Shown: positions 1-41,226 of the stretch, piece after piece
How the letters are laid out: each line of letters begins with the position of its first letter
Position numbering within the stretch: the stretch's first letter is position 1
NCBI GenBank assembly: GCA_014381945.1
Contig: JACNKQ010000075.1
Span: 110,630-151,855, forward strand
Origin: Actinomycetota bacterium
GTDB lineage: Bacteria > Actinomycetota > Acidimicrobiia > Acidimicrobiales > MedAcidi-G1
Direction of reading: 5' to 3'
Length of the DNA stretch: 41,226 nucleotides
Program-made: the position numbers and the translations under genes
Notes under the pieces: model-generated
Seen by the model: the letters and a program-made list of their open reading frames with translations, nothing else
What the model was told of the DNA's origin: nothing
Databases searched by the model: none

Positions 1-1
1 G

Positions 2-91
2 CCACCAGACGACAACTTCCAACCCGACGACAACAACCCGCCACCAGACGACAACATCCAACCCGACGACAACAACCCGCCACCAGACGAC
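2..91 (+). repeat. 39-bp tandem coding repeat
   Basis: Two copies of a 39-bp unit (2-40 and 41-79) differ at one base (TTC/ATC codon), followed by the first 12 bases of a third copy. Each unit encodes 13 residues beginning PPDDN and ending DDNNP. More copies may lie to the left of the window. Confidence 0.85.
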
Positions 92-148
92 CAGGGCGGC
101 AACAACGAAGGCAACCCACCACCAGACGGCGGCAACCCCGGTCCCTGA
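2..148 (+). CDS. C-terminal fragment of a Pro/Asp/Asn-rich protein
   Basis: The window opens inside a reading frame that runs from base 2 to a TGA at 146-148. The 48 visible residues are almost entirely Pro, Asp, Asn, Gln and Gly, ending in GGNPGP. Such a tail looks like a disordered, acidic, low-complexity C-terminus of a surface or secreted protein. The frame is supported by the repeat, which stays in register at 39 bp (13 codons). The start and any folded domain lie outside the window, so the function cannot be named. The gene converges on the RCC1 lipoprotein, with 156 bp between the two stop codons in which I see no clear terminator. Confidence 0.6.
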   Translation, partial: PPDDNFQPDDNNPPPDDNIQPDDNNPPPDDQGGNNEGNPPPDGGNPGP

Positions 149-304
149 TCCGAACGGAAGGTACCGGCGTTCAGATCATCGGGCCCCGCTTCTCCGGGCT
201 ACTTCTCCATCGCTGCAGCCCAACCCCTCGACCCGGGCATGGTCTTCCGGACCTGCGGGATCATCTGACCAACGGTGGCCGGACACCCGGGAGCGGTCAC
301 ATCC

Positions 305-3157
305 TCACAGCACCGGCAGGAGGTCGTCGCCCATCTCTCCAGGCTGATCACCAACAGTCGAAAACGAACCCCTACCGGTCTGGCCATAGCCTCCGTGGCC
401 CCAGCAGGTCACGGTGGCGTCGTCCAGTTCGACACAGGTGTGGGCGTAGCCGGCGGCGACGCTGACAGCCCGACGCAGGGTGCCATCTGCATGTGTTCCA
501 AGGTCTACCGTCTCGAGTCCCCTACCCATCTCGCCGGGGTGGTCCCCCACCGGCTTCGTATGGCCGACGCCGAGTTGGCCCTTGTGGTTGCGACCCCAGC
601 ACAGGACAGAACCGGTGTCGTCGATTGCACAACTGTGTGAGCCACCCACGGCGACATCTACGGCCATGCGAATGCCGCCGTCGGCGTGGCTACCCAGATC
701 GACGGATCCCGGTCCCGCACCCATCTCGCCAGGATCGTCACCGATGTCGTCTGCGTGGCCCAGGCCGAGCTGTCCGTAGTTGTTGCGTCCCCAGCAGGTG
801 ACGGCACCGTCTTCGAAGCGGGCACAGGTGTGGTTGAGGCTCGACTCGACCGAAACGACCGGAGCCTGATCGGCCAGGTGGACAGAGTCGAGGACAGCGC
901 CCATTTCGCCTACTTCGTCGCCGATCGTCCTCGGCCCGCCGACGCCGATCTGTCCCCAACCGGAGTTGCCCCAGCAGACGACCCTGCCCATGTCGAGGAG
1001 AGCGCAGGTGTGGTAGTGGCCGGCCACGATCTGAATGGCTTCGAGCGGTTCACCGTCCGCCTCCCGTCCGAGGTCTATCGGAATCAGATCGAGACCGAGT
1101 TCTCCGGGCTGGTCACCAAGGGTGGCTCGGGCACCCGTTCCCAGTCGGCCCTGGCCTCCGTCACCCCAGCAGACCACCTGGCCGCCCTGCAGCAGTGCAC
1201 AGGTGTGGCTGTAGCCGGCAGTCACAGCGACGGCCGGCCGACCTCCCAGGTCGACGGTCCGGAGGGCATCGCCGATCTCCTCGGGCTGGTCGCCGATGTT
1301 GTTCCGATGGCCGAGGCCAAGCTGGCCCCTGTGGTTCAGGCCCCAGCAGGCAACCTCGCCCTCCTCCAGCACTGCGCATGAGTGCGCGAAGCCGTTTGCG
1401 ACCGCCATTGCGATGCGGGACCTTCCTTCGGGGTCCAGTCCGAGGTCGACGGCTGGGAGGTCGTCACCGACCTGGCCAGCGCGACCGCCGTGGCTCTTCC
1501 ATGTGCCGTTGGCGAGGGCGCCGTAGTAGCCCATGCCCCAGCAGCGGACCTTGCCCTTGTCCCGGTAACACGTCGTGTATCCATCGGCGGTGAGGTGGTC
1601 GACCGGTACGGGGCCGACCCCTTCGTCGACCTCTTCGAGTTCGACTGGTGCCGGATCCTGTGCTGGTGGACGCACACTCCGTCCGGTCCCCAGGTCCACC
1701 GGCAACAGGTTGTCACCCATGTGCCCTGGTGCGCGGCCCACCCACCCGGCGGACCCGAGCCCCGTCCGTCCGTTGCTGCCCCGTCCCCAGCACTTGAGGG
1801 TCGCGTCGTCGAGGGTTGCACACACGTGCTCGTCTCCGACCGAGACAGCGAGCGCGCTGCGACCGGTTCCGAGGTCTACTAGCGCACCCGTCTCTCCCGG
1901 TACGTCGCCGACGTTGTCACGGCGCTCGTTGCCGAGCATCCCGGAGTTGCCCACCCCCCAGCAGGTGAGTTCGCCGCCGTCGAGGACAACACAGGTCGCG
2001 CCGCCACCGACCGCTACGTCGATCGCCAGACGGGGTGTCCCGTCCGCGTCTGAACCCATGTCGACGGGCGTCAGTGCGTCTCCCATCTCGTCAGGATGGT
2101 CGCCGATGTAGAGGGTCTGGCGGCCGTTGCCGAGGAGCCCCTGTGTGCCCAGTCCCCAGCAGGTGACCTCACCGCCTTCAATGACGACGCAGGTCCGCCT
2201 CAGGCCTACGTCCATTGCGACCGCCCGGCGTCGGGTGCCGTCGGGGTTCGAACCGAGGTCCGCCAACACCAGGTCGTCGCCCATCTCCCCCGGCTCGTCA
2301 CCGATCAGTCGGTTGCGCCCGTTGCCGAGTTCGCCTTGACCACCGTTGCCCCAGCAGGCGACGGCTCCGTCGCTGATCAGGGCACACGAGTGGCGGTAAC
2401 CGGCGCTGACCGATGTCGCAAGGCGCGGTGTTCCATCCGGACTGGTTCCGAGATCGACAGGAACCAGGTCATCGCCCATCTGTCCGGCTGCCCTGCCGAC
2501 GTTCTGGTTGCTGCCGTTGCCAAGCTGGCCATGCCGTCCCTCGCCCCAGCAGAGGACCTCACCGCCCCGGGTCAGTGCACACGTGTGTCGGTCTCCGGCG
2601 CTGACCGATCCCGGGACCCGTGGCGTGCCGTCCGGACCTGCGCCGAGATCGACGGGGATCAGGGCATTGCCCAGTTCCTCGGGCTGGTCGCCGATGCGGC
2701 TCGGTCGACCGTTCCCCAACTGTCCGTACCCGCCCTCGCCGAAGCAGACGAGGTAGCCGTCGTCGAGGATCACGCAGGTGTGGTATCCGCCCGTGCTGAC
2801 CGCGTGGGCCCGACGGCGGGCTCCGGCATCATCGACACCGAGGTCGACCTGCGGAAGGCCATCGCCCATCTCGTCCGGGCCGTCACCCACGTCTACGGGT
2901 GAGCTGATGCCGAGCAGTCCATGCCCTCCCTTGCCCCAGCACTTCAGGTCACCGGTGTCGAGGATGGCGCAACTGTGTGCGCGTCCGGCACCGATGGATG
3001 GGCCATCAGGAACGACAACCCCGACCTGGTCGGGGGAATCCAGGGGGCTATGGCGGTAGTCCTGTGCGTCCGAGCCACAGGCTCCGGCGAGGGTCGCTAT
3101 GGCCAGCAGCAACGCGATCCTGCGAAGGCGGGGTGGGGTGGGGTAGGTGATCGTCAT
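305..3157 (-). CDS. Secreted lipoprotein with 14 RCC1 beta-propeller repeats
   Basis: The ATG at 3155-3157 is preceded by GAGGA at 8 nt. A longer frame reaches 3229 but has no such site. The product (950 aa) starts with basic residues, a hydrophobic stretch and the lipobox LAGAC (Cys27), so it should be lipid-anchored outside the cell. Fourteen RCC1-type repeats follow, each with a G-x-V-x-CWG-x-G-x-x-G-x-LG core and most with an extra loop containing EMG before the PVDLG strand. A linker near residues 489-519, rich in Pro and Glu, separates repeats 1-7 from 8-14. RCC1 folds as a seven-bladed propeller, so I infer two propellers. Each blade carries two cysteines 7-9 residues apart, which suggests one disulfide per blade. 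Ligand and role are unknown; bacterial RCC1 proteins are generally uncharacterised. Confidence 0.9.
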   Translation of the reverse strand: MTITYPTPPRLRRIALLLAIATLAGACGSDAQDYRHSPLDSPDQVGVVVPDGPSIGAGRAHSCAILDTGDLKCWGKGGHGLLGISSPVDVGDGPDEMGDGLPQVDLGVDDAGARRRAHAVSTGGYHTCVILDDGYLVCFGEGGYGQLGNGRPSRIGDQPEELGNALIPVDLGAGPDGTPRVPGSVSAGDRHTCALTRGGEVLCWGEGRHGQLGNGSNQNVGRAAGQMGDDLVPVDLGTSPDGTPRLATSVSAGYRHSCALISDGAVACWGNGGQGELGNGRNRLIGDEPGEMGDDLVLADLGSNPDGTRRRAVAMDVGLRRTCVVIEGGEVTCWGLGTQGLLGNGRQTLYIGDHPDEMGDALTPVDMGSDADGTPRLAIDVAVGGGATCVVLDGGELTCWGVGNSGMLGNERRDNVGDVPGETGALVDLGTGRSALAVSVGDEHVCATLDDATLKCWGRGSNGRTGLGSAGWVGRAPGHMGDNLLPVDLGTGRSVRPPAQDPAPVELEEVDEGVGPVPVDHLTADGYTTCYRDKGKVRCWGMGYYGALANGTWKSHGGRAGQVGDDLPAVDLGLDPEGRSRIAMAVANGFAHSCAVLEEGEVACWGLNHRGQLGLGHRNNIGDQPEEIGDALRTVDLGGRPAVAVTAGYSHTCALLQGGQVVCWGDGGQGRLGTGARATLGDQPGELGLDLIPIDLGREADGEPLEAIQIVAGHYHTCALLDMGRVVCWGNSGWGQIGVGGPRTIGDEVGEMGAVLDSVHLADQAPVVSVESSLNHTCARFEDGAVTCWGRNNYGQLGLGHADDIGDDPGEMGAGPGSVDLGSHADGGIRMAVDVAVGGSHSCAIDDTGSVLCWGRNHKGQLGVGHTKPVGDHPGEMGRGLETVDLGTHADGTLRRAVSVAAGYAHTCVELDDATVTCWGHGGYGQTGRGSFSTVGDQPGEMGDDLLPVL

Positions 3158-3424
3158 TTCCGGGTTCCTCGACTGGGGTGATTGCGTCCGTCGGGTACAT
3201 GACGATCCAATGGCCGTTGCTGGACACAAATCAACAGGTCATCCGACCCCTGGAGCCCGCCTCCGCCAGCCCGCCCATTGTGGCGCAAGGGCAGGCGGTC
3301 CCTGACGCCTCAACCGCTGCGCGTCGCCACCCCGCTGCCATGGAATCGCATCGGGTTGCAGGACCTCGGATTCGGGCCCAAGGTCCCCAGCGCTCGCCGG
3401 AGAACGAGCGTATGGTCGCCGGCA

Positions 3425-4432
3425 ATGGACGGAGTTGAGCGCACACAGGAGGACCAGTGGCCCCCATCGCCTACCACGGGGGATGGAACCCGCTGGCTCG
3501 CACTCTCAACTGTGGCTGCGACGCTCCTGCTGGTGGCCGTCGGTGGGTACACGCGCGGCAGCGGCAGCGGCTTCGGGTGTTCCGACCGTTGGCCGCTCTG
3601 CGAAGGTGGTGCGCTCGGCGGGCTGCTGCCCCGGTGGGAGCATCACATGGTCATCGAATGGACACACCGATGGATGGCGTCCACTGTCGGGCTTCTGGCG
3701 CTGGCCACGGCGGTGTCGGCGTGGCGTCACCTTCGACAGCGCCGCGACGTCCTCTGGTCGAGCAGTACGGCAGTCGTGGTCATCGGAATCCAGGCCTGGG
3801 TGGGACGGATGGTGGTCAAGGAGGACCTCGACGCCGACCTCGTGTCGGTGCATCTGGCCATCTCGATGGCCGTCGTTGCCCTGGTGACGGCAACGGCAGT
3901 GGGCGCCGGGCCCGATGCAGGGCGGCCGTCGGTCGACCACTCAGTCGATTCCCGGGGCTGGATTCGCCTCATCGGCGTCGGAGCCGCCGGCAGCCTGGTC
4001 GTCCTGCTGTTGGGCTCGTACGTACACGACATGTACTTCAGCGGCTGGCCACTGGTCGGCAACGCCCTGCTGCCGGAGTTCACCAGCAGGTACCTGACGG
4101 TCCACTTCGCTCACCGCGTCGGAGCAGCACTCGTGATGATGCTGCTCCTCCACATAGCGGTAGCCGCTGTTCGCCGCAACCGGCAGCCTGCCGAGCGCTA
4201 CCTGCTGGGTGGCGCCGCCGCAGGCTTCGCCTTGAACGTCGGGCTCGGGGCGGTCCACGTGGTGACGGAGGTCGACTCCAGTGCCCTCATCGCGATCCAC
4301 CTGCTCATTGCCGCCCTCGTCTGGGCCCAACTGGTTGCCGCAGTCGCCGAGGCGGCCCGCGCCGACAGGCCGAAAATCATTCCAGTGCATCCGCCGGGTG
4401 GTGTTGCCGCCGACCACCAGGGTGGGCCGTGA
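3425..4432 (+). CDS. ctaA: Heme A synthase, COX15/CtaA family
   Basis: Membrane enzyme that oxidises the C8 methyl of heme O to make heme A for aa3-type cytochrome oxidase. The product (335 aa) has about eight membrane segments. It shows the family's Cys pair in the first external loop (GCSDRWPLC), the first histidine region with an EWTHR motif, and further histidines in SVHLAIS, VHFAHRVG and AIHLL, which fit the four heme-ligand positions of the two-fold repeat. The ATG at 3425 gives a normal cytoplasmic N-terminus of about 25 residues before the first helix; its ribosome site is weak. An AGGAGG at about 3447 sits before an out-of-frame GTG and is ignored. The gene stands alone, without ctaB or oxidase subunits. 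Its last 10 bases overlap the 3' end of the convergent tRNA-Val. Confidence 0.9.
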   Translation: MDGVERTQEDQWPPSPTTGDGTRWLALSTVAATLLLVAVGGYTRGSGSGFGCSDRWPLCEGGALGGLLPRWEHHMVIEWTHRWMASTVGLLALATAVSAWRHLRQRRDVLWSSSTAVVVIGIQAWVGRMVVKEDLDADLVSVHLAISMAVVALVTATAVGAGPDAGRPSVDHSVDSRGWIRLIGVGAAGSLVVLLLGSYVHDMYFSGWPLVGNALLPEFTSRYLTVHFAHRVGAALVMMLLLHIAVAAVRRNRQPAERYLLGGAAAGFALNVGLGAVHVVTEVDSSALIAIHLLIAALVWAQLVAAVAEAARADRPKIIPVHPPGGVAADHQGGP

Positions 4433-4496
4433 GGGACTCGAACCCCCGACCCCCTGCGCGTCATGCAGGTGCTCTAGCCAACTGAGCTAACGGCCC
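4423..4496 (-). tRNA. tRNA-Val (GAC)
   Basis: All arms are readable on the minus strand: acceptor GGGCCGT/ACGGCCC, D-arm GCTC...GAGC, anticodon stem CCTGC/GCAGG with loop ATGACGC (anticodon GAC), T-arm GGGGG-TTCGAGT-CCCTC with one G-U pair, discriminator A. Length is 74 nt and the CCA end is not fully encoded. Its acceptor and discriminator region overlaps the stop codon of ctaA on the other strand. Confidence 0.9.
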
Positions 4497-4543
4497 CGGA
4501 GCGCAAGAGCGTAGCAGTGCTCTCCGGACAGAACACTGGAGGA

Positions 4544-5122
4544 TCAGCCTCGGGTCGGAGACCAGGGGCCCCGGTCCAACAGCGCCGCCACGAACAGGAG
4601 CACGCCGCCGACGGCGATCACCGGCAGGCCCGAACCGACCCTGAACTCGAATCCGTCTTCAGGCGACAGGGCGCGCACGTCGCCTATCTCGAGTCCGGCG
4701 ACCAACAGCAGGACCGCACCGGCGGCAAACAGCACGAACTTCACGACGAGGCCGCGCACGCCGATCCAGAGTGCGCCGGTGGCTACTGCACCGGCCAACC
4801 CCAACATGAGAACCAGCACGGCGTCGCCGACCTGGTCCCAACCGATCTCGGAGACATTGTCGGCCCCCCTGGTCACGACCCAGGGTAGGAATGTCCCGAT
4901 GATGGCAAGGACGACGCCCGCAGAGGCCACGAGGGATGCCAGCAGGTTCGAGGCCGGTTCGGACTGCCGGCGGGAAACCACCGGTTGATTGGGGGGCATC
5001 GGTGGCGGGTCGCCGGGCCGCACGGCGGAGATGCCCATCGGGGGTGTGTGCGGCAGCGGGGGGCCCTCGTACCCCGTCCGACCACCGTCAGAGTGGCCCT
5101 GGGACTCGATTTCGTCGGACAT
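4544..5122 (-). CDS. Proline-rich four-helix membrane protein
   Basis: The product (192 aa) is not a family I recognise. Residues 1-60 are hydrophilic and rich in Gly, Pro and Ser (PPLPHTPP, PPPMPPNQP). Four hydrophobic segments follow, the first containing FLPWV, then a short charged tail. Such N-terminal Pro-rich, C-terminal multi-helix proteins are common in actinobacteria. I chose the ATG at 5120-5122 because AGGGGG lies 9 nt upstream; the ATG at 5129-5131 directly abuts that motif and is less likely. The gene lies between two tRNA genes on the same strand, about 59 bp downstream of tRNA-Cys. Confidence 0.75.
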   Translation of the reverse strand: MSDEIESQGHSDGGRTGYEGPPLPHTPPMGISAVRPGDPPPMPPNQPVVSRRQSEPASNLLASLVASAGVVLAIIGTFLPWVVTRGADNVSEIGWDQVGDAVLVLMLGLAGAVATGALWIGVRGLVVKFVLFAAGAVLLLVAGLEIGDVRALSPEDGFEFRVGSGLPVIAVGGVLLFVAALLDRGPWSPTRG

Positions 5123-5181
5123 TGCGCTCATCCCCCTGATCGGGTGCCCCGGCCCTCGATGGTGGGCCGCCCAGATCGTCG

Positions 5182-5256
5182 AGCACCGGGCGGGATTTGA
5201 ACCCGCGGCTTTACGGCTTTGCAGGCCGTTCCCTTGGTCCGCTCGGGCACCGGTGC
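5182..5256 (-). tRNA. tRNA-Cys (GCA)
   Basis: The minus strand folds as acceptor GCACCGG/CCGGTGC, anticodon stem ACGGC/GCCGT with loop CTGCAAA (anticodon GCA), and T-arm GCGGG-TTCAAAT-CCCGC. The discriminator is U, as usual for bacterial tRNA-Cys. CCA is not encoded. It is divergent from the hydrolase gene that starts at 5359. Confidence 0.93.
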
Positions 5257-5358
5257 CTGCTCCGGCCGGAAGCAGGAGCGGACGCAATGGTATCGGCGGC
5301 ACGCCCCTGCATGCCTTCCACTGCTGTTGTCGGGGCCCGCTGTGACAGGCTTCGGACC

Positions 5359-6033
5359 GTGAACCCACGTTCGGCACAGGACCTGCTCGCCCCCCTCGCA
5401 ACCCAACAGACCGACCTGGGCGGCGGCCGCCGCCTCATCGAGACATACACGATGGAGGGACTGCTCGGCCTGCTCTGGCACGGGCCACTCGACGCCGAGG
5501 ACGTGGTCCTGTGCGCCGGCGGCGGAATGGGCGGCTACCTCGGACCGGCCGATGCCCTCTGGACCCATCTCGGCGAGACGCTCCCCGGAGCGGACATCGC
5601 CGTCGTCTGTGTCGACTATCGCCGGCCCAGCCACCTCGAGTCGTCGCTGCTGGACGTGGCGGCCACGGCCGACAGGGCCGTGCAGCAGGGAGCGCGCCGG
5701 TTCGTGGTCCTGGGACATTCCTTCGGTGGGGCGGTTGCGATCCAGGCGGGCTGCGCCCTCGGCCCATACTGCGCCGGCGTCGCCACCTTCGCCACACAGA
5801 GCGCAGGTTGCGAACAGGCGGCTCAACTGGCGGCACCGCTTCTCCTGCTCCACGGGGCGCAGGACCGGATCCTCGGCCCTGAGAACAGCGAGATCGTGCG
5901 CTCGCTGGCAAGCCAGGGGAACGTCCGGGTGTTCGAAGACGCAGACCACCTCCTCACCGAGGTTGCCGACGAACTGCGCAACCTGATGGCGGCCTGGATC
6001 CCGGAACGGTTCGCAGCACACCGGGCCGGCTGA
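5359..6033 (+). CDS. Alpha/beta hydrolase
   Basis: The product (224 aa) has the alpha/beta-hydrolase layout: an early strand and oxyanion loop (LCAGGGMGG), the nucleophile elbow GHSFGG, an Asp in a strand-loop near HGAQDRI, and a late His in EDADHLL. These give a Ser-Asp-His triad. There is no signal peptide, so it is probably cytoplasmic; the substrate cannot be inferred. The start is uncertain. GTG at 5359 has a CAGGCT element 7 nt upstream, like the leaderless genes elsewhere in the window. An in-frame ATG at 5287 would add 24 residues that look non-conserved. Confidence 0.8.
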   Translation: MNPRSAQDLLAPLATQQTDLGGGRRLIETYTMEGLLGLLWHGPLDAEDVVLCAGGGMGGYLGPADALWTHLGETLPGADIAVVCVDYRRPSHLESSLLDVAATADRAVQQGARRFVVLGHSFGGAVAIQAGCALGPYCAGVATFATQSAGCEQAAQLAAPLLLLHGAQDRILGPENSEIVRSLASQGNVRVFEDADHLLTEVADELRNLMAAWIPERFAAHRAG

Positions 6034-6056
6034 CCCCCCGTTTCTCCAGTCGATGG

Positions 6057-6509
6057 TCATTCGTCGGGCGCCTTGTCCTCAGCCAGCTTGACCGTGCAGG
6101 TTCCCTGGGCGACGGCGACGAGCCGTCCCTCGTTCTCGACCCGGATCGACACCACCGCCAGGCGCTTCGACATCGACACGATCTCGGCAGTGGCCCGACA
6201 GGTGCCCCCGCTCACCGGTCGCAGGTAGTTGACCTTGAACTCCGTGGTCGCCGCCCACGACCCGGGCGGCATGACGGGATAGAGCACGACCCCGAGGCAG
6301 TGGTCGCACAGTGCGGCGAGACAACCACCGTGCATGTTGCCGATGAACGTGATCAGGTCGTCGCGAACCCCGAACTCGACGACGAGCCGACCCGCCTGCG
6401 CCTCGACCACGACCAGGCCGAGGTACCCGTCGATGCCGCCCTCCGGCTGTCGCCCGACCATGAGGTCCACGAAACCGGGGTTCACCAACTCCAGTTCAGG
6501 GCCGTTCAT
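6057..6509 (-). CDS. PaaI-type hotdog thioesterase
   Basis: The product (150 aa) is a single hotdog domain. The central motif NMHGGCLAALCDH contains the HGG turn and acidic residue of PaaI/YbgC-like acyl-CoA thioesterases, and the strand TEFKVNYLRPV matches the domain's long beta strand. It should hydrolyse an acyl- or aryl-CoA thioester in the cytoplasm. ATG at 6507-6509 has AAGGGAG 7 nt upstream and overlaps the stop of the CMD-family gene as ATGA, so the two are translationally coupled. The partnership suggests a catabolic pathway, but the substrate is not visible. Confidence 0.88.
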   Translation of the reverse strand: MNGPELELVNPGFVDLMVGRQPEGGIDGYLGLVVVEAQAGRLVVEFGVRDDLITFIGNMHGGCLAALCDHCLGVVLYPVMPPGSWAATTEFKVNYLRPVSGGTCRATAEIVSMSKRLAVVSIRVENEGRLVAVAQGTCTVKLAEDKAPDE

Positions 6510-7060
6510 CGCTGTGCTCCCTTCTCCGGACCGCACCCATCGGGCGGCCACGGTTCCATGCCATCGTCCAGCGGTACGTCGAGGCTCTTGAGCATCCTGG
6601 CGAACATGCCCCAGTTGCCGATGGCAGCGACCAACTCGACGAGCAGAGCCTCGTCGAGTTGCTCGGCGCAGGCCGACCACGTGGCACCGCCGATAGAGCC
6701 GTCCGCCAGTGTCTCGTCGGTGGCGGCGAGCACGGCCCGCTCGACCGGTCCGAAACCCCCATACGCCTCCCAGTCGCGTACGGCGAACAGGTCCGCCTCG
6801 TCAATGCCGAGCGCGACAGCCACGTGCCAGTGTTGTGTCCACTCGTAGACGGCGCCGCTCACCCAACCGATGCGCATGATCACGAGCTCTCGCAGGCGCT
6901 GGTCGAGGTCGCCCTTCCAGAGCAGACGGTGGAGCAGGCCGTTGAGGGCGGCAGCCGTCGCCGGGTCGTGGAGAAGCACCCTGAACACGTTGAGGCCGGC
7001 CATCCCCTCCGGAACGCCCACTTCGGCCGCCCGGGAACGCGCCTCGCCGGCGTCGAGCAT
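6506..7060 (-). CDS. Carboxymuconolactone decarboxylase-family protein
   Basis: The product (184 aa) is a CMD/AhpD-like helical protein: LRELVIMRIGW followed by YEWTQHWHVA is the family core, with a second helical region from about residue 110. The CxxC pair of peroxidase-active AhpD is absent, so it is closer to the non-redox CMD branch. ATG at 7058-7060 is preceded by GGAGGG at 9 nt. It is the first gene of a two-gene operon with the thioesterase. Most homologues of this type are only known as CMD-like proteins in catabolic clusters. Confidence 0.85.
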   Translation of the reverse strand: MLDAGEARSRAAEVGVPEGMAGLNVFRVLLHDPATAAALNGLLHRLLWKGDLDQRLRELVIMRIGWVSGAVYEWTQHWHVAVALGIDEADLFAVRDWEAYGGFGPVERAVLAATDETLADGSIGGATWSACAEQLDEALLVELVAAIGNWGMFARMLKSLDVPLDDGMEPWPPDGCGPEKGAQR

Positions 7061-7141
7061 CGATATGCGCCCTCCCCCTGGGACACGTTCGCTCCCCTGC
7101 TGCATGCGTCCCCTGAAACCTTGTCCGGTTAGTGCCACCCG

Positions 7142-7147
7142 TACGCT
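7142..7147 (+). promoter_or_regulatory. Putative -10 box of the zinc alcohol dehydrogenase gene
   Basis: TACGCT, 22 nt before the ATG. This leaves room for a short leader containing the GGGGGAGG ribosome site at about 7156-7163, unlike the leaderless starts elsewhere. Confidence 0.45.
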
Positions 7148-7169
7148 AGGCAGCAGGGGGAGGCCGAGC

Positions 7170-8276
7170 ATGACCGAACGACCGGAAACGTCACGGGCAC
7201 TGGTGCTGACCGCCCCGCGTTCGCTCGAGTTGCGAGACCTCGCCGTCCCTGCACCCTCCCCCGACTCGGCGCTCCTCCAGGTCGAGGCGTGCGGTCTCTG
7301 CGGCACCGACCACGAGCTGTTCACCGGTCGCCTGCCGATCCGGACGCCGCTCGTCCCCGGACACGAGACCGTCGGCGTGCTCGTCGAGGTCGGCGATGCC
7401 GCCGCAGCGGCCTGGGGGGTCACCGTGGGCGATCGGGTGGCTGTCGAGTGCTTCCAGTCGTGTCGTGACTGCGGCCCCTGCCGGTCCGGCGCCTACCGGC
7501 GTTGCGCCCGCAACGGGCTGGGCACCGCCTACGGGCTGTCTCCCCTGGATGTCGGTGAGGCGCTCTCAGGCGGCTGGGCCGCACACCACTGGCTGGGGCC
7601 CGACTCGATGGTGCTGCCTGTTCCCGACGGCCTCGACCCCGTCGATGCGACGCTGTTCAACCCGGTGGGTGCCGGGATCCGCTGGGGGGCCGAGCTCCCC
7701 GAGACCGGTCCCGGCGATGTCGTCGCCGTCCTGGGTCCCGGAATCAGGGGTCTGGCCGCAGCGGCCGCAGCGAAGGGGGCAGGCGCCGACTTCGTGATGG
7801 TCACCGGCAGGGGCGCCGGCGACCGCCCACGCCTGGAGGCCGCCACCGCCTTCGGAGCCGACCTCACGGTCGACGTCGACGACGAGGATCCGGTCGCTGC
7901 ACTGCGTGTGGCGACCCGTGGCCCCGGAGCGAACGTCGTCGTGGACGTGACCGCCAACGCACCCGAGGCGCTCGGCCAGGCCGTCCGGATGTCCGCCCCC
8001 GGGGCCCGCATCGTGCTGGCCGGCACCCGCAACAGCACCGAGACCCCCGGCTTCGACCCCGACCACATCGTCTACAAGGAACTCCACCTGCTGGGCGCCC
8101 TGGGCGTCGACGCCCCCGCCTACCGGGCGGCCCTCGACCTGCTCGCCACCGACCGCTGGCCATTCCGGGGGGTTGCCCGTCGGATCGAGCCGCCGGGGGG
8201 CGCCGCCGACCTGCTCGCCACGATGGCAGGCGAGGGCGACGCTCCCCCGCCCGTCCACGCTGTACTGGTGCCATGA
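7170..8276 (+). CDS. Zinc-dependent alcohol dehydrogenase (MDR family)
   Basis: NAD(P)-dependent oxidoreductase of the medium-chain family (368 aa). The catalytic zinc site shows in CGLCGTDHE and GHETVG. The structural zinc loop is complete (C-x2-C-x2-C-x7-C in SCRDCGPC...RRC). The Rossmann fold begins near VVAVLGPGIRGLAAAA; its glycine pattern is slightly unusual (GPGIRG instead of GxGxxG). The substrate is not predictable. ATG at 7170 follows GGGGGAGG at 6 nt. The stop codon overlaps the start of the RDD gene as ATGA. Confidence 0.88.
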   Translation: MTERPETSRALVLTAPRSLELRDLAVPAPSPDSALLQVEACGLCGTDHELFTGRLPIRTPLVPGHETVGVLVEVGDAAAAAWGVTVGDRVAVECFQSCRDCGPCRSGAYRRCARNGLGTAYGLSPLDVGEALSGGWAAHHWLGPDSMVLPVPDGLDPVDATLFNPVGAGIRWGAELPETGPGDVVAVLGPGIRGLAAAAAAKGAGADFVMVTGRGAGDRPRLEAATAFGADLTVDVDDEDPVAALRVATRGPGANVVVDVTANAPEALGQAVRMSAPGARIVLAGTRNSTETPGFDPDHIVYKELHLLGALGVDAPAYRAALDLLATDRWPFRGVARRIEPPGGAADLLATMAGEGDAPPPVHAVLVP

Positions 8277-8875
8277 CGGACTTCGACCCGTACGCCTCGA
8301 CCGGCGGCCCCATCGAGGGAAGAGACCTTTCCCGACGCAGGCGACGCATGACCCGGCGGCGTGGACGTTCTTCTGCCGGTCGGCAGACCCGGCGCTTGAC
8401 ACCTGCCGGCGATCTGGTCGGTGCCGGCTTGGCCAGACGACTGTCGGCCGCAGTATCGGACCTGGCGATTATCGGCTTCGTCGTGACGCTGACCACGCTC
8501 CTCGAGGGCATCCTGCCGAAAGAACCCGGCACCTGCGGTCCGCCGACCGGCCCCTACACGTGCGACGTCCTGACCCTCTGGGCAGCCGGCATCTTCGGCC
8601 TGTGGATATTCGCCATCCTGGTTTCGCTGGTGTTCGTATATCCCGGCTACTTCGAGGCACACCGGGGTGGCACGCCGGGGAAGTTGATCCTCGGGCTCCG
8701 GGTCGTCGATGCGGAAACAGGGTCACCCATCAGCCCGGGCCGGGCACTTGTCCGCTTCGTCGTCCGGTTCTTCTCCGTAATGCCGTTCTTCCTGGGGTAC
8801 ATCTCGATGCTCTGGGACCCCGACCGCAGGACCTGGCACGACAGGATCGCCGGCAGCCGCGTCGTTCGGAGGTGA
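8273..8875 (+). CDS. RDD-family membrane protein (first of two)
   Basis: The product (200 aa) begins with a strongly basic, disordered stretch of about 45 residues (RRRRRMTRRR). RDD-domain helices follow, separated by a loop with several Cys and Pro residues. The diagnostic RDD motifs are present: GTPGKLILGLRVVD after the second helix, RALVRFVVRF, and the C-terminal DPDRRTWHDRIAGSRVV. RDD proteins are membrane proteins with poorly known roles, some linked to transport or ion tolerance. Translation is coupled to the dehydrogenase by ATGA. Confidence 0.85.
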   Translation: MTDFDPYASTGGPIEGRDLSRRRRRMTRRRGRSSAGRQTRRLTPAGDLVGAGLARRLSAAVSDLAIIGFVVTLTTLLEGILPKEPGTCGPPTGPYTCDVLTLWAAGIFGLWIFAILVSLVFVYPGYFEAHRGGTPGKLILGLRVVDAETGSPISPGRALVRFVVRFFSVMPFFLGYISMLWDPDRRTWHDRIAGSRVVRR

Positions 8876-8885
8876 GGCGGCGCCC

Positions 8886-8891
8886 TACGCT
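8886..8891 (+). promoter_or_regulatory. -10 box of a leaderless transcript
   Basis: TACGCT, six bases before the GTG start of the deazaflavin-dependent reductase, leaving no space for a ribosome site. It lies 11 bp after the stop of the RDD gene. Confidence 0.6.
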
Positions 8892-8897
8892 GCGCCG

Positions 8898-9329
8898 GTG
8901 ACCGAACCCGAGTACGCACCGAGCCCCTGGGAATTCGTCGCCGACCACGTCGAGCGCTACCTCGCGTCCGACGGTGAGGACGGCTACGAGATGGAGGGCG
9001 CCCCCTGCGTCATCCTCACCACGACCGGCCGTCGGACCGGCAAGGTGCGCCGCACGCCCCTGATCCGGGTACACGACGGCGAGCACTACCTGGTCGTCGC
9101 ATCGCTGGGGGGCGCACCCCAGCACCCCGTCTGGTACCTGAACCTGCAGGCTGACCCCGAGGTCACGCTCCAGGACCGGGGCGTGGTGCACGAACTCGTG
9201 GCACGCACCGCAACGCCCGACGAAAAGACCGACCTCTGGCCGACCGCCGTCGCTGTCTGGCCCGACTACGCCGACTACCAGGCCAGGACCGACCGCGACA
9301 TCCCGCTGGTGGTGCTCGAACCCCGCTGA
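8898..9329 (+). CDS. Deazaflavin (F420)-dependent nitroreductase-family protein
   Basis: The product (143 aa) is a single split-barrel domain of the DDN/DUF385 group. TTGRRTGKVRRTPLIRV is the family hallmark for binding the F420 phosphate tail, followed by VVASLGGAPQHPVWYLNL. These enzymes use reduced F420 on varied substrates such as quinones or nitro compounds and are largely restricted to F420-making actinobacteria and chloroflexi. Length is typical. The start is the GTG at 8898, supported by the -10 box just upstream. Confidence 0.9.
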   Translation: MTEPEYAPSPWEFVADHVERYLASDGEDGYEMEGAPCVILTTTGRRTGKVRRTPLIRVHDGEHYLVVASLGGAPQHPVWYLNLQADPEVTLQDRGVVHELVARTATPDEKTDLWPTAVAVWPDYADYQARTDRDIPLVVLEPR

Positions 9330-9336
9330 ACGGCTG

Positions 9337-9834
9337 TTAGCCCCTACGACGCGAGTCGATGACGCCGGTGTCGAAGCCGGCGAGGTGCAGTCCGCCGGCG
9401 AACCTGGCGTGTTCGACCTTGAGGCAGCGGTCCATCACAAGGTCCATCCCGGCGTCGAGTGCGATGCGGGCGGCTCCGGGGCTCCAGAGTCCGAACTGGG
9501 TCCAGAAGGCCTTCGCTCCGACGGCGACAGACTCCTCGGCCACTCCGGGTACATCGTCGAGCCGTCGGAACACGTCGACCAGGTCCGGCACGACCGGCAG
9601 CTCCTCCAGCGACGGCACGCACGGTCGGCCGAGTATTTCGTCGGTGCTCGGGTTGACGAAGTACACCTCGTAGTCGGTCGACGAGCTGAGCAGGTAGGTC
9701 GCCACGAAGTTCGACGGCCGGGCCGGGTTGGGCGACACGCCGACCATGGCGACGGTGCGGGTCGAACGCAGCAGATCGAGGCGTTGGGCGGCGCTGGGCT
9801 CCTCCCATCCGTCGACGGGCGGGTGCCCGCTCAC
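9337..9834 (-). CDS. CoA-binding (YccU-like) protein
   Basis: The product (165 aa) is a Rossmann-like CoA-binding domain: TVAMVGVSPNPARPS near residue 28, then a YFVNP strand, PSLEELP, and the late motif MDLVMDRCLKVEH. This matches the YccU/CoA_binding_2 family, related to the N-terminal domain of succinyl-CoA synthetase. Function is not established. GTG at 9832-9834 overlaps the TGA of metY as GTGA, so it is coupled to and downstream of MetY, a pairing I know from other bacteria. Confidence 0.88.
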   Translation of the reverse strand: MSGHPPVDGWEEPSAAQRLDLLRSTRTVAMVGVSPNPARPSNFVATYLLSSSTDYEVYFVNPSTDEILGRPCVPSLEELPVVPDLVDVFRRLDDVPGVAEESVAVGAKAFWTQFGLWSPGAARIALDAGMDLVMDRCLKVEHARFAGGLHLAGFDTGVIDSRRRG

Positions 9835-11117
9835 GGCCGTGCCGCCCCGAGTGCCTGGTCGAGGTCCCACAGGATGTCGTCGACGTCCTCGAGCCCGACC
9901 GAGAGGCGGACCATCTCGGGGGTGACGCCCCCGGCTTCGAGGTCCTCGTCGGAGAGTTGCTGGTGGGTGGTAGAGCCGGGATGGATGACGAGCGTGCGGG
10001 CGTCGCCGACGTTGGCGAGGTGGCTGACGAGTTCGAGCGACTCGATGAAGGCGGCCCCCGCCTCCCGGCCGCCGGCCACGCCGAAGGTGAAGATCGCCCC
10101 CGGCCCCTGCGGCATATAGCGCTTCGCCAGGTCGTGGTACGGCGAGTCGGGCAGGCCGGCGTATGCCACCCAGTCGACACCGTCGTGGCCGTCGAGGAAC
10201 GCGGCGACCCGTTGGGCATTGGCGACGTGCTCGTCCATGCGCTGCGGCAGGGTCTCGAGGCCCTGGAGCAGGAGGAAGGCGTTGAACGGCGACAGCGATG
10301 CGCCCACGTCCCGCAACTGCTCCGCCCGCAACTTCGTGCAGAAGGCGAACTCGCCGAAGTTCTCCCAGAAGCGCAGGTCGTTGTAGGCGGGGGTGGGCTC
10401 GGTCATCTGCGGGAAGCGGCCCGAGCCCCAGTCGAAGCGCCCCGACTCCACGACCACCCCGCCGATGGAGGTGCCGTGGCCGCCGATGAACTTGGTGGCC
10501 GAGTGCACGACGATGTCGGCGCCGTGCTCCATGGGCCGGCACAGGTACGGCGTGGCGAAGGTGCTGTCGACGATGAGCGGCAGATCATGTGCTGAGGCCA
10601 CGTCGGCAAGGGCCGCCAGGTCGGCGACTGCACCCGACGGGTTGCCGATGACCTCGGTGTAGAGGAAGCGGGTGTTGTCGTCGATCGCCGCTGCGAAGGC
10701 CTCCGGGTCGTCGCCGTCGACGAAGCGGGCCTCGATGCCGAACCTGCCGAGCGTGACGTCGAACATCGTGTGGGTGCCGCCGTAGAGGGACGACGAGGTG
10801 ACGAAGTTGTCGCCCGATGCCGTGAGCGCTGCGGCGGTCAGGAACTCGGCGGCCTGCCCGCTCGACGTGGCCACGGCGCCGATCCCGCCCTCGAGGCTCG
10901 CCATGCGCTCCTCGAATGCGGCGGTGGTGGGGTTCGAGATGCGGGTGTAGATGGTGCCGTACTTCTGGAGGGCGAACAGGTCGGCGGCGTCGGCGGTGTC
11001 CTCGAACACGAAGCTCGTGGACTGGTAGATCGGCACGGCCCGGGCGCCGGTCGTCGGGTCCGGTCGTGCTCCGGCATGCAGTGCCCGGGTCCGGAACCCC
11101 CACTCTCGATCTCCCAT
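9831..11117 (-). CDS. metY: O-acetylhomoserine sulfhydrylase (Cys/Met-metabolism PLP enzyme)
   Basis: PLP-dependent enzyme (428 aa) that joins O-acetyl-L-homoserine and sulfide to homocysteine, the direct route to methionine. Family features in order: QSTSFVFED near the N-terminus, YTRISNPT, the SSGQAAE loop, EVIGNPSG, the Asp of VDSTFATP, and the PLP lysine in [11 protein letters not shown], where the GHG continuation and the length of about 430 fit MetY better than MetB. The start is ATG 11115-11117, six bases after a TACACT -10 box. It forms an operon with the CoA-binding protein gene. Confidence 0.92.
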
Positions 11118-11123
11118 CGTCGC

Positions 11124-11129
11124 AGTGTA
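11124..11129 (-). promoter_or_regulatory. -10 box of the metY leaderless transcript
   Basis: TACACT on the minus strand, followed by six bases and then the ATG of metY. There is no ribosome site, so the mRNA is probably leaderless. Confidence 0.6.
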
Positions 11130-11191
11130 GGAAGCGTCGCAGCCGGGGCGTTGGTCCGGCCCTGCCGGGCAGGCGGCACGAAGGCGCACGG

Positions 11192-11197
11192 TATAGT
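11192..11197 (+). promoter_or_regulatory. -10 box upstream of the second RDD gene
   Basis: TATAGT in a locally AT-rich spot, 39 nt before the ATG at 11237. It leaves a short leader with a G-rich ribosome site (GGGGGG near 11225). The window holds few such canonical -10 sequences. Confidence 0.5.
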
Positions 11198-11236
11198 ATA
11201 TTCGGAGCACAGGTCATCGACGCTGGGGGGTCGGCC

Positions 11237-11797
11237 ATGTCGTATTTCGAGGATTCGTCGAACGAGGCGACGGTCCCCGTCCACACTCCGGCCGGCTACG
11301 GCAAGCGCGTCCTGGGTGCAATCGTCGACGGGCTCATCGTTCTGATCACCGGCATCATCCCGATCGTCGTGTTCTTCATCGGTCTGTTTGCCGCCGTCGA
11401 CGCGAGCAACAAGGGCGAACCCGCTGTCGGAGGAGCGATGATGCTCCTCGGCGGTCTCGTGGGACTCGTCTGGATGGTCTGGCAGGTCTGGCTGTTCGGC
11501 TACCGCCAGGGCGTCACCGGCACCACGCCGGGCAAGCGGGTCGCCGGCACCCGACTCATCAGGATCGGGACCGGAGCGGAGCCCGGTGGCGGTATCGGCG
11601 TTGGCCGGTTCCTTGTGCCGACCCTCTTCCTTGTGCCGACCCTCATCAACAGTGCGATCGGCGTGTATTGGATCATCGACTACCTGTGGCCCCTGTGGGA
11701 CGACGACAACCAGCGCGTGACCGACAAGATGTTCTCCACCCAGGTGGTGCTCGACGGCGGGCCGACGGCCCCGACCCCGGCCAATCCGATCGGCTGA
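11237..11797 (+). CDS. RDD-family membrane protein (second of two)
   Basis: The product (186 aa) has a short hydrophilic N-terminus, two hydrophobic segments (GLIVLITGIIPIVVFF; MMLLGGLVGLVWMVW), the RDD motif TTPGKRVAGTRLIRI, a further hydrophobic stretch, and DNQRVTDKMFSTQVV in place of the usual D..R..WHD ending. A direct repeat of LVPTLFLVPTL is visible. It is divergent from metY and has its own promoter. Role unknown. Confidence 0.85.
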   Translation: MSYFEDSSNEATVPVHTPAGYGKRVLGAIVDGLIVLITGIIPIVVFFIGLFAAVDASNKGEPAVGGAMMLLGGLVGLVWMVWQVWLFGYRQGVTGTTPGKRVAGTRLIRIGTGAEPGGGIGVGRFLVPTLFLVPTLINSAIGVYWIIDYLWPLWDDDNQRVTDKMFSTQVVLDGGPTAPTPANPIG

Positions 11798-11837
11798 TAC
11801 CGGGGCCGTTCGCCGCTCCCCACTCGCGATCGGTAAT

Positions 11838-11868
11838 TTGACAGGGACAGGATTACCGTGCCTAGGCT
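11838..11868 (+). promoter_or_regulatory. Promoter of the carboxylase/AtuA operon
   Basis: TTGACA at 11838-11843, a 19-bp spacer, then TAGGCT at 11863-11868, followed by six bases and the GTG start at 11875. The perfect -35 hexamer and the close -10 indicate a sigma-70-type promoter giving a leaderless operon mRNA. Confidence 0.65.
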
Positions 11869-11874
11869 TGGGTC

Positions 11875-13536
11875 GTGCAGCGCACCTCCCTCGCCCCCAT
11901 CCTGTCCTCAACGGTCGACCCGACAAGCGAAGCATTCCGGCAGAACCGTTCCGACGTACTCGAGCAACTGGCCGTCATCGACGAACTGCTCGACGAGGCG
12001 GAGGCCGGCGGCGGGCCCGAGGCCACGGCCCGACTGCGCTCCCGGGGCAAGTTGCCGGTGCGCGAGCGCATCGCCAACGTGCTCGACCCGGACAGCCCAT
12101 TCCTCGAGATCAGCCCCCTCGCCGGCTACGGCACCGACTACGCCGTCGGCGGCGGGATGCTCGCCGGCATCGGCGTGGTCGCCGGCACCGAGTGCGTGAT
12201 CCTCGCCAACGACCCCACGGTGCTCGGCGGCGCCCTCACCCCCTACGCCGCCAAGAAGTGGATGCGGGCCATCGAGATCGCCCGCCAGAACCGCATCCCC
12301 TACCTCAGCTTCGTGGAATCCGCAGGCGCCGACCTGCGGGTCTCCACCAGCGACGGCGACCGGGACAGCAAGGGTCGCAGCAAGCGGGCCAAGGTCGACC
12401 ACTTCGCCGAGTCCGGCCGCTTCTTCTACGAGATGATCGAACTCTCCAAGATGCGCATCCCCACAGTGTGCGTCGTGTTCGGCTCGTCCACGGCCGGCGG
12501 CGCCTACCAACCCGGCATGTCCGACTACAACATCTTCATCAGGGACCAGTCGATGGTGTTCCTCGCCGGCCCGCCCCTCGTGAAGATGGCCACCGGCGAG
12601 GACTCGGACGCCGAGACCCTCGGTGGCGGCCAGAAGCACGCCGAGGAGTCCGGGCTGGCCGACTACCTGGCCGAGGACGAGATGGATGCCCTGCGCATGT
12701 GCCGCGAAGTCGTCTCGCACCTCGACTGGAGCCACGAGGGGCCGCCGCCCAGCTTCACCCCCGAACCGCCGGTCCACGACCCCGAGGAGCTGCTCGGCCT
12801 CGTCAGCCGCGACCTGCGCCAGCCCGTCGACGTCCGCGACGTCATCGCACGCACCGTGGACGGCTCCCGGTTCGAGGAGTTCAAGCCCCGCTACGGCTCG
12901 TCGATGGTCTGTGGCTGGGCGTCGATCCACGGCTACCCCGTCGGCATCCTCGGCAACAACGGCGTCATCTACCCGGAGTCGGCAGAGAAGGGCGCCCACT
13001 TCATCCAACTCTGCAACCAGCGCAACATTCCGCTGCTGTTCCTCCAGAACATCACCGGCTTCGTCGTCGGCCGCGACTTCGAATCGGAGGGGATCATCAA
13101 GAAGGGCTCCCAGATGATCAACGCCGTCACCAACTCGACGGTGCCGCACCTGACCGTGATCATCGGGTCCTCGTACGGCGCCGGCACCTACGGCATGTCC
13201 GGCCGGGCCTACGGCAACCGCTTCACCTTCCTGTGGCCGACCGCCAAGGTCGCCGTGATGGGACCAAAGCAGATCGCCGGCGTGATGTCGCTGGTGCGCC
13301 GGGGCCAGGCCGCCCGCAAGGGGCTCGAGTTCGACGAGGAAGCCGATGCCGAGATCGTCCGCATGGTCGAGGAAAGACAGGAAGCCGACTCCCTGGCCCT
13401 GGTCGCCTCGGGTGCGATCAGCGACGACGGCATCATCGATCCGCGCGACACCCGCACGGTGCTGGGCCTGTGCCTGTCCGTCGTCCGTAACCGGGCCATC
13501 GAGGGCACCACCGACTACGGGGTGTTCCGCCTGTGA
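11875..13536 (+). CDS. Acyl-CoA carboxylase carboxyltransferase (beta) subunit
   Basis: Transfers carboxyl from biotin to an acyl-CoA (553 aa, usual length 510-550). The N-half has the crotonase-like core with VESAGADL and the oxyanion loop SSTAGGAYQPGMSD, then FLAGPPLVKMATGE. The C-half has NNGVIYPESAEKGAHFI, GRDFESEGIIKKGSQM, and IGSSYGAGTYGMSGRAY. It differs from classical methylcrotonyl-CoA carboxylase by a charged insertion near residues 155-180. With AtuA next door, geranyl-CoA or a branched acyl-CoA is possible, but the sequence does not settle the substrate. The stop overlaps the next start as GTGA. Confidence 0.9.
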   Translation: MQRTSLAPILSSTVDPTSEAFRQNRSDVLEQLAVIDELLDEAEAGGGPEATARLRSRGKLPVRERIANVLDPDSPFLEISPLAGYGTDYAVGGGMLAGIGVVAGTECVILANDPTVLGGALTPYAAKKWMRAIEIARQNRIPYLSFVESAGADLRVSTSDGDRDSKGRSKRAKVDHFAESGRFFYEMIELSKMRIPTVCVVFGSSTAGGAYQPGMSDYNIFIRDQSMVFLAGPPLVKMATGEDSDAETLGGGQKHAEESGLADYLAEDEMDALRMCREVVSHLDWSHEGPPPSFTPEPPVHDPEELLGLVSRDLRQPVDVRDVIARTVDGSRFEEFKPRYGSSMVCGWASIHGYPVGILGNNGVIYPESAEKGAHFIQLCNQRNIPLLFLQNITGFVVGRDFESEGIIKKGSQMINAVTNSTVPHLTVIIGSSYGAGTYGMSGRAYGNRFTFLWPTAKVAVMGPKQIAGVMSLVRRGQAARKGLEFDEEADAEIVRMVEERQEADSLALVASGAISDDGIIDPRDTRTVLGLCLSVVRNRAIEGTTDYGVFRL

Positions 13537-15470
13537 ACCTCGCTTCGGTGCTCGTCGCCAATCGGGGCGAGATCGTCCGACGGGTGTTCCGCACCGCCCG
13601 GGACATGGGCCTGCGCTGCGTCGCCGTGTTCGTCGACGCCGACGCCGACGCCCCGTTCGTGGCCGAGGCGGACGACGCCGTCCGCCTGCCCGACGGCTAC
13701 CTCGACGGGGCGGCGATCATCGCCGCCGCCCTCGCCACCGGCGCCGACGCGATCCACCCGGGCTACGGCTTCCTCGCCGAGAACGCCGACTTCGTCGAGG
13801 CCGTCGAGGCTGCCGGACTCGTATGGGTCGGTCCTCCGGCCGATGTGGTCCGCTCCATGGGTGACAAGTTGGCGGCCAAGGCGGCGGCCGATGCCGCCGG
13901 GGTACCCACCCTCCCCTCCTCGGACGACCCGACCGACGCCGGGTCCGTCGGCTACCCACTCCTCGTGAAGGCGGTGGCCGGCGGTGGCGGAAAGGGCATG
14001 CACCTGGTCGAATCAGCCGCCGACCTCGACGAGGCGGTGGCCTCGGCCCAGCGGGAGGCCCTGGGGGCCTTCGGCGACAGTCGGGTCTTCCTCGAACGCT
14101 ACGTCGCACGCTCCCGCCACCTCGAGGTCCAGGTCCTCGGCGACGCCCACGGCGGGCTCATCCACCTCGGCGAACGCGAGTGCTCGATCCAGCGCCGCCA
14201 CCAGAAGGTCGTCGAGGAGTCGCCGTCGCCCTTCGCCGACGAAGCCCTCCGGTCCACCCTGGGGGAGGCAGCGCTCCGACTGGCCGAAGGCATCGGCTAC
14301 CGGTCGGCCGGCACCGTGGAGTTCCTCGTCGACGACGAGACCGGCGAGTTCTTCTTCCTCGAGACCAACACCCGACTCCAGGTGGAGCACCCCGTCACCG
14401 AGGAGGTCACGGGCATCGACCTCGTACGCGAACAGTTCCGGGTGGCCGCCGGCGAGCACCTGGACCGGTTGCAGGACGACGTGGTGTCCACGGGCCACGC
14501 AATCGAGGCCCGCCTCTACGCCGAGGACCCCGACCACGGCTTCCTGCCGGCCACCGGCACCCTCCACGCATTCGTACCCGCCAACGAGCCGGAGGTCCGC
14601 TGGGACAGCGGCGTCGAGCAGGGCTCCCGGGTCACGGTCGACTTCGACCCGATGCTCGCCAAGGTCGTAGCCCACGGATCCACCCGCGAGGAGGCCGCCC
14701 GTCGCCTCGCCCTAGCCCTCGAGCGCCTCCACCTCGGCGGTGTCACCACCAACCGCGACTTCCTCGTCGCCACGCTGCGCCACGAGGCGTTCCTCGCCGG
14801 CGACACGACTACCGACTTCATCGAACGCAACGCTCCCTCCGGTTCGGTACCCCACTCCCGGAACGAGGTCGGACGGGCAGCCGTCGTGGCCGCCCTCTGG
14901 CTGCTGGGGCGCAACCGGGCCGATGCCGGCGTCCTGGCATTCGCCCCCGCCGTCTGGCGCAACGCCCGACTCCCCGACGAGCGGGTCGTCCTCACGCACG
15001 GCGACGGTGAGGTCGAGGTCGGCTACCGGGCCGAACGAGGCGGCGGCTTCACCGTCAACGGCACCTCCTCCGCCCTGATCCACCGCTGGTCCGACGACGA
15101 CATCGACGCCGAGGTCGACGGCCGACGCTCGGTCAGCCGGGTCACCCGGGCCGATGGGCGGATCTGGGTACAGGTGACGTCCGGTACCGTCGGGTTCGGG
15201 ATCGCCCCCCGGTTCACCGTGCCCGGCACCGAGGAGGTCCACGGCGGACTCGTCGCCCCGATGCCCGGCGTCATCCTCGAACTTCGCGCCGGACCGGGCG
15301 ATCGCGTCGCCGCCGGTGAGACACTCGTGGTCATGGAGGCCATGAAGATGGAGCACCACATCAGCGCCCCGGAGGACGGCACGATCACCGAGGTGCTCGT
15401 GGCCGTCGGCCAGCAGGTCGAGAACGGCACCGCCCTGATGGTGCTCGAGCCTGACGAGGATTCATCGTGA
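13533..15470 (+). CDS. Acyl-CoA carboxylase alpha subunit (biotin carboxylase + BCCP)
   Basis: ATP-dependent carboxylation of its own biotin, feeding the beta subunit (645 aa). Residues 1-445 are biotin carboxylase: VANRGEIVRRV, the glycine-rich ATP loop GGGGKGMH, ERECSIQRRHQK and NTRLQVEHPVTE (preceded by ET where EM is usual). A linker and BT-like region follows, and the last 75 residues are a biotinyl domain with VMEAMKMEH, where the second Lys is the biotin site. The layout matches MccA/AtuF-type subunits. It is coupled to both neighbours by GTGA overlaps. Confidence 0.93.
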   Translation: MNLASVLVANRGEIVRRVFRTARDMGLRCVAVFVDADADAPFVAEADDAVRLPDGYLDGAAIIAAALATGADAIHPGYGFLAENADFVEAVEAAGLVWVGPPADVVRSMGDKLAAKAAADAAGVPTLPSSDDPTDAGSVGYPLLVKAVAGGGGKGMHLVESAADLDEAVASAQREALGAFGDSRVFLERYVARSRHLEVQVLGDAHGGLIHLGERECSIQRRHQKVVEESPSPFADEALRSTLGEAALRLAEGIGYRSAGTVEFLVDDETGEFFFLETNTRLQVEHPVTEEVTGIDLVREQFRVAAGEHLDRLQDDVVSTGHAIEARLYAEDPDHGFLPATGTLHAFVPANEPEVRWDSGVEQGSRVTVDFDPMLAKVVAHGSTREEAARRLALALERLHLGGVTTNRDFLVATLRHEAFLAGDTTTDFIERNAPSGSVPHSRNEVGRAAVVAALWLLGRNRADAGVLAFAPAVWRNARLPDERVVLTHGDGEVEVGYRAERGGGFTVNGTSSALIHRWSDDDIDAEVDGRRSVSRVTRADGRIWVQVTSGTVGFGIAPRFTVPGTEEVHGGLVAPMPGVILELRAGPGDRVAAGETLVVMEAMKMEHHISAPEDGTITEVLVAVGQQVENGTALMVLEPDEDSS

Positions 15471-17230
15471 GCGACCCGATCCGCATCGCCAACTGCTCAG
15501 GCTTCTACGGCGACCGGCTCTCGGCCGCCGCCGAGATGGTCGAAGGCGGCCCGATCGACGTGCTCACCGGCGACTGGCTGGCCGAACTCACGATGCTGAT
15601 CCTCGCCCGCACGCAGGCCAAGCGCCCCGGCGGAGGCTATGCCCGCAGCTTCGTACGACAGATGGAGCAGGTGATGGGCACCTGCCTCGACCGGGGCATC
15701 CGGGTCGTGGCCAACGCCGGCGGTCTCGACCCGGACGGATGCGCCGAGGGTGTCGCCGAGGTCGCCGACAGGCTGGGCCTCTCCCCCACCATCGCCTACG
15801 TCGACGGCGACAACCTGCTCCCGCGCCTCGACGACCTCCTCGCCGCCGGCGTGGACCTCCCCGACCTCGTCACCGGCGAACCCCTGACCGAACCCGGTCG
15901 CTTCATCAGCGCCAACGCCTACTTCGGCTGCTGGGGCATCGTCGAAGCGCTCGACCGTGGCGCCGACATCGTGGTCACCGGTCGCACCACCGACGCCGCC
16001 GTGGTCTGCGGCCCGGCCGCCTGGCACCACGGCTGGGCACGCGACGACTGGGACGCCCTCGCCGGCGCTGTCGTCGCCGGGCACGTCATCGAGTGCGGCA
16101 CGCAGGCCACCGGGGGCAACTACTCGTTCTTCACCGAGATTCCCGGACTCGAACGGGCCGGGTTCCCCTGGGCCGACATCGCCGCCGACGGATCCTCGGT
16201 GATCGGCAAGCACGACGGCACCGGCGGTGCCGTCACCGTCGGCACCGTGACCTCGCAACTGCTCTACGAGATCGGCGCCCCCGGCTACCTCGGCCCCGAC
16301 GTGACAGCCCGTTTCGACACCATCCGCCTCGAGCAGGAGGCGCCCGACCGGGTCCAGATCAGCGACACGAGGGGCGAGCCGCCGCCACCCACCCTCAAGG
16401 TCTCGATGAACCGCCTCGGCGGATACCGGAGCGACCTCGCCATCGGCCTGACCGGCCTCGACGTCGACGCCAAGGCCGAGTTGGTCGAGGCCGCCTTCTG
16501 GCGGGCCTGTCCCCTCGCCCCCGAGGACTTCGACGAGGTGTCCAGTCGGACCGTGTACACGGGCAAGGACGACCCCGCCTCGAACGAGGAGGCCGTCGCC
16601 CAGTGGTGCCTCACAGTCAAGGACGCCGACGAGCAGAAGGTGGGCCGTGGCGTGTCCAACGCCATGAACGAGTTGGCGCTGGCCTCGATCCCGGGGTTCT
16701 TCGCCGCCCGCAGCGGCGGTGGCGCCCGGGCGTTCGGCGTCCACCGCGCCGGACTGGTCCCCGCCGGACTCGTGCCCCAGCACGTCGTGGTCCTGAGAGG
16801 AGACCGCACCGTCGTCGACTCCGCGGCCCCCGAGGGCGACGTTTCCGTCGAGCCCGTGCCGGCACCACCGTCCGAGGTGCCGGCAGGCCCGACAGTCCCC
16901 GCTCCGCTCGGCCGAGTGGTCGGCACCCGCTCCGGTGACAAGGGGGGTGACGCCAACCTCGGCGTGTTCGCCCGCACCCCCGAGGCCTGGGCGTGGCTGG
17001 ACGGCTTCCTCACCACCGACCGGCTCCGGCACCTCCTCCCCGAGGCCGCCGACCTCGAGATCGAACGCCACCTGCTGCCCAACCTGCTGTCGCTCAACTT
17101 CGTGATCCGCAGGCTCCTCGGCGAGGGCGTTGCCGCCTCGACCCGCCAGGACGGCCAGGCCAAGAGCCTCGGCGAGTGGCTGCGGGCACGCGTCGTCGAC
17201 GTCCCCGAGTCGCTCCTGGAGTCCGCATGA
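15467..17230 (+). CDS. AtuA-family protein with fused C-terminal AtuA-like domain
   Basis: The product (587 aa) starts with the AtuA (DUF1446) domain: IANCSGFYGDRLSAA, DVLTGDWLAELTM, VANAGGLDP, the TGRTTDAAVV motif, and ATGGNYSFF. From about residue 480 a second domain begins (GRVVGTRSGDKGGDANLGVFAR), which is the small AtuA-like domain that is a separate protein in some bacteria. AtuA is required for acyclic terpene use in Pseudomonas, but its reaction is not known to me. Its place between carboxylase subunits and an enoyl-CoA hydratase fits that pathway type. GTG start overlaps the carboxylase stop. Confidence 0.9.
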   Translation: MSDPIRIANCSGFYGDRLSAAAEMVEGGPIDVLTGDWLAELTMLILARTQAKRPGGGYARSFVRQMEQVMGTCLDRGIRVVANAGGLDPDGCAEGVAEVADRLGLSPTIAYVDGDNLLPRLDDLLAAGVDLPDLVTGEPLTEPGRFISANAYFGCWGIVEALDRGADIVVTGRTTDAAVVCGPAAWHHGWARDDWDALAGAVVAGHVIECGTQATGGNYSFFTEIPGLERAGFPWADIAADGSSVIGKHDGTGGAVTVGTVTSQLLYEIGAPGYLGPDVTARFDTIRLEQEAPDRVQISDTRGEPPPPTLKVSMNRLGGYRSDLAIGLTGLDVDAKAELVEAAFWRACPLAPEDFDEVSSRTVYTGKDDPASNEEAVAQWCLTVKDADEQKVGRGVSNAMNELALASIPGFFAARSGGGARAFGVHRAGLVPAGLVPQHVVVLRGDRTVVDSAAPEGDVSVEPVPAPPSEVPAGPTVPAPLGRVVGTRSGDKGGDANLGVFARTPEAWAWLDGFLTTDRLRHLLPEAADLEIERHLLPNLLSLNFVIRRLLGEGVAASTRQDGQAKSLGEWLRARVVDVPESLLESA

Positions 17231-17883
17231 ACTCCGCTACCGCGACCGTCGACCTCCTCGACCTGCTCCGCGACGTCCCGGCTCCCCACCCCGTGCTCAA
17301 CCATGAGCGCGAGCGACAGTTGACGGACCGGCAGCGGGACGTCCTCGACCGGCTGGTCGAACTCTTCAACGAGGGCTTCTCCCACCTCACCATGGCCGAC
17401 CTGGCCGCCAGGCTGAACTGCTCGCTGCGCACCCTCTACGGGCTCGCCCCCAGCCGGGACGAACTGGTGCTTGCCGTCGTCGACCGCAACCTGCGGTCGG
17501 TCGGGCGAACCGCCCGCGACGCCATCCACTCCGACATGGCCCCCCTCGAGGCGATCCGGCACTACCTCGAGGCAGCCAACGTGGCCGTGGCCGGCACCAC
17601 CGAGGCCTTCGCCCGCGACCTCGCCACCCTGCCCGCCGGCCAGCGACTGAGCGACCAGCACTCCGACTACCTCGTCGCCGTCACCCGTCGCCTGCTCGAC
17701 CTCGCCGTGGAGCGGGGCGACATCGACGACGTCGACACAGCCGCGGTCGCCCGGGTGACGGCTTCGCTGGGCCGCGACCTCTCGCGACCCGATGTCTTCA
17801 CCACCCTGCGCTCAACGCCCAAGGAAGCCGCCGACGCCGTCCTCGACCTCGTCCTGAGCGGCCTTACCGCCCACCGAGCCTGA
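17227..17883 (+). CDS. TetR-family regulator
   Basis: The product (218 aa) has a TetR-type helix-turn-helix at about residues 35-80 (FNEGFSHLTMADLAARL, then CSLRTLYGLAPSRDELV), preceded by an N-terminal extension of about 30 residues, and a helical ligand domain. It is embedded in the operon, with ATG overlapping the AtuA stop (ATGA), and so probably senses a pathway CoA ester and controls the operon promoter. I could not find a clear palindromic operator at 11800-11875. The recognition helix ends in LYGLAPSRDEL rather than the common YYHFPSKEEL. Confidence 0.85.
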   Translation: MNSATATVDLLDLLRDVPAPHPVLNHERERQLTDRQRDVLDRLVELFNEGFSHLTMADLAARLNCSLRTLYGLAPSRDELVLAVVDRNLRSVGRTARDAIHSDMAPLEAIRHYLEAANVAVAGTTEAFARDLATLPAGQRLSDQHSDYLVAVTRRLLDLAVERGDIDDVDTAAVARVTASLGRDLSRPDVFTTLRSTPKEAADAVLDLVLSGLTAHRA

Positions 17884-17900
17884 TCCCCGGAGGTCCCAAC

Positions 17901-18698
17901 ATGCACGTCACCGAGGTCGCCACCGACTTGGCGGCCGAACAGCAGACCCTCGACGACCTGCTGGCGGAGGTCGACGACGAGGCCTGGGTGACGCCCACGT
18001 CGAGCCCCCGTTGGAGCGTGGCCGACCAGGTCGCCCACCTCACCTACTTCGACGGCACCGCCGCACTCGCCATCACCAACCCCGACCGCTTCCGTACGGC
18101 GCTCGACGACCTCCTGGGCGTCGCCGGCGGGGGCGACGGGGCGATCGACGACCTCACTCTCGGGCGTGCCCGGAGGATGTCGCCCCCCGTGGTGTTCGAG
18201 GCGTGGCGGGCGAACCGTCGCCTGCTCGCCGACGCCGCGGCCACGCTCGCCGACGACTCCCGGGTCATCTGGTACGGACCGTCGATGGGCGCCAAGTCCT
18301 TCCTCACCGCCCGACTCATGGAGGTGTGGGCCCACGGCCAGGACATCGTCGATGCGCTCGGACTGGACCGGCCGGCCAGCGATCGCCTCCGCCACGTCGC
18401 CCAGTTGGGGGTGATCACCCGCAGTTGGTCCTACGTGAACCGCCGGATGGACGTCCCCGAGGGCGAGGTCCGGGTCGAGTTGGCGGCCCCCTCCGGCGAG
18501 GGGTGGACCTGGGGCCCGGAGGATGCCACGAATGCCGTCCGGGGCGACGCCGAGGACTTCTGCCTCGTCGTCACCCAACGCCGCCACGCCGACGACACGG
18601 ACCTCGACATCGAGGGCGAAGCGGCGCACGACTGGCTGCTCCGGGCACAGGCCTTCGCCGGCCCACCCACCGACGGACCCGACCCCGGGAGATCCTGA
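17901..18698 (+). CDS. TIGR03084-type metal-binding protein (mycothiol maleylpyruvate isomerase-like)
   Basis: The product (265 aa) has an N-terminal DinB/MDMPI-like four-helix bundle. RWSVADQVAHLTYFD carries the first His; MEVWAHGQDIVDAL carries the second region with His. These His/Glu positions bind a divalent metal in the MDMPI fold. The C-terminal part (VRVELAAPSGEGWTWGPED) is the family's lipid-transfer-like domain. Actinobacterial members often sit beside AtuA and acyl-CoA carboxylase genes; their reaction is not established. ATG follows GGAGG at 7 nt, and the stop shares its last base with the next start (TGATG). Confidence 0.85.
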   Translation: MHVTEVATDLAAEQQTLDDLLAEVDDEAWVTPTSSPRWSVADQVAHLTYFDGTAALAITNPDRFRTALDDLLGVAGGGDGAIDDLTLGRARRMSPPVVFEAWRANRRLLADAAATLADDSRVIWYGPSMGAKSFLTARLMEVWAHGQDIVDALGLDRPASDRLRHVAQLGVITRSWSYVNRRMDVPEGEVRVELAAPSGEGWTWGPEDATNAVRGDAEDFCLVVTQRRHADDTDLDIEGEAAHDWLLRAQAFAGPPTDGPDPGRS

Positions 18699-19462
18699 TG
18701 CCACTCGTATTGACCGACCTCTCCGACGGCGTCCTCACGGTCACGCTGGCCGACGAGGCGAACCGCAACGCCCTCAGCGGCCAACTGGTCGGGGAACTGC
18801 ACGACACCCTCGATGCGGCCGACGCCGACCCCGAGGTGAGGGTCGTCGTCCTCACCAACTCCGGGCGGGTGTTCTGCGCCGGCGCCGACCTGTCCGAACG
18901 CTCGTCCGGGGCGGGCAGCACCAACCGGAGACCGGTCGACCCCTCGCTGCTGTTCTCCCGTTTCGCCACGTCGCCGAAGGTCTACGTGGGCCGCATCGCC
19001 GGACACTGCGTCGCCGGCGGCATGGGCCTGGCGGCGGCGATGGACATCTCGATCGCCGTCGACGACGCCAAGTTCGGCTTCACCGAGACACGGGTCGGCG
19101 TCGCCCCGGCGATGATCTCCGTCGTCTGCCTTCCGAAGATGCGCTCGGCGGACGCCAGGGCTGCCTTCCTGCGGGGCAACCGGTTCCTCGCCCCCGAGGC
19201 AGCCCGGATCGGCCTCATCAACGAGGCCGTCCCGCCCCATGGACTCGACGCCGCCGTCGATGCCGTCGTCGCCGACGTCCTGGCCTGTGGACCCGGCGCG
19301 CTCGCCGCCGCCAAGCAGTTGTTGGCACAGGTCCCAGGGATGCCCGTCGACGAGGCCTTCGCCTGGACGGGCGAACTCTCGGCGTCGCTCTTCCGTAGCG
19401 ACGAGGCCAGCGAAGGCATGCAAGCCTTCCTCGACAAGCGCCCTCCCCCCTGGGCGCGCTGA
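18698..19462 (+). CDS. Enoyl-CoA hydratase/isomerase family protein
   Basis: Crotonase-fold enzyme (254 aa) adding water to an enoyl-CoA. The first oxyanion motif is FCAGADLSE, the second is HCVAGGMGLAAAMDISIA, and the catalytic Glu region reads FGFTETRVGVAPAM. Residue choice and operon partners suit a methylglutaconyl- or isohexenylglutaconyl-CoA hydratase (LiuC/AtuE-like), the step after the carboxylase, but this is inferred from context. ATG at 18698 has GGGAGA 5 nt upstream. Confidence 0.88.
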   Translation: MPLVLTDLSDGVLTVTLADEANRNALSGQLVGELHDTLDAADADPEVRVVVLTNSGRVFCAGADLSERSSGAGSTNRRPVDPSLLFSRFATSPKVYVGRIAGHCVAGGMGLAAAMDISIAVDDAKFGFTETRVGVAPAMISVVCLPKMRSADARAAFLRGNRFLAPEAARIGLINEAVPPHGLDAAVDAVVADVLACGPGALAAAKQLLAQVPGMPVDEAFAWTGELSASLFRSDEASEGMQAFLDKRPPPWAR

Positions 19463-19476
19463 CGAGGGGCAACGGC

Positions 19477-21117
19477 ATGGCACACGGAGGTTCGCTCGCC
19501 GCACGTGCACTCAAGGACGCCGGCGTCGGCGCCATCTTCACGCTGACCGGCGGCCACATCATGCCCATCCTCGACGGAGCCCTCGACGAGGACATCCCGG
19601 TCATCGACGTTCGCCACGAGCAGGCCGCGGTCCACGCCGCCGACGCCTACAGTCGCCTCAACCCGGGGCGCATCGGCTGCGCCGTCCTGACCGCCGGCCC
19701 GGGCGTCACCGACGGGGTGACCGGCATCGCCAACGCCTGGCGTGCCAACAGCCCGATCCTCGTGATCGGTGGCCAGGGGCCGTTCTCGAACCTGCGCCGA
19801 GGCTCGCTCCAGGAGATGGACCACGTCGGGATGATCCGCCCCATCAGCAAGTGGGCCGACGCCTGCTACCAGACGGACCGCATCCCGGAGTACATCGAGA
19901 TGGCGGTGCGCACCGCAGTTTCGGGGGTGCCGGGGCCGGCGTTCCTCGAGATCCCGATGGACGTCCTCATGGCCCCCGCCTCGCTCGACGACGCCCGCTT
20001 CCCCACCATCCGCGCTACGCCGCCAACCGTCCACCCCGACCCCGCCGACCTGCAGGCCACACTCGACGTCCTGGCGACCGCCGAGCGGCCGGTGCTGCTG
20101 GGCGGGACCGGCGTCAAGTGGTCGCAGGGAGGCGCAGCGCTGGCCCGCTTCGCCGAGGCAACACGGATCCCGGTCTACCTCAACGGGATGGGCCGGGGCA
20201 TGCTGCGCGCCGACCATCCCCAGTTCTTCAACCGCACCCGCCGCCAGGCGATGGAGGAATGCGACGTCTTCGTGCTGGTCGGATCCCCGCTCGACTTCCG
20301 CCTCCGATTCGGTGCCGCGGTGCCCGCCGGTGCCCGGATCGTCCAGTTCGACATGGACGCCACGCTGATCGGCCAGAACCGTTCCGCCGACGTGGGCGTG
20401 GTCGGCAACATCGGCGCCGCATTGGAGCAGTTGACCGACCTGTTGGAGGCATCCGGCCTGTCCCTCGACTTCGGCGAATGGAGCGACGGCCTGCGGGCCG
20501 ACGAGGACGCCGCCGCAGCGGCCCTCGAGTCGCAACTCACCTCCGGCGAGAGCCCCGTCGATCCCCTCCGCTTCGCCGCCGAGATCCGCGACTTCATCGA
20601 CGAGGACACGATCCTCATCGGCGACGGCGGCGACATCGTGGCCCAGGCCTCCAAGGTCGTACCGGTCCTGCGCGAGAACTGCTGGATGGATCCGGGACCA
20701 CTCGGCACATTGGGCGTCGGCATGCCCTTCGCCCTGGCGGCGCAGCACTCGTTCCCCGACCGGCGCGTCCTGATCATCTACGGCGACGGGGCGTTCGGCC
20801 TCAACGGCTTCGAGTACGACACGGCGGTCCGGTTCGGGCTGCCGATCGTCGGCATCGTGGGCAACGACGCCGCATGGGGACAGATGCTGCGACCCCAGGT
20901 CGGCATCTACGGCGCCGACAGGAAGGTCGCCGTCGACCTCGCCCCGACCCGCTACGACCTCGTCGTCGAGGCGCTCGGTGGGCACGGCGAGTACTGCGAG
21001 CGACCCGACGAGATCCGACCGGCGCTGGAGCGGGCGTTCGCATCCGGCAAGCCGGCGCTCGTCAACGTGATGATCCGCAAGGACGAGGGCACCCCGAAGG
21101 GCAGCACATACGTCTAG
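19477..21117 (+). CDS. ThDP-dependent enzyme, IlvG-like (acetolactate synthase family)
   Basis: The product (546 aa) has the three-domain ThDP fold. The N-terminal Pyr domain has the proton-relay Glu48 in DVRHEQAA, and the GPGVTDG loop. The middle domain includes GGTGVKWSQG. The C-terminal PP domain binds Mg-ThDP through GDGAFGLNGFE and GNDAAWGQ. From memory it resembles mycobacterial Rv1820 (IlvG) closely, including EALGGHGE and ALERAFASGKPA near the end. Those proteins are called acetolactate synthases without proof; a 2-hydroxyacyl-CoA lyase-type reaction would suit this CoA-ester operon. ATG has GAGGGG at 7 nt. It is the last gene of the operon. Confidence 0.88.
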   Translation: MAHGGSLAARALKDAGVGAIFTLTGGHIMPILDGALDEDIPVIDVRHEQAAVHAADAYSRLNPGRIGCAVLTAGPGVTDGVTGIANAWRANSPILVIGGQGPFSNLRRGSLQEMDHVGMIRPISKWADACYQTDRIPEYIEMAVRTAVSGVPGPAFLEIPMDVLMAPASLDDARFPTIRATPPTVHPDPADLQATLDVLATAERPVLLGGTGVKWSQGGAALARFAEATRIPVYLNGMGRGMLRADHPQFFNRTRRQAMEECDVFVLVGSPLDFRLRFGAAVPAGARIVQFDMDATLIGQNRSADVGVVGNIGAALEQLTDLLEASGLSLDFGEWSDGLRADEDAAAAALESQLTSGESPVDPLRFAAEIRDFIDEDTILIGDGGDIVAQASKVVPVLRENCWMDPGPLGTLGVGMPFALAAQHSFPDRRVLIIYGDGAFGLNGFEYDTAVRFGLPIVGIVGNDAAWGQMLRPQVGIYGADRKVAVDLAPTRYDLVVEALGGHGEYCERPDEIRPALERAFASGKPALVNVMIRKDEGTPKGSTYV

Positions 21118-21124
21118 CCGGTCG

Positions 21125-21937
21125 CTATGCGCCGGTGGCGGCGGGTCGGTCGGTGGCGCTCCACTGCGACCACGACCCGACGTAGAGGCGCCCGCGGCCC
21201 AGCCCGGCGTGCTCCATGGCCAACAGGTCGTGACAGGCGCTGACCCCCGATCCGCAGTAGGCGACCACATCGGCGGCATCCGTGACGCCGAGCGACGCGT
21301 AGTGGTCCCGGAGGTCGTCGGGAGACCGGAAGCGGCCCTCGTCGAGGTTGGCGGTGAACGGGGCGTTGCGGGCCCCGGGGACATGCCCGGGCCGCGGGTC
21401 GACCGGCTCGGCCTCTCCGCTGAACCTCTCGGGGCTCCGGGCGTCGAGGACGATCCCCGACCCTGCATGCCTCGCCACCTCCTCGATAGCTGCGAAGGCG
21501 CCGTCGGGCCACGGGCGGACCGGGCAGTCGACGGCGGGTCGGGTCGTGGAACCCGACTCGATCGACCCGTCCCAGGCCTGCAGTCCACCGTCGAGCAGCG
21601 CTGCCTCCTGGCCGAGGACACGCAGCATCCAGACCAGCCGGCCGGCGCTCATTCCCCCGCTGTCGTCGTAGGCCACGACTGTGTCGTCGGGCCCTATGCC
21701 AAGGGCCCCGAGTGCGTCGGCGAAGTCCCCGGCCGGGGGAAGCGGGTGGCGGCCGGACCCAGCGCTGGGCGACGCCGTCACGTCAGCGTCGAGGTCGACG
21801 AAGACCGCCCCGGGAATGTGTCCGGCCTCGTAGGCCTCACGCCCCGAGTTCCCGTCGAGGTACCAGCGCACGTCGCAGAGCACGAAGTCGAGAACCGCGA
21901 CCTCCTCAGCCTCGACGATCACCCCGAACGGTTGCAC
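21125..21937 (-). CDS. Two-domain rhodanese (thiosulfate/3-mercaptopyruvate sulfurtransferase)
   Basis: The product (270 aa) has two rhodanese domains. The first, inactive one contains DVRWYLDG and GHIPGAVFVDLD. The second has DARSPERFSG, GHVPGARNAP and the active-site loop with Cys in YCGSGVSAC. It moves sulfane sulfur to cyanide, thiols or protein acceptors. The CGSGVSA loop fits bacterial enzymes of either name. The start is uncertain: GTG 21935-21937 is taken, GTG 21920-21922 is the alternative; neither has a ribosome site. It converges on the IlvG-like gene, with 7 bp between them. Confidence 0.88.
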   Translation of the reverse strand: MQPFGVIVEAEEVAVLDFVLCDVRWYLDGNSGREAYEAGHIPGAVFVDLDADVTASPSAGSGRHPLPPAGDFADALGALGIGPDDTVVAYDDSGGMSAGRLVWMLRVLGQEAALLDGGLQAWDGSIESGSTTRPAVDCPVRPWPDGAFAAIEEVARHAGSGIVLDARSPERFSGEAEPVDPRPGHVPGARNAPFTANLDEGRFRSPDDLRDHYASLGVTDAADVVAYCGSGVSACHDLLAMEHAGLGRGRLYVGSWSQWSATDRPAATGA

Positions 21938-21962
21938 CCGACGATGTTGGCAGACCGTGCCG

Positions 21963-23339
21963 TCAGGGTGCGACCAGCGGCCAGGGCTCGATCCGCTCCC
22001 AGGCGGCGGCGAGGTCGAGCACCATGCGGTCCTCGTGCTGGCGCCCCATGAGTTGGAGCCCCACCGGCAGGCCGTCGACCGTCCCCGCCGGCACCGAGAC
22101 TGCCGGATTGCCCGAGACGTTGGCCGGGATGGTGAGGGCGCCGTTGTTGCCCGCCGGCGACTTCTCACCGGCGACGCGGGTGTTCGACTCGATCTCGGCT
22201 GGGAACGCCACATCGGGGTTCGAGGCACAGATCACGACGTCCACCTGGTCGAACAGCGCCGCCATGCGCTCGTTGGCCTCGGTCCGGCCGGCCTCGACAC
22301 GGGCGGCGACCCCGAGGTCGAACCTCTCGAGGCCCATCCGGACACCGAAGGCCATCGACCTCGTCATCTGGTCCTCGCAGTCGGGCCAGAGGTCGGCCAA
22401 CTCCTGGTAGAGCCCGACCTGGTTGGCGATCGCCCACTCCCAGTCGATGCGCGGCAGCGACACCTCGACGTCGGCGAGTTCGAGTCCCAGGGCCTCGACC
22501 AGCCGGTGGCCGGCCTCGAGCACCCGTTCACGGACCGTGTCGGCAAGCATCGCAGACCCGAGGTCCGGGGAGATGGCGACCCGCAGCCCGCCCAGTTCGG
22601 TCGCTCCGAGGTCGGCTTCCCAACCCGCCTCTGCAGGGAGGCTGTAGGGGTCACGGGCGTCGAAGCCGGCGCACACGTCGTACCAGCGGGCCGCATCCCG
22701 GACCGAACGCGCGAGGCACCCCGACACGACGGTCATCGGGCCGATCGTGGTGTGGGGACCGCGGGGGATCCGGCCGGCGGTGCCCTTCATGCCGACGAGG
22801 CCGCAGAACCCCGCTGGGATGCGGATCGACCCACCGCCGTCGCCGCCGGTGGCGATGGGTACGAGGCCTCCGGTCACGGCGGCGGCGCTGCCGCCCGAGG
22901 ATCCGCCCGGCGTCGCATCCCTGCGCCAGGGGTTGCGGGTGATCCCGTTGAGCTTCGTCGTGGAGCAGTTGAGGCCGCCGAACTCGCTGGCCGTCGTGAG
23001 GCCGACGAGGTTGGCACCGGCTGCCTTGAGGCGGGCGACCATCGTGCCGTCGCCAGGGGCGGTGCGGTCGGCGAACAGCAGCGACGCATGCGTGTCGGGC
23101 CATCCCTCGACCTGGTGGAGCTCCTTGACGCCTAAGGGCACGCCACCCAGCGGAAGCGACACGTCTGCGACCTCCGCGCGTTCGAGGGCACCCTCGGCAT
23201 CGACGAACGAGAAGGCGTTGAGGTCGCTGGCTTCGATCGCCGCCAGAGTCGCCCGGACCTCGTCGACGGGCGACCGCTCGCTGCTCCGGAAGGCCTCGAC
23301 CAGTGACACGACATCGCCCTGCCATGTGCCAGCGTTCAC
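21963..23339 (-). CDS. Amidase-signature family hydrolase
   Basis: The product (458 aa) has the Ser-cisSer-Lys triad region: Lys in GVPLGVKEL, the glycine-serine-rich signature TPGGSSGGSAAAV, and the nucleophile Ser in GGDGGGSIRIPAG. The nucleophile loop reads GDGGGS where GTDTGGS is commoner. It lacks GatA context (no gatB/C nearby), so it is more likely a general amidase for small amides or nitrile-derived compounds. GTG at 23337-23339 overlaps the stop of the alcohol dehydrogenase as GTGA, so it is the second gene of a coupled pair. Confidence 0.9.
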   Translation of the reverse strand: MNAGTWQGDVVSLVEAFRSSERSPVDEVRATLAAIEASDLNAFSFVDAEGALERAEVADVSLPLGGVPLGVKELHQVEGWPDTHASLLFADRTAPGDGTMVARLKAAGANLVGLTTASEFGGLNCSTTKLNGITRNPWRRDATPGGSSGGSAAAVTGGLVPIATGGDGGGSIRIPAGFCGLVGMKGTAGRIPRGPHTTIGPMTVVSGCLARSVRDAARWYDVCAGFDARDPYSLPAEAGWEADLGATELGGLRVAISPDLGSAMLADTVRERVLEAGHRLVEALGLELADVEVSLPRIDWEWAIANQVGLYQELADLWPDCEDQMTRSMAFGVRMGLERFDLGVAARVEAGRTEANERMAALFDQVDVVICASNPDVAFPAEIESNTRVAGEKSPAGNNGALTIPANVSGNPAVSVPAGTVDGLPVGLQLMGRQHEDRMVLDLAAAWERIEPWPLVAP

Positions 23340-24439
23340 GATCCACCCACCTCCAGGACGGTGCGGATGCCGTCGGCCCGGCGGAGCCGGTCGAGGCCCT
23401 CGTTGACCTCGGACAGGTCCAGCCGGTGGCTGATCATCGACTCGAGGTCAAGTCGGCCCGCCCGCCAGGCGGCGAGCAGCATTGGGATGTCCCGCTGCGG
23501 GTGGCAGTCGCCCAGCAGTGTCCCGATGATGCGCTTGCCCTGCGTGGCGAGCAGCACCGGGAGGAACTCGGTGGTCGCCATGGACACGTCGACGCCCACG
23601 ACCACCGTCGTGCCCCGACGGCGGGTGGCGTCGAGACAGGTCGACACGAGGGCGGCAATTCCGGCCGCCTCGAAGGCGTAGTCGACTCCGATGCCATCCG
23701 TGGCCTCCAGCGCCCGGGCAACCACGTCGTCCTCCATCGGGTCGACGGTGAGCGTGGCGCCGAAGTGCAGGGCAGCGTCGCGTCGGCCCGCCACCGGATC
23801 GGACACGATGACCTGCCCTGCGCCGGCCAGTCGGGCCCCTTGCACGACCGAGATCCCGATGCCGCCAAGGCCGGTCACCAGCACCGTCGCCCCGGGTTCC
23901 ACCTGTGCCGTATTCACGACGGCGCCCACCCCCGTCTGGACGGCGCAACCGATCACGCAGGCGATCTCGAGCGGTGTGTCCGGATCGAGCCGGACGACGC
24001 CGGTCTCGCTCACGACCGTGAACTCGCTGAAGCCCCCGACGCCCACGCCCCGCCTTACCATCCGGCCGGAACGGGAGAACGGCGAGGTGCCGTCGGGTCG
24101 CGTCCCTCCAAGGAACGACTGCGCCTCGGCACACGCCGTCGGCTCGCCCCGGGAGCACCAGTAGCAGTGCCCGCATGGCGCCAGCGGCGTGAGCATCACC
24201 CGGTCGCCGACCGCCACGGTCGTCACCGTCGAGCCGACCGCGGCCACGGTTCCCGCCGCCTCGTGCCCGAGGACGATCGGCTCGTCGGACCCCAGCCCGG
24301 CATCCACGAACGACAGGTCCGAGTGGCAGATGCCGCAGTGCGACACACGCACAAGAACCTCGTCGACCCTGAGCTCTTCGACCTCGACGTCGTCGACAAG
24401 GAGGAGGCGGTCCCGTCCTTCGTGGAGTGCGGCTCGCAT
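23336..24439 (-). CDS. Zinc-dependent alcohol dehydrogenase
   Basis: MDR-family dehydrogenase (367 aa). Catalytic zinc ligands appear in SHCGICHSDL and LGHEAAG; the structural zinc loop CGHCYWCSRGEPTAC is complete. The coenzyme fold has VTGLGGIGISVVQGARLAGA and an acidic residue after the second strand (VSDP), favouring NAD(H). It resembles the class III/mycothiol-dependent branch in layout. ATG 24437-24439 lies 7 nt after TAGGGA and lacks a ribosome site. Coupled to the amidase, it may take part in oxidising an alcohol released from an ester or amide substrate. Confidence 0.88.
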   Translation of the reverse strand: MRAALHEGRDRLLLVDDVEVEELRVDEVLVRVSHCGICHSDLSFVDAGLGSDEPIVLGHEAAGTVAAVGSTVTTVAVGDRVMLTPLAPCGHCYWCSRGEPTACAEAQSFLGGTRPDGTSPFSRSGRMVRRGVGVGGFSEFTVVSETGVVRLDPDTPLEIACVIGCAVQTGVGAVVNTAQVEPGATVLVTGLGGIGISVVQGARLAGAGQVIVSDPVAGRRDAALHFGATLTVDPMEDDVVARALEATDGIGVDYAFEAAGIAALVSTCLDATRRRGTTVVVGVDVSMATTEFLPVLLATQGKRIIGTLLGDCHPQRDIPMLLAAWRAGRLDLESMISHRLDLSEVNEGLDRLRRADGIRTVLEVGGS

Positions 24440-24446
24440 CAACACT

Positions 24447-24452
24447 TCCCTA
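24447..24452 (-). promoter_or_regulatory. -10 box for the alcohol dehydrogenase-amidase pair
   Basis: TAGGGA on the minus strand, seven bases before the ATG. It is a weaker match to TANNNT, supported by position. Confidence 0.4.
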
Positions 24453-24521
24453 CCGTTGACCAACAGTGGACCAGCAGTGTGGCCGCTGCCGGTCGTCGGG
24501 CGCCAACCGCACGTTGCTGGG

Positions 24522-24527
24522 TAGCGT
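24522..24527 (+). promoter_or_regulatory. -10 box of the MFS transporter (leaderless)
   Basis: TAGCGT, exactly six bases before the GTG start of the transporter gene. It lies divergent to, and 70 bp from, the -10 box of the dehydrogenase gene. Confidence 0.55.
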
Positions 24528-24533
24528 CCAGCG

Positions 24534-25808
24534 GTGACCGATCCTTCCGGTGGCCGACCAACTCGACGTTCGCCTGACGGCTTCTACGGCTGGTGGATGG
24601 TCGGGTTGGCCAGCCTCATCGGCGTGCTCACCGGACCCGGGCAGTCGATCGGGGTTTCGGTGTTCCGACAGCACCTGTCCGACGGGCTCCGACTCTCCGA
24701 TTCGGCCATCGCCACCGCCTACCTCGTGGGAACCCTGGCCTCGTCGACATTCCAACCCCGGATCGGCCGCTGGGTCGACAAGGTCGGCGTGCGACGGGCG
24801 TCGACGACCTTCGGGTTCGCCTTCGCAATCGTCCTCGCCCACATGTCGCTGGTTCGGGGCGTGGTGTGGTTGGCGGTCGGGTTCTTCGGCATTCGACTGC
24901 TCGGCCAGGGGGCCCTGAGCCTCACGTCGACCGTGGCCGTCATGCACTGGTTCGACCGCCGCCGCGGCTTCGCTGTCGGCGTCAAGATGACCGTGACCTT
25001 TGGCGGGATGGCCTTCGTTCCGGTCCTGTTGGCGTTCGCCATCGACGCATGGGGTTGGCGCAACGCCTGGCTTATCGCCGCTGTGGCCATCGTCGTGACG
25101 GTAGGGCCGATCGGCTGGTTCGGGTTCGTGGACCGGCCCGCCGACCTGGGACAGCAGACGGACGGCGCTCCCCCGGACCCGGATGGCCGAGTTGCTTCGA
25201 CGCGCCCGTCCGTCACGCGAGCCATGGCACTCCGCTCGCCGGCCTTCTGGACCCTCACTGTGGTGGTCGCGACCAATTCCCTACTCGGCACCGGCCTGCT
25301 GTTCCACCAGACCAACCTGCTCGGCGAGATCGGCTACTCGAACGCGCAGGCCGCCGCCATGTTTCTGCCGCAGGCGGTCGGCGCCGTCATCGGCGGCTTG
25401 GCGTTTGGATGGCTCGCCGACCGGGCAGCGCGCCCGCTCCTTCCGGCGACTGTGGCGCTACTCCTGTCCACCACGACGTTCCTGGGTGGCACGTCGACGG
25501 CCTTCTCCGCCGTGCTCCTCTACTCGGTGGTGCTGGGGCTGTGCATGGGAAGCGGCGCTGCCGTACAGAGTTCCCTGCTCCCGGCGCTCTTCGGAGTGGG
25601 GCACATCGGCTCCATTTCGGGAACGCTCGGCCTCATAGGCGTCCTGGCGTCAGCAATGGGCGCCCTGACGTTCTCGGTCGGCAGTGGCGTCTTCGGTGGT
25701 TACCGGAGTGCCAGCCTGTGGTTCACGCTGTTGCCGCTGGTGGTCGCTGTCGTGGCGGTGGTGTTCCGGCGTTCGCTTGCCGTCGAACCGGCGGATTCGA
25801 ATTCGTAG
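24534..25808 (+). CDS. MFS transporter (monocarboxylate/oxalate-formate-like)
   Basis: The product (424 aa) has about 12 membrane segments in two halves joined by a hydrophilic loop near residues 200-230. FYGWWMVGLASLIG at the start is typical of the OFA/monocarboxylate branch of the major facilitator superfamily, and PRIGRWVDKVGVRR is the cytoplasmic loop 2-3 motif. It probably carries an organic anion across the inner membrane. The divergent amidase/dehydrogenase pair suggests uptake of their substrate or export of the acid product. The start is GTG at 24534. Confidence 0.85.
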   Translation: MTDPSGGRPTRRSPDGFYGWWMVGLASLIGVLTGPGQSIGVSVFRQHLSDGLRLSDSAIATAYLVGTLASSTFQPRIGRWVDKVGVRRASTTFGFAFAIVLAHMSLVRGVVWLAVGFFGIRLLGQGALSLTSTVAVMHWFDRRRGFAVGVKMTVTFGGMAFVPVLLAFAIDAWGWRNAWLIAAVAIVVTVGPIGWFGFVDRPADLGQQTDGAPPDPDGRVASTRPSVTRAMALRSPAFWTLTVVVATNSLLGTGLLFHQTNLLGEIGYSNAQAAAMFLPQAVGAVIGGLAFGWLADRAARPLLPATVALLLSTTTFLGGTSTAFSAVLLYSVVLGLCMGSGAAVQSSLLPALFGVGHIGSISGTLGLIGVLASAMGALTFSVGSGVFGGYRSASLWFTLLPLVVAVVAVVFRRSLAVEPADSNS

Positions 25809-25920
25809 GAGGCGATCGCACCCGGTTGGCTATGAGTCCTTTGACGAACGGGCGTCGATTACCGGTCGGGCCAGGGCGTTTCCCCAATCCTGACGGCAGG
25901 TCAATCGACAGCGAGTGGTT

Positions 25921-28900
25921 CTAGAAAGATGGCGCTGTTGGTGTCCCATTGGCAGTCGAGGAGGGATCTCCGCCGTCCTCATCAACGGCGTTGATCGCCG
26001 TGACCCGGAAGACATGCACATAACCGCCCGAATAGAGGTTGCGTACCGTCACCGAGGTGTCGGTCATGGAGTCCCTTGTGAGATCAACTGGGCCTACCGT
26101 CCACCACTCATAATCACCCTCGAACTGCCACTCGATGATGTAGTCGGTGAGCGAGGAGCCGCCGTCATCGCTCGGCGCAGTCCAGGACAAGTCGATTGAA
26201 TAGTCGACGCCGGAGGTAGCCGCTGCCGTCAGGTTCGTCGGCGCCCCCGGCACCGTTGTCGGAATGGCTAGCTGGACGGTGCTGGACGCCGTTCCGGTCC
26301 CGGCAGCGTTCACGGCAGAAACCCTGAACGTGTAGCTTGTGCCCTTCCCAAGCCCGGTCACGATGGCGGTGAGAGTGGCCGAGGTTCCGTCGGCGAAGGT
26401 GGTCCACGTCGATCCGCTGTCGTTGGAGTATTCGACGACGTAGTCGGTGATGGCCGAACCACCGGTTTCGATCGGGGCAAACCAGGACAGCGACACATCG
26501 GGGGCGGCAGGAGCCGTCGCTGCGAGTCCAGTAGGTGCCCCAGGAACGGTCATCGGCGTGACCGTCACCACATTCGACACAGAAGACGTACCGACCGCGT
26601 TGGTAGACGAAACGCGACCCGAGTAGGTGGTTCCGTTCGTTAAGTATGTCGTTGAATACGTACCCGTCGACCCGGAGAACTCCAAGGTGAACGCATCATC
26701 ATCGACCACCCAGGTGCTGCCACCATCTGTCGAATACTCGATGGTGTACCCGGTGATCGCAGACCCGCCGTTGTTAGGAACGGTGAACGTCGCAGTCATC
26801 GACTGGTCCCCGACCGCAGTCACCGTGGCATCGGTGATCGCCGCCGGAACACCCGCCGGCGTGAACGTCACCACATTCGACACAGAAGACGTACCGACCG
26901 CGTTGGTGGCCGAAACGCGACCCGAATAGGTGGTTCCGTTCGTTACGTAAATCGTGGAATACGTACCCGTCGACCCGGAGAACGTCAACGTGAACGCATC
27001 ATCATCGACCGTCCAGGTGCTGCCACCATCTGTCGAATACTCGATGGTGTACCCGGTGATCGCAGACCCGCCGTTGTTAGGAACGGTGAACGTCGCAGTC
27101 ATCGACTGGTCCCCGACCGCAGTCACCGTGGCATCGGTGATCGCCGCCGGAACGGTGGGCAAGGTGGAAGTCTGTGACGTCGGCCCGGCGCCTGCGACGT
27201 TGACGGCAGAAACTCGAAGTTCATAGGGGCCGCCGGTGATCAGGGTTTCACTCGAGAAGGTAAAGCTGGCCTGTGCGGAGACGGCGTCTTCAAAGGTCGT
27301 CCAGGTGGTCCCTGCGTCGGTGGAGTATTCGACCACGTAGTCGATAATCGTCGAGCCACCGGTGTCGAGGGGTGCTGTCCAGGTTACGAGTGCTTCCATG
27401 GTTCCTGGGACGGCGTTCAAACTGGTGGGGGCGCCAGGAACAGCAATTGGGCTGGCGGTCGTCGTGGTCTCGGGCGGCTCAGTCGTCGTGGTCTCGGGCG
27501 GCTCAGTCGTCGTGGTCTCGGGCGGCTCAGTCGTCGTGGTCTCGGGCGGCTCAGTCGTCGTGGTCTCGGGCGGCTCAGTCGTCGTGGTCTCGGGCGGCTC
27601 AGTCGTCGTCGACTCGGGCGGCTCAGTCGTCGTCGACTCGGGCGGCTCAGTCGTCGTCGACTCGGGCGGCTCAGTCGTCGTCGACTCGGGCGGCTCAGTC
27701 GTCGTCGACTCGGGCGGCTCAGTCGTCGTCGACTCGGGCGGCTCAGTCGTCGAAGGTGCAGGAGTAGCGATCACGAGTACTTCTTCGCGCACTTCCTCGT
27801 CGAAAGTCTCAGGTTCGCTGACCTCTGCCTCTGCCTCGATCACGACGGTTTCGACGACTTCACCTTGCTCGTCGACCACCTCGACGATCGCCTCTTCGAC
27901 GACCACTTCGATGTCGACACGATCCTCACCGGCCTCGATGACGACCTCTTCGACAACCGCTCCTGCGTCGTCGACGAAGTCAACGACGGTTTCGACCTCG
28001 GTCACCTGAACCTCGGTGTCGAGCCGATCGGACGACTCGACAAAGATTCGTTCTGATTCGGTGGCGACGCTCACAACCGCGTCCGCTTCTTTGGACACGG
28101 CGACCTCAAGTTCGCCTTCGCTGGCGCGGATCTGGACTTCGACCTGCTTCTTGGCTGCGACAGTGATCGTGCCAACGGGCGTCTGTGCAGTCACCGTCGC
28201 CTCCCCAGCCGCCTCGAACTTGATGTCGTCGCTGTCTTCGGCAGCGACCTCGATCAACGCCGTCGTCGACCCGTCGAGACCGGCACGGATTACCGCCACG
28301 ACCGCGTCCTCGCCGGGAACCACCTCAGCGCCCTCGGTGATCGTGTCGCCCGCTGTCAACGACCAGTTCCGATCGGTGGACGTGACCGCCAGCAGTACAC
28401 GGTTCCCGGTACCGGCGCCGGCAAAGGGTTCCTGGTGCGGTGCCTCACGAGACGACAGGGGTTGGAGGTCCATCTTCTTGTTGCCACCGGTCCATGCCTC
28501 CGGGTCGGTGGCTGGATCCTTGCCGGAATACGAGAACCTCCAGATGTTCGAGTTGGTATCGACCTCGATGTAGCGATCCTGAGATGGCCAGTTCGGGTCG
28601 TAGACGTGGATCACCGCACGGCCTTCCTCGAGGCGGTCGACGGCATACGGCAACACGCTGTGGCCTCCACCCTTGGTGTAGACGCCAAGCGTGTACTGCT
28701 CATGGCCAGTGTCCGCCAACGCCGCTTCGAGTTCGGCAACGATTGTGGCGACACTCTCGGCTCGCCAATCATCCGTCGCGTCGATGACCTCTTGGAGGTA
28801 TTGGGTCGCGAACAGTCGACTCACCTGTCTGGCCAGGTCCGGGCTGAACGGAAGCTGGCCGCTGCTTGGCTCAGCTCCGACGAGGAAACGATCCAGACTC

Positions 28901-29304
28901 GTGACCGTCATGCCCTCGCAGGAACCAAACGACATCGAATGCGCGACCATCGCGATCCATTCGGCTGCAGCAGGCGTCGGCGTACACCCACCGGAAGCCT
29001 CCACACACACTGCGTCGTCGCCGAACAGCGCGATCGCATCGGCTACGGAGAACGCCGTCTCGGCGTCTGCCCGATAGTTCCGAAACTTCCAACTGTCGGC
29101 GTCAACGCTGAAGCCAAGCGACGCCTCCGCCTGCTCAGGAACCGCTACCTCAACCGCTGCGGCCAACTCCGGGGCAGAACCCCCACCACAGGAAGCGCCC
29201 AGCAGCGCTACAACCAACAGGATGCTGCCGTGTGGCAACCGGGTCCGGGGCGACCGACCGTTCGAACGACGCATCAGTCGCCCCGACTCCATGATTACGG
29301 TCAT
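25921..29304 (-). CDS. Giant lipoprotein: papain-like domain, PPE(S/T)T stalk, five FN3 domains
   Basis: The product is 1127 aa from ATG 29302-29304 (GAGAGG 10 nt upstream; other starts at 29337 and 29274 are possible). A hydrophobic stretch ends in LLGASC (Cys39), a probable lipid anchor. Residues 60-300 look like a papain-like fold: Cys129 in SFGSCEGM, His215 in GGHSVLPYAV, and Asp236/Asn238 in VYDPNWP. Next come an Ig-like or FecR-like stretch, a Val/Glu-rich acidic region (about 410-510), and a 96-residue stalk of 12 TTEPPE(S/T)T units (about 520-616). Five fibronectin type III domains end the protein; the second and third are near-identical. I infer a surface protein holding a possible protease on a stalk. 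It lies 39 bp downstream of the delta-60 lipoprotein gene. Confidence 0.85.
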   Translation of the reverse strand: MTVIMESGRLMRRSNGRSPRTRLPHGSILLVVALLGASCGGGSAPELAAAVEVAVPEQAEASLGFSVDADSWKFRNYRADAETAFSVADAIALFGDDAVCVEASGGCTPTPAAAEWIAMVAHSMSFGSCEGMTVTSLDRFLVGAEPSSGQLPFSPDLARQVSRLFATQYLQEVIDATDDWRAESVATIVAELEAALADTGHEQYTLGVYTKGGGHSVLPYAVDRLEEGRAVIHVYDPNWPSQDRYIEVDTNSNIWRFSYSGKDPATDPEAWTGGNKKMDLQPLSSREAPHQEPFAGAGTGNRVLLAVTSTDRNWSLTAGDTITEGAEVVPGEDAVVAVIRAGLDGSTTALIEVAAEDSDDIKFEAAGEATVTAQTPVGTITVAAKKQVEVQIRASEGELEVAVSKEADAVVSVATESERIFVESSDRLDTEVQVTEVETVVDFVDDAGAVVEEVVIEAGEDRVDIEVVVEEAIVEVVDEQGEVVETVVIEAEAEVSEPETFDEEVREEVLVIATPAPSTTEPPESTTTEPPESTTTEPPESTTTEPPESTTTEPPESTTTEPPESTTTEPPETTTTEPPETTTTEPPETTTTEPPETTTTEPPETTTTEPPETTTTASPIAVPGAPTSLNAVPGTMEALVTWTAPLDTGGSTIIDYVVEYSTDAGTTWTTFEDAVSAQASFTFSSETLITGGPYELRVSAVNVAGAGPTSQTSTLPTVPAAITDATVTAVGDQSMTATFTVPNNGGSAITGYTIEYSTDGGSTWTVDDDAFTLTFSGSTGTYSTIYVTNGTTYSGRVSATNAVGTSSVSNVVTFTPAGVPAAITDATVTAVGDQSMTATFTVPNNGGSAITGYTIEYSTDGGSTWVVDDDAFTLEFSGSTGTYSTTYLTNGTTYSGRVSSTNAVGTSSVSNVVTVTPMTVPGAPTGLAATAPAAPDVSLSWFAPIETGGSAITDYVVEYSNDSGSTWTTFADGTSATLTAIVTGLGKGTSYTFRVSAVNAAGTGTASSTVQLAIPTTVPGAPTNLTAAATSGVDYSIDLSWTAPSDDGGSSLTDYIIEWQFEGDYEWWTVGPVDLTRDSMTDTSVTVRNLYSGGYVHVFRVTAINAVDEDGGDPSSTANGTPTAPSF
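26568..27153 (-). repeat. 303-bp tandem duplication of one FN3 domain
   Basis: Two near-identical copies (26568-26850 and 26871-27153) are offset by exactly 303 bp, 101 codons, in the FN3 lipoprotein gene. They differ at a handful of clustered positions, several of them synonymous or conservative. Other FN3 domains in the same gene are clearly diverged. Confidence 0.9.
27457..27744 (-). repeat. 24-bp tandem repeat, 12 units (PPEST/PPETT stalk)
   Basis: Twelve in-frame 24-bp units encode eight-residue TTEPPE(S/T)T repeats. Six consecutive units code PPETT (plus-strand GTGGTCTCG) and six code PPEST (GTCGACTCG). Each block is homogeneous, so the array grew by block duplication. Thr/Pro-rich stalks like this are typically extended and often glycosylated. 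Confidence 0.95.
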
Positions 29305-29343
29305 GCGGAATGTGCCTCTCGGGCACTCCTCACCCAATGTGCA

Positions 29344-32300
29344 CTATCCACGGGTCAGCCCCACGAAGAAGGTGAGGAGAAATGCACCGAACTTCTGCGC
29401 CTCAGCCGGTGTGACCTGATAGCCGGTCGCCACCCGGTCCAGAACCTCTTGTCCATCGTCGTCCCAGGTGAACACGATCGACTCCGAGCCGCTGACATCA
29501 GGCGGATCCGTGAGTGGACTGACACTGTCGTATCCACCTTCACCCAACTGCGTGAGGAAGTCGACGACGTACACGCCCGTGGCCTGGAACTCGGAGATTG
29601 TCAGTTCCATGAATTCTGCAGCTGACGCAACCGATGCGAAATCTTCCGCTGTGTAGCCGGTTGAGACCACACCGGAAGCAGCCTCCGCAGCAGCAGCAGC
29701 CTCCGCAGCAGCAGCAGCAGCCTCCGCAGCAGCAGCAGCAGCCTCCGCAGTAGCCTCGGCCAGAGCCTGTTCGGCGGCAGCCTGGGCCGCCTCAGCATCA
29801 GCAACAGCCTGCGCATCAGCAGCAGCTTGCGCATCAGCAGCAGCCTGCAGAGCAGTTTGCGCATCAGCAGCAGCTTGCGCATCAGCCTCAGCCTGTCTGG
29901 TGATTATCTCAGCATCCAGAACAGCTTGCGCAGCAGCAGCAGCCTGCGCATCAGCCGCAGCCTGCAGATCAGCAGCAGCTTGCTCATCAGCAGCTTGCTG
30001 TTCGTCATCAATGATCCCGACGGGAATCGCCGCAGCACCGGCTAGGCCGGCATAGACCGCAAACGAGTCCAAGGTGGGGATCACATAGACCAGTTGTGCC
30101 TCGCCCCCACCTAGGTCGCCGTCATCCACGCCCGTGACGGTGACGGTCTGTTCGCTCAATTCGGTGCCCGGCTCAAAGACCAACTGTTCCGGTGTGACTG
30201 TCAACTCAGCGTCATCTGAAGTCGAGACATCAAGGGTCACCGAACTCAAGATCGACGAGTTGAGACGAACCGTGAACGAATCGGTTCCGCCAGCTTCCTG
30301 GACTCCCGTCGAGTCAGCAGACTCGACCACCACGATCTGGGCCATCGCACAACCGTTCGATGCAGGATCGAACCATTCGGAGGATCCAATCAGGTTTCCG
30401 CCGGACGGATCGGTCTCGGTGGACGAGCGTCGGTCGAAGCCGTGGATACGGAACTGGCCAGTCCAAGGAGTTGCCTGGACAGCCCCGTGTGTGTGGGCAG
30501 TGCGTGCGTTGTCCGCCAAGAAGCTGACCTCGGCCAGACCAGCACCTGTTTCCAACCGCCAAGCAAACTCGCCGTAGGGAAGGTTGGTGTCGATGTTCCA
30601 ATAGGTCAGGTCGGCAGTCTCGGGGGTATCACCGCACGCCGGGTTTGACACGAATGTCGCGTCCTCAGTGGAGTCGAGACCCCTTTCCAACCGGACGAGA
30701 CCAGTACTAATACTGTCGCTCGGCAGCCTGACCGCTACGAGCACATTGCCCTGCGAGTCGAGGAACATCGGTCCCACATGCTCAGCCGTATTGTTGCCCA
30801 GTCCGCGAAGCTGACCATCAACCAGTGGGTATCGGTCTGAGGGAAACAACGGTTCGTAACCATAGAGAACATTCAAGTCATCGTTCGTTGTCAGAATTCC
30901 CAATTCTTGCGAATCCCGGATATAGAAGGAATCCATCCCATCAATGTTGCGAGACAACATATACATGAACTCAGAATCAGGAGATTCCAACTCTTCCTCG
31001 GAGACACCTAGTACTGAGGCCGTATTCACATTTCTAACCGAATCGATGAAGCCCAGTATTCTTGCCTCAAACGCTTCAATATCGCTAAGCGCCGGGGTGC
31101 TCTGTTCGCATTCCTCAAGTTCTATTTGAGCGGGCCGATACGCAATATCGTATACGCCTTGGGCTATCTCGTCGAGCAGCCTCATTTCGTGATGGTTATC
31201 AAAGGAGAGATTGGCCAGGTCCGGCACGTTCTCCAGAAGTGCATCAATTTCGCTTTGACGTTGCTCCTGTTCTTCTTCACTGCCAACCGCGAGTCTCGGC
31301 AATGCGTTCACGAGTTCTGCGAAGTCGAAATCAGAAGAGACTCCACCGCCAGCCTCACCCAGGTCCATACCAATATGTCGAATCACGCTTCCTGTGCGCT
31401 CGTTCATATCCATTGCGATAGCGCACTGCATCGGCAACGTGAAGACTTGCAACATTTCAGTTGTCACGTCTTCGGAACTGAAACCCCGCTCTCGTGTGAA
31501 GATGACAGCTGCATCATCTGCGGAATTCACGCTGACCGCTCTTGCTCGATACTGGACGCCCAGCGTTGACGACGGGTCCGCTCCGAGAGGAACGCCCTCA
31601 AAGACTGTCAGCACATGCGAACCATCTTGACCGAAGTCGGTATCAGGCCTCCCGGTCGCCAAATAGCGAGAAACGAAACCGACGTTATGTCCATCGTCAA
31701 AACCTTGGGCATATCCCGCTACCAGGATTCGTCCGGAAGAATCAACAGCGACATCTTCTATCGTATTCTCAGCACCCGGAACCGGCGAGTCGATTCGAGA
31801 CCCAGCGGGTTCGAAGGAGTTGTCGACCGAACCATCGCTACCATAGAGACGAATCTCAAGAGAACCCTCGTCCGTCGCCTTTGCCGCAACTAATCCACCG
31901 TTACTGTGCGGTCTTGTGTACCTGTCTCCCGGATGTCCTTCCAGGGTCACCCATCCGAGTTCCTCATCGATCGCGCCTGTCTGCGCATCGATACGCTTGA
32001 ACAACGTCTTATAAGTATTCGACTCGCCATCACAGGCCCAACTATCTGTAATAAAGAAATAGTATTCGCCGTCGGAGGAAGGATGTATAGGTCCATTGCA
32101 CCAGAACTCGGATGACAACACCGTTGCAATGCCATTGTCGCCAAACTCGTCTACTCGGTTTCCCTCGGAATCGAGCTTGAGCACCACAAAGTCATTGCCC
32201 TCGGCTATACGGCCCCCGACGAGGAGATGTCCTTCGAGGTCGACGACCGGCTTTTCGACGCTGACCCAACCTTGCTCGCCAACTTCTTCGGCAACATTTA

Positions 32301-32616
32301 TTCTCGCGATTTCGGTTGCCGTGCCATCGCTTGAGAGCCGCTCGACAGCCCAGAACCAGTCCCTTTGCCCCCAGTCGTAAACACTGTCGACAGAGAATCC
32401 CTGACCCTGCTCGTCAAAGACATAATCGTCTTTATCTTTGGGTTCTACGAACCCTCCGATGCCGTAGGTGGTGTCGATTCGGATCGGCGAATCATCTGGT
32501 TCGAAGAACGCATGCCGGTCGCCTGCACCGTCACTGCCGCATCCTGAGGCAACGACAGCGAACGCGACCAAAGTCGCGACTGCTAACAGCACAGTTCGAT
32601 TCAAACGCGGATTCAT
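29344..32616 (-). CDS. Giant lipoprotein with delta-60 propeller, Calx-beta and Ala-rich helix
   Basis: ATG 32614-32616 follows GAGAGG at about 6 nt. The product (1090 aa) has a signal peptide ending in VASGC (Cys26). Residues 40-760 hold a propeller-like region with delta-60-type repeats (LDSEGNRVDEFGDNG; RYLATGRPDTDFGQDG), interrupted by a helical segment. A Calx-beta-like domain (about 765-869) is followed by an Ala/Gln/Asp-rich helix (873-980) and a conserved-looking C-terminal domain with FTWDDDG. Roles are unknown; delta-60 and Calx-beta domains occur in large cell-surface proteins. The stretch 30900-32400 is much richer in A+T and in rare codons than the rest of the window. The FN3 lipoprotein lies just downstream on the same strand. 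Confidence 0.85.
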   Translation of the reverse strand: MNPRLNRTVLLAVATLVAFAVVASGCGSDGAGDRHAFFEPDDSPIRIDTTYGIGGFVEPKDKDDYVFDEQGQGFSVDSVYDWGQRDWFWAVERLSSDGTATEIARINVAEEVGEQGWVSVEKPVVDLEGHLLVGGRIAEGNDFVVLKLDSEGNRVDEFGDNGIATVLSSEFWCNGPIHPSSDGEYYFFITDSWACDGESNTYKTLFKRIDAQTGAIDEELGWVTLEGHPGDRYTRPHSNGGLVAAKATDEGSLEIRLYGSDGSVDNSFEPAGSRIDSPVPGAENTIEDVAVDSSGRILVAGYAQGFDDGHNVGFVSRYLATGRPDTDFGQDGSHVLTVFEGVPLGADPSSTLGVQYRARAVSVNSADDAAVIFTRERGFSSEDVTTEMLQVFTLPMQCAIAMDMNERTGSVIRHIGMDLGEAGGGVSSDFDFAELVNALPRLAVGSEEEQEQRQSEIDALLENVPDLANLSFDNHHEMRLLDEIAQGVYDIAYRPAQIELEECEQSTPALSDIEAFEARILGFIDSVRNVNTASVLGVSEEELESPDSEFMYMLSRNIDGMDSFYIRDSQELGILTTNDDLNVLYGYEPLFPSDRYPLVDGQLRGLGNNTAEHVGPMFLDSQGNVLVAVRLPSDSISTGLVRLERGLDSTEDATFVSNPACGDTPETADLTYWNIDTNLPYGEFAWRLETGAGLAEVSFLADNARTAHTHGAVQATPWTGQFRIHGFDRRSSTETDPSGGNLIGSSEWFDPASNGCAMAQIVVVESADSTGVQEAGGTDSFTVRLNSSILSSVTLDVSTSDDAELTVTPEQLVFEPGTELSEQTVTVTGVDDGDLGGGEAQLVYVIPTLDSFAVYAGLAGAAAIPVGIIDDEQQAADEQAAADLQAAADAQAAAAAQAVLDAEIITRQAEADAQAAADAQTALQAAADAQAAADAQAVADAEAAQAAAEQALAEATAEAAAAAAEAAAAAAEAAAAAEAASGVVSTGYTAEDFASVASAAEFMELTISEFQATGVYVVDFLTQLGEGGYDSVSPLTDPPDVSGSESIVFTWDDDGQEVLDRVATGYQVTPAEAQKFGAFLLTFFVGLTRG
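29676..29996 (-). repeat. GCA/CAG-rich low-complexity repeat coding Ala-rich helix
   Basis: Imperfect repeats of GCAGCAGCAGCCTCC and GCATCAGCAGCAGC type encode runs such as AEAAAAAAEAA and QAAADAQAAADAQ within the delta-60 lipoprotein. The register is in-frame throughout. Length variation between strains would be expected here. Confidence 0.85.
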
Positions 32617-32749
32617 GAAATTCCTCTCCATAGCGCCTAAAGGACCGCCGGCGGGCCCGCTTGGAAGCAACCGTACTTCAACCTCGCTACGACGAACAGT
32701 CAGGAGCTGCCGCCAGGGCGAAGGCGTTCGGCAGTTCCGGCTGCCGGTC

Positions 32750-33787
32750 TCAGGAGAAGGCGGGGATGACTTCGTTGCAGAAGAGTTCCATGGAGCGCTT
32801 CTGTTCGGGCAGGCCGAGGCCGAGGCTGGCGTAGTAGATGAACTCGTCTACACCGAGCGCTTCGTAGCGGCGCAACTTTGCGATCACTTCGTCGGGGGTG
32901 CCGAACATGAGGTTCTCGCTCAACGTGGCCGGCTCGTAGTCGTCGCTGTTGGCGACCTGGTCGAGCGGAATGGCCCGCGGGAAGCCGTTCTCGACGTCTC
33001 CGAGGTTCTTGAACAGGTTCTCGAACTGGCTGAGCTGCCGTTGGGCGGCCTCGACGGGGACCATCCAGTCGTCGGCGGAGTCGTAGACGGCGGTGTGGCG
33101 CATGACGGCGAACGTGGGACGGTCGCAACCGGGGTTGGCTGCCACGGCGTCGTCGAGTTGCGACTTGTAGAGCTCCGCCTCGGCAAACGACCGTGCGAAG
33201 GGCCATGACAGGACGTTGCAGCCGTTCTTGACCGCGTAGTCGTACGTGATCGGCGACCGTGCCGCCACCCAGAACGGCGGATGCGGCTTCTGGACGGGCT
33301 TGGGCACCGACGTCGAGGTCGGAAACGACCAGAACTCGCCATCATGTGCGTAGTCGCCGGCCCAGAGGGCCTTGAGCACCGGCACCATCTCCTGCATGTA
33401 CCGCCAGGCGTCGGTCTGCTTGAGCCCGGGTGCCATGCGGTCGAACTCGCGTTGGTACGCCCCCGAACCGATGCCGAACTCGAGGCGACCGCCGCTGACC
33501 AGGTCGAGGAACGCAGCCTCGCTGGCAAGGTTGATCGGATGCCAATAGGCGGCGACTGCGACTGCCGTGCCGAGCCGGATGCGGTCGGTGTGGCCAGCCC
33601 ACCACGTCAGGATCTGGAACGGGTTCGGGGCGATGGTCATCTCGAGGGCATGGTGCTCGGCGGCCCATGCGATGGTGAACCCCCCGGCCTCCGCCATCTG
33701 GACCATCTCGAGCGTGTGGGCGGCAACCTCGTCCATGTCGACGTTGTCGTCCATGCGCTCGAGGTTGATCGCAAGCTGGAACTTCAT
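32750..33787 (-). CDS. LLM-class flavin-dependent oxidoreductase
   Basis: Bacterial-luciferase-like TIM-barrel enzyme (345 aa) using FMN or F420. Typical features are WAAEHHALE at the second strand, APNPFQILTWWAGHTDRIRLGTAV, GRLEFGIGSGAYQREF, and PPFWVAARSP. It should oxidise an unknown small substrate in the cytoplasm. ATG 33785-33787 has AGGAGT at 4 nt. It lies 133 bp upstream of the delta-60 lipoprotein and is divergent from the histidine kinase gene. Confidence 0.9.
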   Translation of the reverse strand: MKFQLAINLERMDDNVDMDEVAAHTLEMVQMAEAGGFTIAWAAEHHALEMTIAPNPFQILTWWAGHTDRIRLGTAVAVAAYWHPINLASEAAFLDLVSGGRLEFGIGSGAYQREFDRMAPGLKQTDAWRYMQEMVPVLKALWAGDYAHDGEFWSFPTSTSVPKPVQKPHPPFWVAARSPITYDYAVKNGCNVLSWPFARSFAEAELYKSQLDDAVAANPGCDRPTFAVMRHTAVYDSADDWMVPVEAAQRQLSQFENLFKNLGDVENGFPRAIPLDQVANSDDYEPATLSENLMFGTPDEVIAKLRRYEALGVDEFIYYASLGLGLPEQKRSMELFCNEVIPAFS

Positions 33788-33912
33788 GCCTACTCCTGGT
33801 CGACGGCCGACTGAGACAACCTGTGGACTCCGGCGGAGATGAGACAGTAGTTCGGTATCAGGTGACCCCCGGCGTCGAGGCACCCGTGCCGCCAGCCGCG
33901 GCCCCTGACCGG

Positions 33913-33918
33913 TACTCT
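33913..33918 (+). promoter_or_regulatory. -10 box of the histidine kinase gene
   Basis: TACTCT, eight bases before the ATG of the kinase, consistent with a leaderless transcript. No DosR-type palindrome lies at the 23-bp position upstream, so this gene does not share the regulation of the AioB/cupredoxin promoter. Confidence 0.55.
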
Positions 33919-33926
33919 CGGTCCCG

Positions 33927-34979
33927 ATGGGGCCAAACGACGGGAAGACCCAAGTGGAGTTCCACGCCGGAGTCACGGCGGAGGACCTCTGGCAGACCTC
34001 GCCGGATGCCCTGCTGGTAGTCGAAGCGGGCGGCGTCATCCGGGGCGCCAACCCCGCCGCCCACGCCCTGTTTCACTACGGGGCCGAAGAGCTCGTCGGG
34101 CGGTCGGTCGAGGACCTCGTCCCCGAGGCGGCCAGAGAACGCCACCACGTCCAGCGCAGGGAGTTCGAGAATGCACCCCACGCCCGGCCCATGGGTACAG
34201 GTCAGCGCCTCGAGGGCTGCACCCGGGACGGCGACGTCTTTCCGATCCACGTCAGCCTCGCCCCTGTCGGAAGCGGTTCGAAGCTGACGATCGCCGCCGT
34301 ACGCGACATGACAGCCTGGATGGACGCCGAACAGTCGCTGGCCACCATGCGCCGCCGCAGGGACCTGGCGGAGGATCACGAGCGCATCGCCAGGCAACTT
34401 CACGACACCGTCATCCAGGAACTGTTCGCAGCCGGAATGGCCCTTCAGGCGATCCAGGCCATGAGCGATTCTGAGCCGGCAGTGCGCATCGCTGGGATCG
34501 TCGAGGGTCTCGACGCCACCTCCAGGACGATCCGCTCGGTCATCTTCGACCTGAGTTCGCCCATCCACAGCGAACACGGCCTACGCAGCAGGGCCACCGG
34601 GCTCGTCGGCGAGTTGGCCGACCTGCTCGGCTTCGAGCCGCACTGTCAGTTCGCAGGCCCCCTGGACACGGCCGTTCCCGACTCCCTCGTCGAGGATGCC
34701 CTCGCCGTGCTGCGTGAGGCCCTCACCAACGTCGCCCGCCATGCCGGGGCGACTACCGTGGACATCCGCGTCGAGGTGGCCGACGAACTGTCGGTCGAGG
34801 TGATCGACAACGGCAGCGGGCTCCCGGCCGGGAGCACCCGCCACAGCGGTCTCGCCAACCTGGCCACACGTGCGCTACAGCGGCAGGGACGTTTCAACGC
34901 CTACACGGCCCCGACCGGTGGCACGGCCCTCGAATGGATCGTTCCGGTCGTAGCCGACCCGGAACCGGAGGGCTCCTGA
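33927..34979 (+). CDS. Sensor histidine kinase, PAS-HisKA_3-HATPase (NarL/DevS type)
   Basis: The product (350 aa) is cytoplasmic: no membrane segment is visible. Residues 17-130 form one PAS domain (DALLVVEAGGVIRGANPAA; FPIHVSLAP). A HisKA_3 dimerisation helix follows with His159 in ERIARQLHDTVIQEL, then the ATPase with N-box REALTNVARHA, DNGSGLP and SGLANLATRA. It lacks the heme-binding GAF domains of mycobacterial DevS/DosT, so its signal is open: a PAS ligand, redox state or light. The neighbouring response regulator, converging with a 3-bp gap between stop codons, is the obvious partner. Confidence 0.9.
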   Translation: MGPNDGKTQVEFHAGVTAEDLWQTSPDALLVVEAGGVIRGANPAAHALFHYGAEELVGRSVEDLVPEAARERHHVQRREFENAPHARPMGTGQRLEGCTRDGDVFPIHVSLAPVGSGSKLTIAAVRDMTAWMDAEQSLATMRRRRDLAEDHERIARQLHDTVIQELFAAGMALQAIQAMSDSEPAVRIAGIVEGLDATSRTIRSVIFDLSSPIHSEHGLRSRATGLVGELADLLGFEPHCQFAGPLDTAVPDSLVEDALAVLREALTNVARHAGATTVDIRVEVADELSVEVIDNGSGLPAGSTRHSGLANLATRALQRQGRFNAYTAPTGGTALEWIVPVVADPEPEGS

Positions 34980-34982
34980 CGT

Positions 34983-35627
34983 TCAGCCGTTTCGCCTCTC
35001 GTCGAGCCGGGCGGCAAACGCGGCAGCCTCGGTCCGTCGCTGCATTCCCAGCCTGCGCAACAGGTTCGTGACGTAGTTCTTGATGGTCTTCTCGGCCAGG
35101 AACATCTGCTCGGCGATCTCACGGTTGGAGAGACCCTCCCCTATCAGGTCGAATACCCGTCGCTCCTGTTCCGGGAGCTCCCCGACCGTGGCCTCGCCGG
35201 ACTCGCGCAGCCGCCGGAGGGCAAGTCGTACCGTCGCCCGGTCGAGGAGCTGTCGTCCGGATGCCACGTGGCGGATCGCCTCAAGCAACTCACCTCCGAC
35301 CGCCTTTTTCAGAACATAGCCGGCAGCGCCGGCCAGGCTTGCCTCGACCAGCGCCTGGTCGTCCTCAAACGAGGTGAGCATCAGGCACCGCACATCCGGG
35401 TAGGCGGATCGGATGTCGCGGCAGACCTCGACCCCGGACCCCTCTCCGAGTCGGACATCGAGCACCGCCACGTCGGGTGACACCTCTTCGACTACCTCAA
35501 GGGTCCGCTGGGCGGTCGCAGCCTGACCGACGACCATCAGGTCGGGTTCGGCGCCGATGACCGCCACCAGGCCCTGCCGGACGATCTCGTGGTCGTCGAG
35601 AATGAACACCCGGATGCTGTCAGCCAT
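34983..35627 (-). CDS. DosR/DevR-like response regulator (NarL family)
   Basis: The product (214 aa) has a receiver domain with acidic pair D11-D12, phospho-acceptor Asp57 in VAVLDVRL, Thr/Ser in MLTSF and Lys in YVLKKAV. A LuxR-type helix-turn-helix fills residues 150-210: LSNREIAEQMFLAEKTIKNYV. From memory it closely resembles mycobacterial DosR, including LDVRL, the LTS-F/Y motif, and the recognition helix with the K..KN residues that contact the GGGAC half-sites. The start is ATG 35625-35627, six bases after TAGACC. It is downstream of, and on the same strand as, the AioA-like operon. I infer that it binds the palindromes at 39088 and 39117. Confidence 0.92.
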   Translation of the reverse strand: MADSIRVFILDDHEIVRQGLVAVIGAEPDLMVVGQAATAQRTLEVVEEVSPDVAVLDVRLGEGSGVEVCRDIRSAYPDVRCLMLTSFEDDQALVEASLAGAAGYVLKKAVGGELLEAIRHVASGRQLLDRATVRLALRRLRESGEATVGELPEQERRVFDLIGEGLSNREIAEQMFLAEKTIKNYVTNLLRRLGMQRRTEAAAFAARLDERRNG

Positions 35628-35633
35628 GACCGC

Positions 35634-35639
35634 GGTCTA
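35634..35639 (-). promoter_or_regulatory. -10 box of the DosR-like regulator gene
   Basis: TAGACC on the minus strand, six bases before the ATG. It could give the regulator its own leaderless transcript besides read-through from the AioA-like operon. Confidence 0.45.
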
Positions 35640-35664
35640 CCACATGGATCAGTCTGAATGCCCC

Positions 35665-35691
35665 GGTGAACACGGGTTCCAGGGGTTCACC
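35665..35691. other. Inverted repeat between the AioA-like operon and the regulator
   Basis: GGTGAAC at 35665-35671 pairs with GTTCACC at 35685-35691, with a 13-nt loop. It overlaps the stop codon of the 92-aa membrane protein and lies 26 bp before the regulator's -10 box. No U-run follows on either strand, so it could be a weak terminator or an attenuating hairpin. Confidence 0.4.
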
Positions 35692-35965
35692 CACCACGGC
35701 GTTCCCTGCGTGCCTCGTGGATGCCGTTCCCTGCGACCCCACCGACGAGGGCTGCCATCCAGAATGCGACCAGCACACCGACCGCTGCCGAGGACTCCCA
35801 GTCGTGTCCCGGGGCGAGGAGTCCGTACACCAGGCCGATCCCGACAGCCACGACCACGAAGCCGGCGAGTGCCGAGATCACCACCGTCCGGACCAGAGCG
35901 GACTCATCTTCGTCAAGGAACCTCGATTCGCTTCGGCTACTGGTCATGGTCTGTTGCATGGTCAT
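35687..35965 (-). CDS. Small two-helix membrane protein downstream of AioA-like gene
   Basis: The product (92 aa) has a hydrophilic, acidic N-terminus of about 25 residues, then two hydrophobic helices (VVISALAGFVVVAVGIGLVYGLL; VGVLVAFWMAALVGGVAGN) and a basic end (HEARRERRGG). I do not recognise the family. ATG 35963-35965 has GGAGGT about 10 nt upstream and overlaps the AioA-like reading frame by 29 bp; a later ATG at 35947 is possible. The overlap shows it is co-transcribed with the oxidoreductase and suggests a membrane or assembly role for that enzyme, which is inference. Confidence 0.7.
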   Translation of the reverse strand: MTMQQTMTSSRSESRFLDEDESALVRTVVISALAGFVVVAVGIGLVYGLLAPGHDWESSAAVGVLVAFWMAALVGGVAGNGIHEARRERRGG

Positions 35966-38456
35966 GGTCTGTCACACCTCCCGGTGCTCGGTTTCGACTG
36001 GCGAACGACATCCCCGCAACGGCTCCGGATACGCCCAGGCGCCGTAGACGCCCCCGCCCCAACTTGAACGGATAGCGAAGGCTCAACGGCTGGAGGCTCG
36101 TATCGGCTGGGGTCACGTTGTTGGCCGCCGAGCCGGGAAACAGGAAATAGGTGTAGGTGACGCCCCGAGGCACGATGTCGGTCGGATACACGACCGCCGT
36201 GAACCCTCCGGGACCTGTGCCACCGATCTGGTCGAGCACGTCATCGCACTCGACAGAGACGAGGTCGCCAGCCTCGAGTCCCCAGTCCAGCGCATCAGCC
36301 GGGTTCACCTCCAACGGGTTCATCGGCCAGCGCTCGGCCGCAAGGGGACGGCGGCTGAAGTCGGACAGGTTGTTCCAGAGGGCATTGACCCGTCCATTGA
36401 GAACCCAGACCTCTCCCTTGTCCGTACGTGGGGACAGAACCTCGTTTCGGTCCCGTACACGACTCCAGTCGGGCATCACGAAGTTCGCCTTTCCGGACCC
36501 GCTCTTGAAGCGAAGGTCCTCGTGGAGCCGCACGGTTTCGATGAGCTCACCGCCCTCGATCCGGAGTGGTGCCTGCAGACCTGTCGTGCCCAGGTCGCCC
36601 AGGAAGTCATGGGCCCGACGCCCCTGCGCCTGCGCCAACTCGACAAGAGCCGAGTAGTCCTTGCGGCTGCCGCTGGATCGCTTCGCCGATTCCTCGAACA
36701 CGGCGTTGCTGTCCGCCCAGTCGAACCCGTCGAAGCCCATCCGTTGACCGACCTCGGCAAAAATCTGCCAGTCGGGTCGAGACTCACCGGGGGCGTCCAT
36801 GAAGCCCTGATAGAGCCGCAGGCGACGTTCGGCGTTCGCCCGGGTGAAGTCCTCCTCACCCCAGGTGGCCGCCGGGAGGACGATGTCAGCGAACGCGGTG
36901 CTCTCGTTGGCGTAGATCTCCTGATGTACGAGCACCATGCCGCCGGCGTCCATACGGGCCGTCAACTGCGCCAGAGCTGTCGCCGGGTCCGTCGAGGTGA
37001 CCTGAGGACCCATGTGCGTCAACTCGTGGACGCGCCGTCGCAGGTTGCCGGTACCGGCCATGGCCGAGATCCAGTTGGTTCCGACCACCCACCGGAAGCG
37101 CGTATTGCCCTCCACCAACCAGCGCTCGGTGTCCATCTCCACCGGGTGCCCGTCGACTGAGTGCGGCGACTTGTCAAGGGGATAGGAAGCCGCCTTCTGC
37201 CCACCCCTCTGGTGCCCACCCATGCGGGACGTCGCCCGTCCCTCACGGCCGGATGCGCCGAGGACTATCCCCAGGTTCGCTATGGCAGCGGTGTTTTCGT
37301 AGTTGTGGGTCCAGTAGACGCCCTTTTCGAACAGCACCGATGTGAGCGGCTGCGGTCCCGCCCCTCCGCTGAGCAGTTCGGCTGCCTGCCGGATCTTCGA
37401 GGCCGGCACCCCGGACACCTTCTCGGCGCCCTCGGGCGTGAAGTCGGCATCGCTGCGCAGGTACCCGAGGAGCTCATCTCGCGTCCTGCCGTATTCGACC
37501 CGGCGCCACTTGGACTCGGCGTCGAGTTCGGCCCGTGTCGCCAGAGACTCCACGAACTCCCGGTCCTCCCATCCGTTTTCCAATATGAGCAGGACCAGGG
37601 CGTTGTAGAGGCAGGTGTCGGTTCCGGGACGCAACTGGAGGTGGAGACCTCCCCCCCGTTCGGCATAGTCCGCAGTGAAGGTGCGGCGCGGGTCGACATA
37701 GACGATCTTGGCGCCTCCAGCCACCTGCCAGTCCGTGAACCGAACCGACTTGGTCTCATAGGGGTCGGATCCGGCGATGAACAGGACCTCTGCGGCACGG
37801 TCGTCGACGAACGCTGCGGAGAAGGCATCGATCCCCGCATCGCTGAGACCCGGAACGTCGTCGCCCTCGGCCGGGGCATGGTGCGGCGAGTAGTTGGGGG
37901 TTCCGATGCTCGCCAGGGCCAGTTTCGTTGCGGCATAGGTGTTTTCGAGAAACTCGTACGAGTAGCACTTCATGCCCCAGGCGAGCTCGCCGTAGCGCTC
38001 GATGGTGGTGAGTGAGAGTCGGGCGACGAGATCCAGCGCTGTGTCCCATGGGATCGGCACCAGATTGCCGTTCACCCGGAGTTGCGGGGTCAACAGACGG
38101 TCTGCAGTCGGACCATCGACTCTGAAGAGCTTCTGTGCCAAAGCCCCACCGCGCACCGAGTGCGAACCGGCGACGTTGACGACATCCGCATCAGGGTCGG
38201 GCAGGACGACACAGTTCTGACGCTCGCCTCCGACTTCGACGACCGTATGCATGTTCTCCGAGATCCACCCACCTGCAAGTGGCCCGAGCGGGAGGTCGCG
38301 CCCCAGGGCGTTCTCGGCTGCGGTCATGCCTCCGCTGGTTCCGAGGGGCCACGTGTAGACCCGGTAACCGCAGGCAACCGGGCAGTACTCACAACAGGTG
38401 GTGTGCTCGACCGCTCCGACCGGAGGGATCGGGACAGTCGTCGTGGGGGTCGTCAT
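35937..38456 (-). CDS. aioA: AioA-family molybdopterin oxidoreductase (arsenite oxidase-like large subunit)
   Basis: Molybdenum enzyme of the DMSO reductase superfamily (839 aa). C22-x2-C25-x3-C29 followed by GYRVYTWP matches the N-terminal iron-sulfur motif of AioA; Ser100 in SHSVRGG stands where the fourth Cys would be, as in AioA's 3Fe-4S site. Further AioA-like blocks are ENALGRDLP, EKGVYWTHNYEN, SRMGGHQRGG and the C-terminal WPMNPLEVNPADA. By eye alignment to the Alcaligenes faecalis enzyme, arsenite-pocket residues H195, R419 and H423 correspond to H192, R411 and H415; E203 aligns with D200. No Tat signal is present, so it is probably exported with its Rieske partner, encoded 11 bp upstream. 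Arsenite, iodate (IdrA is in the same clade) or another oxyanion is possible. ATG has GAGAGG at 7 nt. Confidence 0.85.
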   Translation of the reverse strand: MTTPTTTVPIPPVGAVEHTTCCEYCPVACGYRVYTWPLGTSGGMTAAENALGRDLPLGPLAGGWISENMHTVVEVGGERQNCVVLPDPDADVVNVAGSHSVRGGALAQKLFRVDGPTADRLLTPQLRVNGNLVPIPWDTALDLVARLSLTTIERYGELAWGMKCYSYEFLENTYAATKLALASIGTPNYSPHHAPAEGDDVPGLSDAGIDAFSAAFVDDRAAEVLFIAGSDPYETKSVRFTDWQVAGGAKIVYVDPRRTFTADYAERGGGLHLQLRPGTDTCLYNALVLLILENGWEDREFVESLATRAELDAESKWRRVEYGRTRDELLGYLRSDADFTPEGAEKVSGVPASKIRQAAELLSGGAGPQPLTSVLFEKGVYWTHNYENTAAIANLGIVLGASGREGRATSRMGGHQRGGQKAASYPLDKSPHSVDGHPVEMDTERWLVEGNTRFRWVVGTNWISAMAGTGNLRRRVHELTHMGPQVTSTDPATALAQLTARMDAGGMVLVHQEIYANESTAFADIVLPAATWGEEDFTRANAERRLRLYQGFMDAPGESRPDWQIFAEVGQRMGFDGFDWADSNAVFEESAKRSSGSRKDYSALVELAQAQGRRAHDFLGDLGTTGLQAPLRIEGGELIETVRLHEDLRFKSGSGKANFVMPDWSRVRDRNEVLSPRTDKGEVWVLNGRVNALWNNLSDFSRRPLAAERWPMNPLEVNPADALDWGLEAGDLVSVECDDVLDQIGGTGPGGFTAVVYPTDIVPRGVTYTYFLFPGSAANNVTPADTSLQPLSLRYPFKLGRGRLRRLGVSGAVAGMSFASRNRAPGGVTDHDHATDHDQ

Positions 38457-38467
38457 GGTGGAACCTC

Positions 38468-39019
38468 TCAGGAGCTCTGGAGCAGTTCGACGCCGACGCC
38501 CTGAAGGTTGTCGGCGTACCCGTAGACATGGCGCCTTAGGCCGGTGGCGACGATCTCGTCGCCGTCGAGCCTCAGAAGGACCCTCGGCAACCTCTGTGTG
38601 GCCTGTCCGATCGCCGGCTGTCCGTCGTGGGCCAGATCGAACGACGTGAAATGGCAGGGACAGGGCCCGAGGACGCCCTCGTCACTTTGAAACTCGGTGA
38701 CCGGGCACCCCATATGGGTGCAAAGACTCGAAAAGGCCACGAGGTCTTCTTCGGGTCCGATGCCGTGCTCGGCCGGCATGCCCAGCCTTGCAAGGACGTT
38801 GGGTTGCCCGGGGGCGGGATACTCGAAGGTAGATGGTGTTCCGATCTCCAACTCCAGGTAGCTGCCGACGACGACCTCCGGGTATTGCAGGACAAGCGCA
38901 GTGACCTCACCGTCTTCGTCCCTGTCCCAGGACAGGCCGACCGGCAGGATCACACCTGCCGCAGCCGCAGCGCCACCTGCCGCACCCAGGAAAACGAACT
39001 CACGACGTGTCAGGGACAT
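38468..39019 (-). CDS. aioB: AioB-like Rieske iron-sulfur subunit with Tat signal
   Basis: The product (183 aa) starts with a twin-arginine signal (LTRREFVFLG then an Ala-rich hydrophobic core), so the folded complex is sent across the membrane. The 2Fe-2S site is CTHMGC and, after 15 residues, CPCH; the second Cys of each motif forms the usual disulfide. The tail QATQRLPRVLLRLDGDEIVATG and YGYADN is characteristic of AioB rather than of bc1 Rieske proteins. It receives electrons from the molybdenum subunit and passes them to a cytochrome or cupredoxin. ATG 39017-39019 follows GAAGG at 4 nt. First gene of the operon, divergent from the cupredoxin. Confidence 0.88.
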   Translation of the reverse strand: MSLTRREFVFLGAAGGAAAAAGVILPVGLSWDRDEDGEVTALVLQYPEVVVGSYLELEIGTPSTFEYPAPGQPNVLARLGMPAEHGIGPEEDLVAFSSLCTHMGCPVTEFQSDEGVLGPCPCHFTSFDLAHDGQPAIGQATQRLPRVLLRLDGDEIVATGLRRHVYGYADNLQGVGVELLQSS

Positions 39020-39058
39020 GATGCCTTCAATCCGATTGAGCCTTGCTGGACAGAGGCA

Positions 39059-39064
39059 ACCGTA
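39059..39064 (-). promoter_or_regulatory. -10 box of the AioB/AioA-like operon
   Basis: TACGGT on the minus strand, 39 nt before the ATG, leaving a leader that holds the ribosome site. The DosR-type palindrome at 39088-39101 begins 23 bp upstream of it. Confidence 0.5.
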
Positions 39065-39087
39065 GGAATGAACTGAGCGGGAGAGCA

Positions 39088-39101
39088 GGGCCTTAGGTCC
39101 C
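39088..39101. promoter_or_regulatory. DosR-type box 1 (operon-proximal)
   Basis: GGGCCTTAGGTCCC matches the mycobacterial DosR consensus core GGGACTWWAGTCCC at 11 of 14 positions and is nearly palindromic. It faces the -10 box of the Rieske gene across exactly 23 bp, covering the position of a -35 element. The centre lies 29 bp, about three helical turns, from box 2. Confidence 0.7.
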
Positions 39102-39116
39102 GTTGTGCACGGATCG

Positions 39117-39130
39117 GGGACCAAGGTCCC
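39117..39130. promoter_or_regulatory. DosR-type box 2 (cupredoxin-proximal)
   Basis: GGGACCAAGGTCCC has perfect inverted half-sites and matches the DosR core at 12 of 14 positions, with W allowed in the centre. It faces the TACGCT -10 box of the cupredoxin gene across exactly 23 bp, placing its centre near -43 for a leaderless start. This is the usual location of an activator box overlapping -35. Confidence 0.75.
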
Positions 39131-39153
39131 TTCGGGGCATCGGGTCGATTCCC

Positions 39154-39159
39154 TACGCT
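39154..39159 (+). promoter_or_regulatory. -10 box of the cupredoxin gene
   Basis: TACGCT, seven bases before the ATG, consistent with leaderless transcription. No -35 hexamer is recognisable; DosR box 2 occupies that region. Confidence 0.6.
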
Positions 39160-39166
39160 CCTTGGC

Positions 39167-39613
39167 ATGGGTAACCAAAATCGCGCAGCACAACGTCGTC
39201 GGGCCCGACATGGCAGCAGCCCGTTTGACTGGATGTTCGCCGCCGGAACCGGGGTGGTCGCGTTCGGCACGGTTCTGGTGGTGGGTCTGGCGATCCTCGT
39301 GTTCCTCAAAGCCGCTGGAACGGACGGTTCGAACGAACCCGGCCCCTTGACCGAGGGTGCGATCGTCGCCACCGAGTTCCGCTTCACGCCGGCGAGGGTC
39401 GAGTCCGGGACCGAGGTCGAGCTGGTCCTGCGCAACGAGGGTGCCGTCTACCACGACCTGGTCATCTCAGGCGTCGATGGCGTGCACCTCAAGGTCCTCC
39501 CCGGCGAGGAGGACCTTGTCGAGGTCACTCTCGAACCGGGCCGCTACACGTTCTACTGCACGATCCCGGGGCATCGGGACTCAGGAATGTCCGGCGAACT
39601 GGTGGTCGGGTGA
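39167..39613 (+). CDS. Membrane-anchored cupredoxin (type I copper protein)
   Basis: The product (148 aa) has a basic N-terminus and one hydrophobic helix at about residues 25-48 (GVVAFGTVLVVGLAILVFL), which anchors it with the copper domain outside. The plastocyanin-like domain supplies the four type I ligands: His in VYHDLVI, then Cys, His and Met in FYCTIPGHRDSGM. Divergent and apparently co-regulated with the AioB/AioA-like genes, it is a good candidate electron carrier between that complex and a terminal oxidase. Azurin or cytochrome c has this role for arsenite oxidases. Confidence 0.88.
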   Translation: MGNQNRAAQRRRARHGSSPFDWMFAAGTGVVAFGTVLVVGLAILVFLKAAGTDGSNEPGPLTEGAIVATEFRFTPARVESGTEVELVLRNEGAVYHDLVISGVDGVHLKVLPGEEDLVEVTLEPGRYTFYCTIPGHRDSGMSGELVVG

Positions 39614-39629
39614 GGTTGCACACGACCAA

Positions 39630-39657
39630 GTCGGGACCTTCTACCCTGTCCCCCGAC
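39630..39657. other. Inverted repeat after the cupredoxin gene
   Basis: GTCGGG (39630-39635) pairs with CCCGAC (39652-39657); the stem can extend through GTCGGGAC/GTCCCCCGAC with a two-base bulge. It starts 17 bp past the cupredoxin stop and may be a terminator, although no U-run follows. A -10-like TACCCT (39643-39648) lies inside. Confidence 0.45.
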
Positions 39658-39683
39658 TGTGTTCCCGGCCGATCCTCCAGTTG

Positions 39684-40154
39684 ATGAGACTGCGACGACG
39701 CCCTACGGACATCGAGCCACCTGAGTTCTCCACCGTGCACAGGCCGCGCGTGCTCGTCGAGGAACAGGACGGCGCCATCCGGTCCTCGTATGTGAACCTG
39801 CTCCGCGATGCCGGGTTCGAGGCGGTCGGCTGCGGGGGACCGGAGGACCAGGGGAGCGCCCGGTGCCCGCTGGTGATGGGCCAGGGATGCGACGCTGCCG
39901 AACGGGCCGACGTGATCTTCTTCTCGTTCCGCCTGGCAGACGAACGCAACCGGGACATCCTCAAGGCACTGAAGCGGCTGAACCCGAAGACACCGATCGT
40001 GGTCGAGTTGGCGAAGCCCCAGTCCTTCCGCTACCAGGATGTCCTGCGTGGCGTCCACCTCGCCTACGCACCGGTCACCGGCCATTCGCTCACCAAGGCG
40101 ATCCTCGACGCCTGGGAGGCGCCGAACCCGATTCTCGAGTCGCTACGCAAGTGA
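39684..40154 (+). CDS. Receiver-like protein without phospho-acceptor, with Cys motif
   Basis: The product (156 aa) folds by pattern as a CheY-like domain: RVLVEEQD strand with acidic residues, a central hydrophobic strand ADVIFFSFRL where the phospho-Asp should stand but is replaced (Phe/Ser), TPIVVEL, and a final helix. The conserved Lys is also missing. Between the first two strands lies C-x11-C-x7-C (GCGGP, RCPL, QGCD), which could bind a metal or be redox-active. I believe similar Cys-Pro proteins occur in other actinobacteria. The start is uncertain: ATG 39684 or GTG 39735. It is on the same strand as the cupredoxin, 70 bp downstream, with a possible terminator between. Confidence 0.7.
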   Translation: MRLRRRPTDIEPPEFSTVHRPRVLVEEQDGAIRSSYVNLLRDAGFEAVGCGGPEDQGSARCPLVMGQGCDAAERADVIFFSFRLADERNRDILKALKRLNPKTPIVVELAKPQSFRYQDVLRGVHLAYAPVTGHSLTKAILDAWEAPNPILESLRK

Positions 40155-40479
40155 CCTCGACCCGCTGCGCTGTACACGCACGAATCCACCCGGGCCGCGG
40201 CATGGCTTCGGGACAACCACCCGGACGGAAACCAGCCACCTCCGGTCCGGGTATGTCGACGCTCGGCAGGGGGCCAACTGCTCCCCCGCTGCCGGCCGCC
40301 CACCGGGTGTCGACCGCCGGGGCTCCGACGACCGGAGCGCGACCAACAACATCTGACCTCTCGATAGACATCGAGGGGTCAGGTGACCGCGTCCCTGAAC
40401 GCCGGTCGGTCGGAGCCCCGGCTCATTCGCATCCTCCTCGCTGAACCATCTCCAATCGGCGGGACCTGCGCTGCCCGGC
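40155..40479. other. Intergenic region without a supported gene
   Basis: These 325 bp separate the receiver-like gene from the end of the Met-rich membrane protein gene, which converge. Short frames cross it on both strands but none has a ribosome site, coding-like composition or recognisable motif. The only structure I see is the hairpin at 40353-40382. Confidence 0.6.
40353..40382. terminator. Perfect-length hairpin between convergent genes
   Basis: Arms CTGACCTCTCGAT (40353-40365) and ATCGAGGGGTCAG (40370-40382) pair over 13 bp with a single G-U-type mismatch and a four-base AGAC loop. It sits between two convergent genes, where a bidirectional terminator is expected. No T-run follows, so a large binding palindrome is an alternative. 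Confidence 0.55.
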
Positions 40480-40992
40480 TCAGGCCAAGGCCGTGTAGAC
40501 GAGCACGGAGACAAGGCCGTAGAGGGCATGGCCTACGACGATCCCCATCGGGGTCATGGCGCCCCATGCCCGTCCGAAGAAGCCCGGAGCCGTGATCAAC
40601 AGCACGCCACCCTCGTCCGTGACCGTGTCCCGGCCGGAGCGAATCCGGAGCCGGGGATGGATCCTGCCCATCATCGGAAGCACTACGGCACCGACCACCG
40701 CTCCGTGGATTGCGCCGATAGCGAGCCCTGCCGACCAGGTGTCGATGTCGAGTGCTGCGTACCGGAGCGCGTAGATCGCCCCGAACGCCGCAGTGCCCAT
40801 CATCAGGTAGTGGCCGAGCAGGCCGATCTGAACCGCCCGTTGCCGGTCGCCGGTGAACATCGAACCCAGAACCAGCGGCATCGCCGGCATCCGGGTCATC
40901 CCCGCCATCCGGGCCATGGCCATCATCGACGACATGGCGACGGTCGCCACGAAGCCGCTGACCAGGGCCCCTCCAAGATCGAACTCAACCAT
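40480..40992 (-). CDS. Methionine-rich integral membrane protein (DUF6789-like)
   Basis: The product (170 aa) has about four to five hydrophobic helices. The first is unusually rich in Met (VAMSSMMAMARMAGMTRMPAM), followed by LGSMFTGDRQ, GHYLMMGTAAFG, AIHGAVVGAVVLPMMGRIHPR and a final HALYGL helix. Met and His at helix ends could bind copper. I think it matches a family of unknown function seen near respiratory genes (DUF6789-like), with low certainty. ATG 40990-40992 has a strong AGGAGG 6 nt upstream. Its closeness to the cupredoxin suggests a copper or membrane-redox link, which is inference. Confidence 0.75.
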   Translation of the reverse strand: MVEFDLGGALVSGFVATVAMSSMMAMARMAGMTRMPAMPLVLGSMFTGDRQRAVQIGLLGHYLMMGTAAFGAIYALRYAALDIDTWSAGLAIGAIHGAVVGAVVLPMMGRIHPRLRIRSGRDTVTDEGGVLLITAPGFFGRAWGAMTPMGIVVGHALYGLVSVLVYTALA

Positions 40993-41157
40993 GGTGATCC
41001 TCCTGTTGCGGCAATCGAATGTGTCTGTGGGGCCGCAGTTGCGAATGGAACCCCTGTCACGTGCCGCGCATTCCGACAATCGATCGGGAAACGGCGCCTA
41101 CGCGATCCGGGAATACGGGCGGCGCCCCGCGGGTTCCCCACGGTGTGCCCATGTCGC

Positions 41158-41163
41158 TAGGTT
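41158..41163 (+). promoter_or_regulatory. -10 box of the last gene
   Basis: TAGGTT, eight bases before the GTG at 41172, fitting the leaderless pattern of the window. Confidence 0.4.
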
Positions 41164-41171
41164 CGCCTGCC

Positions 41172-41226
41172 GTGCTCGATGAGGATCCGTTTTCCACATA
41201 TGTCCTTCCCGAACTCGACGTTCTCG
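41172..41226 (+). CDS. Start of a probable ECF sigma factor (partial)
   Basis: Only 18 codons are visible, beginning GTG. The residues DPFSTYVLPELDVL resemble the N-terminal helix of region 2 of sigma-70-family ECF factors, where a YxLPxLDxLYRxA pattern is common. Position after a -10 box supports the start. The rest lies outside the window, so the call rests on a short match. Confidence 0.45.
   Translation, partial: MLDEDPFSTYVLPELDVL

Follow-up and report, generated by a model that had tools for sequence, protein, structure and literature searches.

The window analyzed here, a stretch of 41,226 nucleotides from a genome of the Acidimicrobiales, rather probably encodes a DosR system in which the sensor has been swapped for another, probably still heme-based one, and whose regulon seems to reach into copper-based and anaerobic respiration. 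The domain make-up and kinship of the proteins, the boxes, the synteny and the fact that the assembly gives no second matching kinase or regulator can be read directly from the DNA (Table 1). The original prediction for this DNA had placed a DevS-like kinase and a DosR-like regulator correctly, both open frames holding the domains named there, and had overlooked two DosR-type boxes (39088, 39117) as well as the gene run aioB-aioA-small gene-regulator leading away from them.

Table 1. Features of the window (positions count from its first letter)
Feature	Position	Strand	Description
DevS-like histidine kinase	33927-34979	+	350 aa; PAS + HisKA_3 + HATPase_c
Kinase His73 codon	34143-34145	+	aligns with proximal heme ligand His156 of FG214; 29/29 PAS-bearing rows
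Kinase Met89 codon	34191-34193	+	aligns with Met172 of FG214 (alternative distal ligand); 29/29 PAS-bearing rows
DosR/DevR-like NarL-family response regulator	34983-35627	-	214 aa; 3c3w 6e-64; Response_reg + GerE
Small protein between aioA and regulator	35687-35965	-	a single, strongly hydrophobic stretch (19-residue mean 2.75); shared with G244
aioA-like molybdopterin enzyme large subunit	35937-38456	-	TIGR02693 419.8 bits (cut-off 359.05)
aioB-like Rieske small subunit	38468-39019	-	TIGR02694 111.6 bits (cut-off 95.65)
DosR-type palindrome GGGCCTTAGGTCCC	39088-39101	.	between aioB and divergent cupredoxin
DosR-type palindrome GGGACCAAGGTCCC	39117-39130	.	29 bp from first palindrome
Cupredoxin, divergent from aioB	39167-39613	+	PF13473, PF00127
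REC-like small protein beside cupredoxin	39684-40154	+	receiver likeness by eye only; conserved in G244

Results

A DevS-type kinase with a PAS domain faces a DosR-like regulator

Pfam searches (E <= 0.001) divided the kinase into a PAS domain (residues 23-120), HisKA_3 (152-210, with His159 at the phospho-acceptor position) and HATPase_c (260-336), and returned no GAF domain; we take the PAS domain to extend to about residue 130 and HATPase_c to about 340. DevS/DosT sensor kinases are defined by tandem GAF domains with heme in GAF-A, as stated in passages of PMC8063818; the window kinase lacks this feature and has the DevS-type transmitter of HisKA_3 and HATPase. In phmmer comparisons with PDB sequences its ATPase domain was nearest to DevS/DosS and DosT (8sbm, 7e-22; 3zxo, 1e-21) and its PAS domain, taken as a single sequence, nearest to FixL. 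Hydropathy revealed no membrane stretch (highest 19-residue Kyte-Doolittle mean 1.16), which together with the Pfam result bears out the original view that a single soluble PAS domain replaces the paired GAF domains. The kinase gene is adjoined by a gene for a luciferase-like (LLM) oxidoreductase (32753-33787, minus strand), where the DNA is 92% identical in G244, a genome of the same genus.

DevR/DosR (3c3w) was the first PDB match of the regulator and VraR the next (1e-36), making DevR its nearest relative among the solved NarL-family regulators. In an alignment with 3c3w, judged by eye, the DD, D, T and K positions of the receiver, including its acidic residues, and the recognition helix (AEKTxKNYV, with the KxxKN motif) are retained, as had been proposed, and some positions in this helix are those which we take to contact DNA in DevR/DosR. 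The promoter leading to the regulator gene contains DosR-type boxes; the kinase promoter has none with 0 or 1 mismatch, in line with the earlier observation. Kinase and regulator genes converge, with their 3' ends three bases apart, and therefore are not co-transcribed.

A second kinase with heme-binding GAF domains elsewhere in the genome, which the original prediction had named as the finding that would speak against it, was searched for and set aside, because PF07730 gave a single HisKA_3 match, the window kinase, in the 2.49-Mb assembly; as this assembly is 97.5% complete, a HisKA_3 gene may have been missed. Searching the genome with the regulator itself yielded one full-length match and four partial ones (best 1.9e-11). 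Among 20 extended kinase loci 16 have a regulator match, and in five of these 16 (L048, L050, L060, L061 and L064, each belonging to the order of the window) the pair is abutting and convergent; in two further loci the regulator converges with the kinase across a gap.

Within the class, regulator matches (E <= 1e-45) occur in 157 of 296 genomes and kinase matches (E <= 1e-40) in 53. Thirty-five of 55 kinase match rows start at or before query residue 24 and therefore include the PAS domain; such PAS-bearing relatives are found, for example, in two assemblies, one of Acidimicrobiaceae and one of Acidimicrobiales (L087, L091). GAF-type kinases, with domains assigned by eye, share a stretch with regulators in G083, G015 and G223. 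A change of the input domain, PAS for GAF-GAF, is thus supported, and GAF-type kinases beside such regulators also exist in the class. Automatic kinase labels (36 PAS, 22 queried as GAF, 59 other) were set aside because some kinases were misplaced. According to a transmitter tree of 55 rows, in which PAS and GAF labels were partly set by eye, the PAS-type kinases may have arisen once or more often (8 changes; bootstrap not settled).

The PAS domain resembles heme-PAS sensors

Eleven PAS sequences out of a 21-row alignment (A1) were combined into a profile, which matched 53 distinct PDB sequences at E <= 0.001. The top 14 matches (8.6e-26 to 1.2e-16) are all heme-PAS domains and belong to four proteins: FG214, two rhizobial FixL and DosP/EcDOS. 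The fifteenth, at 1.7e-11, follows about five orders of magnitude behind. First of all is 10jx, entitled as the heme binding PAS domain from the one component transcription factor FG214. According to passages of a preprint (PMC13060918), heme in FG214 is ligated by His156 on the proximal and His175 on the distal side, where Met172 can take its place, as in a dithionite-soaked crystal.

His73 and Met89 of the window kinase occupy the positions of His156 and Met172, and their spacing of 16 residues is constant in all 29 PAS-bearing rows, which were drawn from the best kinase matches, and so chosen in part for PAS likeness, with L035, a row lacking PAS, left out. The main distal ligand His175 aligns with Gly92. 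In the model of the kinase (mean pLDDT 79.2) His73 lies within helix 67-82 and Met89 in the loop after it. Judged by sequence, the proximal histidine of FixL, which we take to be His200 in BjFixL, is present as His73; distal Arg220 is replaced by Gln93 in the window kinase and mostly by Leu in its homologues, and a HisKA_3 transmitter and a DosR-like partner stand in place of the FixL-type transmitter and FixJ. Like the His/Met heme-PAS proteins DosP and FG214, the kinase has both His and Met at the ligand positions, placed as in FG214; the Met of DosP presumably lies two residues further on.

DosR-type boxes in kinase loci and regulator-bearing genomes

The core pattern GGGMCNWWNGKCCC, which was narrowed after the window sites had been seen, occurs three times in the window (0.075 in shuffles), 13 times in 20 kinase loci covering 322 kb (0.43 in shuffles, largest 2 among 40) and four times in 10 aio loci (0.375 in shuffles, largest 2). 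Genome-wide the excess is not clear in the window's genome (16 sites against 11 for the control, several of the 16 falling inside predicted frames), and there is none in G244 (10 against 10). Summed over 20 genomes of the order that hold a regulator match, the core counts 196 against 98 for the reversed-pattern control (Wilcoxon p 0.002), and over 20 genomes without such a match 43 against 48 (p 0.56; Fisher p 0.001 between the sets), where the positives were hand-picked from the best-scoring of the order, passing over some that outscore the last two, the negatives were the first listed, neither set is a random draw, and the positive genomes are larger on the whole. Only the tighter core separates from background: the loose pattern GGGNCNNNNGNCCC is below control in the window's genome (183 against 236), and GGGACNNNNGTCCC, allowing up to two mismatches, turns up less often in the window (45) than in shuffles (67.9). 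The still tighter GGGMCHWAGGTCCC, chosen post hoc, fits 6 of the 16 own-genome sites. A chance origin of the boxes was set aside on the basis of the shuffles and the reversed-pattern control. Boxes in the promoter leading to the regulator, together with the excess in the tested regulator-bearing genomes, support a conserved DosR-type output.

Near boxes in the kinase loci lie genes for Usp, CBS, pyridoxamine-oxidase and phosphoribosyltransferase proteins, which we take to resemble DosR-regulon genes. Multicopper-oxidase genes directly follow DosR-type boxes in three other kinase loci (L057:10044, L062:11640 and L065:9950). A further palindrome of the window, GGGCCCAAGGTCCC at 3374, is located upstream of a large lipoprotein-like frame (305-3229, minus strand) that is similar at its start to a second such frame (29344-32670, minus strand).

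An aioBA-like pair between the boxes and the regulator

The large subunit scores above the TIGR02693 cut-off with a TIGR02694 partner beside it, and its best PDB matches are AioA/AroA. Three of four compared substrate residues, presumably His195, Glu203, Arg419 and His423 in A. faecalis numbering, are kept in an alignment by eye, Glu203 being replaced by Asp. The start of aioB was chosen by us at the Tat-like MSLTRREF. The small protein has no match in Pfam, and the REC-like protein none in Pfam or NCBIfam. A protein encoded further on (40480-41079, minus strand) matched DUF6789 below threshold, with 21.1 bits against a cut-off of 27.1. The run aioB-aioA-small gene-regulator would form one transcript.

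G244 has the kinase (88% identical), the regulator (95%), the small protein, the cupredoxin and the REC-like protein, and keeps both boxes at 29-bp spacing, the second with one mismatch; it lacks aioBA. The DNA alignment of the two genomes breaks off at 35936 and restarts at 39182, so that aioBA lies in the gap, flanked by the box promoter and the small gene. Blastn gave no alignment over the boxes themselves, and likeness there consists of motif and spacing. Class-wide, AioA matches (E <= 1e-60) were obtained in 11 of 296 genomes. Since the window's own match is the only one in its order, aioBA was more likely gained in the window lineage than lost from G244. Six other aioB loci were inspected for an upstream box: G086 has an exact one, between aioB and a cupredoxin gene, G226 and G257 have one with a single mismatch, and G156, G094 and G241 have none.

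Boxes at cox, cupredoxin lipoprotein and nosZ genes

Boxes of the same core are found in the window's genome on the 5' flank of a gene for a cupredoxin lipoprotein, of coxII-coxI-coxIII and of nosZ, the surrounding frames, as in other loci examined, being crude calls made without a gene finder. The G244 counterpart of the cupredoxin lipoprotein (60% identical) likewise has a box at its 5' end; this box and that of cox run into the outermost 5' part of the crude frames, which we take to start further in. Of nine cox loci obtained in a search of eight genomes, five were scanned; none of these has an exact site and three have one single-mismatch site each. The locus of G220, with a 56% identical coxI homologue, lacks a box. 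The 39-41% CoxI matches in seven of the eight genomes probably represent another oxidase.

NosZ of the window's genome belongs to clade II according to TIGR04246, and its gene is followed by one without a Pfam match and by nosD. Across the class, 23 of 296 genomes gave NosZ matches (E <= 1e-60), with no other in the order. In a set of 21 nosZ loci, which omits the own locus and one without upstream sequence, an exact GGGMC-N4-GKCCC lies within 600 bp upstream of nosZ in eight (0.36 in shuffles, at most 3 in any of 200; 2 with the pattern reversed); the narrower core is present in five. None of the 22 nosZ bodies scanned contains a box. Directly before nosZ in G207 and G255 (identified by Pfam) and in G007 and G133 (by likeness) stands an Rrf2-type gene, with the box ahead of it; the box of G013 falls inside an Rrf2 frame and may be due to chance. 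Box-bearing G209 has no regulator match at the cut-off. The combination of an Rrf2-family gene immediately before nosZ with a DosR-type box ahead of that gene in L178 and L180 (Rrf2 identified by Pfam) and in L189 and L190 points to a possible two-layer control.

Discussion

Taking into account both the kinship revealed by the profile and the conservation of His73 and Met89, a His/Met heme-PAS is the simplest reading of the sensor domain. This bears on the original proposal of a conserved output combined with a changed input. The conserved output holds, and so does the exchange of the input domain; a changed input signal is not supported, because the PAS groups with heme-PAS sensors and two of the ligand residues of FG214 are present. 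The signal could therefore still be O2, NO or redox, and the idea that heme sensing was lost is probably wrong.

Several other explanations have to be weighed. The PAS domain might hold another cofactor or small molecule such as FAD or a metabolite, or none, with the redox state or a metabolite driving the DosR output. Comparison of folds does not separate heme-PAS from other PAS domains (Z 15.7 for FG214, 15.8 for 3lyx, 14.9 for NifL), the FAD-PAS of NifL and others thus fitting the model about as well as FG214, and the distal Arg of FixL is lost. However, the lead of the heme-PAS entries over the remaining PDB PAS sequences and the invariance of both candidate ligands in the rows examined argue for heme, and we consider such a different cofactor possible though rather unlikely. 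Even less credit, almost none, is given to an NreB-like [4Fe-4S] oxygen sensor with a NarL-type partner. The two share a broad layout of PAS domain, kinase, NarL-type regulator and respiratory targets, but NreB requires four cysteines and there is a single one in the PAS domain of the window kinase and of its G244 counterpart; an NreB-type Fe-S PAS was therefore set aside.

Doubts may also be raised about partners and targets. Convergent genes that are not co-transcribed could belong to neighbors which do not interact, yet the genome searches gave neither a second HisKA_3 kinase nor a second full-length DosR-like regulator, and the regulator recurs near the kinase in most of the kinase loci, so that a non-partner arrangement appears very improbable. 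Somewhat more weight is due to the idea that other factors govern aioBA, cox and nosZ, the boxes being a remnant or serving the cupredoxin alone: G244 keeps boxes and cupredoxin without aioBA, and an exact box is missing at five of six other aioB promoters examined. Against this, the boxes sit between the divergent starts of aioB and the cupredoxin gene, G086 likewise has an exact box between aioB and a cupredoxin gene, and boxes at nosZ recur in the class; we regard this explanation as unlikely.

We therefore return to the predicted His/Met heme-PAS kinase acting on a DosR output. In the model that we infer, which extends to the heme and its ligand, the direction of the response, phosphotransfer, binding of the regulator to DNA, transcription as an operon and the substrate of the AioBA-like enzyme, heme b would be bound by His73, and Met89 would be the distal ligand that can be exchanged. 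The PAS domain would be altered when O2 is lost, when NO or CO binds, or when the heme is reduced, upon which the DevS-type transmitter would autophosphorylate at His159 and then phosphorylate the convergently encoded regulator. The latter would bind the paired GGGMC-N4-GKCCC boxes and activate aioBA together with the regulator gene itself in one direction and the cupredoxin gene in the other, and would act at the further boxes of cox, the cupredoxin lipoprotein gene and nosZ.

It is tempting to speculate, if only tentatively, that DosR systems throughout the class, many of them with heme-PAS kinases, control copper-based and anaerobic respiration as an O2/NO switch that also covers clade II N2O reductase, and that newly acquired respiratory sets (aioBA, a second cox, nosZ) join this circuit via DosR boxes. 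If true, two textbook heme oxygen-sensing systems would be joined here, a FixL/DosP-like sensor on a DosR output, which suggests that a non-GAF sensor can drive DosR output. A compact motif, His and then Met 16 residues on, would predict heme across one family of PAS kinases; DosR would become a candidate controller of N2O reduction.

Comparison with known systems

Arsenite oxidase genes are controlled by AioX-AioS-AioR with RpoN, by the ArsR-type AioF and by others, as described in passages of PMC7533571. The window shares the target enzyme family with AioXSR/AioF control and has DosR-type boxes at aioBA instead. The literature searched contained no paper combining arsenite oxidase with DosR, or DosR with Acidimicrobi; nosZ and DosR both occur in PMC7272022, unlinked in passages of that text, and a published link between them may exist. 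That DosR is tied to anaerobic respiration is in itself no new idea, because the influence of DevR on the nar genes and narK2 is already dealt with in passages of a review (PMC8139620).

With M. tuberculosis DevS/DosT-DevR (DosR) the system shares the kinase ATPase domain, the regulator, its recognition helix and the type of box, and related loci of the kinase hold neighbors resembling the DosR regulon (Usp, CBS). By contrast, one PAS takes the place of the tandem GAF, the kinase gene is convergent to that of the regulator, and the boxes precede cox, cupredoxin, nosZ and aioBA genes. OsdR of Streptomyces coelicolor is a DosR orthologue beyond mycobacteria with a matching palindrome, AGGGCCGATCGGCCCT, and OsdK, unlike the window kinase, is encoded in an osdR-osdK operon and retains 15 of 18 oxygen-sensing residues of DosT and 12 of 18 of DevS, according to passages of PMC5069765. 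The exact core GGGCCGATCGGCCC of the OsdR consensus is found twice in the window's genome (G000 C58:52540 and C74:43, both near contig ends).

Staphylococcal NreB-NreC likewise presumably pairs a PAS kinase with a NarL-type regulator. Passages of PMC8139620 assign a [4Fe-4S] cluster to NreB, to be set against the one Cys of the window PAS. Rhizobial FixL-FixJ differs in the distal Arg, the transmitter and the partner, and has its PAS in the same sequence group as that of the window, with a shared proximal-His position. FG214 of Fimbriimonas ginsengisoli (10jx/10jy) is, in the passages of the preprint cited above, a one-component HTH-PAS protein, and its main distal His175 is missing from the window kinase; it is the top match of the PAS profile, and the positions of its His156 and Met172 are shared.

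Follow-up and report, generated by a model that had tools for sequence, protein, structure and literature searches.

Introduction

The closest described systems are the arsenite oxidase AioAB, as in Alcaligenes faecalis and Pseudorhizobium banfieldiae NT-26, and the iodate reductase IdrAB encoded by idrABP1P2 loci, as in Pseudomonas sp. SCT and Denitromonas IR-12. A 2023 structural study of the NT-26 and Alcaligenes Aio enzymes with As and Sb oxyanions defined eight second-sphere residues in NT-26 AioA (Asp169, His199, Arg201, Glu207, Lys413, Arg447, His451 and Glu453), and alanine mutants of two funnel acids in NT-26 lose 30 and 65% of activity (PMC10448176). On the iodate side, P1P2 accompanied IdrA in every neighbourhood of its clade in PMC8692401, and published models hold that IdrP1/P2 remove H2O2 or another oxidant made by IdrAB (PMC10989891, PMC8692401). 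Reyes-Umana et al. (2021) also described a peroxidase-free "unknown clade" between AioA and IdrA that comprises Halorubrum spp., credited with arsenite oxidation, together with the Dehalococcoidia bacterium GCA_002730485.1 (PMC8692401).

Here we analyse a 41,226-nucleotide stretch of DNA (the window) from a genome of the class Acidimicrobiia, in which a sequence-only reading had pointed out an AioA-like enzyme with a Glu-to-Asp change in the substrate pocket. We conclude, with a probability of roughly 0.78, that the locus encodes a two-subunit molybdenum oxidoreductase of an uncharacterised Acidimicrobiia/Chloroflexota clade within the Aio/Idr family, lying on the iodate-reductase side. The assignment is drawn from sequence comparison, and it turns the Asp from an exception into the rule of its clade.

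Results

The catalytic subunit is encoded on the reverse strand by an open reading frame at exactly 35937..38456 (839 residues), directly preceded by the gene for a Rieske 2Fe-2S small subunit (38468..39019, reverse strand). Pfam matches (Molybdopterin and Rieske_3, the 3Fe-4S domain), TIGR02693, the tree and a fold match to AioA place the large subunit among the Aio/Idr-family molybdenum bis-pyranopterin oxidoreductases, on the IdrA side. The small subunit was recognised by TIGR02694, the Rieske Pfam model and its CTHMGC...GPCPCH motif with an AioB-type disulfide Cys pair, and it bears a twin-arginine signal (MSLTRREFVFLG). Upstream, on the opposite strand to the Rieske gene, lies a divergent cupredoxin gene (39167..39613, forward strand; Cupredoxin_1/Copper-bind) whose product is anchored in the membrane by one transmembrane helix, has the complete type-1 copper motif (CTIPGHRDSGM) and is a probable electron carrier. 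Directly 3' of the catalytic gene, and overlapping its end, a 92-residue membrane protein is encoded (35687..35965, reverse strand) that has zero Pfam or NCBIfam matches and a similar-sized counterpart in L012 and L013 only. In these two closest relatives the enzyme genes are likewise followed by the small membrane protein, a NarL/LuxR-type response regulator (34983..35627, reverse strand, in the window) and a PAS-HisKA_3 sensor kinase (33927..34979, forward strand), the latter two assigned by domain matches and by this synteny.

Several further genes of the window were recorded. A receiver-like protein without Pfam match (39750-40154) adjoins the cupredoxin gene, and L012 and L013 have a similar gene in the corresponding position. 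An acyl-CoA carboxylase-like cluster at 11875-17230 includes genes for a biotin carboxylase and for AtuA, a protein of acyclic terpene utilisation. Large surface or lipoprotein genes are found at 305-3157 and 25921-32571: one product has RCC1 repeats, another is a fibronectin type III protein, and the last, of ~1075 residues, has no clear family.

NCBIfam labels the gene products as the two subunits of arsenite oxidase, the large one by TIGR02693 (419.8 bits) and the small one by TIGR02694 (113.5 bits), and the large subunit passes the TIGR02693 cut-off of 359 bits. However, IdrA-type proteins (408-426 bits) and two other clade members (452 and 472 bits) score about alike, against 1499 bits for NT-26 AioA. 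We therefore rejected the match as proof of an arsenite oxidase, and because IdrA-type proteins pass the cut-off too, the "equivalog" label of the model is unusable for arsenite oxidation here.

The catalytic subunit is 39-47% identical to IdrA-type proteins and 28-31% identical to AioA. In a maximum-likelihood tree of 39 proteins, unrooted in effect, AioA was set off from all other proteins by a long branch (support 100/100), and the window protein fell among 17 proteins from Acidimicrobiia and Chloroflexota that form a clade (86/79) with a 14-member core (100/99). The neighbouring group consists of L028, L058 and the IdrA-type loci (95/92), the path from the clade to IdrA being short and that to AioA long. 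The clade falls outside the P1P2-associated group, as its sister or basal to it, the root not being fixed: when four other molybdopterin proteins from the window genome served as outgroup, the branches became very long and the outgroup did not stay on one side. Because this attempt failed, we claim distance and a shared pocket only, so that "IdrA side" should be read as a statement about distance and pocket residues and not as proven common descent apart from AioA. The enzyme is sparsely distributed: a sample of 395 genomes from the class gave 16 that carry one, and a single one of the 16 is IdrA-type.

An AlphaFold2 model of an 838-residue construct, built from a 16-sequence alignment (mean pLDDT 77.6, pTM 0.82), had AioA structures as its best matches throughout (Z 35-36, rmsd 2.9-3.8 Å over 728-751 residues). 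The earlier description of the protein as a diverged AioA homologue is thus sound in terms of fold and identity. As pLDDT is below 50 in the pocket loops (construct residues 192-197 and 413-416, that is residues 193-198 and 414-417 of the open reading frame), the model gives no placement of the Asp200 side chain.

We then compared the pocket residue by residue with the relatives of solved structure that sequence comparison gives, the AioA of NT-26 (4aay/8ed4) and that of Alcaligenes (8cff, with arsenite bound), using HMMER and also MAFFT. In both alignments His192 (codon 37881..37883; this and all following codons on the reverse strand), Asp200 (37857..37859), Arg411 (37224..37226) and His415 (37212..37214) stand in the columns of AioA His195/199, Glu203/207, Arg419/447 and His423/451 (A. 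faecalis/NT-26 numbering), in agreement with the residues picked out by eye. The 3Fe-4S motif and its Ser are likewise conserved as had been noted (C22-x2-C25-x3-C29 and Ser100 of GSHSVRG), and a small residue, Ala196, occupies the place where a Mo ligand could sit, leaving Mo without a protein ligand; these features are common to AioA and IdrA. The supposition that Asp200 reflects a meaningless single substitution, a sequencing error or a misalignment has no point in its favour and can be given practically no credence: the His192-Asp200 stretch is gapless against the AioA references, no reasonable alignment puts a Glu there, and Asp is present in 23/23 distinct, independent clade loci covering the column, which rules out misalignment on the one hand and chance or a sequencing slip on the other.

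Asp in this column is not a feature of verified arsenite oxidases: Glu occurs in all 14 AioA collected (five plasmid-borne and nine from Pseudomonadota genomes). Over the eight published positions these 14 rows read DHREKRHE without exception, whereas the window protein reads S-H-A-D-K-R-H-R and differs at four of the eight. Lys378 (37323..37325; NT-26 Lys413) is conserved, and beyond the Glu203 column the differences are Ser166 (37959..37961) for Asp169, Ala194 (37875..37877) for Arg201, where IdrA-side relatives have Lys, Thr or Asn, and Arg417 (37206..37208) for Glu453. At three of the four differing positions the residue is that of IdrA-type proteins. The 22 distinct clade relatives read S-H-x-D-K-R-H-R, with Ala, Asn or Gly as x; the first column is absent from one partial sequence. 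Among IdrA-type proteins SHKDKRHR was found in most freshwater and deep-branching loci of idrABP1P2 organisation (L011, L029, L061, L094, L112 and L113, and L093, whose last residue is Cys), SHNDKRHR in L030, and SHTSKRHR in 56 mostly marine loci, where Ser replaces Asp. The same-column comparison with IdrA that had been proposed thus gives Asp in most freshwater and deep-branching loci and Ser in marine ones. With the IdrA-type signature derived in this analysis, S-H-K/T-D/S-K-R-H-R, which is not a published criterion, the window protein agrees at seven of eight positions. The exception is position 201, Ala in most of the clade and Lys or Thr in most IdrA.

On this evidence Asp appears to be the ordinary state on the iodate-reductase side, marine IdrA (Ser) excepted, because loci of idrABP1P2 organisation (L011, L029, L061 and L093) have it; and because it is conserved throughout its own clade, Asp200 gives no sign of a lone pocket mutation. 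We therefore no longer describe the protein as an AioA with a Glu-to-Asp change, nor can a single residue carry the story when half of the pocket positions differ. The suggestion that the Asp alters substrate choice survives in part: a choice altered relative to AioA is likely, on the basis of the whole pocket and the phylogeny rather than of Asp200.

The Rieske subunit and the electron carrier separate the clade from IdrA-type loci. As in IdrAB, a TAT-exported Rieske subunit is encoded directly upstream, and the catalytic subunit has no four-residue insert after the YSY motif. By contrast, an AioB-type Rieske Cys pair (CTHMGC...CPCH or a close variant), of the A. faecalis kind, was present at 17 of the 19 clade loci where a Rieske subunit was detected versus ~0/67 IdrB, nearly all of which have CTHxGG...CPLH or similar (GG...CPLH in place of GC...CPCH); AioB itself varies. 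The Rieske subunits of L125 and L126 seem to be without the AioB/bc1-type disulfide Cys pair. The effect of this pair on redox potential is disputed, and we rejected the disulfide as an indicator of redox potential in view of the conflicting evidence (PMC3758308).

At the upstream, opposite-strand position a cupredoxin is encoded in six loci (the window and five relatives), and an unrelated, membrane-anchored c-type cytochrome in the same place and orientation in five others; neither arrangement is that of idrABP1P2 loci. As two unrelated carriers have been swapped at one position, this gene probably encodes the electron-transfer partner of the enzyme. Loci at which the exchange can be seen include 39167-39613 of the window, L014:991-1422, L021:6695-7210, L015 and L120.

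IdrA-type loci have two cytochrome c peroxidase genes upstream, as seen on an Azonexus plasmid and by gene clustering; for Azonexus NCP973 as an iodate reducer we found no confirmation in the open literature. A family search detected no CCP_MauG protein in the window genome, which is 97.5% complete. Counting this genome, the protein was missing from 16 of 18 in the clade, while all seven IdrA-type genomes had it, mostly paired near idrBA; one of these seven (G010) shares its taxonomic family with the window. No P1/P2 di-haem cytochrome c peroxidase genes stand beside the enzyme in the window genome or in the clade neighbourhoods. Given the role of IdrP1/P2 in removing oxidant in the published models, the missing peroxidases argue against the plain name IdrA. 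A genuine respiratory iodate reductase that works without IdrP1/P2 nevertheless accounts for the pocket, which is that of idrABP1P2-organised loci, above all L011, L029, L061 and L093, and for the 39-47% identity. Set against the constant presence of P1P2 in published IdrA-clade neighbourhoods, the different Rieske subunit and electron carrier, Ala in place of Lys at position 201 and a tree position outside the P1P2 group, we judge this reading possible yet rather doubtful.

The same-family genome G010 encodes, at L011 (G010:C27:3534-8711), an IdrA-type enzyme preceded by two peroxidase genes, and by its gene content is a candidate iodate-respiring member of the lineage. Two Idr-type systems are thus found within one taxonomic family.

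The arsenic context characteristic of AioAB is missing around the clade enzyme. At none of the clade loci did we recognise an ars gene next to the enzyme gene, and family searches of the window genome found neither ACR3 nor ArsB. Arsenite exporters scored above cut-off in three of 19 genomes (18 of the clade and that of L028) versus eight of nine AioA genomes (Fisher p 0.0004), a contrast that is confounded by phylum and, on the AioA side, draws on ArsB searches in four of the nine genomes. A family search did reveal haem-copper oxidases in the window genome, which fit an aerobic host without distinguishing donor from acceptor.

Could the enzyme still be a true, diverged arsenite oxidase that has Asp for Glu and has conserved its function? 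Fold and cofactor motifs match AioA, the pocket His, Lys, Arg and His are kept, the Rieske Cys pair is AioB-type and the haem-copper oxidases would suit it. The adjacent cupredoxin also resembles azurin, which partners the Alcaligenes Aio enzyme. Yet half of the eight second-sphere residues are not those of AioA, among them both funnel acids whose alanine mutants impair the NT-26 enzyme; a long branch leads to every AioA, ars neighbours are missing and exporters are scarce as described, which makes this reading unlikely.

Discussion

We take the window protein to be a member of a clade in which Asp is the rule, rather than a pocket mutant of arsenite oxidase. The complex of a 3Fe-4S/Mo-bisPGD catalytic subunit and a Rieske subunit is marked for export by its TAT signal and would act extracytoplasmically, with a small oxyanion as the substrate of its Mo site. 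Asp200 may take the hydrogen-bonding or proton-relay place held by Glu in AioA, and electrons would travel between Mo, the 3Fe-4S cluster, the Rieske centre and the cupredoxin or cytochrome c.

The physiological reaction is the weakest part of this proposal. Because the pocket is IdrA-like we favour an iodate-like oxyanion acceptor, and reduction of iodate or a similar oxyanion is our leading guess, held tentatively at a little under even odds. We judge arsenite oxidation less likely than this, indeed improbable. Turnover of another substrate has close to an even chance. Under this last alternative the enzyme would act on the oxyanion of another halogen or metalloid, for instance, or take electrons from a donor that is not arsenite. 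In its favour, neither AioAB nor IdrABP1P2 combines such a pocket with this kind of Rieske subunit, this partner and a lack of peroxidases, but none of the neighbours adjoining the enzyme locus indicates a substrate. We rate this alternative as nearly balanced between true and false.

The clade considered here is probably the "unknown clade" of Reyes-Umana et al. or a neighbouring group, matched by description only. Both lie between AioA and IdrA, lack peroxidases and include Dehalococcoidia (L027 here). L027, another Dehalococcoidia, is 52% identical to the window protein, is also without peroxidases and was likened to GCA_002730485.1 by description, not sequence. The Acidimicrobiia members, the pocket signature and the partner swap belong to the present clade and are not described in the text of PMC8692401. 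Through this link the arsenite-oxidising Halorubrum reported there speak for an arsenite oxidase, and arsenite oxidation thus retains a small probability for the clade.

One may picture an Idr-type family in Acidimicrobiia and Chloroflexota that does without peroxidases, joins an IdrA-like pocket to an AioB-like Rieske subunit and exchanges cupredoxin for cytochrome c as partner. Such a family would have its own reaction or stand, in function, midway from iodate reduction to arsenite oxidation. We regard this as a speculative view, with the odds somewhat against it. The clade is moderately interesting and worth testing; the single substitution is not.

In the sample analysed, the eight-residue signature (DHREKRHE versus S-H-x-D/S-K-R-H-R) separates true AioA from the rest. 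The NCBI "arsenate reductase (azurin) large subunit" model also admits iodate reductases and the present clade, so that surveys by gene name would miscount both arsenite oxidation and iodate reduction, a likely annotation error that is corrected here. If characterised, the clade would bear on a question already raised in the literature: how one of the two processes, iodate reduction and arsenite oxidation, arose from the other.
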